A stretch of DNA of 64,000 nt from Bryum argenteum (Eukaryota > Streptophyta > Bryopsida > Bryales > Bryaceae), in contig CM073323.1 in the NCBI GenBank assembly GCA_037043015.1, positions 6,076,001-6,140,000 on the forward strand, read 5' to 3'. A program made the position numbers and the translations under genes. Each line of letters starts with the position of its first letter. Positions within the stretch are counted from its first letter, which is position 1. This document shows, piece after piece, positions 1-64,000 of the stretch. A model generated the notes under the pieces. The model did no database searches and had not been told where the DNA came from. It saw only the letters and a list, made by a program, of their open reading frames with translations.

Positions 1-111
1 AACTCTCGTCGCGGTGATCTTATTCGAGGACTTCTAAAGCAGCAAGAGGTTGAGGCGAGGTTGATAGAGAAATCAACCAAGATAAAGGAGCCAGATGCGG
101 AAGGGTTTTGA
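1..111 (+). CDS. 3' end of an unidentified gene (last 36 codons)
   Basis: An open frame enters from the left edge and ends at TGA 109-111. The last 36 residues are basic and acidic, with short stretches such as RGDLIRGLLKQQEVEARL and KIKEPDAEGF, which suggests a hydrophilic or coiled-coil C-terminus. Nothing in this short tail identifies a family. It lies on the same strand as PTEN2, about 1.36 kb upstream. The call rests on the clean frame from base 1, its codon-like composition and the AT-rich 3'UTR-like sequence after it. It could also be the last exon of a longer spliced gene. Confidence 0.55.
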   Translation, partial: NSRRGDLIRGLLKQQEVEARLIEKSTKIKEPDAEGF

Positions 112-1474
112 ATTAGAGCTTCTTGATTAGCTGCAATGTATATGTTAAATATATATCTTGAGTTTTTTAGTTCAGCTTGCTAATAAATGTGGTTCAAATT
201 CCACTGGACTTGTGGTACTACTTTCTATCTTATAAATTACACGTTGGTGAGATTTATCCGTAGTCTATGACTTATCATTTTGAATGTTGTGGTCACCTTC
301 AAATTAATTTCTATTTTTAGTAATGGATCAAGTGATAACGTATATCCCTATTTCTACATATAGTACTAAGTTTCCATTGGCATATACATCTTTTACTTTT
401 GTCATTCTCATCACACAATCTCCCATTTTTAGGCTGGTCATCTCTATGAAATTATTGATTTTTAAACCATTTACAACAACTTTCAACAACTATGACTCAA
501 TATTTGGAGTTAAAGAATCTCATTTTGTGCGTATTGTCTCAAAATAACGAATATCCCCTTACAAGTTCGTTGAAGCATCGGGTGCTGATTCCATTTTAGT
601 TCATCCGTACTAGATCGATCTGGTTAACTTACATGAATGGTTAGTTACGAAGCAAGCTAACAGGATCTGAATCCGGCATTCTGGTGCCACTCTTTGAAAT
701 GTTGAAAACAGAATGTTGACTGCAAATGAGAAGGGGCTTAACCAGAGATTGATAGGTGGTAATAGCTAGCAGCCGGTTCTTTAAGCTCTTGTGCTTGCTC
801 ATCTGTGTCCTTACCGATTTTTCTTCGTTGCCCCCTGGAGCTTTTTGTCGTATCTTGTACATGATATGTAAAACACCCACCGTTTAGTTTTGTGGAAGCG
901 GGTAACGGACCCCAAATGGAGACCCGTGTTCATTCAGTAGGTTTGAGCATTCTGGCGATTCGAGGCCTTCTGATAAGCTCTTCACTGATGACCATTAATA
1001 TTTGGATTGTGATTTGTACATTATAGGAACAAGGGTCGTCAGTGATGCTGGACAAGTAGTTTTCACTCACACCAGATGGTGGCTATTGAATGTGAGGAAT
1101 ATTAGAATGGAGAACTATGTTAGATTGATTTCGTGGAGTATACAAATTCATATCCTTAATTAATCGATCATACCTACAAGGTGAGTATTGAACTTACTGA
1201 TTGCTGTTGTGGCTGGCAGCGGCAACCGGAAGACCGTTCACATACGCTACCACCACCTGGGACGCAAGGACGCACTTACATATGCAGTTGTAAGCTTTTT
1301 TTTAGCCTTGGGAAGGTGCGAAGCTGCTGATGCGATCGTGGATGGAGGAGCTTGAGAAGCGGCCATGGCCACCCACTTAGTTGGTTGGCACCGCCCTACA
1401 CATCAGGAATTCGCATTGACCTGTTGTGGAATCACCTAGTGATGTAGCGCCGTCACTTGTGACATATCGACAAG
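112..1474. other. Intergenic: 3'UTR of upstream gene, then PTEN2 promoter/leader
   Basis: AT-rich to about 1.15 kb, then more mixed composition approaching the PTEN2 start. No convincing coding exon, RNA gene or repeat was seen. The short open frames at 323-547 and 641-880 have no recognisable content. The start of PTEN2 transcription could not be placed. Confidence 0.5.
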
Positions 1475-4400
1475 ATGCATGTGGAGGGCCGAATGGCAAG
1501 GATGGACCGTGCGGAGTGCGAAGCATTACTCAGTAATACATCTATGACTCCGAAACTTCCTTTGAGTCGGTCATTGCGCAAGTCGGCATCCAACCGTGGA
1601 GACCATCGAGGGCTAAATCCCAAACCCTCCACCCCTCCGAGGTCATTGCCGCCTCCGCCTGTTGCAAGGTCCAAGCACTCTCATGGAACCGAGAATCATC
1701 GAACTTCGCCATTGTCTCCCTCGCCTCAGAGTCCTGCCACTGCCATAGAGGTACTACTCTTTCATTGCTCCGTATCCATTTTGATTCTAGATAGCATTTA
1801 TCACGATAATTGATTTTTTGAGCACTGGATCAGGACCATGTTGGCGATGGACCAGGCATCTTCGTGAAATCCTTTTTTAGATCCTCGACATTCTCAGCTC
1901 TTCGAGCACGGAGCTTTCGATTCAGAGAAGAAGCTGTGGAGGTTCCTGAGTCGTCTCCATACAGCCTCCAAGCTTCTGGACCATCCGACAAGCAACAAGT
2001 GCCGTCGCTTGGAGTTTTGACCAAGGGACTGCTTGATTTGTCGAGAAACGCTGTCAAGGCAGTTCAGGATAAGTCCCGCCATCTTGTTAATAAACGATTT
2101 CAGGTATGGACGCTTCTCGTCTGTCATGTGACTCAACTCACGCATGCACTTTAAAATCTGGAATCGGACACTACGATATACAACATTGTGAGCTTTCGAT
2201 TAAAGGAGCTGTTGAGAGCTCTTGGAGCAGATTGAGACAAAAGAAACAATTCTTCTGCAACTTCGAAATGGGGGGGGGGTTTGTAGAAATCCGTTACTCA
2301 CACCATTTTCCATTGATAGTAAGTGTAGATTAGATACGTGTGCAAAGGACAGGAGGCTAGGCTTTGAGTGTCCGTTGCTGATTCATGGGCTTACAGGATG
2401 GTATGTTCCAGTTGGATATGGTGTACATAACTGAGAATATCATCGCCATGGGGTTCCCGGATAACGACAGTGGCCCTGACATTCTCGGCTTCAAGGAGGT
2501 TGGTTATTCTCGGACTCTCCCTGTGCAGTTTTTGCAAATCAGTTTGGCTGGTTGAATCTCCCGTCACTCAAGCTCATATACTTTCTGGTCTCATTGTAGG
2601 GCAATTACAGAGATAATATTGAGGAGCTCGTCACATTCTGCGAATCGCAGCATCCGGTATACTCTTGTTTCAGTTTCTCTAGTAATTGTTTTGAAGTGAT
2701 CAAATTTGCCGTACCCATGAGCTATTATTATGTTAATAACCTTCATGGTATTATCTGCAAAGAGGTAAAGTGGTGATCAAGTTCTGAGGGCTGGAGTCTC
2801 TTGTGAGTGACAGAGCAAGTACAAGATCTTCAATCTCTGCTCGGAGAAGCTCTATGACACTACACTTCTTCATGATAAGGTTTTTCTCGATTCCTAAAGT
2901 CTTGCATTATGTTGTCTCGATGTAAGCCTGTTTATTGAGTGATAATGTACGCCTTGTAGGTGGCATGCTTTCCGTTTGAAGGCAATAGCTGTCCTCCTCT
3001 ATTGCTCATCACAGCCTTTTGTGAGGCTGCATCCGGATGGCTCAAGGCGGGACTGGAGAATGTGGTGGTGGTGCACTGTAAGAGAGGCTTGGCACGCACT
3101 GGGCTTATGATATCTTGCCTTCTCCTTCATCTCAAAGTACGTATTTCTCCTCAAAGTATGTGATTCAGTAGCCAGACATGACATGTACGCTAATGGTATT
3201 ATGAATGCTGCAGTTCTTTCCTACTGCGGAAGAATCGATGAAATTTTACAATCAAAAACGATGTGTGGATAGTAAGGGCTTACACATCCCCAGCCAGCTC
3301 GTAAGTTCTCAATACGATTTATTGTTGAATCCCGAAAGCTTTCTTCCTTTCCTTTTCTTTGCATGCGATTGTTGATAGTATGCGATCGTGTGACAGCGAT
3401 ATGTGAAATACTACGAGCAGGTATTGAAAGAGCAAAAAGGGTTTACTCCAACTGGACGAAGGTATTCATTCTCCTTACTGTTCGAATCTGAGCAGAGTCT
3501 TCAAAGAATCAATCTTCATTCATGGGAATGATAATTGCTCGTTCATGCTCGTTGATTTCTCCGTTGTGTAGTTGAATGCAGGTTTACCATGAGGAGTGTC
3601 CGCCTTGTAAATTGCCCATCTTGGATTCGTCCGACCGTAACAATCTCGGATCATGACGGTATATTACATTCTCTTCGACTAGAATATATGGTTTTATTCT
3701 TGAGCTTTCATCGTACTGACGATGATATTTGTTCAATATTGAGCAGGTGTAGTGTTCTCTAGTCAAAAGCACCTGAAAACGAAATCTACCCTGGTCCGTG
3801 TTTCTTCCTCTTTGATACCAAGCTTCTAGATACATCATACAGCAACTGTTTGTGGCATTACTAGTTTAAGCATTGCCCTCATTAAAGCTAGTATTATATG
3901 CATGGTGTTTTATATCAAATGGTGTTTGGCGGCAATGCAGGCAGAAGATGTATGGTCGAGTACCGCCAAAAGTGGAGTTCTTCTATTTGAGCTGCCTGAC
4001 AACGGCCATGTTGCGGCAGTCGACGGCGACTTCAAAATTCACTTCCAAGACCGGAATGTAGAATTTTCTTGGTACTTGATCTCCCTCATAGTTTCTGGTT
4101 ACTGAGTGTAATACATTTAACTTTCTTTTGTGGGTAATCCGTTTGATATTATTGGATACAGTTGGTTGAATACGAACATGGTGGGAGCTGGACGTATTGT
4201 TCTTTGCGTGAATGACCTTGATGGTTATGAAAAGGTAGATCCCTAAGCTAATCCAATGTTAATTCGTCGACCTTTCGTGGTGTACTTTTACTTTCACATC
4301 AACTTTCACTTACTTTTCATAACAAAGTGTAAATATAGGTTTATATATAAAGGGAATTAAACCCTTCTTTCATTTACGTTTATGAGCACCACGTATTGTC

Positions 4401-5180
4401 CCTCCATCAATAAGTGGTTTTATATATCAATATAACGACTGCTACGTAAACAGTCGTTGCAGGAGGCGACAGGATTCCAAGTAGACTTGGATTTTCAGGA
4501 TACATACATACCTGTTGCAATGACAACACTACCAGCTCCACCAAAAACCCAACCGTCGATGACAACACTTGACACAACAGTCGATGAAGAAACGACCATC
4601 TTTTCAGGTCAGTCGTAGTTTTCCATCTCAGAACTTGGCTACATCTTTCTTGCAATAAATGTCTAATATAGCTTTTGGTGTTAAACGAAATTCTTGATTG
4701 GCACTTGCAGACATTGAAGGAGAAGAAGAGAGTCAACCAGGAGAGCTATTGAGCAACCCGACAGCATTTCAAAGTGCTGTTTCTCAAGCTGTGACAGAAA
4801 TCAGCACAGGCTTTTTGAATGCCATGGGGAAAGTCGGTATGCGAACTCAGGCGCCTGGCAACACTCCCCGGAAGAGTGCCGAGCAGCATTTTGAACAAGA
4901 GCACGCTGACTCGCAGTCGAAGGAGCTCCTTCGGAAACAGTTCACCTATGATTTTGAAGCAGGAGAAGCAGCAACACGGACAGCCATGGATGCAGCAGGG
5001 TCTATTGAGAGCTCGACTCCTGTCTTGAGGAGTGACGACTCAGGAGTTTTTGCTTCGGATGACGACGATGTGAATATGAGCATTCCTAGTGAGTTTCAAG
5101 CATTTGTTGCTGCCAGTGCAGCTGATGCCTCTTTCTTCACTTTTGGTGACGACGAGGACGATGATAGTGACGACGAATAA
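1475..5180 (+). CDS. PTEN2: Plant PTEN2-type phosphatidylinositol 3-phosphatase / dual-specificity phosphatase
   Basis: Fourteen exons can be followed with GT-AG borders and continuous phase: 1475-1750, 1834-2103, 2397-2498, 2600-2656, 2814-2879, 2960-3136, 3214-3300, 3397-3461, 3582-3658, 3747-3793, 3941-4071, about 4162-4234, 4463-4607, 4711-5180. They give about 680 residues, against roughly 610 for Arabidopsis PTEN2. Order: a Ser/Pro-rich N-terminus; a plant-specific segment (VLTKGLLDLSRNAVKAVQ); the phosphatase domain (YITENIIAMGFP to HCKRGLARTG); a C2 domain (WIRPTVTISDHDG, FSCWLNTNM); and an acidic tail ending FFTFGDDEDDDSDDE, as in plant PTEN2. PTEN removes the 3-phosphate of phosphoinositides at membranes. 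Two catalytic sites differ from the family: the P-loop has Arg where HCKAG is usual, and the WPD-like loop reads FPFEGNSCPP instead of FPF(D/E)DHN-PP, so the Asp and His are lost. The ATG at 1493 is an alternative start. The gene looks structurally intact, but its activity is in doubt. Confidence 0.9.
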
Positions 5181-6931
5181 GGTGGTAGTTTTATTCTTTC
5201 GAAGAATTTATGGTATATGTATAGATATGTAGCACCAATATTTATAAAAGAGGTTGTTGGTTATTATAATGGCACGGTTTGCAACCTCATTTGCATCTCA
5301 AAACCCAACATCATGCTTTCCAATTGTCTGTCTAAGATACTTGGGTTACCCACATTTTCTTCATTGCTGATATTGAGGGGCAATTGTAAGCAACTTCTGA
5401 CTTTTACACTGCAAAGGTTATGGAGGCTAAAGTTTGAATTCCAAAGTCTAAATCTATTTTTGATTACCTTCGTTCTTGATGTATCTCTCAAACATTGTTA
5501 CATTATTAATTTGGTTCAATCAACAAAAATGAACATAATTACATGGTCATTTTCAAAGTTTGCTATGGAAGTTAATAACTATATGATCACCTTCAAGTCT
5601 TGATTCACAGTTAGCCACATGACAATGTTACCTTGTGGTCAAATCCATGTATCCTCCATAGTTTGTGATGTTGAAATTTAGGTTCTATCTTCACAACTAC
5701 CTCGGTTTCATGCAAAGGCAAGTTCTTTCAATTTGTAACATTGTGAGGAATGCAACCTTGGGATTTAGTACTGAACATGTATAGTCCATCATATCTTTGG
5801 TATTATTTGTAAAATTATAATGTTCGGATATATCGTTGCTTAAGAGCGGACCAAAAGAGAAATGGATCAGTGTATCTTCTAAAAAGTTTCAACCTGAACT
5901 TTTTGTATTTTTCATCATCACACTCAGGCATCTAGATCTCTTACAAAGCTCCATAGATCCAGTTGGTATGAATAGTGGTGTGTTGCAATACCCAAATAAT
6001 CCATGTACCTGAAGTTTGTGTCTCATGCGAAATGACCAGACTTTGTAATTTGAGGATCCTAAGAAGTGGTATGATTCGTGAAGGGTGATTTATGCGGTTG
6101 AGACAGAGATTGAGCCAGGGTTTCGACTTTTCAACCAATCCATGTGATGGATCGCTTCTTGCCTCACTAGTTGTTGTGTCACTAAACATGATTCAATCTA
6201 ACGTTACTGAGTAAGAGGTAACCAATGGAAGAAGGAACATGGTAAGAAGTAGAAGGTTAGTAGCAAGGATTGAGAAAAAAATGATTGTTCCATTCTAAAT
6301 CTCACTAGGAATGAGGAAGAATATACATTTGCAACATGTGTGACAAGTAACTCTCCTGAACGAGATCTCAGAGATCTCCGACCGTGGACTAGGAACTCTC
6401 CTCTCTCTCCTCTCCTCTATCATATCTCACTCATCACTAGGAAGGTAGAAGGATTCTGAGTTTGACCGCTCTAATATCATGATTAACGAGAAGCAGAATA
6501 TCAACATTGCGTGGAACAATTAGTTGAAGAATAGAGAAAATACAACAAGGCCAAATACCCTAGGATCGTGCCATTACGTTCTCGTAAGGCAACGCGAGAT
6601 CTTAGAAAAGAAAAATGAAGTACACTTACTATATACCCACCAAGAACAAGGACAAGTTCTGGTAAGTGCACAATCAATTACTTATCGAGTGCTACACTAG
6701 TAATTTATAATTGATTATCAACTTTACCCCCCTTCAAAAGTAGAGAATAAGGTAAGAGGCTCTATAACTACATGAGTTTGTGATTGGTAGGTAGGCTCAT
6801 TCATGAGTGGCCAAGGGGAATTGAGTTTGAAAAACATATAAATTATGTAGGAGAATGGACCAATTAGAATCATAAAGTTTGATTTTAGATTGAATTAGAT
6901 ATGACTTTTGGAAGTGAACTACGAGATGGTC
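5181..6931. other. Intergenic, AT-rich
   Basis: PTEN2 3'UTR followed by AT-rich sequence. Open frames at 5217-5603 and 5941-6189 (-) have no recognisable domain. The only structured signal is a possible retroelement primer-binding motif near 6,470, listed separately. Confidence 0.4.
6464..6482 (-). mobile_element. Possible LTR-retroelement primer-binding-site relic
   Basis: On the minus strand the sequence reads TGATATTAGAGCGGTC directly after a CA dinucleotide. This resembles the initiator-Met-tRNA primer site (TGGTATCAGAGC) of plant Ty1/copia elements. No paired LTR or coding remains were recognised. It is offered only as a weak fossil. Confidence 0.2.
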
Positions 6932-6979
6932 CACTTCTGCGTGGGCGACTCGGAGGAAGAGTTATGACGGTACGTCCTT
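6932..6979 (+). pseudogene. Shuffled 48-bp copy of part of the purple acid phosphatase locus
   Basis: Bases 6932-6962 (31 bp, CACTTCTGCGTGGGCGACTC to AAGAGT) equal the reverse complement of 16718-16748. Bases 6963-6979 (17 bp, TATGACGGTACGTCCTT) equal the reverse complement of 16771-16787. The order of the two blocks is swapped relative to the locus at 16.7 kb, where the larger block encodes HFCVGDSEEE of a purple acid phosphatase. The copy abuts a 24-bp tandem array and is not in the phosphatase frame of the long low-complexity open frame there. Confidence 0.75.
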
Positions 6980-7072
6980 ACCCTTTTTGCTTGGTAAAAT
7001 CTTACCCTTTTTGCTTGGTAAAATCTTACCCTTTTTGCTTGGTAAAATCTTACCCTTTTTGCTTGGTAAAAT
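6977..7072 (+). repeat. Tandem repeat, 24 bp x 4
   Basis: Four essentially identical copies of a unit starting CTTACCCTTTTTGCTTGGTA. Each unit holds a TTACC / GGTAA inverted pair separated by about 10 bases, so every unit could fold into a small stem-loop. The array begins inside the end of the 48-bp phosphatase-locus copy. Confidence 0.9.
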
Positions 7073-7147
7073 TGATGGTGATGTATACAGTTATTAATGG
7101 TGTTTTCTGTCTTTGTAGTGCTGCCGTACGCAATATTTTCCAAAACT

Positions 7148-7965
7148 CCAATACTTTAATACTTCAATATTTCAATACTTCAATACTTCCATACTTCAAT
7201 ACTTCAATTACTTCAATATTTCAATACTTCAATACTTCCATACTTCAATACTTCAATACTTCAATTACTTCAAATACTTCAAATTCTTCAAATTCTTCGA
7301 ATACTTCAATTACTCCAATTACTCCAATTCCCAATACCTCAATTACGTCAATACTTCAAATACTTCAATTCTTCAATACTTCAATACTTCAACACTTTAA
7401 TACTTCAATTACTTTAAATACTCCAAATACTTCAATTACTTCAAATTCTTCAAATACTTCAATTACTCCAATCACTCCAATTACTCCAATTCTCAATACC
7501 TCAATTACGTCAATACTTCAAACACTTCAATACTTCAAACACTTCAAGACTTCAAACACTTCAATACTTCAAACACTTCAATACTTCCAACACTTCAATA
7601 CTTCCAACACTTCAACACTCCAACACTTCAATACTTCAAACACTTCAACACTTCAAACACTTCAAGACTTCAAACACTTCAAACACTTCAATACTTCAAC
7701 ACTTCAACACTTCAACACTTCAACAACTTCAAGTACTTCAATACTTCAATACTTCAATACTTCAATACTTCAATACTTCAATACTTCAATACTTCAATAC
7801 TTCAATTACTTCAAATACCTCAAATACCTAAAATACTTCAAATACTCAAATTCTCAATACCTCAATACTTTATACTTCAAATACTTCGAATACTTCAAGT
7901 ACTTTAATACTTGATTATTACAATACTTTAAATATTCAATACTTTGAATATTTAAATAACTCCAA
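7148..7965 (+). repeat. TACTTCAA minisatellite array (about 0.8 kb)
   Basis: Long run of 8-mers (TACTTCAA) mixed with 9-mers (TTACTTCAA, TTACTCCAA) and variants. A larger block recurs inside: several TTACTCCAA units, then TCAATACCTCAATTACGTC, at about 7,300-7,350 and 7,455-7,515. Because the unit lacks stops in one frame, an open frame of 337 codons crosses it. The amino-acid sequence (FNTSILQY repeats) is a by-product of the repeat, not evidence of a gene. Confidence 0.9.
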
Positions 7966-9367
7966 TCACTCCAATCGCTCAAATTACACATTTTACCCAA
8001 CTTGCTACTTGAAGCCTATTCAAAACTTTTACATAAATAATTCTTTGATAGATCATATTTGGACAAAACATCCCTAGAATAGATGCTAATTACAGATGAT
8101 GCACATTCTATAATAGAGCTTTTACTTTTAGGATAAACCAATGTCAATGTATGGTTCGGAAACCGCCCAAATGTTAGATTGGGAAACTCATTGGGAGCAA
8201 GCAGTTCTGGAATCAATTTGGGAAGATGTGCAGAGTATGATAGAGTTTGACCAATTGAAAATTTTAATGTTTTGATAAATATTGATATGATAATGAATTT
8301 TGAAAGGGGAACCCATAGATGTACCCAAAACCACTCAGTCAATATCGTACACCATATTTACATTCAAATTTGAAGTTGCAAGCGATAATGTACCTCATGA
8401 TTAAATAAGTCTAGTGAGCAATTTGTGGTGATGTGGGGTTGTGAGCCACCTACTTTAGTTTGATGGTAAGATAAGATGACTTCATACTTAAATCAAGGCA
8501 TCAATGTTGATTTTTTTGTTACAGTATTTTTGTGGTAAACTAATCAACATCCAATATTGTTGTTGAAAATCATGAATTCACCTTGTCACTCTCTTTTCAC
8601 TTTTTCAAAATTGCATAGAAGAAATAACTTCAATTCGCATCTTAATAAATTGAGCACTACAAGTAAAAATCTAGCATGAAGATTTTATAGCTTCACAAAA
8701 TATTACTCCCAGTGTCTCAAAAAATGTCATGATTTGCTTAATTTGGCAATTTTAAGGTCAATTCTAATAATGGTGCCCAATGCATCACGGCACGGACATT
8801 TTGGTGTGTCTTGATGAATTTCAGTGTGGTGTGATATATTTTCATAAAGTTTGTTTGCAAGGAATGAATTTCATTACTTGTAATAAAATGAAATGGAGTA
8901 AAACACAATGCTATCATGCTCATTAAACCCCTCTCAAAGTGAAATCACTCTTCTCTAAATCACAGTATTTTTTGAAAACAAACTTTTCAAACAAATCAAA
9001 GTATTTTTTCTATGAGAGAGGGATGCAAAAGATATATGTAGAAGGATAAGATAGAGAAAAAGTTCAAGAAGCACCAATCATTTTTTTGTTGAGATTTCAT
9101 GAATTGGACAACATTGCACTTGTCATCAAGAAGGATCTTTCATATTTAAAGGGTTAAAGATTTTCTCACTATTCCATCAAGATAGACTTTTGTAATTTTA
9201 GATTTGATGGGTAAGTTTGTTCACTCAATGAACCATTAAATAAGCCATCTATCTTTGCTTTTAAATAAGTCATCTTTGTGAATTTTTTATAAAAAACCAT
9301 TGTACCATACAAATTCTCGACTAATAATAAGAATTTTTAAGTGTAAAATCTATATAACACACATGTT
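7966..9367. other. AT-rich intergenic sequence without recognised genes
   Basis: No domain, RNA gene or clear repeat end was seen. The 108-codon minus-strand frame at 8016-8342 has no recognisable similarity and unbalanced composition. The region separates the first minisatellite from the BTA1-fragment block. Confidence 0.4.
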
Positions 9368-9467
9368 CTACACCAATGGTGATAAGGTCATTCTGCACCA
9401 ATGGTGATGAGGCCTTTCTGCACCAGTGGTGATGAGACCTTTCTGCACCAATAGTAATTAGGTCATC
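9368..9467 (+). repeat. Tandem repeat, 25 bp x 4 (plus a diverged fifth copy)
   Basis: Units of the type CTGCACCAATGGTGATGAGG follow one another from 9368 to 9467 with growing divergence. A further related unit (ATGCACCAACAGTAATTAGG) lies at 9511-9535, directly against the captured BTA1 fragment. Confidence 0.8.
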
Positions 9468-9533
9468 CGACAAGGATCTCATTGAACCACTTGGTCATGA
9501 AAGGTTCGTTATGCACCAACAGTAATTAGGACA

Positions 9534-9773
9534 AGCTTTCTCGATACACTTGGCATACTTGGGGCTTCGTAAAGCAATGCGCCAAATCTCACGACCACCA
9601 GGCTTCACTTGATCCCTCAAAGCAACGCACATTGTGTCGATGTCACCTTGTTCCATCAAGTCTACGTGGTCCATGAGGATGACTTAGTGTGTCAAGCACA
9701 ACATTCGGGATCAGTTTCTATATAGAAAAAGAAATATGGATAGGATGGTGTCTTGCAATGAGGCTCACCTTGG
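9534..9773 (-). pseudogene. Captured fragment of BTA1 (one exon plus intron)
   Basis: This block matches 18878-19119 of the intact BTA1 gene at roughly 85-90 percent by eye. It contains nearly all of the exon encoding DHVDWLEQDD and KPGGRVIWRSASR, the whole adjoining intron and the last few bases of the next exon. Retention of the intron shows copying at DNA level rather than through mRNA. The match stops abruptly at both ends: on the left against a 25-bp repeat unit, on the right against the second TACTTCAA array. No function is expected. Confidence 0.9.
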
Positions 9774-9965
9774 AATACTTCAATTACTCCAATTACTCCA
9801 ATTCTCAGTACCTCAATTATGTCAATACTTTAAATACTTCAATACTTCAATACTTCAATTACTTTCAAATACTCCAAATACTTCAAATTCTTCAAATACT
9901 TCATTTACTCTAATTACTCCAAGTCTTAATACCTCATTACTTCATTACTTCAATTACTTCATGAA
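9774..9965 (+). repeat. Second TACTTCAA minisatellite array
   Basis: Same 8/9-bp units as the array at 7148-7965. It carries the same larger block (TTACTCCAA units followed by a close variant of TACCTCAATTACGTCAATAC), so the two arrays share a common origin. It begins at the exact edge of the BTA1 fragment. Confidence 0.9.
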
Positions 9966-10472
9966 ATTACTGTTGAAAAAAATTGAATATGAAAGAATAT
10001 AAACTTTATGTAAACTACACCCAATTATTTACAACCACAATATCTATACAAAGTGTAATATCCAATTTTCAGTGATTAATATCTAATATGCAATTTTTAA
10101 TGTTTATTTTTAAATTATTAAATGATATCCCTAATGTTCAATGTCTAATAGTTGGTTGTGGTATTTTATGCTTGCTCACTATTAAATGTTGAAAATCAAA
10201 TATTTAGTTTAAAATATGATTGAACATTATTATAAATAGACATTTGTTTCAATTTTAATATCTACATAGTGTATTTATTACAAAAGTTGTATTTGTATTA
10301 TACACAATTGTTTCCAATAAAAATACTCAGCATTGAAGAGTTTACAAATTATATCGTATTTATTTTGATTGATGTGTATTTGTTCAAATAAATAAAAGTG
10401 AGGTTGTATTTGGTTCTATTTGACAAGAATCTATGGAAACTATTGTTAGGGTAAAAGCACTTACACACTTCT
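9966..10472. other. AT-rich spacer
   Basis: Very AT-rich sequence between the second minisatellite and the first piggyBac-type MITE. No features seen. Confidence 0.4.
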
Positions 10473-10476
10473 TTAA

Positions 10477-10903
10477 CCCCTAAACGCCCAAGGGGGGGTA
10501 AAGCTCCTAACAATTGGTAATAATGCTGATTTTTTCAAAACTACGTAAAAACAAATAAAAGATGAAAATGGGAAATCCAACCGTAGGATCTTCTTTGGAG
10601 CATGGCAATTAGTATGACCACCAAGTTGCATGCCATTTGGAGGTATGGATTTCAAGATCCATGCAAAAAAGGGGTGAAGATCACACCACCAAAACTTTCA
10701 TGAAAAATCTCTTTCGCCCACTCTCACAAATTGAGGATCAAGGTTTTTACTATTTATCCAAGGAGGGAGTAGAGTAAACCCACCGAGGAGTTGAGCAAAA
10801 AAAACGGCGGATGAAAAATCGATGGGATGAAAGCGGGGTTGTGCACCAAAGACGGAGTCTCACATCCAAAATGTCGAAAAACGACACCGTGGGCGCTTAA
10901 GGG
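10477..10903. mobile_element. piggyBac-type MITE (427 bp)
   Basis: The left end is CCCCTAAACGCCCA; the right end is TGGGCGCTTAAGGG, whose complement is CCCTTAAGCGCCCA. TTAA lies directly outside both ends (10473-10476 and 10904-10907), the target duplication typical of piggyBac. The termini match the full element at 45509-51204 except at one or two positions. There is no coding capacity, so it would have needed a transposase supplied elsewhere. Confidence 0.85.
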
Positions 10904-11031
10904 TTAAGGTAAACAAGAGTAAAACTTTGGTAATGTAGTTGGTAGTTTAAAAGCACAAAATATAGGTTTATGATGATCCGGCCATAAGTGATAATACGGT
11001 ACTATTAAGAGGTCCGAGTTCGAATCCTTAA
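10904..11031. other. Spacer between two TTAA MITEs
   Basis: 128 bp. It contains GAGTTCGAATCC at about 11,017-11,027, resembling a tRNA T-arm or B box, just before the next TTAA. No full tRNA cloverleaf could be drawn. Confidence 0.3.
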
Positions 11032-11393
11032 CCCTTAAACGCCCAAGGTGACCCGAGGGGTCACCTTCCAACAGAATCTTCTATGTAGCTCTCATTGTAC
11101 TCAACTTTTCACTTATATTTTGATGTCAAACTGGTCACCTTCTTGTGATGCATCCAAAAAGTGAAATTTTACAATTCAAATCACAATTTGTATGAGTGAT
11201 TGTGTGCTTTGAAAGGATTGTGGTAGCGAGGTTGGGGTTGTACATAACCTTGTAGGAGGTTGCAAGCTCATCATTGATTGGTGCATTCATGATGCCCTTG
11301 TTCAAAAAGTGCACTATTGATGATGCCCAAGTCCAAAAGATGCTCTGGTCCAATTTTGGGCTGCCCGTTTCACACCCCATGGGCGTTTAAGGG
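11032..11393. mobile_element. piggyBac-type MITE (362 bp) upstream of RPAP2
   Basis: Terminal repeats CCCTTAAACGCCCA and TGGGCGTTTAAGGG are perfect inverse complements over 14 bp. TTAA flanks both ends (11028-11031 and 11394-11397). Its right end is about 360 bp before the RPAP2 start codon, so it sits in the promoter region of that gene. Confidence 0.9.
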
Positions 11394-11397
11394 TTAA

Positions 11398-11754
11398 GAC
11401 GTCACTATAACAGTTTTCAGTTCACCAGTAATCGATCGAGAGCACTACCATCATCAGTCGTAATTAGGGTTTCGAAACCGACCGTGAGGCTCAAGCTTCC
11501 TCTTGCGCGAATTGGATTGAAACCACAAATCATACAAAGCCAAGCAATCGAAGAAGCGGGAGTTCATTTCTCCGAACTCAATTACAGGAGCCCCAGAAAG
11601 ACTTTGGAGGCCTTGGGAATGATTTTGAATTCTTTTATTTAGGGCCTGTGGCGTAGGATTTTGTTAATATTTGCGGGAGGGGAGCAATCGGTCTTTTCGC
11701 AGGAGAAAGGAATTTGATTGTGGCGAGGGCTTAGGGGTTTTAGGAGCTAGCGCG
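11398..11754 (+). promoter_or_regulatory. RPAP2 promoter / 5' leader
   Basis: Short region between the MITE and the RPAP2 start codon. It contains TTAGGGTTTCGAAACC near 11,465, which includes a telo-box-like AGGGTTT often found near plant transcription starts. It becomes GC-richer toward the ATG. The exact transcription start could not be placed. Confidence 0.45.
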
Positions 11755-14700
11755 ATGGCGACGAGTGCTGAGGCGGCTGCTCTCGGGGCCGCGGAGGCAG
11801 CGAAAGCGAGGAAGTTTAAGCAATCGATAAAAGCGGTTAAATCGGTAGTGTTAGAGGTTCAGTTAATTTTGTACGAGGGTGTGCGCACGGATGAGCAGCT
11901 TCACGCTGCGGGAAGAATTCTGGCGCAGTCCGAATATGGTGATGTTGTCGAGGAGCGCTACATTGCCAAGATGTGTGGTTACCCGCGGTGTGAGAACGAG
12001 CTTCCGGCTCAGACTCGAAAAGGTCGTTACAGGATATCTCTCTCAGCGAAGAAAGTATTCGATTTGGAAGAATCACGCCACTTTTGCTCTCCTACTTGCT
12101 TAATTGCAAGCAAGGATTTTGGAAAGAAGCTTCCCCTGCAACAAGACCTTGTAGAGTTGACTGAGCATATCATGAAGGATGTAAGTACTGTGAGAGGCTC
12201 GCAGTACGTGGCTAGATTGAAGGATAAACCCCCTGCCAGACCTCGGAATGCGAGGCGTGGGAAGGCTCGACAAAAAGTCACCAAAATTGCTGATCCGACG
12301 AACTCAGAAGTATCGGACAGAGCAGCAGAAAAGGCAGTCTTAGCAAAGGATACAAACATGGATAGTGGCAAGAATAGCTTGATTACACCTCAAGTTGAAG
12401 ACACCAATAGCGCAGCTGCAAAATTCAGCTCTGCGTTTCAGAATATGCCTTCGTCATCGGATGGTAGCTCCTCGAATCGCCAATTGCAAGTCGAAAAAGA
12501 CGCTCCTACTTCTACGTCTTTCTCAAGCACATTGCCAACGAATTTGAAGATTCAGGAGCGTGTTGGAAATCAGACAGTGTTACCTATCTTTGACTATGGA
12601 GGCCCTTCTGATGCTATCGAAGGCTATGTACCCTTACGGTCATCGTCGAGGAAGGCAGTCTCTCATACGGAACATGAGAGGACCGACTCAAGTGGTAAGT
12701 CCTGCATTTCTCCATGTATCTGTGGTTGTTAGGTTCTCAAACATTTTTTTGGTGTTTCGTTGAACTGCTGTTTGAATTCACCTATCCATCTTCTTGTGTT
12801 GCAATGCCTTCTATGGTGAGTGAATTCAGATTCTGCTCTCGTACATAGCCGTTACAGGTCACCTTTTCCTTAAGCTCTTCAAACCAATTTATTTCATTTT
12901 TTAGTAAAAGAGTGATTTGTGAGATCATGTTATTTATGTTACGCAATCCTTCCAGACTGAAGTGCACACCCACAATGTCTTGTGGTTTCCAATAATTGTC
13001 ATTTTCCGTAAGGAGGGGATATGTAGGACAGAATGATGTCCACCATCAGTGCTCGAGAGTATTTGTACTAAACCCTAAACCCTAAACCCTAATTTCGTGT
13101 CTCGTTTTATTTCTTGGGCTTCCAGATCTTCGAAGGGAAGACACGAACTTGAAGCCGGCTTTGAAGAAGCAGCCCAAGGCGAAAAAAAATTCACGTAGCG
13201 TCTCGTGGGCAGATGAAAGCAAGCGAAATGCGGTCTCTGACAGTGGAAAGACAGAACCGAAAGAGAGCTCTATCATCACAAACGAGGATGAAACGCTTAA
13301 AAGTGACAAGGTCAGTAGAAAATTCGACATCAACTGTCTGGGTTCAGTTTACCTGTTTGGGTATGTACAGTGGTTCTCCATAATGCAGGGTGTGCATACA
13401 CGAACAGGAAACAGGCTTTTGCATTTTGGTGGCGCTGTCCAGATAAATCACTGTGGCTGGAAACCGTGATCTTCTTGATTCGACAAAGGAATAGAGCTGG
13501 ATGAGCGGGTTTCGTGTTTGTCTTCCTACGAATGCTTACGTGTTCCTCGCTGTTGTGCTGCAGGCCTCTGAGGATGTAATCAGATTAGAGAAAACAATGA
13601 AGTCTCTGGGGCTGGAGGAACCGCAGCGTGGAACAATCTTGTCAGAGTCTACTACGGATATAGCCTTGGCTGCTAGGTTGGCTTCGGCTGAAGCTATAGC
13701 TGCGGCATTGACTGAAGCAGCGACCTCTGCTGCTGCTGGAGAAGTCGATGGTAGTGAAGCTGGTAAATCCGGATCTTATCTCTTTATTGATCATTTGGGC
13801 CGTGCTGGTTCATCGGGTGGTATATTGATGGTCGTATGCCTGTTTGTTGCAGTTGCTCAAGCCGGAATAACTTTTCTCGCTGCGACGCACAATGCAAGAA
13901 CAGAGAGTCCATCTGAAGCACAAGATGAATCTGGTGAAACCTCAGAGTCTATGGACAACACTGCACTTGATGAAGATGCACTTTTTGCTAAAGCTGCCCA
14001 AGCCCGAGAAGAAATGAGGCGTCAAAAGATGCCAAGGAAATACGATAGAATGCAGGATGAGGAGGAATTTGAGAGTGGTGATGTCATTGATAACTTAAAT
14101 TCCATTCTCGATGACGATGACGACGATGACGACAGCGGCGTTGCCGAAGATGGCAATGACGATGACGCTGATTCGGAGGAGGGAGATCATGATGATTATT
14201 ACGATGATGATAGCGGAGGTTTGGAAGGTGCTCGTGAGGTTGGCTTCACGGCACCTCCAAAAGGCTTCAAGGCTGAGGTATGTCTTTGTCATCTTACGAA
14301 TTTGGATGAGACATATTAAGACACTTTAGTCGAATCATGTAGATCTCTACTAGAATCTGAATTTCATTGCTGTTTTTTTTTATTATCTTGCTATATTTAG
14401 CGATATTTCATGTGCATGTTGCAAGCTCTTGTGAAATTGGGTGGGTTACTCCAACTCATTGTTCCGGGTTTCATTGTCCTATTTTTCAGGTGTCCATGTT
14501 TGGGACAATATTTATGGCGTTAGAAGCTTGGATCTCGGCTGCTGCGGTGGCTCATATTTATGGAAAAGAGCCTCACCAGGAAGATGAATATTTGTCTGTC
14601 AATGGGCGAGAGTATCATCCGCACACTGTTATTGGGGACGGTGTCTCCGCTGAGATCCTGCGTACCTTCTCGCTTTGTATCTGCCGAGCAATTCCTGAAG

Positions 14701-15324
14701 TCGTCCGTGCTCTCCGTATATCTGTTCCATTGTCAACATTGGAACTCGCCCTGGTAAGTACTGCATTTTTTTCACTTGGTTCGGACCATCATTATGTTTT
14801 AGCCTTTTCTTTCCTCTTGTCTTGCATTTACATCTGGGGTTGCTGAACCTTTTTCAAGGTCTGCGCCGGTAGTCAGCTACGAATTAATCAGGAACTTATT
14901 TTGTGATTGCAACAACACAGGGTCGTTTGCTCAAGACAATGCGTTTCGTTGAGGCATTGCCACCATTTGGAACCAAACAGTGGCGTATGCTGGTCATTCT
15001 TCTATTTGATGCCCTGTCTATCCATCGGCTCCCACGCTTGGGAGTGCACTTCTCGAACAATCGAACCATGCTCCGTCAGGTTTTATTCGATCACTTCTTC
15101 TTTGCTACACCGCAGAAGTCCGTAGAAATTGCTGGCTTGGAGACATCTTGTATGCCAGCAGCTGCAGAAGGATTTCCCTTCCGTTGCTTGAACGTGACCC
15201 TCATCATTTTTCTGTACAGGTGCTGGAAACTACTGGAACAAGTGAAGCAGAGTATGATGTTTTTCGTGATGTGGTACTCCCTCTGGGTCGCTCGCCGACG
15301 TTTGCATCTCGCAGCGGTGGCTGA
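11755..15324 (+). CDS. RPAP2: RPAP2/RTR1-type RNA polymerase II CTD Ser5 phosphatase
   Basis: Seven exons with consistent phase: 11755-12694, 13126-13310, 13564-13762, 13853-14277, 14490-14753, 14921-15079, 15220-15324, giving about 758 residues, close to the plant homologue. The N-terminal RTR1 domain (about residues 20-140) carries the zinc cysteines C-x4-C (CGYPRC) and C-x3-C (CSPTC). A linker with RSVSWADE, a motif kept in plant RPAP2, follows, then an acidic Asp-rich stretch near residues 460-500. The C-terminal part (FGTIFMALEAWISAAAVAHI, LRTFSLCICRAIPEVVRALR, RFVEALPPFGTKQWR) is the plant-type helical region. RPAP2 dephosphorylates Ser5 of the Pol II C-terminal domain and helps import Pol II into the nucleus. 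The ATG at 11755 fits better than an upstream in-frame extension from 11671. No break was seen. Confidence 0.9.
13069..13092 (+). repeat. Short interstitial telomere-type repeat (telo-box) in RPAP2 intron 1
   Basis: Three tandem CCCTAAA units (TAAACCCTAAACCCTAAACC onward) in the first intron, 33 bp before exon 2. This is the plant telomere unit. Such short telo-boxes are known as binding sites for telomere-repeat-binding proteins. Confidence 0.85.
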
Positions 15325-15959
15325 CCTGCTGTACAGATCTTGGGAGATATCTCATCAAGAGAACATTATAACGATGTAAACAATCCATAGCGGCAGAACA
15401 TGGCTTCTCAATGGTGAACGCTCGTGGAGTACTGAGAATGGCATGAAGGCCCAGAAGTTCCGCCTGAATTCTACCGGACTGCTTCCATGTCTGGGGTGAC
15501 CTATAATTTATCGAAATTAGATGTTACTTTCTATGGAAAGTAGAGATGCAAGTATAGTGATGGACAGAGATCCGGCCAGTAAGGCTTTTGGGGCTGCACT
15601 GAATTTTTTTCACCTCCGTCGAACCCTTTGCAAGTGGTTTGATCTCGGACGAGAGTGATGTACTGTAACTGACACCATTGTAATCTGAATAAGAGGACAT
15701 TGAGGATCCCCTTATTGTATATCATGTCGATATGAGTTACTTTGTGGACCCACTGGTAAAAATTTGCATTGATCACGATTCTTCCGTTTTCTGGGTAAAA
15801 TGGTTAAAATGGACTAAACTCATAGGAGCCATTCAGTCCAAGGAATTGCAAAAATTCTGGTAGCATGCAATCCACCGCCCCTCACGCTGGTTGTGCTACG
15901 GACAAGGAATTGTTCTCCTGTTAGATATCGCAAGGGTACACATAGCAAGGCTAGTGTGA
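15325..15959. other. RPAP2 3'UTR and convergent intergenic spacer
   Basis: Downstream of the RPAP2 stop. No independent gene seen. The minus-strand open frame at 15531-15776 lacks any recognised content and lies in 3'UTR-like sequence. Confidence 0.5.
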
Positions 15960-17697
15960 TTATGCGAGATCAGCAGTGGTGGTAGGCTCGCACACAGGGG
16001 AGGCGCTGGCGTCACAGCCAAGCACATCATGATAGGCTCGTTTGATGGTGAAGCTGTCCACCACTTTGTTGTCTTTGCTGTGCGTGTACTCGAACGTCAG
16101 GTGCTGGCGATCAGTGGCGACCAGCTTGGTGTATCCAGTTTCGATGTCCTTGATCACCGACCAGATGGTGTTTGTCGCTCCATATCCTGCCAGCTCTCTG
16201 CCTGCATTTCCAGTCACTATGTTGATCGTGGCATTGAATTGACCTGCGTACGCATTTGTGTAGCTGCTGTCCAGAGGCACGCAGTTGCTCACCACCGTCC
16301 ATCTTAGCCAGTACCCATCACGAACACATGATGTTGACAATCATGAAATTGTAGGCCAAAAGGCGTCGATCGATAGACCTAGTGTTGGCAATCTGCTAAT
16401 TATGTAGTGTCAAAGCCTTTCACGTAATGGATATTTAGAAGCATGAGTAAGTATGTGTGTCGAAGGTACGGGTACCTCGTAGACGGGGCAAGTGCGCTCG
16501 TAATTGTAGAAAGCGAGGTCGACCTTGTGCTTGTGCCAGAGGTCCTGGAGGTTGTCACGGGCCATGGGCTCCGCGAAGGTGCCTAGCACTTGGTAATCGT
16601 CGGCGGAGGAGTAGCCGAGCAGTCGATGGGCCATGAAGATGGACCACGGCTGCGATCGCCTGTCGACGGAGCCGAAACACTTGTCCAGCCACTCCCATTG
16701 CTCCGATCCCTTCCTCCACTCTTCCTCCGAGTCGCCCACGCAGAAGTGTAAGTCGCCCACGCAGAAGTGAAAGGACGTACCGTCATATCCAAGAAAGTTG
16801 AGATAATGGTAGTAAGAAAGCGCGAAGAAGTAGAGCACATTCGACAGGAATGTCGACATGAACCCATGTGTAGGTGATCCCAAACGGCGTGCACACGAGG
16901 GTGGGCGCTAGATGATTCCTGCATTCATGATATCCAATCTGCATCAATTTCTGAAGAAAAAATACACCAAAAAAACCTCCCCTTCATAAAAATGAACCTA
17001 GCACTCAGCAAGAGACCTTGTTCAAATGACCTCACCTTCAAACACGGAATTAGTTTGGGTAGGTGATATGGCTCAAACACGTCTTGCAGGTTGCCTGACT
17101 CCGGGACCAAAGGTGAGCTCTGGGCAAGGAGCTTATCATGCAACCGCAACACTAGGAGCAATGCCTCCGCACTCTGGCTTTTGACGTCCTTCCGCAACAA
17201 TTCATCGAACATGGGACGAGCACACACGGTATCCGTAACAGTACTTGAAGGCAACTGAAAAATCAGTAAAATGCATAATCAGTAAAATGTCAAGCAAGTA
17301 AAATATAGTAAACTTTAGCACATAGGAAGAGATTTTATCTAAAACTAGAGAGAACGTAACCCTAGGAACGTCAGTTTCCAAATTAGAGTTTGTGATGTTG
17401 TAAGGATCTAGTGGTCACAAAGGTACAATGCGACCTCAAAAACAGTAGTAATAATATCACTCTGCAAGATATAGTGATGGAACAGGACGTACCTTGCTGG
17501 CAAGCTCGATGAGCAAAGTCACAGCTGGCTCCCGGAGAAAAGTCTTCTGCTTGGCGAGAGTGAATAGGTGCTCCACAATCTCATTTGCCAGTCCCTTCTC
17601 TCCTAAACTAGTGCCGTCACCAAGTATCCTCTTTGCTCGTATCAAAGACCCATGCGCAAACAAGCGACCTAAACAATCCATCTCTCGCATCCTGTGA
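15960..17697 (-). pseudogene. Chimeric broken locus: DNA polymerase V/MYBBP1A exons joined to purple acid phosphatase 3' end
   Basis: Upstream part: exons of about 17697-17493 (AKRILGDGTSL, FLREPAVTLLIELASK), 17254-17036 (SAEALLLVLRLHDKL, YHLPKLIPCLK) and a start at 16918 (PRVHAVWDHL) resemble consecutive exons of the plant DNA polymerase V/MYBBP1A nucleolar family, phase 0 to phase 0. Downstream part: about 16770-16476 (HFCVGDSEEEWRKG, PWSIFMAHRLLGYSS, NYERTCPVYE) and 16287-15960 (QFNATINIV, DSFTIKRAYHDVLGCD) resemble the C-terminal half of a plant purple acid phosphatase. In that family the metal-binding motif GHxH precedes NYERTCP. Here LAFY runs straight into NYERTCP, so those four codons are missing in frame. 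A 21-bp tandem duplication repeats HFCVGD, and the two halves are in different frames. Both parent genes are truncated. Broken in several places; at most a non-coding transcript. Confidence 0.75.
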
Positions 17698-18596
17698 AGT
17701 CACGCAAGCGAAAGCCAAGTTACAAGTGCAAGTGATCACTGCAAGTAATATTAGCAGTTACATTTAAATCTTCAAAGGCATGCCAAGGAAAAAACCACCA
17801 ATGATACACTAATTTGGATTCCCCTACATCACTTCCTTTAGTGTGTGACAGCTGCTCGACTCTCAGTTACTAGTGTAACACTAGTAGCCCGACATGCAAA
17901 ACGGTGACATACAGCAACATGCTGTTCAGAAAATTCCACTCCTTGGTGGACATTATGAGGTTAACTACTCTCAGCTTCACCCTTCATTGGCGAGAGGAAG
18001 AAACTATGAAGTTGATCAAAGACCAACAGGTTATTCCTAGCGTATCAGGCCATCAGTTCCCACACGAAAATCATACGAATATCTTACTTCCGACAAGAAA
18101 TCCCTCGCTCCTACCCTCCTCAGGAATTTTGACCACTCAGAATTTCCTGCTCACCTGCTTTTTCATAGAAGACGTAACCTCCAGGCAATATTAGCACATA
18201 AGCCAATGATAAGCACATAAATCCTTAAGGCATGCTACAATGAATGCATACAAAGGCGTACACTGCACACTTCCGCAAGAAATGCCGCAACAGATAAATT
18301 GCATTGAAATATGTTTTGTTTTATTCAAAATGTTCAATGTTCAACTAGAGTCTACAAATACAAGTGGGATGAGCCCATCGCCACCACATTTTCTATGAAA
18401 CAGCTAACAGAGCTAAGGCCACAAAATTAAGAGTGGACAGACGGTCTCTTCTACCATCTACCTAGCACTGCAAAAAATTAATATGAGAAAAGAATCACGG
18501 CTCGAACCCATTTTCCACTTCTCCTCGCCCATGCTCCATCACATTCAACCAAAAATCTCTAAATATACCACACATAAATACATACAATATGAGCCT
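17698..18596. other. Spacer between BTA1 and the chimeric pseudogene
   Basis: BTA1 3'UTR (right part) and AT-rich sequence. No further MYBBP1A-like exon was found upstream of 17697. The open frame at 17904-18194 shows no recognised domain. Confidence 0.45.
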
Positions 18597-21500
18597 TTAC
18601 TGCTGCAATTGCTCCAGACCATTGGCCGCATTCAGCACCGAATTTGGAGACCCTGGCAACTTCTCTTCCTCCTTCTCGTCCACCATCTCTTCGATGCTTA
18701 CACCCCCTTGCCGAATTCCCACGTAGAAGGAAGCGTACATGTTCACACGATCCATGTACTTATCACTGGTGGTGATGCGAATCACTGCACAACGGAAGCA
18801 ATATTAGTCAGTACATATCCTTGTAAGCATTCTCTGCATAGATCGAAGAAACTGATGGGGCTCTTACCATCAAATCCAGCTTTCTCGATACACTTTGCAT
18901 ACTTGGGGCTTCGTGAAGCGCTGCGCCAAATCACACGACCACCAGGCTTCACTTGTTCCCTCAATGCAGCGCACAGTGTGTCGATGTCATCTTGTTCCAG
19001 CCAGTCTACGTGGTCCATGAGGATAACCTAGTGTGTCAAGCACAACATTCAGAATCAGTACAGGAAAAGAAATATCGATTCTCAGGATGATGTCTAACTT
19101 GGAATGATGCTCACCTTGGTGTACATTCGCTTTCTCAACTCGTCCACAAAAGAAGTGGTACGAATGAGCAAACGTTCATCGGAAGACAGCATACTCTTGA
19201 GCTCCTTGAAAGCTGCTTCTTCGAGGAAGCGTGGACAGCAGTGCCTTGAGAATCTCCCGGTTAGACAGCAACGGTAAAAGTAATTGCTATCACGAAGATG
19301 GGAGTAAGCAGCGGTGGAGTTGAGGCACCGCGCGACGTAGCTGCACAGGGGAAGAAGAGTTGAGATTGGGTTAGATATGTTTAAAGAGTTGAGATTGTTA
19401 TAAAGAGGTGTTGTAGGAGCATCTCAGCCACTTACTTGTAAATGGTGTCGTCCTTCTTGATCAGATTGAGCTGACCCTTGCAAACGCCGGCGCAGAACCA
19501 GAGCACAAATTGGTTGGTAACGAACCACGCGAAGAGACGGATCAAATGGTTACCTTGCATGAGCCATTTTCCTACTGAGCCAAACCTGCAACCAAAATAA
19601 AAATCTCGTCAGAAATGTACAAAATTAATCACTCGTCTGTACAATCAGAGGTCTGTCGGTCGAACTTACCAGAGCTCTTTCTGCTTCTCCAGAGTGGGTG
19701 CATTCACGAGACTGTCAATCCAGTGTTGCTGACGAGTAATCCGTGCGAGAGCTCGCACACAACGGATGAGGTTCCCCATTCCACCGTGATAGTACAAGCC
19801 GTCTTGGAAGTAGTAGCTCTTATTGCTCCAGAAGTTGAAAGCTCCTTGACTCAGAAACGGAGCCAGCTCCTCCTTCAACAACTTGTCAAACTTTGGGTGC
19901 ACTCCCTCTCCGAACATGGCCCAAACATCCTCGAACGGCAACCGGATAATTGCGACCCTCTTAAGCTCCAGCAGGTAGCTCTGCGCAGGGTTAATGTCCA
20001 CACCAACGACCTGGCCAGCTCCCTGAAGACAAGAGTGAGCAGGGGTTAGAAAACGAGCATCGAGAAGCATTCAAAAGGGGAGCCAGGGGAGAATGTTGCA
20101 CTTACCTGATAAACGAGATCCAAGGCGTTGCATCCACCAGAGGTGAGGGTCAAGACGGTATCGTCCTTGGTGATGTTGAGATACTTGTCGTCTTCACGGG
20201 GGTCCTCCCACGATAAGGAGTAGAGAAATGTTGGGGGAAAGGCGGGTGGCCTCTTCGCTTCGAATTCATCCGAAGCTCGAGCTGGAAAACGAGACAAATT
20301 CTTCCCTGCATAGTCTCGTCGCCTGCCTATCCATTGATAGTAGGGTGCTTGGAGGTACGGAAGGTATGGAACATTGCCCCGTGCATTGTACTCGTACACT
20401 GCAAATGACCAACACACGATGAACCTCAGATTAGACTCACTCAGATACTGTGCTACAAACAAGAGCTCCTTCACGCGGGTTGTGTACAACCTCCTACTCC
20501 ACTAATGCATGAGAAAATTAGACCTGTAGCTCGCGTTTCTCTACTACTGATTCACACTCCGTTATATTGGATAATGTGTCGGGAAGAGTGCAATGTGGTT
20601 ACCTGGCTCAAACCGATGCTCCAGATACAGACGTCGTTCAGGGCCCACGTCTGCAATTCATCACAAAAGAGTTCATGTCAGTTATAAAAGTAAGAAGCCG
20701 AGAAGCGAGACCTAGCCGGATCAATATGTGGTAACGAGGTTGTGGAATACAGGGGACTGAGTGTACCAATGCCATCCGTGTCGAAAAAGCTGCGCCAGAA
20801 CCACCGCTGGAGGTACGAGTGCTGCCGGTTGGGCAGGTCGTACTTAGCCGACGTAAAGAAATCGGCAACTCCCACGATACCGTCCTCCGCTAGATGCTTC
20901 AAAGCATTATCGATGGCGGCCATGAAGTCCGGAATCACTGCAATCGAACACCGACGACATTAATCATTCCACTACTCTCAAAAAGCTCATCACTCACCAT
21001 TGCCGAACTGAAGCTGCACTACTACGCTCTTTTCAGATCTCCGATCACACAAAACTTGACACTATACAACAGCCCATAGCTGGAAAGAGTTTGTGGGCTA
21101 AGCACTCACTGGAGAGTGAATACGAGAAGGTGATGAGCGTGGCGGGGGTGTCAGGGGAAAAGGTGCAAGCGTTGCCTTCAACGACTTCCACATTGGTCCA
21201 CCCCTCACGAGCAACTCTCTGCCGAGCAACCTCACAAAGCGAAGAGCAATAGTCTACAACGATAATCTTGTCGAATACAGACAGGTCAAGAATGCGCGAC
21301 ATCATCTCCACATTCGCCGCCGTGCCACCACCCATGTCGACCCACACCATGCCGGTGCCGCCACGGAGACGGGCGCCACAGGCTTCCAGCATTGGTTGCC
21401 TCCCGTGCAAGAAGTCCCGGCGAAATCTGTCATCTACACAACACCACCATAGCCATCAGCACAGTGCAAATCGAACCCACATTCAGAAGCAGACAGGAAT

Positions 21501-21651
21501 CGATCAGGGACTCACAAGCTTGGGCTTGTGGGGCGTAGAAAGTATCCAAGCGCTCCTTGTGCGACTTGCCGCTATTGCGACGAAGCAGCATGGAGGCCAG
21601 GCACTGCGCATCCTGGGATACTCCCCGAACCAGCTCCATTGGCCACACCAT
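18597..21651 (-). CDS. BTA1: Betaine lipid synthase BTA1 (fused BtaB methyltransferase + BtaA aminocarboxypropyltransferase)
   Basis: Ten exons on the minus strand: 21651-21516, 21433-21110, 20937-20767, 20650-20603, 20398-20106, 20022-19670, about 19585-19436, 19340-19115, 19027-18868, 18784-18597, giving about 682 residues. The N-terminal third is the SAM-dependent N-methyltransferase (BtaB-like): SHKERLDTFYAPQAQA, the SAM loop WVDMGGGTAANVE, then GVADFF and RWFWRSFFDTDG. The rest is the BtaA-like 3-amino-3-carboxypropyltransferase: TLTSGGCNALD, GVDINPAQSYLLELK, NFWSNKSYYFQDGLYY, DHVDWLEQDD, KPGGRVIWRSAS. This order matches the fused algal enzyme. The protein makes the phosphorus-free lipid DGTS from diacylglycerol and S-adenosylmethionine, presumably in the ER. 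All phases close and no break was seen. The ATG at 21651 lies 45 codons before the first splice; an upstream in-frame extension has no ATG. Absence of this gene from seed plants points to a seedless host. Confidence 0.92.
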
Positions 21652-21879
21652 GTTGATCGATCGATGCAGCAATGCAACGTCGAAGTGCCAGGAGCGATGG
21701 ATGGATGGATCGATCGAGCAATCGGGCGCTGCACATGACAATTACAGCTATATATTAGTCCTCATGGCTGCTGCACTCTCTACCGTCCCCAGTCTTCCCA
21801 CTCACTCCAAAATTGTTTGCTCGCACACATGCCTCATTAGCGGGTTGAGTTACATTTATGTCCACTATCATCTTTGGCA
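21652..21879 (-). promoter_or_regulatory. BTA1 upstream region
   Basis: Short sequence between the BTA1 start codon and the AT-rich duplicated block that begins near 21,880. It contains GATGGATGGATCGATCGA-type short repeats next to the start. The proximal promoter must lie here or inside the duplicated block. No TATA element is clear. Confidence 0.35.
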
Positions 21880-23520
21880 TCTAGAGCTTCCATTCGGATA
21901 TCTTGCGTCGTCTGAAGAATATCTCTTTCAGTTATTCTCTTTACTTATTACTACCAATTTTGTGACCCCTGATTTCCGTTCAGTTTCACCTTCATCACGT
22001 GACCCCTTTCAACCCCGCTTCTACGTTTCAAATTGTGAGTCTGTTAGAATCTCTTTCGTTTATCTGTACTTACGTTAATCGGTGCTCGCTTATCTCGTAC
22101 GTTTACCGGTGCTCGCTTATCTCTTCTACGTTTATATATACGTTTATATATTCGTTTACATATACCATCTTTAATCTCATTAATGTAAAAGAAAAAAGAA
22201 AAAAGTAAAAAGTAAAAAAAAACGTCTTTTACTTTCAATTTATTTTTTTATATAATAAATTTTTCATAAATTTACTAACATTATATTAATTTAATTTAAT
22301 ATTAAAAATAAATAAAAAAGTAAATTCAATTATAATAAATATAAAATACTTTTAACAAAAATTAAAGTAATTGCACTTTTTAATGATTACACTTAATCTG
22401 AGTTAGGTGTAGAAAGGCTTTAAGAGGTTTTTAAGCACAAAGATTTCATTATTATTTACAAATATTATTATTCACACAGATTATTAAGCACAAAGATTTT
22501 ATTATTATTATTATTTTGGAAAAGATTTAATTTGTGAACTACGAGAGAAAAGAATTTTGAAAAATAAATAAATAAATAAATCTTAAATCTTCACAAATTT
22601 TGGAAGATTTTTTTTTTAAAAAAAAAATTATCAAAACCTTTGAAGATTGTTATTGTAATTTTGGAGGCTACCCTTGTAGAATTGGTAAACTTTTTGTCTT
22701 GGGTGACTTTGGAATGTGTGTAGTAATTAAGTTATGAAAATATTTCAAGTAATATACTATAATAAAACTATTCGCTTTGAACTTGAAACCAATTTTTTTT
22801 TATAAAGTTTTAAAGATTGGAATTTGGCCTCACGAATTTTACTGCATGTACTTTGCAATATAGGAAAAACTTCATAAAATCTTAGGCAAAAGTATTACTT
22901 TTAAACCTTTCATTTAGGAATTGCAAAAACTCATTTCAAATTTGAAGGAGTTTTAAAGGTTATGTCAGAGATTTTTTAGACCTCAAAACTTAGAAACTCT
23001 TCATACTCTAGTCAATTTCCAAAAATGAATGGTCAAACGTAATGATCTTGTTAAATACATACCATTCATTTCTAGAATTTTAACATTTCAATTACATGAA
23101 TATTTAAAGTAACTTAAATTACTCATGATTTCAAGTTTGTAAATTTAAAATTTACTTATCAAGTGCTTTAAATCTGTAGAACAAGATTTCACAATGCTTG
23201 CGAGCGACTTTCCTGTTTCCTATTTTGCTACATGTCAAAGAGATTCTGAGGCATACATCTGGTATTAATCCCTAAGTGAGAATAACCTTAAAATGGTCAA
23301 AAAATCTCAAAACCCCCCTCTTCCAAATGGTATGACGATGCATTTTGCACACTTTTATATGCACAAAAAAAAAAAATGAAAAAATAAAAAAAACACTACA
23401 AATCATGGTAATTTTGCCAACTTTATGTTTGTTTTAATACTTATGAATACCCATAATCAAAATATTGTAATTATATAAAAATACGAAAATAGAAATATAT
23501 GTGAACGATACCAAACATCT
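21880..23520 (+). repeat. AT-rich direct duplication, copy 1
   Basis: Collinear with 23521-25260. Shared landmarks in the same order: a GAATATC..TCTGAAGAATATCTCT start, CGGTGCTCG..TTTATATATACG, AATTGCACTTTTTAATGATT, AATCTGAGTTAGG, ATTATTTACAAATATTATTA, GGCTACCCTTGTAGAATTGG and a closing AATACTTATGAATACCC. No coding capacity. The family is unknown. Confidence 0.75.
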
Positions 23521-24591
23521 TTAAAATCTAGAGGGCTTCCTTTTGAATATCTTGAGTCTGAAGAATATCTCTTATGCTTTTTGTTATTGCCAACTTTGTC
23601 ATCCCTGATCTCGCTTGAGTTTCACTTCCAACAAGTGACCCAGCACATAAACCCCCCTACTACGGACTACTTCTCAAATCTGTGAGTTAGATTCTCTTTT
23701 TACAGTTTATTAGTACTTACCTTGATCCGGTGCTCGTTCTATGTTAATCTCATACATTTATATATATGTTTATATATACGTTCATATATACCTTGTGTAA
23801 TCGTATTAATGTAAAAGACAAAGCAAGACAAATAAATCAAAGAAATGACAAAGCAAGACGTCTTTTACATCAATGTTATGACAGAGCAAGACAAATAAAA
23901 TAAAATAAAACTCTTGTGTTGGATCTTCCCTTGCTTCGGTGCTTGCTTATACAAATTTCACTTGTGTTTTTATATATACGTTATGAAAAGTACCTTGTTT
24001 GATCTCATTTACATCTTGATACCGTAGGACGTCTTTTACATTTATGCAGAAGCACATTGCAAAAGCACGTTACATCTAATTTTGCTTTTGAAACCAAATT
24101 TTAGAAGAAAGTTGTTAATGGTGGTTTTGATAAAGCAAGACAAATAACATAATTTTTTCTGTAAAACTGTAAGTTTTTTTAAAAATTTAATCAATTTGAG
24201 AAAATCTTCATAGATTGCTTAATTTAATATGTAAAATATAACATTTTTTACAACATTATATTAACACAACTTAATAAACTTGTACAAATTAAATAAAAAA
24301 GTAAAATTAACTATAGTAAATATAAAATACTTTTAACAAAAATGAATGTAATTGCACTTTTTAATGATTGCACTTTTTAATGATTCCACTTTTTAATGAT
24401 TGCACTTAATCTGAGTTAGGGTGTAGAAAGACTTTAAGAGGAGTTTAAGCACAGATTATTAAGCACAAAGATTTCATTATTATTTACAAATATTATTATG
24501 CACACAGATTAAATGCAGATTTAATTATTATTTTTGGAAAAGATTTAATTTGTGACTACGAGAAAAAAGAATTTCGGGGAAGAGGAAGAGG

Positions 24592-24641
<50 letters not shown>

Positions 24642-25260
24642 CACAAATTTTAAAAGGATATTTTTTGAAAAGTACCAAAACCTTTCAAGATTGTTATCGT
24701 AATTTTGGAGGCTACCCTTGTAGAATTGGTAAACTTTTTAACCTGGGTGACTTTGGAACATGTGTGGTAAGCATATTGGGCAAATTTTAGCATACTCAAA
24801 CTACGCTTTCAAACTTTTGAAGTAATTATCTCCTAAAGCATGAGGAAATTTGAAACATGAATGGTATTGTTGAAAAGACAAACGAAAGTCTACTATTTTC
24901 ATAAAAAAATTCAACTTCTTACATTAAAAGAGAGGCAATGAAAGCTTGCTCAATGTCAAATCAATCCATTTTGGAATTCTACAACATCAGGGGTTATATT
25001 CAAGCCTTGTACGTGTTCACACCAAATGCTCACAAAAAAGGATAAATAATTTTTTCAAAAACACTACAAGACCAAGGTTCCTGTCCTTCATAAATACAAG
25101 AATATATAGTATGGGTTGACTATGTATATACAGTACTTCTTCAAGAAATATACATACTTATAGGTTAGTTTTAGTACTTATGAATACCCTCAATTAAAAT
25201 ATAGTAAAGTTTAAAAAATACAAATATATGTGAAAGATTCCTAACACAAACACGGCATAT
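23521..25260 (+). repeat. AT-rich direct duplication, copy 2
   Basis: Second unit of the tandem pair, diverged by many substitutions and small indels. A local triplication of TGCACTTTTTAATGATT-type units (24,353-24,405) and a 46-base A run are private to this copy. No genes seen. Confidence 0.75.
24592..24637 (+). repeat. Poly-A run (46 bases)
   Basis: An uninterrupted run of A following GAAGAGGAAGAGG. Copy 1 of the duplication has AAATAAATAAATAAATAAAT at the equivalent place (about 22,561), so the run probably grew by slippage rather than being a retroposon tail. Confidence 0.9.
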
Positions 25261-25473
25261 CCCTCAAATGCAAAAGCAAAAGTATTGGGCCTCCCTTCTT
25301 ACCCTACCAAAAATTTATAGCACTACAAAACTTTGCTATATTGTGGTGACGTGCACATGAGTACAGAGATCCGTGCGTGCAGTAGTTTAAACCACATCTT
25401 AATTTTATTTTTTTATTAGATCCTTTAAAATTAGGGAGTTTCATTTTCGCCAGTTATTTTTGAGTATCAATGC
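25261..25473. other. AT-rich flank of the LINE insertion
   Basis: No features seen. It ends at the left target-site duplication of the LINE. Confidence 0.4.
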
Positions 25474-25490
25474 AAAAATGTACACACCTG
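25474..25490 (+). repeat. Left target-site duplication of LINE (17 bp)
   Basis: AAAAATGTACACACCTG. An identical copy lies at 30213-30229 directly after the LINE tail. Confidence 0.9.
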
Positions 25491-25760
25491 CGCGCCCAAG
25501 AGCAAGCTTCAGAATGCAACCGCCCCTTCAAGGAGCCAGTAGAAGCGAGCCAAATGCTTCCTATGTTCAAAGCATGGTTGCAGAAGTATGGACTTGAAGG
25601 GTTGCAGCTTCCAACACCCCACATCACCAAATCCAATGAGACACATGTCCCAGCAGTGGAAGAAAGGCTTAGGGATCCTCCCGTGCCACCTAGTGAGTCC
25701 CTTGAGCCTCATGGCATTGAAGTCCATTCAGTCACTAATTTAGCTAATATTGATTTATGA
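25491..25760 (+). pseudogene. LINE ORF1, C-terminal remainder
   Basis: An open frame runs from the truncation point to TGA 25758-25760 (about 89 codons: LPMFKAWLQKYGLEGLQLP and a proline-rich tail). Its stop overlaps the ORF2 start as ATGA (ATG 25757, TGA 25758), an arrangement that would allow termination-reinitiation. No zinc knuckle remains in the surviving part. An ATG at 25470 lies in the flank, not in the element. Confidence 0.7.
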
Positions 25761-28700
25761 AGTTATCTATTATTAGCCAAAACCTCCAAGGGTTAAATGA
25801 CAATAACAAGTGGAAGAAAGTCCAAGACTATTATAGGAGACATCTTGGTAGTACCGATATCATTTGTACTCAAGAAACCAAGATTCGTGGAATGAAATTC
25901 TCCCTTCTTCCAAACCTTTTTTGGCAAAGAGCCAAGTTTTATGGATATGAAGCGCAAGTAGCATATAACAATGACTTAAGAGATGATGGGGCGGGGTGTG
26001 GGGGGATTGGCATGTGGATTTCCCCCCAAAATCGCTCACTTAGTGCATAGTCATGGGTTCTCTAGTGAGGGACAAGCCCAATGGTTAAGACTTTCAGGCC
26101 TACCCGGAGGGGATATTGCCATTCTTAATATTTACAGCCTTCATAACTCTCGTCAAAGATGCCTTTTATGGGAGGAACTTATGAACTCTCTCCCCCAAGG
26201 ATGTAGATGGATTACTACGGGAGACTGGAACTTTGTTGAATATGCGAGAGATAAATCCAACAACCGGGCCACTAACCAATCTACAGAGGAGAAGCTTCTC
26301 TTCCAAGAGTTTAAGGCCCTCCTTCAAATAGAGGACAACTTCCCTAGAAGCAACAAGATAAAATTCTCTTGGGATAATAGAAGATTGGATGGACAAAGAA
26401 TTTTAGCGCGACTTGACCGCACTTATGTTTTTGAAGGAAGTCAACCGCCTCCATCCTACAATTTCTATAGGATATTTGGTGACACATCCTTCTCAGACCA
26501 CCTTCCAGTATGGAGAGAAATTCACCTTACCGCTTTCAAGACCAACCCTTCTAGATATATTTTGAACTCATATTTTCTTAAAGATGAAGCGGTGAAGGAG
26601 AACATCAAGAACATTTGGGCAAACAATTCGCACTTACCTTTCTTTGGGAAGATTCGAAGAGTCATCAAATTTTATAGAGAGTTATGTTTGAAGAAGGCAA
26701 GAGAAAGAAGGATGGAGGAAGATTTAGCTAGGGAGAATATTGTGAACGCTATGACTTCTCTTCAAGCTAACACTAATATGAGAGAAGCCCAAGATCACTC
26801 CTCATCCCAGTTAGACAAGCTAAGAGAATTGGAAGACAAGAAGACTAAGGGTCAACAACTTAGGAGCAAATTCAAATGGATGGAAGTAGGAGACTCATGC
26901 TCAAAAGAATTCTTTGCTTCTAAAAAGACTAGATCCTCAGCTTCTAGAATTACTGAACTAGAGGATGAACATGGCACTAAACACATGGCTCAACAAGACC
27001 TAGAGAACATTTGTCAACAATACTATAAGAAGTTATATAAAGCTAGACCGCAAGGTAGCAACATTGAGGCAGAAGAAAAACTCTTACACTACCTTGACAA
27101 GCGCTTTACTCCTAGCATGTGTGATGACTTCAAGAAGGACATTAACTTGGAGGAGCTAAGGAAGGCACTTTTTGATATGTAGTTAGGTAAATCTCCGGGA
27201 CCTGATGGGATCACTTGTGAATTCTTTCGTGAATATTGGGACCAGTGGGAGAGGAATTCCCCCGCATGATCTTAGAGAGCATTGCTATTGGAAAATTTCC
27301 GCCTGGCGTCACTAAGGGAATGATCGCCCTCTTACATAAAGGCGGCATTAGAGTTGCCTTGACCAACTGGCGCCTGATTTCTTTGCTTAACATTAGTTAC
27401 AAGATTTATGCTAAGACTCTTCAGCTTAGATTGCAACCGGTCCTCATGGATATCATTAGCCTGGAGCAATCAGCTTTTCTTCCTCTTAGGTTCATTTTAG
27501 ACAATCTATTGCTTACATATGAGACTATTGCATGGGCCGAGCAATCGTGTCAACCACTTATATTTCTTAAGCTCGACTTCACGAAAGCATATGATATGGT
27601 TGATTGGAGATGCATGGTCAAAATATTAGAAGCCTTTGGAATCCCAGTTGAGTTCATCAAAATGGCAAAAATATTGTTTGAAGATGCAGTGTCCACGGTA
27701 AATGTCAATGGCACCCTCTCCCCTGGCAACATTCAAAATAGAGAGAGGGGTGAGATAAGGGTGTCCCCTTGCACCTTATCTCTTTATCATTGTCACCGAG
27801 GCTCTAAACACCATGGTTCGAGAAGAGACCAAGCGAGGAAATGTTAAAGGCATCCTCCTCCCAGGGTTTGAGCGCCAACAGACCTTGGCTCAATATGCAG
27901 ACGATACTTCCTTTACGCTATACGGCAAAGAAGAAACAGTAAGAAATCTTATAGGGCTTCTCAATATTTTTTGTGAGGCCACGGGACTTTTGATTAACTG
28001 GACCAAATCCTCAGGGTATTGGAAATCCGCCCCCAATAATGATCGGCCCCCTTGGACTAATCAACTTGGAATCTCATGGACGGATAACAATAACGTGAGC
28101 AAGTTATTAGGGGCGCCGTTTGGCATGTCACTCAAGTCCAAGGGTATTGATGACCATCTCTCCAATCGAATATCTAAGAATCTTAACTTCTGGAGTTCTA
28201 TTAAGCTAAGCCCCATAGGGCGTAGCGTCATAGCTAACCATGTTCTCTCCTCAGTCCCCCTATTTTTTCTTTCAGTCTGGGGTGGCACCAAGAAAGGTAT
28301 TAACAAAGTTCAAAGCTACATCATGAATTATCTGAATGGTGGCTCAGCAGAAAGGGCGAGAGCTAGAGTTAGCAAGTTAAATTGTTGCCAGTCTAGGGAA
28401 ACGGGAGGCCTCAATATGATCAACCTTGAAGATGCAACTTGCGCCTTACTCACTAAGTGGATTCTCAAAGCGCTAGAGCCTGGAAACTCTAATCTGCATC
28501 ACATGCTTAGGTTCAGACTTGAAGCCTATCAACCCTACTCGGGGAGAAGATGGCAGCCCAGTCTTCACCATTTCACCCTCCCGCGTCATCAACTTAGAAA
28601 AGGGTCGTCAGTTTGGAATCGGGCAGCCTCGGCATGGAAAAAACTTTTGCCTTTCACCAAGTTTACTAGCCCTTCTAACATTGATGAGTTGAAGACTTGC

Positions 28701-30031
28701 CACCTCTGGTTATGCCCTGAAAATAACGGGATCGGCCCAGGTTTTTCTAAGGCAAGAGCATCTCAATTGTCAAAGAATGGAATGAGTTATTTCAAGGACA
28801 TTTGGCTCAACGCTAATTTCATCTCCTTCGAGGATTGCAAATCTAAGTTTGATCTTCTTGATAATGAGAGAGGAGCTTGGGAGAGCCTCACTCTCAGCCT
28901 TAGGACTCATTGGAATAACATTCTAAATAACAGAAGATCGCAAGCTCAGAACAAAGAGTGGTTTGCCATTTACCCATCTAACACGAGCAATGACCCCGAC
29001 ATCATTTTTCAAGCTACTAAGGAGTTCCGGCCTTGGATCAGCGATGGACCCATAGAAATTCCCAAGGGGGTGGAAACGTATTCCCTTAGAACACCCTCTC
29101 TATGCCTTCACAAGCTACCGGACAAGCTAGTATGTATGGGTGGCTTCATGGCAAGAGTTAGGGTTGTGCAAGTTAAAAGAGGGCCTAAGAAGAAACCAAT
29201 CCACCTCTTTTATGGCCGTATTGAGAATTTGACATGGGACCCAGGCCGGTTTCGTTGGATAGACAAGGAAAAGACGCCGCTTATGGAATTTACTACCAAG
29301 ATTGGTAGAAAGTTCTTAAACGAGCTGCACCAACCAGACAACATAGTCGAGAAAAAGTGGAGTGGAATTCTCCCTAGCAATTACAAACTAAAGTGGTTGA
29401 ACACGTGGGACAAGCAAAGAATTAGAAAGGAAGTCGGGCTCATCTGGACCATATGGCATAGAGCAGTAGCAGTTAATGCATGGAGAGGAAGAGTTCAATC
29501 CAACATTGATCAACAATGCATTGTCTGCAACAATGAAGCAAAGAAACAGTCCTTCATAGATTTTGGGAATGCCCCTCAGCGGTGATAGCATGGCAATGGT
29601 GCTCGAAAATGCTAGAGAGCTTGACGCAAAAGTCCACTACCAGGAGCAGACAAAGGGAATCCCGAGCGCCTACGCTCAACTGGAAACATTGCATCTTTGC
29701 TCATAGGATGCCCAAAAGGTTTAACCACATGAGCAGACTTTGGCTTCTCCTCAGAGGAGTCGTTTTATGGACGCTCTGGCACGAGAGGAACGATATCACC
29801 TTCAACAACAATAGATGGTCGAAAGAGAAACTAGAGTTGTTCCTTCGCGTAGGGCTAATAGATTATGGAAAGCTTGCTTGGAAGAAAGTTAAGAAAGCTT
29901 GTTCCAAAAACTCGGACAAGGAGTGGAGCCTCATTGAAGACTTCAAGAGCAATTGGTGTTTCAATGGTGTCCTAGCTACATGGAGAAATGATCACCCAAG
30001 TTGGCATCTTATGGAAAACATAGATGCCTAG
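25757..30031 (+). pseudogene. LINE ORF2: endonuclease-reverse transcriptase, broken
   Basis: Endonuclease motifs: SQNLQGLND, CTQETKI, TGDWNFVE and SFSDHLPVW. Reverse transcriptase motifs: GKSPGPDGITCEFF, NWRLISLLNISYK, LKLDFTKAYDMVDW, GCPLAPYLF, QYADDTSF (YADD box), GLLINWTKSS, LLGAPFG. A C-terminal zinc motif C-x2-C with H and C (HRFWECPSA) follows. The frame is broken by about four single-base slips (near 26,025 in a C run, 27,240, 27,735 and 29,555) and by stops at 27180 (TAG) and 27756 (TAA, where CAA for the Gln of VRQGCP is expected). The order and sequence fit plant L1-type LINEs. It encodes no functional protein as read here. Confidence 0.92.
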
Positions 30032-30212
30032 AATTGTATGTTAGTTGTTGTCACCTTGTATTTCTAGTTACTCTTTACTTGTGCCCGGACCTTGTCCGGC
30101 ATAGCCGGACAGGGTCTGGCTTCGCCGGACCTGGCGGAGGTCGCTTTGTACTCGTCTCATCGCTTTGTACTCGTCTCATTGCAGTAAAGGTTCTCCTTTA
30201 TTTGTGTCAAAA

Positions 30213-30229
30213 AAAAATGTACACACCTG
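30213..30229 (+). repeat. Right target-site duplication of LINE (17 bp)
   Basis: AAAAATGTACACACCTG, identical to 25474-25490. Its A-rich start overlaps the poly-A tail, so the true boundary may shift by a few bases. Confidence 0.9.
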
Positions 30230-32020
30230 GAGTAGTAAAAACAGTAAATTCATTTAATGCATGTATTCCGGTTGTCTTCAATTTAGCAAAGTAAAAATAT
30301 CTGTGAGGCTGGAATCTCCAGTATCAACTGATTTCTTTTATTCAAGAGTGCGGGGATCAGGTTTTTTTTTATCAACATTCACCGCTCTGTTGTCACCATG
30401 CATTAGACCAAATGGATCATTGGATGTGAGACATGAGTTTGCATATCTATGATGGAAGCTAGTCGTTAGTAAAGCGAGTGTGTATTCGTTCTACATGCAA
30501 TTTTTTTTAAAGAAACCATCTGATGAAATATTTGGCTGTTAAGGTGGAGAGTAACGTGTAAATTCATGACCAGTGTAGTGTTGATAAGCCAATAGGAGGA
30601 TGAAGAGCGACCACAGTATATACTCTTGGGCATATTACCCTTAAGAGAATATTATACTGTTTGTAAGCATCATGCCCCTCCATCCAATCATAAGCATCAT
30701 ACTTATATTATATTTAATTTATATTCCACTGACAAGGATTTGCTGTGGCCCACAGTGTTCACTGAAGACTGCATCAACTGACACACTGAAAAGGGCTCCT
30801 CCAGAGGGCTCGGTCCATCGGTCTGTGAATTTGGGAACATTTGGGTCGTGTGCTTGTAATGACCTATGAAATCAACTTCGGAGTTCTTTCTATTGTTGCA
30901 AGTATCAATCAAAATGAACAAACAAGTTACATCCAAATTTAATGAGGAATAGTGATCCTTCATTTGAGGGAGCACTATTCATCCTCAAGAAGGTGGAGAC
31001 TGGAGAGTAGAGGATGGAGGCTCTAAGGGTTGGTTTAGGCTACGATGGAGAAGTCCCCTTGTGGTCATGAATAATAGGGAAACCCTCAATTGTGATTGGT
31101 TGAAATTGCTACTCTTGGCTTGTGAATGTTTAGACTGCGGTCAAGAACACAATTTGGTGAATTTTTGGGATGGATGATAACATGACATGGAAGCCTGCAT
31201 GGCAACACTTTTTGGGGAAAGAGTTCTTCATCATATTGTTTAAACTCAAATTTTCAAGCCAGACAAGAAATCACTATTCCAGAGACTCCTTTTCTATAGA
31301 TTAATAATCCTTCATCATACTATTTAAACTCAATTTTGTCCAAAGGAATTTAATTCTCAGTGGTACAAAACTGCAACATGGCCATAAAAATGAGTAGCAT
31401 GCGCATAAAATTGGAAGGAGAGCTAAATAAATCAAGCTTTCTTAGTATGTGTCAGATCACTACAGTACCCCAGCCCATCAACATACTACTTGTTGATTTC
31501 CATGCTCTTTGAATTGCTTACATTTCCCCATCACACTTAAAATGGATACATTACTGGAGAGTTTGCTTGATGCTGCAAAAGGGGAATTAGTGAGATCGGC
31601 AAGACATGAGAAAGGCTCGGGCGAACAACAAATTTGGTTTTTGTTAAATGTATTAAACAGAGATGTTCCATTGAGTTCGCCACGCTCCTCCAAAGTAGAG
31701 CTACGTGACACACCAGAAGGTATACGCCATTTGTTTTACCATCACGTGAGCAACATCTTGCGGTAGAAGGAGAGGGTGCTTGAGGGAGACAAGTTTGGAA
31801 TACAGTTTAGTGCAGCAAATGTGACCTTCCCAACAACATGCCAGCAACAAGGAGCAAATCGACACAGCTATCAGTGGAGATATAACAAACAACAAATCTG
31901 GAAGAGGAGGCGAGCACCAGCATTCCAGTGAGATGAACATACTTGTCCTTTCCATACAATCTACATTCAGTCATGTATGGGAGCCACTAACATCGTTGTT
32001 GGGAGGAGGGCTTCTAGGAT
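30230..32020. other. Intergenic sequence without recognised genes
   Basis: Mixed AT-rich sequence. Open frames at 30672-30869, 31509-31766 and 31701-31955 (-) carry no recognisable domain and have no splice context that joins them. Confidence 0.4.
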
Positions 32021-32278
32021 CTACGCTTGCGGTGCAGGCCACTCTCTGGTCGATGAGCACTGTCCCCTCCTCCAGATCTCACTCGGCGTCTGCCTGCGCT
32101 GATCAACTGGCTCGTTCTCAACGTGGACTTCGACGACGTACTTCTGCTCAGTGGCAACTTTGACTGTCGGAGACTTGAGATCGACTGGCTCCTCGACGGT
32201 GAGGCGATATTGCTGAACACCCAGATTCTTACTCCGATTGGTTGCCATGGAGGTGCCCTTGCTGATCTTGTTTCCCAT
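32021..32278 (-). CDS. Hypothetical small open frame in a GC-rich patch
   Basis: An 85-codon frame begins MGNKISKGTSMATNRSKN, with a regular middle part (QYRLTVEEPVDLKSPTVKVA, YVVEVHVENEPVD). The patch is richer in G+C than its surroundings and looks codon-like, so it may be a captured exon or a relic of a host gene. MGNKIS resembles an N-myristoylation start, but this is weak. No family recognised, and no flanking exons could be joined. Confidence 0.25.
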   Translation of the reverse strand: MGNKISKGTSMATNRSKNLGVQQYRLTVEEPVDLKSPTVKVATEQKYVVEVHVENEPVDQRRQTPSEIWRRGQCSSTREWPAPQA

Positions 32279-32989
32279 GTCGATCGCCTAAACAAAGCTC
32301 CTACTGAATTGCACAAGCCGCCTTTTGGGTAGACAATCAGTAGTTTTCAACTAGTTTTGTATTAATAGTTCTATATTAATTGAGTTTTTGAACTCCCACT
32401 GGCAAGCCAAACATGAACCAATAATTGTATACTCTTTTATTTAATACCTAGATATGGGCTTTCGATGTCGATTGCCTAAACACAAACGAGACATGTTAAA
32501 CAATTTTTTATTTTTATTTTTATTGTTCTTTTTACTTTACAGACAAACAAAGGTCCTTGGACTCTCATAAGTTTGTAGCTTTGGCATGAGGTTGCTTTCG
32601 CCCTTTTATATAGCAAACTCGACATATTGTATTCCAAAACGATCAATGTCTAAGAAGAAGAACTTCAAACTTATATCAAGGTCATGTGGATAGAGTGTTG
32701 TTCGATCGATCCTTCTACACTTGTGTGCGTGGTGCTCATTATATTATTGGTGGGACTACTAACCCATATGTGGGTGAACACTTCAAAGGTCATATTTGTT
32801 AAACTGGCACTTTTGGAAGTCTGGAATTGTTGCAAGTACAAAGAAGTAAAGGCAAAACATATCGAAGTGCTATGTGCGCAAAGTAGATCTATAAGTTTCA
32901 AAAACCTCTTATTGTGTCGATTCAATGAATATGACTACTATAATGGTTCCTAGCTAATTTTTAGAGCTAAGCAACATGCTAATCTCCCA
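32279..32989. other. AT-rich spacer
   Basis: No features seen apart from an 84/89-codon pair of overlapping open frames on opposite strands (32671-32953), which are not convincing. Confidence 0.4.
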
Positions 32990-33055
32990 AAAGACTTTGA
33001 GGTACCTAAACAACAAGGTTCAAAAACCCTTGCTATAGTTGGATGGAGTGTGGTG
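32990..33055 (-). mobile_element. Diverged fragment of the tRNA-derived SINE
   Basis: Matches the body of the SINE near 44.9-45.0 kb (CTTTGAGGTACC, CAACAAGGT, ATAGTTGG, GGTGTCGAG/GGTGAGCACC) without the A and B boxes. Truncated and clearly diverged. Confidence 0.55.
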
Positions 33056-33672
33056 TCGAGTACCACCTTCGAAGTGTAGAAATTTTAAAGAGCCATAACC
33101 TCTTCATCCTCACTCTGTTTTGAACGAAATTAATTGGGTTGGGTCACCGGTCAAGTCTCGTTTGTGTAGTGAAAAAATATAAAATAATGTATGAATAATG
33201 GCATGCATTTTAGTGAAGGCACGCTATGTTTTGTGGTTTTCAAACATTTGGCATGTTTTACCACTGCAAGCCAATCATGTGAAATCAAAAACAGTTTTTC
33301 TTGACTTTCTTTTGTATAGATGTAATCTGTAGGTGCATCCTAACAAATTTGTGGTTTGAAGTTTTTCAATACAACTAAATTTAATATTGGCTTTCCAATG
33401 ATGTTTTGCTATGATTACAAAAGTAAAAAAAGCTAGATGAGAAGAGCTATATATCCTTCATCCGCGGTTAGATTTTGACTATTTTTTGCGATGGATTCAA
33501 ATTATAGTCTCGTCTAAGTGGTAGAAACCTTGACCAGAACAAAGATATATTGAAGATAAGACATGGATTCGAATGCAAGGGAATGATCTTGTTTTGGACT
33601 ATTTTGTTTTGTAGATTGTTTTGGCCATTTTCACCATTGCAACACTACTATTTGGGTTAAGATATTTTTTTG
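33056..33672 (+). repeat. Dispersed repeat family R1, copy 1
   Basis: Collinear with 57530-58185 over about 620 bp. Shared blocks include AGAGCCATA..CTCTTCAT, TGGGTCACCGGTCAAGTCT, CAAACATTTGGCATGTTTTA, TGCAAGCCAATCATGTGA, GCATCCTAACAA and TTAGATTTTGACTAT. There is no coding capacity. Ends are not sharply defined. Confidence 0.7.
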
Positions 33673-34009
33673 ATGAATTTTCATGGTACAATAGAGTCTT
33701 TGAGATGAAGATGAACAACTTTCTAGTTGATGATTTTTTAATTGCGAATTTCATGTTGGTAGTATTTTCACTTCAAAGTAAAAATGATGGTATTTTGTAG
33801 CCTATTTGCGCACTTAAAACGTTATGATCTCGCAATCTATAAGGTCCCACATGTCAAGATTTGGTCCACATGATGTTACTAAAACAGGTTTGGTAAAATT
33901 TTGTAAGGTTTGAGATGTGAATATCTTATCTTTATTTTCATCTATGACACTTTAAAAAAATAAAAATGAGAAACTAGCTAAAAATACCCCAATGACGTTT
34001 AGGGGTTAC
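33673..34009. mobile_element. Probable piggyBac-type MITE relic (right end)
   Basis: Ends ACGTTTAGGGGTTAC at about 33,993-34,008, close to the TTTAGGGG-TTAA end of the other members. Internal AACGTTATGATCTCGCAA (about 33,817) matches the ATCATAACGTTCAA region of the full element in inverse orientation. The left end was not found, and one TTAA base is changed. Confidence 0.35.
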
Positions 34010-36346
34010 AATATAAAGACTTAGAAGTTAGAACTTAGAAGGTAATACTCGGTCATTCTTGCAATTGTTTGAATCATAATCTAGTCTTTTTTCTAAAAGT
34101 TCTGTATGTGGAATTAATCATATATACTACCTTGGTGACAAAGAAGAACATACATAATACTTTACTTGTTCCATAATGTCTATCGTGCAAGTTGCATGAG
34201 AGAAATTTGAGACAACCCACATGACTTGTAAACTTATTCAGACAAAGAGCAGTATAAGCACAACAATGTCCACTTTTCAAATACACCACGAACCTTCATC
34301 AACAATAATCATCGATTAATATCCCAGATTAAAGAAACTTCTTTTATTTGCCCTACTTGAAATCATGTAGGATGTATATCAATTCAAAATACAAAATTGA
34401 AAACAGGTGGATGTTGCTCACGTATTGGTACAATTGACTGAAAAGGGAAGTTTGTGCATTCTGAAGTGTGGAAGTTGAAACATTTTGCGGATTATGCGGA
34501 GGTTTGTGTGCTACACATGAGGCAGCATGCGCGCACACAATCAATCAGTACTACTGCTTGGGCACCAACTGCATGAAGATTTGAGGATATCGAAGGGGCT
34601 TGAGCATTTGTAAGTTGAGAATGGGAGCTGTTTGCATGATTCTGTACTTGGGTTGTTGACGTACATTGTATGTTGGATCAGGAGGATTCCACGCCACAAT
34701 ATTTTTGTACTTGAGTTCCTTCCTCATGAATTTATTTACCTACCTGTCCGAAATGACCGTAAACGTATAGTACCCAAACGATGTTGTGGATTGAATACCT
34801 TGTTGTGCAATTTCCTACCACTTTATGCGAACTTTCACCTTGACCTCTTATATTTTTCTGTGGCGAGTACAAAAAAAGAAATATACCTATGAGGCTCTTT
34901 TCTCAAACTATCCCAATTAGGAATCAAAGCTCTTGTGATGGAGGCACCAATAGCTCAGTTGTTACATTAGACCATTTACAATTCATCACAATGGACACTT
35001 TGGACGACTTGGCCTTGTGATCGGGTCAATCTAAGCGTGGTGGTTAATAGAACTTGTCCTATGTGTACAATGTGGTGAATTATAGTAACTTGTTCAATGT
35101 GACAACCTTGCTCTAGAGCCTTTTTTTATGGGTTCAACAAGTTTTGCTCGTGGAGAACGGGAGATACTAAATGAATGATTTTAAAAGAATGTACAAAGCA
35201 TGTAGGACGCTGATCTAAATAGAATCATATCTTCCGGATTATTACTGAATTGATTATGAGAATTTGAAATTAGGGACACAGATATGCCCCCATACCAGTT
35301 GCTAAAATCTGGAATCATCACCTTGGAAGTGTTCATCAATCTTTAAAGATCATGATGATTAATTTGTAAAAAAAAAGATACTTACATTGAGCACAACTCT
35401 CCAGAGAGTTCTTAGAAGCGGTATCATATGATATGTGTTTCCAAAAGCGAAACTCACTAGATAAGCTTAACACACAGAATGCATGTTATGTGCAATTTGC
35501 TCAGAAACCGCTTTCTCTTGGTGGCCACGAGCCAACCTCTCAACTTGTCGGCCAAGATTTTTCATACTAACAGCTAAAACGAAGAAAAACTTTTCATATA
35601 ATCTTACTTCCTAAGGTGTGCCACTTCTTACTCATCCTGGGATTTCAAGAAACTAAGCATGATTGAAATGAAGTTGCAACGAGTTCAAGAACGCATGATT
35701 GTGATGTAATGAAATTCAAAGATCGAATTTCAGTAATGCATGATTGATGAGAAACTGCAATTAGTTCAGAAATGTAAGTATGATGACAACTTCACATACA
35801 CTGCAAGTATGGCATTTGAACTAACTATTTATTCAATAAATTAAAGGGACCCTCCAGCATGAAGACGGTCCCTTGTTGAAAGTGCAACTTACAATGCAAC
35901 TCTTACTAGTGGTTCACACTATTCAGGCTCAAGAACACCAAGTTCTCATATTTATTATCAGCTTGCTGGAGCATTGAGACACAGACTGCCCCGCATGCAC
36001 TCAAGAACATGAGCTTAACATGCTGAAAATTGTCATAACAGTAAGTAAGTTAACTACAGGTGACTTTGCAATGTTCAACACTCAAGTAGTGAAATTGGAA
36101 AATTCGTAAATATGTGGCAATTTTGTAAATTGTGGTAGCACTTGGCAACTGGCAAGTTCTGTGAAGGAAACCATTGTTGTGCTCTGAAATGTGCAAGAGT
36201 CAGTGAATTTTAGGACAATTTCATGCTCTGTCACGACTCAGGACTTGTACAGTTCAGTACAAGTACAGTACACGAGAGTCACAGTAGGCAGTTAGGAATC
36301 AAGTATGCCCTGATCCATGATTGATATTCTCTCTGCAGCCCTGGTA
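34010..36346. other. AT-rich sequence without recognised features
   Basis: About 2.3 kb with no plausible gene, RNA gene or clear transposon end. Short open frames at 34074-34289 (-), 34353-34544 (-) and 34632-34892 are unremarkable. Confidence 0.4.
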
Positions 36347-36641
36347 AGGTAGACAGACCTATAACCGACCACTTAAGGATTTTAGCACATGATATTAAGG
36401 TATATATTTTTTTAAAGAATTTTTCATGTGTGCAAACATAAGGTTCTTGTTGAATGCAGAAAGTTTCGTGATTTTATTTGCATTATTCAAATAGTTATAA
36501 TTGTTCAAAGTGAAAAGTTGCTTGGAACCTAAAGCTGATCTCATACTCAAATATACAAATGAGGTACCTCTTTTCTTTCAAAATCTAGGAATTGGGCTAG
36601 ATCGGTTATTGGTCGCCTGTCGGGAATGGGTCTGTCTACCT
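36347..36641 (+). mobile_element. TA-flanked MITE family M, copy A (295 bp)
   Basis: Starts AGGTAGACAGACC and ends GGTCTGTCTACCT, a perfect 13-bp inverted pair. TA lies outside both ends, as for Tc1/mariner-type insertions. Two more copies lie at 62171-62464 and 62804-63096. No coding capacity. Confidence 0.85.
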
Positions 36642-36794
36642 TACTCACTGTAAATAATTATGATAAGTCCCTGAAATGCACGAAACTGTCACCAGTGTCA
36701 TACTAGCATAGAATCATCATCATCCAGAAGCTCCCAGGCTGACCAATTGCCAGAGCTTATGCAAGTATATATATGTTTTTTCCATCTAAGTTAA

Positions 36795-37043
36795 CCCCTA
36801 ACTTTCCTTAAAACTCGAAACGGGTTTTGGAGGTTTACACAGGAGAAAAACTCAGCCAGCTTTGACCATTATAATCTCACAAATGAGGAAGAATGAACGG
36901 TTATTTTTTAGAATGAAAGAAGAATGTCAAGTGAACTTTGAGATCTTACGGTTGAATCTTTCAAATTGAGATTTTTTGAGCTTAATCTAAAGGAAGGTCA
37001 CTTTTTGTGACTTACACCGTTTTGCAACAAGGGAATTTAGGGG
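36795..37043. mobile_element. piggyBac-type MITE, subfamily 2 (249 bp)
   Basis: CCCCTAACTTTCC at the left and GGAATTTAGGGG at the right, with TTAA outside both ends (36791-36794 and 37044-37047). In inverse orientation its interior carries ATTCAACCGTAAGATCT, AACCGTT and ATTTGTGAGAT in the same order as the left 230 bp of the full piggyBac element. It is therefore an internally deleted or rearranged derivative. A close relative lies at 44344-44603. Confidence 0.85.
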
Positions 37044-37047
37044 TTAA

Positions 37048-40000
37048 TGATCAGTATGTAAGTAGCTTGTCTTAGATCCTAGGAACAAGTGTCAATATCT
37101 TATTTAAGATAAGTTTGATTGCTTAATGTCATGTGTTTTTGGGATTGAATTGGGCTCTTTTTAAAATGCATGAGTGTATCTTGAACTTTGAGTTAAAGTG
37201 GTGATGACATATGTACTGACATATTTTGCAATCTCTTGGTGGGTGGAAGCAATCTATGGGCTTCCCACCATTACATAGAATTTGTACTTGTTCATGGTTA
37301 CCAATGTTCAAGGGTGACTGAGGACTCTTTGTGTTGATAATCATTACATGAAAATATACATGTTGTTAACTTTTGTATATATCATGCTCCAACAATCATT
37401 TGATACTTGAAATTTTGGCTCTCCTTGTTCTCTAATAATACCATTCATACTTGGACATTTCTTACACTATTGGAGATAGTCACTCTCGTAACTCAAATGT
37501 GTAATTAGGACATCTGAAATGTGCCCAAGATTGCTTGTAAATCCTCAAACATTCTTGACATCTACCTATTACTAAGTAGAATCTCATAGAAACTTTAAAT
37601 TCTTGAAAAAATTGCTATTTTACTTATCTCCATTTTGTTTTTTCACATGTAAATGAGGAATATTGGCAAGACCTCACCATTAGATTTCTTTACAACAAAG
37701 TTTTTACATGTCTTTTTATTGAAAAAAAGAAGAAAAGAACTAACCCCAATTCCGTTAAAATGGCATTTTTCCGGTAAAATGGCATTATTCCGGTAAAATG
37801 GCACACCTCAACTTTCTGTACTGTAGTTCAAAAACCATGTGATATAACAGAATTTTAATGTGATATTATGGAAAATTAGTGACAATGTATATAGAGAAGT
37901 GATATTACAAAAAAAATTGTGATACTACAGAATATTCCTCCATGTCAGAATATCCTAATGTGATATTTTAAAATATGAATATTCTGACCCTCAAAAAATG
38001 AATATTCTGACCCTCAAAACATTGCTTTTACTTTTCACAGCAACAGAGAAAACTGTTTTTTCCAACTTAGAAGTTAGAACGCTGTGATCTCACAAACGGG
38101 GAGGAATTTCAGTCTAAAACGTTTTGTCCATGATCTTGTACAAGTTCATAACAAGATCATATGGTTACACACTTCAAAATTACCATACAATGAAGAATCT
38201 CACCTTGCATTGAAAGGAGGCATAAATGTGGGTAAAACATGCTTTTGAAACGTTCCAGGAGGTTAACTAGCTCAAGTTACCCCATGTTTATGGAGATTCT
38301 CGAATGTAATGAATATGTTCATTTTATCACATAGAATGGTTCAGTCTGGCTGACACATTCCAGTGGAGTGCACCCGCAGCCAGTGTTTTGTACAGGACCA
38401 CATTGGCGATGACTGAGACGTACTTACCAGAACTGCACCAATGCAGGCTGCGTAGCTCAGATGATGTCTGAGCATCCCTTCCAACATTCTGGGTACCACT
38501 GTACGATGATTGTAACGACAGTGAGCCAGTCTAATTTGCTGGAAGAGGAGGGGTGCGATATTTGTATCAATTGATATTTATATTTGTGGCCGGTGCTGAT
38601 ATTTGCTAAAGCCACTACTTTAGAATACATTATCTGTGCCTGGTCAACAAGACATCATGATCATTGCTCATTCCACCTGTTCAAAAACAGAGCCATCTAC
38701 GCAATCATCTAGTGCTGTGTGAATCAGGTCTGAGCGGGATCAATACTTTGGCGTGATCGAATTGTCTCGATCGATCAGAGGGCAGCGATGGTGCGAAGAA
38801 GAGCTTGCTCCACGCATATGCGCTGGTGCTGCATGAACAACCCCACGCCGCCCCCGCACAATCCTCCGCGGCCCGTGCTGGTGAACACACCCCTGCCGCA
38901 TCCGCCCCCGCCCCACAATCACCACGGCCTCGCCAACGTCGCCTCTGCGCCATTTCATCTTTCCACTTTGAAAACTCCGTGGCCGGCCGGTAGCTTGCCC
39001 ATAATTCTTCTTGTGTAAATTGGTTTAGATACGTACGGTTCATGTTTTTAGCTAGCCCACTTCGACCTTCTGGAAGTCACTTGAAGGAGAATGATGCTGC
39101 TGGATCACCATGAGTCGATCTCCACTTGGATCAGGTGCGTAAGTTCCTTCAATGGATCTTCTGCATGTGCCAGCATTTAAAACTTCATTCAATATATCGT
39201 ATTTCTCTTGAATCATTCAAAATATCATACCTTCTATGATAGTTACTCTTACCTTCGATGAAATGAAGTGATTTTATTCTAGTTTGACGATGTTTGCATG
39301 CATGCACATGTACCGTTCGATCACCACTCAGGATGAGTATGGACAGAACACAGAAACCCAGTTTTGAGTTATTTTATGTATCATTTTGGCGCGCATGGAA
39401 TGAGAATACATGTGAGCTTGCTAAATCCTGTTCGAATTTTCTGTGTGATTCTGTACCCGTTCAGATTTTCTATATATCTTGATACAATAGGCGAAATAAT
39501 CTGGGGTAGTTTCTCTTGTCTTTGTTACTTTCTACTCTAGATTGCACCATCTTGCACTTTCACTACTAACACCATAAGCGCCAAATAACAGGTCGATCGA
39601 ATCGATCTTCAGAAACGAAAGAGACGATTCCGCCACCTCGAAATCTAGATTGAGTTTCCTACTTTGCATAACCCATGCACCAGATACGAGCAATTAAGAA
39701 TTGATAGGATGCGTGCAGTGCCAGATTATGAGGATTATGTGCATTCGGTCAAATCCATCTGTACTGTAGTACTGCGGCGACTGACTTGCAAGCGCCAGTC
39801 AAAGTTAGATTTTCATGTAGTTCAGGCCAGATGATTTAGCTCTATAAAAAGTCACTCGGGTATTTTACAACACAAATCTTGGGAGAGTGAGAGGAAGGAT
39901 GTATTCCATATATTCACGTTTAATACGACATTGAAGTCAAGTCCATAAGCACGGACTTCGTTAAATTAGCTCCGTGAGTTCGAACAAAACTTGTCGAAAC

Positions 40001-40959
40001 CATTCTTGCTCAGAGATTCTGCTATAATCTTGATTCCTCGGTATTGTTTCAAGGGATGTTGAAATTTCATTAAATACAGGTCTGCTCGTAGATTTTTCAT
40101 AGAAATTATCAAACGAACAATCTGTCAAGCTTTCGAATTCCGATCGAATGAGGATCATAATTATGTACTCCGTATAATGTCCTAAATAATATTCTAGAGC
40201 AAGGCAGATGGGGATGATTGTGATTCCTACTCTTGGCTTCTGCAATGGGGTGCTTGCAATCTGTAAGGATCTAGTCAATTCAAAAGATTTTTTTCTTGAA
40301 GTCACAAGGAATCACATAATTATCCTGTAAATGCACTATTAACCAACTTTAAGGTGAAATATTTCGTTATAATGGAAATATTCAAATTATCAATTGAATT
40401 ATAGTTGAGATTGAGTTGAGCTATATGAACCCACAAATTGGGTACTTCACTAAAACTGTACAAAACAACCAATCATTGAAATTTTCAGATGGCCATATCA
40501 TAATCAAATTTTGTCTAAATTGGGTATATGACTATATGAGGTGTTTTTTGACATGTATTCTTTCTTTACACCGAAGGAAATTAGACAAGACACTACTATG
40601 GCTCATTCTATTAACAAGATTGATATATATTTAATTGCGTGAATGAGGAGGTGAAGAAGCTAAGTGATAAACATTCATAATAAATTAGTTCATTATTTTC
40701 ACAAGTTGTGGAGGGCATACTTTTCCTGTGTGCAAATTCCACTGTTCTCAAGATTCTCAAAGTGCTTCATTGTTGGAAGTACAAGTGTTTTATGGAATTT
40801 AAAACAAATGATGCTGGTAAAGGCCAAAATCAAAGAGGTTTTTGTGCAACACATTTACTTTCAAATTGAAGAGCGTCGAAATTATTGAAATTTCAAACAG
40901 TCAACTATTATTTCTTAAACATATTCATGAGCATAATTATGGAATTGACCAAATTACAA
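37048..40959. other. AT-rich sequence, few features
   Basis: Contains a 17-bp tandem repeat (TCCGGTAAAATGGCATT type, three units, about 37,755-37,805); a sequence near 38,075 (AACGCTGTGATCTCACAAAC) resembling the interior of the piggyBac MITEs; a GC-rich patch at 38,760-38,990 with Pro/His-rich open frames on both strands and no recognised family; and a TATA-like TCTATAAAAAGTC near 39,841. No supported gene. Confidence 0.4.
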
Positions 40960-40984
40960 TTTTTGCAACAAGGAGATTTAGGGG
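40960..40984. mobile_element. Solo right end of piggyBac-type MITE subfamily 2
   Basis: TTTTTGCAACAAGGAGATTT then AGGGG, followed by TTAA at 40985-40988. This matches the right ends of the copies at 37.0 and 44.6 kb. No credible left end lies within the expected 250 bp. Confidence 0.5.
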
Positions 40985-41576
40985 TTAAAGGAAAGCGGTT
41001 GTAAGTGCAAGGCATCTGGAGGTTGTAAATGATTGAAGTTTTTCATCACTTCCCATTTGCTGACAGGAGGTAATAGACCAACATATTATTCCCTTACCGC
41101 ATGGGATAGAAGATATTGGGTGGATTTAAGATTGTTAGTATAATTTGAGCATTATGGAAATGATGGTTGGTTAAAACGTTCAAGGGGCTGATACAAATAT
41201 TTGAAATATACAAGTATTTAATTTTTTAGATACACGTATAACTAAAGCATATAAAGAGAGATAGTTTGACAAACACTACCTTACAAATATTGTATTATTT
41301 ATCAGCTACGTTTTTACAATTCCATATTATTGTCATAATTTGGTGAGTGCAAACTAAATTCAAAGCACCGTTATTATTTAAAATTCTTTTGTTAAATTCT
41401 GGATGCGAGCTACATTTAAATTCTCCTTCTTGTTCCAAGGTTATGCAAGAAACAAAAATTGGGCTACATTTGGATGCAATCACAGGATGTGTTTCTAGCA
41501 TGGGAGGGATAGAAGTCACTTTAAAATTATTGTTAAGCTACATTTCCAAGCTTTCATATTCCAAAATTGAATAAGA

Positions 41577-41606
41577 GGGGGGGGGGGGGGGGAATTGGGG
41601 GGGAAT
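41577..41606 (+). repeat. Poly-G tract
   Basis: A run of about 16 G after AATAAGA, then a second G7 run. The flanking AATTTGAATAAGAGGGG at about 41,623-41,640 repeats the context. Such G runs can form quadruplexes and are prone to length error. Confidence 0.8.
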
Positions 41607-41899
41607 TGGAGTGTGGTAGCTCAAATTTGAATAAGAGGGGAAGTCAATGTGGGAAGATTTGGATCCCCCCTCGCCTTCAATCTCCCCTCTTTCTCTACCT
41701 ACTCCGCATATTTTTGGAGTAGGCATATCCAAACATTCTTCGGCACAAACGGGGATTTTGATAACCCCGATATCGAGGACAATGTTGGGATTTGCATTTG
41801 CTAAACCGAGGACCCTTGTTATTTCAAAACAAAGCCAAGTTTAGGACGAAGGGAGGAGAAGAGAAGGGAGAGTTTGTGCAATCTCCTCTCCTCTCCTTT
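41607..41899. other. Short spacer
   Basis: No features seen. Confidence 0.4.
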
Positions 41900-42190
41900 G
41901 CCCCGCTGCACCCGCCTCACGAAAATGGCACCTGCCCTACTCCACCTGCCCCGCTAAAATGACACCTGCCATGCGAAAAGGGCACCTGCCATGGGAAAAT
42001 GGCACCCATCCTCCTAAAATTGCATCCGCCCTACAAGAATTTGCCATGCCGTGCACAAATCTGTTGTGCTATGGAGGAATCCGCCCTGCCTTGCAGAAAC
42101 CTGCCCAGCCATGGAGGAATCTGCCCTGCCATGGAAGAATCCGCCGTGTCGTGGAGGAATTCTTCCTTGCGATGGAGAAACCCATCCTTC
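41900..42190 (+). repeat. Degenerate minisatellite, units of about 17-21 bp
   Basis: Imperfect units such as GAAAATGGCACCTGCCATG and GAGGAATCTGCCCTGCCATG follow each other for about 290 bp, giving open frames in more than one phase. GC-rich compared with the surroundings. Confidence 0.7.
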
Positions 42191-44343
42191 CAATTAGTAA
42201 TCGCCTTGTCATTGGTCCTAAGTGACGCTTATGTGGCAGCCAAGTGGCTAAGTTTTCACCTAAAACCTCGCCAAGTCGTCATTTTTACCTCACCTAAAAG
42301 TCAACAACCGTTTGACGATATCGGGCCAACAAGAGCTCGATCGAGCAGGCAAGGTGGGCCGGCGAGCGGCCTTCCTGCTCGGTTTGACAACCTTGGTTAT
42401 ATGTTGGAAGCAATGTTGGTTTGTATTGGACCGTGTCCGACGTGGATTCTCGGTCTAGGTTGACGTAGAATTTGAATAGTCATATCACACTGTCTCATTC
42501 TATGTCAAGAAATGTAGTTAGCTTATTTAGAGGCTTGTGTGTTTTATTTCTTATTTATTTTATGTTTTATATTTTTGGTGATGTGGATAATGGAGAGTGA
42601 ATTCGTGGTCATATAAGGTCAGTAATTTCAATAACTTCTATGTTAGTATTCAACGTGGAATTTTTTTTTTTTTATTTTTATCTTTTTATCTTTAGAATTT
42701 TTATGTGGAATATTAATTTTAAAGTAGAAAACAAGGAGTCATTTCCTAGTCATTTGCTGTTGAGCACTTCAGTGATATGTTTTATAAAATCCAACGCGGC
42801 TCTTGTGTATGACTTGAAGATAATGACTTGAACACAGTCATTTATTGGAGTCATAAAATGCTCAATTTCTACTTTTCTAGTAGTGTTTTTTGTTATCTTG
42901 CCTACAAATATTTTCATTTTTACAACCCAATTTTTGAACTTTCTCATTGGAGATTTTATCCTTCTCATCCTATTGCTTAACAGGGTTGTCTTCCGCGACT
43001 CATTTTTGGCAATGTTTGTCAAGTTGTCGTGTTCGTTGTGTTTGTCAGGTGTTTGGTACGTTAGACAATTTAGAGGAAATATGCTTGAATATCCAAGAAT
43101 ATGTAGGCATACTCTATAATATACTAAGTATATTCTAGGAATATGGTATATTCTCAAACAAAGGGTCTGTTGTCTCACTTGTTTGTCTGACATGTTGTGT
43201 TCGACCTCGTGTTGAGTTTGCCACACAAGACAACCTTGTTGCTAAATATCATTATCAACAACTCTTTGCTGGACTTGAGTGCTTTCCCGCATTCATAATG
43301 CACCCAATTAAATTTTATGTAAAATGAACATTTGTTTGGAATTCTTACACTTGAAGTTGGTTGTAAACTTACAATGTCTATGTATAGTATCAATTTGGTA
43401 TAGATCCGATATGTTATCTTGTATGTGGAATTGAATGAACATTATGAAATATAGTGATTGTCTTAATAGATTTTATTCAATGAGTTTTATACGTTGTGGA
43501 AGCCATTGTCATAGCAATAGTCCAAGGATATAGTTTCACTTTGTCATAAATTTTGTGCATTTATATATTTGGATTCAATTTGTTGTTAGTTTGCTTCATA
43601 GATTCATTGTTATAATTACAATTCACAATATATGTTCGATCATAGGTAGATTGTTTTGCATGATTGGATTTTGTTTGACATTTTCTCTCTTAAAATAATT
43701 TGGGCTATGTCATTCTATGCGAGGACTATCCCACCTTTCTCGAGGTTTATAGTTAGCTTGTGCCGACCTAGAGTTGCTTTCACTTGCTCATGGTACTCAT
43801 GAAGAATCCCTCATTAATTTTGGAAACAAAGCACAATCCATTCTTCAACATCCCTTAGTAGACCTTGAATCCGCATAGTGAAATTGTACCATAATTCTTA
43901 AATGCTCATCCTATATTGTACTTTAAAGTTACAATCGCACTACGTTAAAACAATTCTCAACAAAAGTAGGACATGAGTCTCAAAAACAACAAAAAAAAGT
44001 ATTATCGATATAGTGAAAACTATATAATGTTAAGAGGTAGAAATACCCGCATCATGCACAAATTCAAAGTCCGTGGGCATTATGTGTTGCCTGCAAGCAA
44101 GCAAGATCGGCTTGCTTTTCCACAGCCTCTTCCAAAATGTATCACTTCATCCCTCCATACATGTGAGTTGTATATCTCTATGAAAGTCTACTTAGACAGC
44201 CAAAAACCTAAGAGGCACACCGCGTAAACTCTACGAGTTTCAGTAATTTTGGAATGTTGTATTTGAGTAAAAAAAATATAAATTAAACAATAAAAATAAA
44301 AATTATAGATCTTTGAAATAGAATCCAACATTGCATGTATTAA
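42191..44343. other. AT-rich sequence without recognised genes
   Basis: Open frames at 42750-43226 (-), 42883-43119 and 43973-44227 show no domain. No transposon ends recognised before the MITE at 44,344. Confidence 0.4.
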
Positions 44344-44603
44344 CGCCCAACTTTCCTTTAAACCCGAAACAGGTTTTGGAGGTTCCCGCAGGAGAAAAAC
44401 TCAGTCAACTTTGACCATTATAATCTCACAACTGAGGAAGAATGAACGGTTCAAATTTGGCATGTGAGAGGAATGTCAAGTGAACTTTGAGATCTTACGG
44501 TTGAATCTTGTAAATAATGTTTAGATTAAGATTTATAAAGCTTAACCTAAAAGAAGGTCAAACTTTGTGACTTAGACTGTTTTGCAACAAGAAAATTTAG
44601 GGG
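44344..44603. mobile_element. piggyBac-type MITE, subfamily 2, second copy (260 bp)
   Basis: TTAA at 44340-44343 and 44604-44607. The body is clearly homologous to 36795-37043 (CCAACTTTCCTT, GGTTTTGGAGGTT, CTTTGACCATTATAATCTCA, GAGATCTTACGGTTGAATCT). The left terminus is changed to CGCCCAACTTTCC while the right keeps TTTAGGGG. Confidence 0.85.
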
Positions 44604-44640
44604 TTAATGACACATTTAACTACTTATGGACTGGAAGCAG

Positions 44641-44720
44641 TCCGGAAGTAAGGCAACGGGGGATTCCCCATACTCATGTGTCCGGAAGTAAGGCAACGGG
44701 GGATTCCCCATACTCATGTG
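44641..44720 (+). repeat. Perfect 40-bp direct tandem repeat (x2)
   Basis: Two identical 40-bp units beginning TCCGGAAGTAAGGCAACGGG. Complete identity implies a recent duplication. Confidence 0.9.
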
Positions 44721-44879
44721 AGTAGGATACAGTGTGAACACAAAAATGTAAATATTTAATTGGTGTAATGATCATTCCACAAAGTTGTATTTCCAAAATT
44801 TGCTCCAGCCTATAATTCGTGAGTGAGTCCGGATCTAATTAAATGTGGCATATTAACGCTAGTTTCTAGCGTAGTTACT

Positions 44880-45072
44880 AATGCCTTGAAGATACTTGAC
44901 ATAGTATCCTCCCAAAGGGCTTTGAGGTACCCATACAACAAGGTCCAAGGACCCCCCACAATAGTTGGGTGGACTATAGTGGTGAGCACCATGCCGGCAT
45001 GGGGAATAGAACCCACGACCTCCTCATTGGGGGCCTAAGCCCTAACCACCAAGCCAAGGCTTGTGGTGCCTT
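44880..45072 (-). mobile_element. tRNA-derived SINE
   Basis: On the minus strand the 5' part reads TGGCTTGGTGG (A box, 45056-45046) and, about 34 bases later, GGTTCTATTCC (B box, 45012-45002). These are the internal RNA polymerase III promoter boxes of a tRNA-like head. The body continues with GGTGCTCACCACTATAGTCC and ACCTTGTTGTATGGGTACCT toward about 44,880. The 3' end and target duplication were not resolved. A diverged fragment lies at 32,990-33,055. Confidence 0.7.
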
Positions 45073-45504
45073 TGTATAATCACAATCAATATGGCTCTTC
45101 AAATAAACTCAAGCTCGGCTTTGTAGTCAAAAATCTTAGCGTACTTTTGCATAAGGTATATTGCTAAAAAATAGAGTGGTACCAAAAATGGAGCTCTCGG
45201 TTTCTTTGCATGTACTGAAAGAAAACATTATGGGGACTCATTTTAGGGCATTATTTTAGAAACACCTTTGATTTCACCTTGAAAATTTCATCATACATTG
45301 TAGAAGAGTCCATTTAACCAATAATTACACTTTGTCTATGCTTCCATTTACTCTCCGCATGCACAAAGAATGCTCACATGATTGTAAATGTCACTACACA
45401 TTTTTGAATTTTGGGCTATAGCTAGCACTCAATTGGAGATTGTTCAACTTTACAGATTCAGAATTTGATCTACACTAACAATTCAGCATCTTACTAATTA
45501 AGAG
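45073..45504. other. AT-rich spacer
   Basis: No features seen. It ends at the left TTAA of the piggyBac element. Confidence 0.4.
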
Positions 45505-46211
45505 TTAACCCCTAAAGGCCCAAGCGTTTTTGCAACCTCCAATCTCAAAATCTGCGATTTTTGACCACATTGTGGAGTTTGGAGTATGGCATAAATTTTT
45601 ATTGTATTCTGGAACATTCAACCGTAAGATCTTGAACCTAACTTCATCCATGATTACCATGTCAAATCTCAACCGTTGGATCTGCACCATTTGTGAGATC
45701 ATAACGTTCAAAGTTGATGCAGAAATTTTTTTGTGGCTTGCCCGAAAGACATAGTCTACTTGGTGCAAAGGGAGACTTGGTGATTGTTACCCTAAACATT
45801 TTGCTAGTATTTTTTTCCATGTTAGAAATCAAGTTGGCCACACCCATGCAAAATTTTAGACACTCATTCCACTTTTTGGACCTTCATACAATTTTTTTTC
45901 TAGAAGGAGGCAAAAAAGTACTCTAAGTGAACAAATTGGGGTTCTAATACAAATCCACCATCAACTTTTTGAATTTTTCAAAAGTGAACGGTGAAAATGT
46001 TCCTTTACACAAATCAGAGTCATGGGGAAAAAAATTTGAAAAAAAGTAAAATCTCAATTATTGACAATTTTGGAGAACATAAACACACATATGCAAATTA
46101 GTAAATGGACGGGCAACAAAGAAGAATGGGAACCCATTCTCAATCTTACGGGCCCATTGCTGGCAATATGGCAGAGCTATGAATAGCCTACTGCCACCAT
46201 AAATACTTTGC

Positions 46212-46616
46212 CTAATATTCTATGTAGATAGCTATGACATGTGTCACTTGCAATAAAGGGAGGGCTTTCTTCCCGTTGCTCCCCACCGTTACTAAGCTCC
46301 CTAAGCTCTTTATAAGTTCCCTATAAAAAGATGATCTGACAAAAAGGCCCACGCTTGCAACGACAAAGTGGATTTGACTGGCACCTTGGGGAGCCACATG
46401 AGGTGGCAGGAATTTCGTGATCTGGAAAGAGCCGAGCTGGAGGAGCTGGCCCGCCTTGCTGCCGTCCCTGGCCACCACTTGTACCGTGCAGTAGGCGCAC
46501 TGATTGAAGCCCCCCCTTTGCGAAGTCGTTCTCCAGGGCACAAAATAGAATTCTCCTAACTGGAGAAAGGACTCCAGGGATTGCCGAACACCTACAAAAT
46601 CACCAAAATTTATCAA
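46212..46616 (-). CDS. Hypothetical open frame inside the piggyBac element
   Basis: A 134-codon frame in a GC-richer patch near the left end, beyond the transposase 3' end. It includes NQCAYCTVQVVARDGSKAG and a later His. A C-x2-C pair of this kind occurs in BED-type zinc fingers of plant transposons, but the rest of the motif is not convincing. It could be a relic of another element. Confidence 0.25.
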   Translation of the reverse strand: MINFGDFVGVRQSLESFLQLGEFYFVPWRTTSQRGGFNQCAYCTVQVVARDGSKAGQLLQLGSFQITKFLPPHVAPQGASQIHFVVASVGLFVRSSFYRELIKSLGSLVTVGSNGKKALPLLQVTHVIAIYIEY

Positions 46617-46639
46617 TTTACAAGAATTCTAATGTAACT

Positions 46640-46990
46640 AATAAAAAATAAATTATCCATAAGCATAGTATTATTCATAGTATTATTACTAACTTTTGTA
46701 TGTGGGGTAAGAAACAAAGCAAAGAATTATTCACAAGCAATATTCAAATTATTGTGGTGTCATTTGTTTGTGGGGTAAGAAATAAAGCAAAGTATTATTC
46801 ATAACTCAACTACTATTCATATTTGTTTGTGGGATAAAAAACATAGCAAAGTATTATTCACAAGCAAAGTACTATTCATATTATTATTACTAACGTTTGT
46901 TTGTGGGGTTCGAAATAAAGCAAAGTATTATTCACAAGGAAAGTACTATTATTCACAAGCAAAGTACTATATGCGCAAAATGTGGGGTAA
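46640..46990 (+). repeat. Internal imperfect tandem repeat in the piggyBac element
   Basis: Several copies of a module combining TTTGTTTGTGGGGTAAGAAA and AAAGCAAAGTATTATTCACA, spaced by about 75-95 bp. No coding role. It lies between the transposase 3' end and the left terminus. Confidence 0.75.
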
Positions 46991-47038
46991 CAAACTTGAG
47001 CTTCCTCTTTGTATGCAAAAAGAAATACTTACATTCAC

Positions 47039-49678
47039 TCACATATGGCGTTGGCGTCGTATGGCAATATCTGTGTGCCACTTCTCAAAGCAACCTCGAT
47101 TGAGACACATCCATTTGTCTCCACACTTCCGGCGATAATGTGGTTCAAATTTTTGGCAAACCACACACCGACGTCGTAATTTTGTATATGTGGGTACACA
47201 AATCAATGGCGTGTTCCTTGCTCGAGGAATATCCGCGGGGTGTGAATCTCTCATAGGCCACCCTTGAAGAAGGGCTTCACATAAGCCCTTCTTGAATTGA
47301 AGGTGTGTCATCGGCGTGCGGTTATATCGATAGTGTTTCACACACTCCAAATAATATATATACATGTTGACAATCGAGACATCCAATAAGAAGAAAAAAA
47401 AATACGGTGCCACCACTTGTGGCTCCGTGCTTGGCATGAATAGGATGCTCGGAGTTGATCGGCAACATCTACACCTCGCATGTGAGTTGTATATTCTTTC
47501 AAAATCGGGGATGTTAGAATCATTTCACGACTTGCACCATTTCGCCGAGGGACCGTTACTACCTTCTCACATGGGGTTGAATTGGCAAATAATGAGTGGA
47601 AATAAGAAGCACGGGCTTCTTATCCTTCCACATAACACATGATATCGTCATGGGTGTCATGCATTTTCCATAAAGTTGTGCCTTGAGGCACATTTTTGAA
47701 AGAATTGGTGTTTTTCAAATCTAAGGGAAGACCAACCCGGTTTGCCCTTATTGTCCCACATGCATACATTTTCCGTGATAAAAGAGTTGTGAAAAGTCCA
47801 AAACTAGTGAAGTAATTATCCATTGTCACGCAATGGCCTAAGTTCCAAAGGCCATCCACTAACCTCATAACTACATTATGGGCCAATCGAGCATCGCCAA
47901 GAACAATATTAGGTTGTTCTATGGGAAGGGGGGCTACAATATTGTCTTTTCCACAATAGATCTCGAAATTCCATACGAACTTTGAAATCGAGCATGCCAA
48001 ACACCAAACCTTCAAGCCCCACTTTTGAGGCTTCTTAGGCATATATTGACGTATCGGTGAATATGTCCCCTTATAGCGAATCATCATTTCATCAATGGTC
48101 AAATATTTTCCAAGAAACCATGCCTTTTTACATTGATCTCTCATAGCATTGACTAACCATCTTGTTTGACCGATTTTGTCATAACCCGGTCCCCTCTAGT
48201 TTGTCCTTCCATGTTTGTAAGATGGAGACATCTCCTAATGTCTTGAAATCGGGCCCGTGTAAATATATTTGAAATACTTGGGCATCCAAAGAGGTCATCA
48301 CGCATCCAATATGTTCTTACATTAGGTTGAACCCTCAACCCCATATATATGGCTAAGGCCATAAATGCTTTGAGGCTCGAAATTGTCATATTCTCCCAAG
48401 TAGGACCACCTTTGGTATTTCCATGCTCATCTAAAGGAGCATTTGCATACCGATTAGTTTCTTGAACAATAGTGGCCAACATGTGTGGAGTCCAAAAGAG
48501 GCCAAATAAATCCATAAAACTTGGCATACCACGATGATGACGAGAAGGACCCATGGGTTTCCCCAAAAATGATATCGGCATTGGATTATACATAATACTT
48601 GGGTTTCCCCAAGTCTCATTCCTAAATTGCCACCTAATATCCTCTTGTTGATGGGGTAACCCATCGTTACGATTATCTCCATCACTATCGAGGCACTTTC
48701 AAAATTGGGTAAGTCCTCACTATCATTCCCACCCAAATCATCCCTCACACCATTGCGTGTCATTCTCCTTCTTATTATATGTTCTTCCTCAACATCATCA
48801 TCCCACTCCATATTATTATTACCGCCCTCAGTATCATTGCCATAGAATTCTCCAGGCCCAATACCAGTACTTCTCTCCCCAATAAAAATATTTGGCTGCA
48901 ATGTGAATTGACCAATATTTTCTTCTGAAGTCACAACTACTGGTTGCCCTTGTAGCCCAAGCGTATGGCCTGTAAGGGGAAGGCCAGAAGGCGATGCACC
49001 CGCCACAGGAAGGCCCTGGTGCCCGGGTAAGCAGGCGTGCCGGCCGTTGCTGCTGTTCGGCTGGAGATGCCCCGCTGCGCTCGGCGCCGGACCCCAGCTG
49101 GCAGCCGACGCGCTTGACTCGCCGACGTGGCCCGACCTCGTGGCCGCGGCGCTGTGCCAGCCCGCAGTCCGCCGGCTTGAGTCCCATACTAGTCGCAACG
49201 CCGTTGCATCACCGCAATCTTGGTCGACGCCTAGCTGCAGCGCTGGTCCGTGCATCTCACCACTCCCGCTTGCTTCTTCGGGATCAGGTCCAGCATTGTA
49301 GATCTCACCACCTCTCTTCCGTCCTCTTCGGCCAAAGTTTATTGCTGCAAGCAAGACTTCAGGTGGCCAGAGGATATCCTCAAGACTTGCAGCTCTCTCC
49401 ATACCACTATCATCTTCTCCTTCTTCATTACACAATTCTTCTGAGCTTGGGTAATACGCATGCACTGGAGATTGCGAATTCAAGTACTCGCCGTTGAAGC
49501 CAACATCTGTATCAGGGAAGGTCATGAGCTCAACTCCAGGTCCTAGATCTGGCAATTCTTGATGTTGAGGAGGTAATATTGCTTCAGGACTAGATGGTGG
49601 GCTTGGAGGAACCGTAGTTGGTTCCGGTTGTGTCTGTAGACGTGAACTCCTTCTCATTGGAATATTGTCCCACTCCAT
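47039..49678 (-). pseudogene. piggyBac transposase (DDE_Tnp_1_7 type), frame-interrupted
   Basis: Read 49678 to 47039 on the minus strand. An acidic, low-complexity N-terminus (MEWDNIPMRRSSRLQTQPEP) comes first. Then PSFMDLFGLFWTPHMLATIV and SSLKAFMALAIYMGLRVQP of the transposase fold. The catalytic core has the first Asp in YLTIDEMMIRYKGTY (about 48,090), the second in VTMDNYFTSFGLF (about 47,815) and the third in MRGVDVADQLR (about 47,460). The C-terminal Cys-rich cross-brace finger is CVVCQKFEPHY..C..CLNRGC..H (47,165-47,075). The frame changes near 48,600-48,720, near 48,165, around 47,530-47,620 (with a stop at 47,620) and near 47,400, so the copy cannot make a full protein as read. DEDD-like residues and finger cysteines are otherwise kept. 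A GC-rich insert in the N-terminal part is described in the findings. Confidence 0.9.
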
Positions 49679-49756
49679 CTGTATTCTCCAAGTTAGACAT
49701 TACTCATAACTCTCAACTATGAAATTTAGGTACATGTTACACAAGAGATACTCACC

Positions 49757-50667
49757 TCCTTTGACTTCTTCCATGATCGACGTGGAGGCATTGCTTGTAT
49801 CGGGCCAAGTAGATTTGACAATATCAAGAAATTCTTGCTCAAAAGCGTGTTGATCAACCCACCCTAGAATATGTGCGGCTTGCCTGTAGAAATGGTGTCG
49901 GAAATTATTTGCTTGTGGATTTCTTGGCCAAGCTTTGGACTTCTTACGAACGCGTAAACTGCGCAAATGTTTTTGATCAAGCAGTGAAAGGAGGTCATGA
50001 ATCTGATGTGCTCGAAGGTGTTTGCGTACAGCCCAGGAACGAAGGCGAGCTTCTGGATCGGCAGATGGAGGCGGCAATGTCGAAATAAGAAGTGGCTGCA
50101 AGTTTCCGACACTCACAACCGCAGTATTGGGTTCCTGCATATGGTCATATTAGTCAGTTGATGTGATGTCAGTTTACCATGCAAGTTCCACATGCAAACC
50201 AAGTTCATGTTCATGTATTCGAACCCGTTGATGTGATCGCTCCTCGATCTGTGCAATCATCTGATCGCTCACTGGCGCATGGGCTGCCGAAGTTGGTGAT
50301 GATCTGCAGGCTGCCGAACTTGATGCAGCGGCGACCTTGAAGCTGGACGGTCGGAGGCAGCTGCAGTACGCCTCCGAAGGAACTCGTCGACCTCCCTGGC
50401 ACGTACAGTTCGCCGCCGATTCCTCTCGCTGAAGCTCAACCTCGGCGGCAAGTACAGTTGGACCACGAAGGAGCTGTTCGATCTCCTGGCCGAAGACTCT
50501 ACTGCGTAATCACCATTTTCAGTGCTCTGATCATTTTCGGTCCATACTGGCACCTCGATGAATCCTTCTCCTACTGTTGCACTCGCCTCTCTCGAATCGG
50601 TAGTTGCTAGTGAAATGATGGCAGCAGTCACAGGAACCCCGTCCAAAGAATTTGCAAAACTAGCCAT
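49757..50667 (-). CDS. Upstream open frames of the piggyBac element (novel N-terminal exons or accessory protein)
   Basis: Two blocks. 50667-50269 begins MASFANSLDGVPVTAAIISL and contains RLSFSERNRRRTVRAREVDEF. 50134-49757 contains RLRSWAVRKHLRAHQIHDLL, KAWPRNPQANNFRHHFYRQA and DQHAFEQEFLDIVKSTWPD. The second block ends at a donor-like GGAG/GTGAGT, and the transposase frame begins right after an acceptor-like TACAG/ATGGAG at 49678. It also begins after TATGCAG/GAACCC. They may therefore be 5' exons of the transposase transcript. I recognise no known domain. They could equally form a separate accessory gene. Confidence 0.4.
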
Positions 50668-51208
50668 AATGGATTTTTGTTACTTTTGAAATATGCTTTG
50701 GATTTGATGTATGCTGTTTGTTGTTCCCAACATCTTTCCATGAGTTTCTCATTCAAATTCTGAAATTTGAATCGCCCCATGTCAGTGTGTTCTCAGCCGC
50801 CAGTTTCACGAAGTTTGTAGTTATGACATGTATTTGGAGGGGGCGTCAATCTTTGGCCAGTCCCAAAGCATTCAATTCTGCCGAATGTTGGGTCCTCCAA
50901 AACCCTGCTTGGAACCCCTGCCCCTCTGGAGTTTTCTCGAGTGACCCTCGCAACTGCCCCCATTTCCACCTTGTTCCTTAGTGGCCACAACAACAACCCG
51001 TTCTGCCCTTTCTCAACTCCAAATCAAAAATTTGCTCTACAAGGCACTAAAATTGGAATCTTACTTTGCAAATTTTACCACACACAATTACTATGTTTCC
51101 CGACACACACACCAAATTACAGCCCAAAACACCAAAATTTGACCTCTCATCTAAGGTGCCCAAAACTGCAAAACGCCGATTCGGCTTTCCTGGGCCTTTA
51201 GGGGTTAA

Positions 51209-53014
51209 ACAAGCTTAGAACTCTCATTTTAAATTATTTTTTTTGTATGGTTCAATGAAGAACCAATTTTAGAATTCACCTGTTTTTTTTTTTTTGTATG
51301 TCTGGAGGACACGGGTCCTGCGTACTAGTAATCCATATAATTTGTCATGCAACAAAATAAAACCTAGCTGATGATATTGCTAAGTATTTTGTTTCAAATA
51401 AATAAAACAGCTTTCTTAGAAAAATAATTTTTCCTACTTTACAGATACCCATGGTGATCATTCAGTTTACACTTTGAGCAACTGTATAGATCTCCAACTT
51501 GAATCTATAACTTTTGCACTAAAGAATCATCAACAATTTTGCACGCCTAAAATTATCTCTACAATAACACGGAATGTGAACGGCTTCGGCACCCCAGCAT
51601 ACAATTGTCTCATGTGAAAGTTCCATGAACTGAGGGATCCGCATGGCATCGATGAGATATTTGACCAGCTAAGATTGTGGCACATTAATCCCTGTGTGAA
51701 AGCCTAAATTAGAACTTCACTTTTCTTCCGTTCATTACGCCAAGGACGCGCTTTGCTGTTAGGAATGATACAATATGATTTAGTGTGGGCCACAGTAGCA
51801 GAAGCCGGCGCCGTGATGCGACTTTCGCTCTGAATGATTCTGCAACTTTTCTACACACATCTCAACATCCATACTATCGGCAATCTAAGCAAATGCACCT
51901 AGCTTTTCACTAGGAATGAATGATACACGATTCAAGTAGGATAATGATAGGAAGCTAGACTCAGTACTAACCTTGCAGCTGCAGCAAGCCAGCAATTGGA
52001 CTGGCTCGTACTACAGACTGACATTTGAAGGTCAATTCCTAAATTACTGCAACTGTAGTGAAAGCATCTCATGCCGGCAAACGGAGCCAGGTACAGAAAT
52101 CAACAGTCGTGAGTAAATCAACAGTTATGAGTTGTAACGCTCGATCTTTGCAATTGCGGTGTCTAGACTCGTGTCGAGTTCATACATGGGCACTGATATT
52201 ACCACAGTACGATTGTGCGAGAGAGTTCAAACTTGGCTGTCTGAAAGTGTGGGGCCGAGAGGAGCTCAGGCATCACAGACTGCAAATATCCAGCAAGTTC
52301 AGAACAGAATATTCGCCTCAGTAGTGGGAGAGTTGCATGAAAGAACTTAGACAGTTGTATCCATTGAACTTACTGTAGCGATCCTGATCTCCACCTCTAA
52401 TCTATGTTAGTCTATAGTTCCCGTTAGTGACCGACCAATCATCTAAACTGCTTGATGAATGGAGGGTGCCGTCTTGCTACATGTGCCAGTTCGTGACCAA
52501 TCATCTAGACTGCCCGATGATTGGCCGGCGAGGTCTTGAGGTATGTGGATAACCCACCGACCTCGCACACTACTGTATAAAATATGTAACCCGATAGTGT
52601 AAGCTAAAAAACTACCACTATCTCCAAGAAGAGTACAACAGGCTCGTTTGTAAACGAACTTTAAGCTCTGGGTGTTGCAAGCGAAGACCAACATCCGTCT
52701 AGACTGCAGTTGCAATTGTATCATCTGACTTTTATACATATACTTACAGAAATGTACTTTCTATCAATATGACTGCAAAACTTGTCACTTACAATCACAC
52801 ATCAACTTCTCACATGCACGACAAGGACTTAGATGGTTTAACAACGTTTTGTACATGTCTCTTATCACTGTCATGTTGTTAGTTTTGCAGTATGTTGACT
52901 TCAAACTATTATATATGAACTAGTGTTTCGGAAACAACAACTAGTCAGAATAGTGTTAGGAGACATTTACAAACGTTGCTAAGTCCATCTAACCCCTGCT
53001 CTGCTCTGTTGTCA
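51209..53014. other. Intergenic, no supported gene
   Basis: A T-rich tract and AT-rich sequence, then mixed composition. At 52,430-52,600 a pair of related segments (CGACCAATCATCTAAACTGC and GACCAATCATCTAGACTGCC) is followed by TGTATAAAATATGTAACCCG, which has promoter or LTR-like character. No partner LTR was identified. Confidence 0.35.
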
Positions 53015-53645
53015 TGAAAACCACAAAGTTGGAGCACAACTCGATCACAAAATCAAATTATTCTTGGAGATGGAGGATGAGACAATGCATGCAATGCGTT
53101 GTCTTGTCTTGATACGAACTTGAGATACTTCTGAGGCCGGCCGGCTCAGCTCGCTAACATTGGTCGAGCGCCATAGCTGCATACAAGCACTGCATCAGTA
53201 CATACAGATTTTCAAGGCTTGGACAGATCTATAAGTAGTCTGAGATCTAGTGCGGGCACAACAATTGCAGGCGGGTATCGTGAAGGATCGAACACGGTAA
53301 TGGACGAAACTGCAACCCGTCGTATGTGATGTCATGAAAACTACAAAACTCGATCACAAAATCGCGAGAAGTATCAGATGTCACGATGTTCTCAAAGAGT
53401 AGAGTATGAGACAATGCATTCAAAGCGCCGTCATTACGTGACCAAGTCTAGAAAGTGGGAAGCGTCTAGACACAGACTTGAGATACTTCTAACGCCGGTT
53501 CAGCTTGCTGCAAGCCTGCAACTGGTCGAGCGCCATAGCTGCAAATTAGGCAAACACGCATTGCGGCAGTACTTACAAAGCTTCAAGCTCCGACAGATCT
53601 ATAAGGAGTCAAAGATCTAGAACGAGCACAACAACTGCAGGCGGG
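53015..53645 (+). repeat. Direct tandem duplication, about 300-bp units (x2), family R2
   Basis: 53,015-53,280 and 53,330-53,645 share GTCATGAAAAC-ACAAA, ACTCGATCACAAAATC, ATGAGACAATGCAT, CTTGAGATACTTCT, GGTCGAGCGCCATAGCTGCA, GACAGATCTATAAG-AGTC and CACAACAA-TGCAGGCGGG in order. Moderately diverged; ends not sharp. Confidence 0.75.
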
Positions 53646-54330
53646 GGAAGCAATTGAGTTGAACCCGTGAAAAGTTGAGCAAGCGATCGAGAAGTCGAAT
53701 TGAAGGCGGCTAGTGACAGGAGCTTTTTCGTCTCCCACGAAGACACCCAACAGCAGCTTGCAAACAGTTCGGGCGTCGACTGCCAAAGACTGAGATCGAG
53801 CGGGTGTTGGATGCCTTTGAGGGAGAATAACAAACCCCTGCGGTGCTTGCACGCACGGCGCTAGCTGTTGCTCTGAACGCACTAACTCCTGGTCTGGAGC
53901 GCCCAACTGTTATCAGTCTGCAACCAATAACGCAGTAGCAGCTGTTGATCTGCAAGCAATGAGAAGTGATCCCGGATGATAGATTTCCACGGGCCAGGCC
54001 TATTTCAATGCACACGACAAGATCAGAGGGGGTACTGTACTAGCTGGTCCCGCTTCAGTCTGACCAGGCGATGCAAGAGAGAACTGTGGAGATGATGCAT
54101 TGAGACCTGCCCTACACGACCCCCTGCAATCGCAAGAGCTGCCTTCAAACGTGCGTGACAATGACCATCTTCTCTTTCTTTTCTTTCCATTTTTTATTTG
54201 AATTTTTGTAGAAATACCATATACCGACTACTTAAGGAGTTTTGTATGTGGGAGTTTTGTATGTGGGTGACAGAAGAATTCATGATGTAGCTAAGACTCC
54301 TAAGAGCTGCTCTACTTAGGGAGTTGAGGC
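53646..54330. repeat. Dispersed repeat family R2, 3' extension
   Basis: 53,725-53,850 (TCTCCCACGAAGACACCCAA, TTTGAGGGAGAATAACAAAC) is repeated with divergence at 56,250-56,360 (TCTCCTACGAAGGCATCCAA, TTGAGGGAGAAAAACAAACC). The class is unknown. The minus-strand open frames here are not convincing genes. Confidence 0.5.
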
Positions 54331-54483
54331 CAGTGTTGTCTTATCAGACAAGATTCCTATTCATTTGTCAAACAAAATTTAGATGAGATGTACATTTGAT
54401 CCATTGAAAATGTTTTAAATGTACACCTCATCTAATTTGTGTCTGACAAATGAATAGGAATTTTGTCTAATAAGACAACCCTG
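54331..54483. mobile_element. hAT-type fold-back MITE (153 bp)
   Basis: Long inverted arms of about 65 bp: the left begins CAGTGTTGTCTTATCAGACA; the right, in complement, begins CAGGGTTGTCTTATTAGACA. They are separated by about 25 bp. An 8-bp target duplication, GTTGAGGC, lies outside both ends (54323-54330 and 54484-54491). CAGGG-type termini and 8-bp duplications are typical of hAT elements. As RNA it would fold into a long hairpin. Confidence 0.88.
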
Positions 54484-54491
54484 GTTGAGGC

Positions 54492-55960
54492 TATCAAATC
54501 TGTGAGCAGGTTAACCCATGTACATCCTTGATGCAGAATTACCTAAATTATAAAGAATGATCTTTGTCTATTTCATGCCAAGAAAGTTCAATCTAAGCAT
54601 TAAGAAGAAGATTCAACCGTGGGATCTTAGAGTTGACTTGCCCTTTTGAGGGTTAGAACACTTTGGACCCTTGATTTTATTTTGTTTCTGAAATTTTAAT
54701 GATAGCTAGCTGATTAGCAGATTTAATTCCTTGCACGAACCCAAAAAAATCATTTTGGCTTTCTTTAATCTTTAGGAGTTATTGAGTTAAATAACTAAAG
54801 TTTGGGCCCAAATGAATTGCGCTTTTGGTTGCTCGATAAAGGTAAACTACAAGATGTGTGGTCATTTTGTAAGTCTAAATGCCATGATTTTTATTTGTTC
54901 GATAATGTTTCTATATGAGTCAGAATATTTCGGTATTAAAATCAAAGATCAGCCCTTGAGTCAAGAATTGGTCTTTCATTCTTATACCTCTCACATTTGA
55001 AGCATAAGGCTTTGTCATCAGTAGTCTTTGAATAGAACTTCATAAACATTGACATTGACTGGAATGGTTTTTAGCCTCAAGGGACCAAGAGTTGACCAAA
55101 GTGACCAAAATTTTTCTTGTAGGAACCTAAAAATACTCTTGAGGCTAAAGTTTATTACCTTTATCTTGAAAACCTCGAGTATCAAGAAAAACATAAGAAG
55201 TTTATTCTTGCTCAAATACTTGCTTTGCAGCAAGGTAGAATTATTGAAACTGCATCGGATTCGAAAGTGCATACAAGGGGCATTCAAGCAAGAAGATCAT
55301 ATTCATTAAAATGAGAGGATATCCTCATACTGATAGTTTTGTTAAGTTTCAATGGCAATAAAAATAAGCCAAATTTGCAAGTGAAAATAGTCCAAAGAGC
55401 TACTCAATGGAAAAATGATCATATTAGAATTCAGGAAGATAAATATATAGAATTGTATGTTTATTTATAGAAAAAGTGTACATCAATTGATAGTCATAGA
55501 AATTTTGCTTATTGGAATATAAGTAAGAGTTGTAGTAACATTAGAATACCCTAAATGAGCGGAAGTAATTATGTTATTTATTAACAAGGCTACATCATAT
55601 ATTGTTGCGCATATATGCTCCCGAACAATAAGCAAATGATTGTCTAGAAACTTCTAAAAATTGCTTCCTTATCATGAGTGCCAACGACTCCGATGCCTTC
55701 CGCAATAAACAACACTTCAGCAAGAGAATGCTTACACAATGTCGCACAACTGAATTAGATAGCAAGGACTTCAGTATTATCTGATCTCTAGGGATAATCG
55801 GAACTCGTCGAGCCACCACAAGATGCGAAGTAAGAAACTCGCCATAGCTACGAATTATTCATACCTATCTATACAAGCATCACATTGGCATCACATTGGT
55901 ACTTCCACAGCTGCAATAGCATCAAACGAAAAGGCTTGGATTAACGGTATATTCGTTCTT
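54492..55960. other. AT-rich sequence without recognised genes
   Basis: Includes AAGATTCAACCGTGGGATCT near 54,610, similar to the interior of the piggyBac MITEs, but no TTAA-bounded element was found around it. Open frames at 54812-55309 are unremarkable. Confidence 0.35.
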
Positions 55961-56825
55961 CAGTTGGTAGAATGACAATGGTGAATCTCAAGAACAGATG
56001 TAGACTGACAGAAGAGACCCATCTCGACGGCCAGTCGATCACCCGGCAAATGAAACTGCTAATTCAAGAATATTTGCATCTGAATAGGGCGAACACGATT
56101 TTTGAGTAAGAATTGCGCTGTAAGCTCTAGCCCCTAATCTCAAAACTGACTCTCACCCGCAATGTAACCATAGAACTATGATGAATATTACCGCCGCAAG
56201 GGTAATCAGCTGCGGACAGGCGAATTAACCAATTGACATAAGTTTATTCTCTCCTACGAAGGCATCCAACAGAAGCGCGAACATTGGACTTATTGCAGTT
56301 TGTGTGCAGATATTATTGGAAGCCTTTAATTGAGGGAGAAAAACAAACCCGTGTTCAGTTTGCTCGATCACTGCAGCACCTGATTGCAGACGACGAGTGA
56401 AGGAATTTCAGAGGTCAACTACCGAGTTAGCAAGAGAAGACGAGAGCACATTTAATGGTCCATATCCAGACAAACAGGAGAGAGGAGGTAGGGGGAAACA
56501 TGGCCCTCACACATGGCTGTGGGGGCGTCGGCCATTGCCCAACCTCAGCCAGCTTTTAATAGTAACCTCAAGGAGGCTAGCGGGCTGCTAGTCTTTCTTG
56601 TTACCTCAACCGAGTTACTCCAATGAACTAAAATCACACCCCCTTATAACTAGAAGTAACCGCAAGTAACTATCTACTTATCCAAGAATCTTATATCTGA
56701 TAATTAGGAGGATAAATAGGTGAAATAGTCCATAAATTAACTCAAGGGTAAATTCCTAAGTTAACTAATTGTTCCACCTCCTATAATTATAATCTTGATC
56801 AGATGGTACTCTCTCCAATTTCTTC
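55961..56825. repeat. Dispersed repeat family R2, second locus, and flank
   Basis: 56,250-56,400 matches 53,725-53,860. The rest is repeat-like sequence with no supported gene. The 64-codon frame at 56397-56591 is GC-rich but unrecognised. Confidence 0.4.
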
Positions 56826-57220
56826 TTGCTCGTTTAATGTATCTCTTGTCCTTCTCCATTTCAACACGTTATCATGACGATATTTCTGCCTATGATATTT
56901 CTTGTCCTCTTTCTTGTTCTTGCTCAAGGAAAACTTATCATTAGACCCTCACAGTAGCAACCGCCGCAAAAGTTCCATGTCACTCTACATGCTTGAAGGA
57001 GATATATGTCATCCCATCAATCTTGCTCGTTTTCTATATCTCTTGTCCTTCTCCTTCTCAACACGTTATCATGACGATACTTTTGCCTATGATATTTCTT
57101 ATCCTCTTTCTTGTTCTTGCTCAAGGAAATCTTATCATTAGGCCCTCATAGTGGAAACTGCGGCAAAAGTTCACCTATCACTCTGCAGGCTTGAAGAAGA
57201 CGTTTGTGATGCCATCATGA
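56826..57220 (+). repeat. Direct tandem repeat, about 200 bp x 2 (possible retroelement leader)
   Basis: Units at about 56,826-57,024 and 57,025-57,220 share TGCTCGTTT-ATATCTCTTGTCC, TCAACACGTTATCATGACGA, TCTTTCTTGTTCTTGCTCAA and CTTATCATTAG-CCCTCA. CAACACGTTATCATGACGA resembles sequence next to primer sites of some plant copia elements, so this may be an LTR-retroelement fossil. A partial third copy lies near 58,210. Confidence 0.55.
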
Positions 57221-57529
57221 TCAATCCTCCATCTGAACCATTCAGGTACTTCCTCGCCTTAATTGGGAAACAATGAGCACGACAATCTAAGAAGAATATT
57301 CGATCCTATCAAAGCTAATAAAAACTCACATTTGTTCAAAGAAGGGGGAATGCATGGAGAGATGGAGAGGAAGGAAGTATGGCAAAGCTCTTTGCAAGGC
57401 TGGGGTGGAGACACAAGGGTTAGGGCAAAGAACTTGTCGGTTCATGGGGACACCAAGGTGCATGACCAGCCCGGGGCGCGGACATCAAGGCGTAGGACTC
57501 GCCTACAGTGCAACGCTGGGTCGCGGGAT
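57221..57529. other. Short segment with unrecognised open frames
   Basis: Two overlapping frames (57263-57601 and 57354-57575) in a GC-richer patch, without recognised content. Confidence 0.3.
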
Positions 57530-58185
57530 CCGCCGGAAGATAGAAACTTTGAAGAGCCATACCTTCTTCATTTAGACTACGTATTGGACGAAATGACTTG
57601 AATTGGGTCGCAAATCAAATCTAGTTTGTGTCGTATGATTTGCAAACCCATACAATAAATTACGAATATATGGCATGGAATTTAATGAAGGCAGCTTTTG
57701 TTTTAAAACATGCCCAATGGTTTTCAAACATTGGGCATGTTTTACCATTGCAAGCCCATTATGTGAGATCAAAAATAGGTTTCATGAACCTTTCTTTAGT
57801 TACACAAGTGTAATCTTTGGATGCATCCCAACAACTTTATAGTTGGAAGTTTCTTGATCCAGATAACTTTGACTAGTAGATAACTTTGACCTTTGCGATG
57901 ATGATTCTACGATGGAAAAAGTGAAAAATAGACGATTTTTGAAGGGCTATATTTCCTTCATCTAGCATTAAATTTTGACTTTATTTTTTGAGATGGATTG
58001 CAATCATAGTCTCATTTGAGTGGTAAGATCGTTAAACTAATCAAAGATGAATTGAAGATAGAGCAACGATTTGAGCGTAAATGGACTAATTTTTGACTAT
58101 TATTTCTTTGTAAATTTTGGAACATTATGTCAGTATTCACCATCGCAAAGGCTATTATTTGAGCTTAGATATCTTTTTGATTCCA
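57530..58185 (+). repeat. Dispersed repeat family R1, copy 2
   Basis: Collinear with 33056-33672. Shared blocks: AAGAGCCATA, AATTGGGTCGC, TTTTCAAACATTGGGCATGT, TTTACCATTGCAAGCCCATT, GGATGCATCCCAACAA, TAAATTTTGACTTT and GAGCTTAGATATCTTTTTGA. Orientation is the same. Confidence 0.7.
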
Positions 58186-60880
58186 CTTCCTATATACTCT
58201 TGGTGAGATGGGACTCTCTCCAATTCCTTCCTACTCATTTAATGTGTTCTCTCTTCCTTCTCATTCTCAATAGTTGGAAGCGGCCCTTACACCCTCAGAA
58301 AGGGCAAAGCGGGGTAGAAAATTCCTTTCCCACGGATAGCGAGTTGCCCTTCACGTCATTGGTTCGCCAGCACTTTCTGCTTGGGGCTCGAATAATGAAC
58401 GGACTGGTTCCCGTCCAATCTGTCTGCGGCGAGCGATTGAATCGATTGGTCAATGTCTGATATTAAAAATGGATCGCAATCTTTGCGGCTCCATCGACGG
58501 CCACGTCGCTTGGAAACAGTGATTAGAGTACTGGCTGGGATCCGTGAGCCGCCCGACTCTCTCTCTCTTTCGCTCTCTTGCTGCCTGCCCCTCTGGCATG
58601 CAGGGTGGTCGGCCCGCCCTCTTGTCGATCCACTTTATGGCATGGTAAATTGCATATTTGTACTGTCAGACAGTCCGTTTGTTGCCGATCCACATCGATC
58701 GTGGACAACCCACATAACTTACTGCAGCTTATAACAGTGATAGAATTAAATCGTAGCAAAAGAAAGAACAATTACGTATGCAGAAAATCCGGCACCTCTC
58801 ATGCAGGTACTTTTTTATTCGGAAGGTGTCGTTGTTCAACGACGGTCCTTTTGGCCTCTGGTGAACGACTCTCCTTCTTATCTGCTGGGGGTAGAAATAA
58901 TAGAACAGCCTCTCGCTTCTGTTCACTCTCCTCACGCACTTGGACACCCCGTCGCTTAACTCAATTCTTACTCTCGAGGCCCAGACCCCAGTTTCAGCAT
59001 ACATCGATCTCTAGATCAAATTTTCTCTTTGAAAAACACCATCTTTTTCTTATGAAAAAGATTACATTCTCATTTCCATACATTTGAATGTTATGCTAGT
59101 GGAATCTGTGCAGAGATATTACCACCATAAATTCCTCCAAGTCGGTTTACACTATAATGTAGAAAGGCATTGGTTGGTCAAGCACTTCATTTTCAACCGC
59201 TCGTCTCGCTTTCTACCAATCACATTTCAAATATCTCTCCATTGGTGGTTTAATTTCTCCACCATGATATAAACTGGCCCCCTCATTTTGTGAAGCTTGG
59301 AAATTTTTTGGTAGAAATCATGGTACGAAAGAGTGAGGATCTATTTTACCCACAATCTAAATCCCACCCAAATATCACTCAAGTATCACATAGGTATGAT
59401 ACGGAGATTACAAGTGATTATAGCTGGACCGTATCAGAAACTTCCGGAACGTTGCTCATGCAGGAGCACAGCAGGTCGCGGCAGGCGTTCCAAATCACCT
59501 CCAAAACGCATGAGTACCCATACCCATTAATATCAACATTGTTTATACAAGAATAATTTATTGAACGCCTACTTTTTGCCCTGGAAAGCAGGTGATGTTG
59601 GTATAGGAGGGCAAGGCAAACCGCCCATGCGTCGAACTCAATTGATTGCCAATCGCAGAGCTGGTGATCTCTGTCACAATTAAAAGTAATCTCCGTTCAG
59701 GGTTGGAAACCGTAAAGGAAAAGCAACACAGGAATCTGGGATCGATCGATCGACCGTGGAGCCTCATGCAGCTCACAGACCACGGCAAGCGTACTCACTC
59801 TCGTTCTTTCGGCAGCTGCATGCGTTTAGTTAAACAAGTTTTTATACCATGAAATTCAGGCATGGCAAAATGCATTGCACATTTCCTTCACAAGTGGCAC
59901 GCTTTCAAGGGTCTCTTTGCATGATAGCCCACTCAGGCTCTAGCTAGAACTTGCATTGGGCAATTATATACACCGACGAATGACTTTCGCAGCAGCCAGC
60001 AGTGACGACAGGCTCTGAAAGTTGTTAATTTTCGAAAAATATAATATCTTGCTGTCTTACTAGAGGAATACTTAATTATTCCATTTTATAATTGTTGTGA
60101 AAGTTGGTGTGATCATCAATTGAATGTAGTTTAGATTTCACAACTCTCTCGATCTCCAGCCCTGTTCCTGATGAGGGCATGTAACTTTACTTTGCAATGA
60201 AAATTTCTTTTCAATTGCGTTTAAATAATGAATCGAAAGTAATAATAAATTGTTGTGAAAAAGTGACCTTATGAGCTGTTAATGATCAGCTACAATTCTG
60301 GGGTCCCACAGAACAATCACCTGTAGGACAAGTATTTCAGTTGTTGCTTCTAAATATCTCAAAATATCTCAAAATATCTGCCACCACTGTTCTGGGAAGG
60401 ACGGCTCATTTCCAGAACCAAGAATATCAAGTTTTTCACTGATCCTAAAGTTGACTGTTGGATGTTTATTTATTGCAAGGCCATCACATGCAAGTTTGCT
60501 TTTGTAATTTTGAGTGTTGCCTTGTAAGACTTATGAAGTTATGACTTGGATTACTTAGATATATGAGTAGGAATGAGGTAATTGTATGAACATTTTACAA
60601 AAAATAAAGAATCCAAAAAGTCTTATTAGTATGTATATTTTTTTGGCCTGCCTAGGTGTGAAAAGTAAAAGTTGCATCAAAAAACTCTAAATTGGAATTT
60701 GACATTGTAATTTTCTCCACACACCTTGTAAAATAAGAAATAAAGTGTTGAAATCTTAGGGAGAATATTGAATTTAAACACCTTCATCTAGCCTCACCGA
60801 AACAACAAAAGAATGGAAGTCAGAGGGACGGAGATGAAGGACAAAAAGGCATTCTTTTAATAATTGCATTACCCAATCAA
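58186..60880. other. Intergenic sequence with weak coding-like patches
   Basis: 58,300-59,080 is GC-richer and has a CT-rich run (about 58,557-58,580). 59,558-59,788 on the minus strand is an open frame of 76 codons whose middle (LLLIVTEITSSAIGNQLSST, HGRFALPSYTNITCFPG) looks protein-like and could be a captured or orphan exon; no family recognised. The rest is AT-rich with nothing seen. Confidence 0.35.
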
Positions 60881-61818
60881 CTATTTGCCTTCAATGCACC
60901 GCTCGCACACTACTAAATTTGATGCATCATCCTTGATTTGCATACCATTTACTATGCTTCCAAGGACCTTCACACTCTTTACATTCAGATGCCCAAGACG
61001 TCTATGCCATAGCTCCAAAGAGGCTTGTTCTAGCATTCGGTGTACCACATTAGCCATTTCATGCATGGAGAAGGGCATTTCATACAAACTCCCTACTCTT
61101 AGCAATCTAGCAATCATCTTTTTATTGTCAGCCCACACAATGCATGCATCATCGTCAAACTCCACCTCTAAACCATTTAAAGCGAGCTTAACAACAGAAA
61201 GTGAGTTCCTCTTGAACTTTGGGATGTGGAGCACCCCTTTCATGCTGATCTTGTTCTTCACTCCTATCACTATCACCTCCTCAACAATGAAGCCAACTCC
61301 AACCGCATGCTATCGTCTCCTAAGTGCACATTTCGTTGTGGTGATGTAACCTCACATGTTTGGAACGCCAGTGTAGGGGATGATATGTGCTTGGTGGCTC
61401 CCCTATCCATGGTTGACTTGGTCATGGTGTTGTCATCTCCGTCATTGATTGCAAGCGCATGCTCCTCCTCCATCTCTTTGCTTGCAACAACGACGCTTAT
61501 AAACGTATACTCCTCATTTTGTTTGTTGCTTGCAACATTGGCACTCTCCATCTCCTTCTTGTTTTGGAAGCAATTTCTTGCAATGTGGCCCGGTTTGCCA
61601 CAATTGTAACACAACCTTGGCCCATATTGCATCCTCCCTTTGTTTTGAGCCACCACCAATGTTGCCTCACTACTTTGAGCACACTTCTCCTTCTTTTGGG
61701 ACACTTCATGCATCAACCTTGACGAAACAAACTCCAGTGTAAGGGCAGCAACGTCATTCATTAGCATCATCCAATCATAGGTGCTACTATAATTAGACTT
61801 GTCATTGATTACATACAA
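60881..61818 (-). mobile_element. Ty1/copia retrotransposon fragment (fossil)
   Basis: Minus-strand remains of a copia gag-pol region: a CCHC zinc knuckle (CYNCGKPGHIARNC), a protease-like GATKHISS segment, and a GAG-pre-integrase domain (LELWHRRLGHLNVKS, CERCIEGK). Integrase core, reverse transcriptase, RNase H and LTRs were not found. It is an old, incomplete and broken piece. Confidence 0.9.
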
Positions 61819-62168
61819 AGGAGTTTTTTCTGAGAAGTCAATTGGAATCTCAACAAATAGGAAAACAATATTGTAGGTTCATTTATAGGATAAAAATTAA
61901 CTGAGACTTCATGGTTCATACTGTCACTCCATATAACACAATCTATGCTAGTATATCATATAAGATAAGCAATTTTTGCGAGTGCACAAAATAAGATAAA
62001 TTTTTTTTTGTTGATACAACAATCAAGATACCAAATTTTTGCTAGTACATCAAACTTTATGGATGATATCAGCATGTACAAGACATAAGTTAGAAAAATG
62101 CTAATACATCAGACAAGATACACAGTCTTTGTTAGCACAATAGACAAGCTACAGAAACTCTTTCCTAG
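61819..62168. other. AT-rich spacer
   Basis: No features seen. Confidence 0.4.
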
Positions 62169-62170
62169 TA

Positions 62171-62464
62171 AGGTAGACAGACCTACAACCGACCACTTAA
62201 GGATTTTAGCACATGATATTGAGGTATATATTTTTTTTAGAATTTTTCATGTGTGCAAACATAAGGTTCTTGTTGAATGCAAAAATTTTCGTGATTTTAT
62301 TTGCATCATTCAAATAGTTATAATTGTTTAAAGTGAAAAGTTGCTTGGAACCTAAAGCCGATCACATGCTCAAATATACAAATGAGGTACATCTCTTCTT
62401 TCAAAATCTAGGAATTGGGCTAGATCGGTTATTGGTCGCTTGTCGGGAATGGGTCTGTCTACCT
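62171..62464 (+). mobile_element. TA-flanked MITE family M, copy B (294 bp)
   Basis: Starts AGGTAGACAGACC and ends GGTCTGTCTACCT, with TA at 62169-62170 and 62465-62466. Nearly identical to copy A at 36347-36641. Confidence 0.88.
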
Positions 62465-62536
62465 TATGTCAAAAAAGATAGAAAATTTGTAATTAATAAA
62501 TCAAAGAATATATATAATGATGCAATACATTTTATT

Positions 62537-62640
62537 TGACACAAATAAAAAGGAGACTTTTACTACAAAAAAGAGTGGTACAAGAGCTTTTTCCGCCATG
62601 TCCAGTGAAGCCAGACTTTGTCCAGACTTTAAACGAATTA
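62537..62640 (-). mobile_element. 3' end of a second LINE copy (same family)
   Basis: On the minus strand: TCTGGACAAAGTCTGGCTTC, ACTGGACATGGCGG, CTTGTACCACTC, GTAGTAAAAG-TCTCC and TTTTTATTTGTGTCAA. This parallels the 3'UTR of the LINE at 30,083-30,210 (GTCTGGCTTCGCCGGACCTG, CTTTATTTGTGTCAA). Severe 5' truncation leaves only about 100 bp, lying between MITE copies B and C. Confidence 0.7.
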
Positions 62641-62803
62641 CATCAAGCCACTAAAAATCAATTTCCAAATGATTTTGTATAATCCCAATTTCAGAAGAGG
62701 AAAATAAAAATGGATATGATCTCTTGGCCAATCTTCATGGTCCACATTGTAAACTGCCTCCAAACATCAAAATTATTTGATACCTTAAGCCCTCTTTACA
62801 CTA

Positions 62804-63096
62804 AGGTAAAGGGACCCATTCCCGACCGGGGACCCATAACCGATCAAGCCCAGTTTCTAGATTTTGAAAGAACAGATGTACCTCATTTGTAAATTTGAGC
62901 ATGTGATCGGCTTTAGGTTCCAAGCAACTTTTCACTTCAAACAATTATAACTATTTGAATAATGCAAATAAAATCACGAAACTTTTTGCATTCAACAAGA
63001 ACCTTATGTTTGCACACATGAAAAATTCTAAAAAAATATATACCTTAATATCATATGCTAAAATCCTTAAGTGGTCCGTTATAGGTGCCTCTACCT
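62804..63096 (-). mobile_element. TA-flanked MITE family M, copy C (293 bp, inverted)
   Basis: Homologous to copies A and B in inverse orientation. Ends AGGTAAAGGGACC and GGTGCCTCTACCT, with TA outside each (62802-62803 and 63097-63098). More diverged than A and B, especially in the terminal repeats. Confidence 0.85.
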
Positions 63097-63376
63097 TAGT
63101 AAGAGTTGAGAAGACATAAAGAAGAAGAAGAAAAAATCAGCTAATAGGAATGCTCAAATTCTTCTATCCAATGAAATATCATGGGTAGAGACAAAGGGCC
63201 AGGTAAGGACTTTACATTATTCAAATCAATATTCCACAAGTAAAAGGGGTGCATTTTCATGTGTGCTCAAACCCAAGGGGGACAAGCATGACCTTTTTGA
63301 ATGTCTATCATGGGAGATTGGGCACAAAGAAGGAAGATGATGGTATGGCAAACATACTCGATGATGATGAGCGCGG

Positions 63377-63499
63377 GATACTCGTAAGATACTTGCATGT
63401 TGTTGGGGATACTTGGAAGATACTTGTATGTTGTTGGGGATACTCGTAAGATACTTGCATGTTGTTGGGGATACTTGGAAGATACTTGCATGTTGTTGA
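63377..63499 (+). repeat. 31-bp minisatellite with 62-bp higher-order period
   Basis: Four 31-bp units alternate between two types: GGATACTCGTAAGATACTTG and GGATACTTGGAAGATACTTG, each followed by a TATG/CATG-TTGTTGG tail. The A-B-A-B order means the duplicated unit was the 62-bp pair. Open frames crossing it are by-products. Confidence 0.9.
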
Positions 63500-64000
63500 A
63501 AAGGCGAGAAAGTTATTCGAACCGCTCAAAAGTATACTCTCCACTTTCATTTTTCTATGACCACCTGCCTCACGCACACACTCAAGACCTCCATCCAATT
63601 TTTTCACTTTCATTTATAGACGGCAAAAACCCATTTCAACATGACAAAGAGGTCTAACATGACAACAATCCTGATCCCACAAACCTACCACTTTCAGATT
63701 TTGCAGGGATTTATACAAGAGAATGCTCCAGCTAGACCAACTTAAGAGAATTCCTACCAAAACGGGAGGTGTATCATTGGAGAGTGATTTTTCCTTCATT
63801 GAGAAATACATTTCACGAGGAATGCAACTTTAATTTTTATATTTTCTCCAGTATGTAATTTTGAAGGCGAAAATTTTACTCAAACACTAAACTCATAATG
63901 AAGAAACTAACAGTTAGAATCAATTGATGTAACATATCAATTGAGAGAAAAATACTGTCATGAACCTAAGAAGCATAGCTACTCGGCGAGGAGATTTTTC
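63500..64000. other. Right edge of window, no recognised gene
   Basis: Mixed sequence; nothing supported. Confidence 0.4.

Follow-up and report, generated by a model that had tools for sequence, protein, structure and literature searches.

The 5704-bp segment at positions 45505–51208 of the window, the whole 64-kb stretch of DNA analysed here, was described in a first-pass annotation as a full-length piggyBac transposon of a land plant. The locus raises the question of whether it is indeed such a transposon, in what state its gene is preserved, and whether related elements accompany it.

Borders and interior of the large element

The length of 5704 bp includes the TTAA at both sides. An inverted-repeat search identified the right end (51191–51208, minus strand), to which the left end (45505–45522, plus strand) is 100% complementary. 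Together they make up a perfect inverted repeat of 18 bp, TTAA followed by the 14-bp terminal inverted repeat (TIR) CCCCTAAAGGCCCA, with 5668 bp between its arms. The perfect 14-bp termini of the first-pass annotation, with TTAA flanking both, are therefore present as described. The piggyBac ends and TTAA target are described in PMC10175614, an excerpt of which gives the TIRs as 12–19 bp long and beginning with CCYT. The TIR of the large element begins with CCCC, and CCCT is found in three of the four ends of the short elements M1 and M2 discussed below. The departure from CCYT was counted against the explanation preferred here, as was the length of 5.7 kb, which exceeds the maximum of 3.52 kb among the bee piggyBac elements tabulated in an excerpt of PMC10140906.

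A left subterminal segment of the element (45610–45717, plus strand), which contains CAACCGTAAGATCTT and CAACCGTTGGATCTG, is common to two further short elements, M3 and M4. Downstream of the transposase, an AT-rich tandem array with periods of 21 to 133 bp occupies positions 46682–46970. The element also contains GC-rich stretches at about 46.3, 48.9–49.3, and 50.3 kb. The open reading frames (ORFs) tested in these stretches had no meaningful Pfam match, and the stretches have no match elsewhere within the 64-kb window; these results therefore give no support to gene capture by the element.

Transposase homology and the state of the reading frame

The transposase is encoded on the minus strand. 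A search with the profile PF13843, proposed in the first-pass annotation, matches it in three consecutive pieces. Piece 1 (48156–48698) covers profile positions 3–96 (E = 2.3e-19). Piece 2 (47623–48195), which is in a different frame, covers positions 101–261 (E = 8.3e-37) and carries the first and second catalytic aspartates. Piece 3 (47341–47619) shares the frame of piece 2 past a stop codon, covers positions 286–338 (E = 3.9e-05), and carries the third catalytic aspartate. The pieces are colinear from profile position 3 to 338, with gaps at 97–100 and 262–285. All of them exceed the 22.4-bit cut-off of PF13843, the third narrowly with 23.5 bits; taken as a shorter ORF, the third piece scores 21.7 bits, which is below the cut-off.

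The three aspartates were found in the contexts given by the first-pass annotation: IDEMM (codon 48091–48093), MDNYF (47818–47820), and GVDVAD (47467–47469), all on the minus strand. The proteins used for comparison are PDB entries 6x67/6x68, labelled 'Transposase', which we take to be Trichoplusia ni piggyBac, and 9c0f, piggyBat, presumably from the bat Myotis. The aspartates of IDEMM and MDNYF align with T. ni residues 268 and 346 in the numbering of the printed alignment, and the third aligns with the GVD aspartate of piggyBat (E = 0.0008). In an excerpt of PMC10140906, the catalytic residues of T. ni piggyBac are D268, D346, and D447. A phmmer search of the PDB with the ORF at 48144–47620 returned T. 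ni piggyBac (E = 6.6e-13) and piggyBat (E = 2.2e-07) as the only two matches at E ≤ 1, and piece 1 matched piggyBat (E = 1.9e-06) and, weakly, T. ni piggyBac (E = 0.019). An AlphaFold model of piece 2 alone had a pLDDT of 41.7 and was set aside.

Beyond the profile matches, a probable N-terminal coding stretch (48434–49699, minus strand) has no family match, and a segment containing WKDKKPVLLISTH (47562–47714), which looks like piggyBac, has no match in Pfam or the PDB. A probable C-terminal piece (47042–47524, minus strand) was read by eye in a third frame. It ends in the C-terminal Cys-rich finger of the first-pass annotation, which is visible by eye as a row of cysteines and a histidine at 47057–47176 (C-x2-C...C-x5-C-x4-C-x4-H); however, this tail looks incomplete, apparently with one cysteine fewer than the piggyBac finger pattern, and has neither a Pfam match nor a piggyBac match in the PDB.

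At least one frame change and one stop codon interrupt the catalytic domain of the transposase. Read by eye, the coding sequence appears to change frame five times between about 48.70 and 47.40 kb. The change near 48.20 kb is the only one of the five that rests on profile matches; the other four are presumed, because the N-terminal stretch, the WKDKKPVLLISTH stretch, and the Cys-rich tail, on which the reading by eye relied, have no family match. An uninterrupted transposase ORF of about 580 amino acids, as in active copies, is absent, which bears on the activity of this copy and not on its descent. The terms full-length and nearly complete of the first-pass annotation thus fit the ends of the element, which are intact, but not its gene, because the reading frame is broken and the tail looks incomplete.

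Short relatives in the window

The window contains four short elements of 257–435 bp, M1 to M4, with TTAA at both ends. M1 (10473–10907) is 435 bp long, and its 18-bp ends are identical to those of the large element at 17 and 15 of 18 positions. M2 (11028–11397, 370 bp) has a perfect TIR, and its 18-bp ends are identical to those of the large element at 16 of 18 positions on each side. M3 (36791–37047, 257 bp) and M4 (44340–44607, 268 bp) are 83% identical to each other over 268 columns, and the left end of M4 has diverged to TTAACGCCCAA. An orphan end of 28 bp, M5 (40961–40988, minus strand), is 93% identical to the end of M3 and has no left partner within 8 kb except the left end of M3 itself.

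The motif TTAACCC[CT]TAA occurs at 10 sites in the 64 kb, whereas 100 dinucleotide shuffles gave 0.05 sites on average and never more than 1. Eight of the sites are both ends of the large element, M1, M2, and M3, and the remaining two are the right end of M4 and the orphan end at 40988. It had been put forward that ends unique in the genome would speak against the transposon; they already recur within the window, in M1–M4 and the orphan end. A search for TTAA-flanked 12-bp arm pairs with up to two mismatches, 80–8000 bp apart, found nine, whereas 30 shuffles averaged 1.2 and never gave more than 3, so that the paired ends are not a product of chance. The nine include four alternative pairings of ends already paired, 10473–11397, 11035–11390, 36791–40988, and 36791–44607, which were left out of the element count, and one unrelated pair, 62197–63070, which was not counted, having other ends and being part of a long inverted repeat.

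The resemblance of M3 and M4 to the large element extends beyond the ends. About 107 bp of the left subterminal sequence of the large element is matched by M3 (70.6% identity) and M4 (73.8%), oriented so that their right end lies on its left end. The scores of 48.2 bits for M3 and 62.6 bits for M4 compare with shuffle maxima of 32.8 and 29.2 (200 shuffles each). M1 scores 32.8 bits, with a shuffle maximum of 30.1 and the matching part being the end itself, and M2 scores 28.3 bits, below its shuffle maximum of 31.9. Because these scores barely exceed or miss those of the shuffles, the connection of M1 and M2 to the large element lies in their ends alone, a further point counted against the preferred explanation. 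With up to three mismatches, CAACCGTAAGATCTT occurs at nine sites in the window, compared with 1.8 on average and at most 5 in 60 shuffles; two sites are in the large element, one each in M1, M3, and M4, and four elsewhere. The main contribution of the analysis is this evidence, from within the window, of a family of short relatives.

Other repeats were observed nearby. The interval 10908–11027, between M1 and M2, has the look of the A-box and B-box of a tRNA (TGGTAGTTTAAAAGCAC ... GTCCGAGTTCGAATCC) and may be a SINE of tRNA origin that M2 interrupted at a TTAA; ARAGORN found no tRNA in it, and it has no second copy in the window. The inverted repeat of about 300 bp (92%) at 62163–63104, with a third copy (95%) at 36340–36643, is a separate family with long arms. 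A 155-bp near-palindrome at 54330–54484 is 85% self-complementary, and degenerate tandem repeats at 7149–7985 have self-matches of 78–80%, some also matching 9769–9961.

Host, origin, and known systems

The neighbourhood was searched against Pfam with 10 ORFs, six of which had any match at E ≤ 0.1, including weak ones that were disregarded. One neighbouring ORF matches RPAP2_Rtr1 (E = 2e-21), and M2 lies about 0.3 kb from it. The exon at 16410–16883 best matches Diphosphonucleotide phosphatase 1 (PDB 3zk4, E = 1.5e-34), which we take to be a yellow lupin protein; the other eight PDB sequences that match it at E ≤ 0.01 are purple acid phosphatases, presumably also of plants. The exon lacks GHVH, the four residues preceding NYERTCP in 3zk4, and is possibly a pseudogene or reaches an exon border there; the same ORF has an UNC-50 match. 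The window also contains a LINE, with reverse transcriptase pieces and a zf-RVT match below threshold, as well as a CCHC zinc knuckle; the latter comes with a weak Pol_BBD match and, as read from the sequence, may be Copia-like. Rfam and tRNA scans of the window were empty. The phosphatase-like exon, the RPAP2 gene, and the LINE support the plant host proposed in the first pass, and the neighbouring genes fit a plant nuclear genome, of a seed plant as well as of a seedless one.

An element of an animal or another organism could have been joined to a plant contig by contamination or chimeric assembly. The only named relatives returned are indeed the animal transposases of T. ni and the bat, from a search that covered proteins of solved structure alone. 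However, the subterminal sequence of the element recurs in M3, about 8.5 kb from its left end, and in M4, about 0.9 kb away, and M2, with the same kind of end, is adjacent to the RPAP2-domain ORF. The aligned core is 35% identical to T. ni piggyBac and 32% to piggyBat, and the element therefore does not group tightly with these two. A foreign origin is thus very improbable. That the locus is a domesticated piggyBac-derived host gene is scarcely credible: all three catalytic aspartates are retained, but so are the intact TIR and TTAA, the frame of the catalytic domain is broken, and short relatives are present.

It is also unlikely that the gene is truly intact and its frame breaks are assembly errors in a live autonomous copy. 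The path read by eye through the frames contains no internal stop, and all five presumed changes have a homopolymer of four or more bases nearby, nine Ts in the case of the last; therefore, sequencing error is possible. Nevertheless, homopolymers of four are so common that this is weak evidence, the LINE of the same window is likewise split into frames, as expected of old copies, and one cysteine of the tail appears to be substituted.

The ends with their TTAA, the homology and catalytic residues, the broken frame, and the short relatives, all directly visible, are best explained by a piggyBac-superfamily cut-and-paste transposon inserted at TTAA in a plant nuclear genome, represented by a defective large copy and by miniature elements (MITEs); we put the probability of this explanation at about 93%. 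Transposons of the piggyBac type move by cut-and-paste transposition at TTAA. An intact DDD transposase would bind at the 14-bp ends and at subterminal CAACCGTaaGATC sites, cut the element out via TTAA-overhang hairpin ends, and integrate it at another TTAA. The motif shared by the subterminal regions of M3, M4, and the large element may have such a binding role. Having lost its frame, the copy at 45505–51208 would be mobile only in trans, by transposase from elsewhere, and M1–M4 would be non-autonomous derivatives (MITEs) mobilised by the transposase of the large element or of its sisters. The family was probably active in the past.

The 64 kb contain five elements with both ends, and two of these lie immediately upstream of the RPAP2-like ORF. 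At slightly less than even odds, a sizeable, long-resident piggyBac lineage is present in a land plant, possibly a seedless one, with a once-autonomous form of 5.7 kb and at least two MITE groups. If so, piggyBac would be a real shaper of this genome and not a stray label.

The first-pass annotation considered piggyBac unusual in flowering plants and under-described in seedless ones. As far as the excerpts of the sources extend, this rarity is overstated: PiggyBac is among the superfamilies found in all taxonomic groups, land plants being one of them (PMC4438587), and among the MITE superfamilies of angiosperms (PMC10004981), 1,230 PiggyBac elements with a total of 122 kb are given for the fern Ceratopteris (PMC6890710), and plants are named among piggyBac hosts (PMC3902484; PMC10140906). 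On the other side, excerpts describe piggyBac in plants as occasional and little studied (PMC12732532) and report a single element of 75 bp in one grass assembly (PMC8319324). An autonomous land-plant piggyBac with defined ends was not among the matches listed for the titles and abstract openings of open-licence papers, which is weak evidence. PiggyBac is therefore already known in land plants, a fern included, and what is new here is that the ends recur in the window.

In wider searches, a single transposase piece found no relatives in IMG/VR, and an alignment of three rows gave 80 pattern stretches in IMG/VR and 89 in GTDB contigs with no relatives among them. Eleven IMG/VR loci from two degenerate motif scans (3 + 8) were dropped after tblastn of the pieces gave a best E of 0.21. 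The element at 45505–51208 leaves the understanding of the piggyBac mechanism unchanged; because its ends are defined and MITEs match it, it can serve as a query to count the family in ferns, lycophytes, bryophytes, and seed plants, and to look for a copy that is still active.

The element resembles T. ni piggyBac (IFP2) in its PF13843-type catalytic domain, the alignment of D268 and D346, the TTAA target, and a short TIR beginning with CCC (for the T. ni ends, an excerpt of PMC10140906). By contrast, only about a third of the aligned core is identical, the TIR is different, the frame is broken in the element described here, and its 5.7 kb compare with 2.47 kb in the same excerpt. All three of its Pfam-matching pieces align with piggyBat, including the GVDxADQ segment, although here too the identity of the core is low. 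The PiggyBac MITEs of angiosperms (PMC10004981) and the PiggyBac copies of Ceratopteris, which average about 100 bp (PMC6890710), share with the family in the window the superfamily label and the presence of short copies, a likeness of labels and counts drawn from excerpts of both sources.
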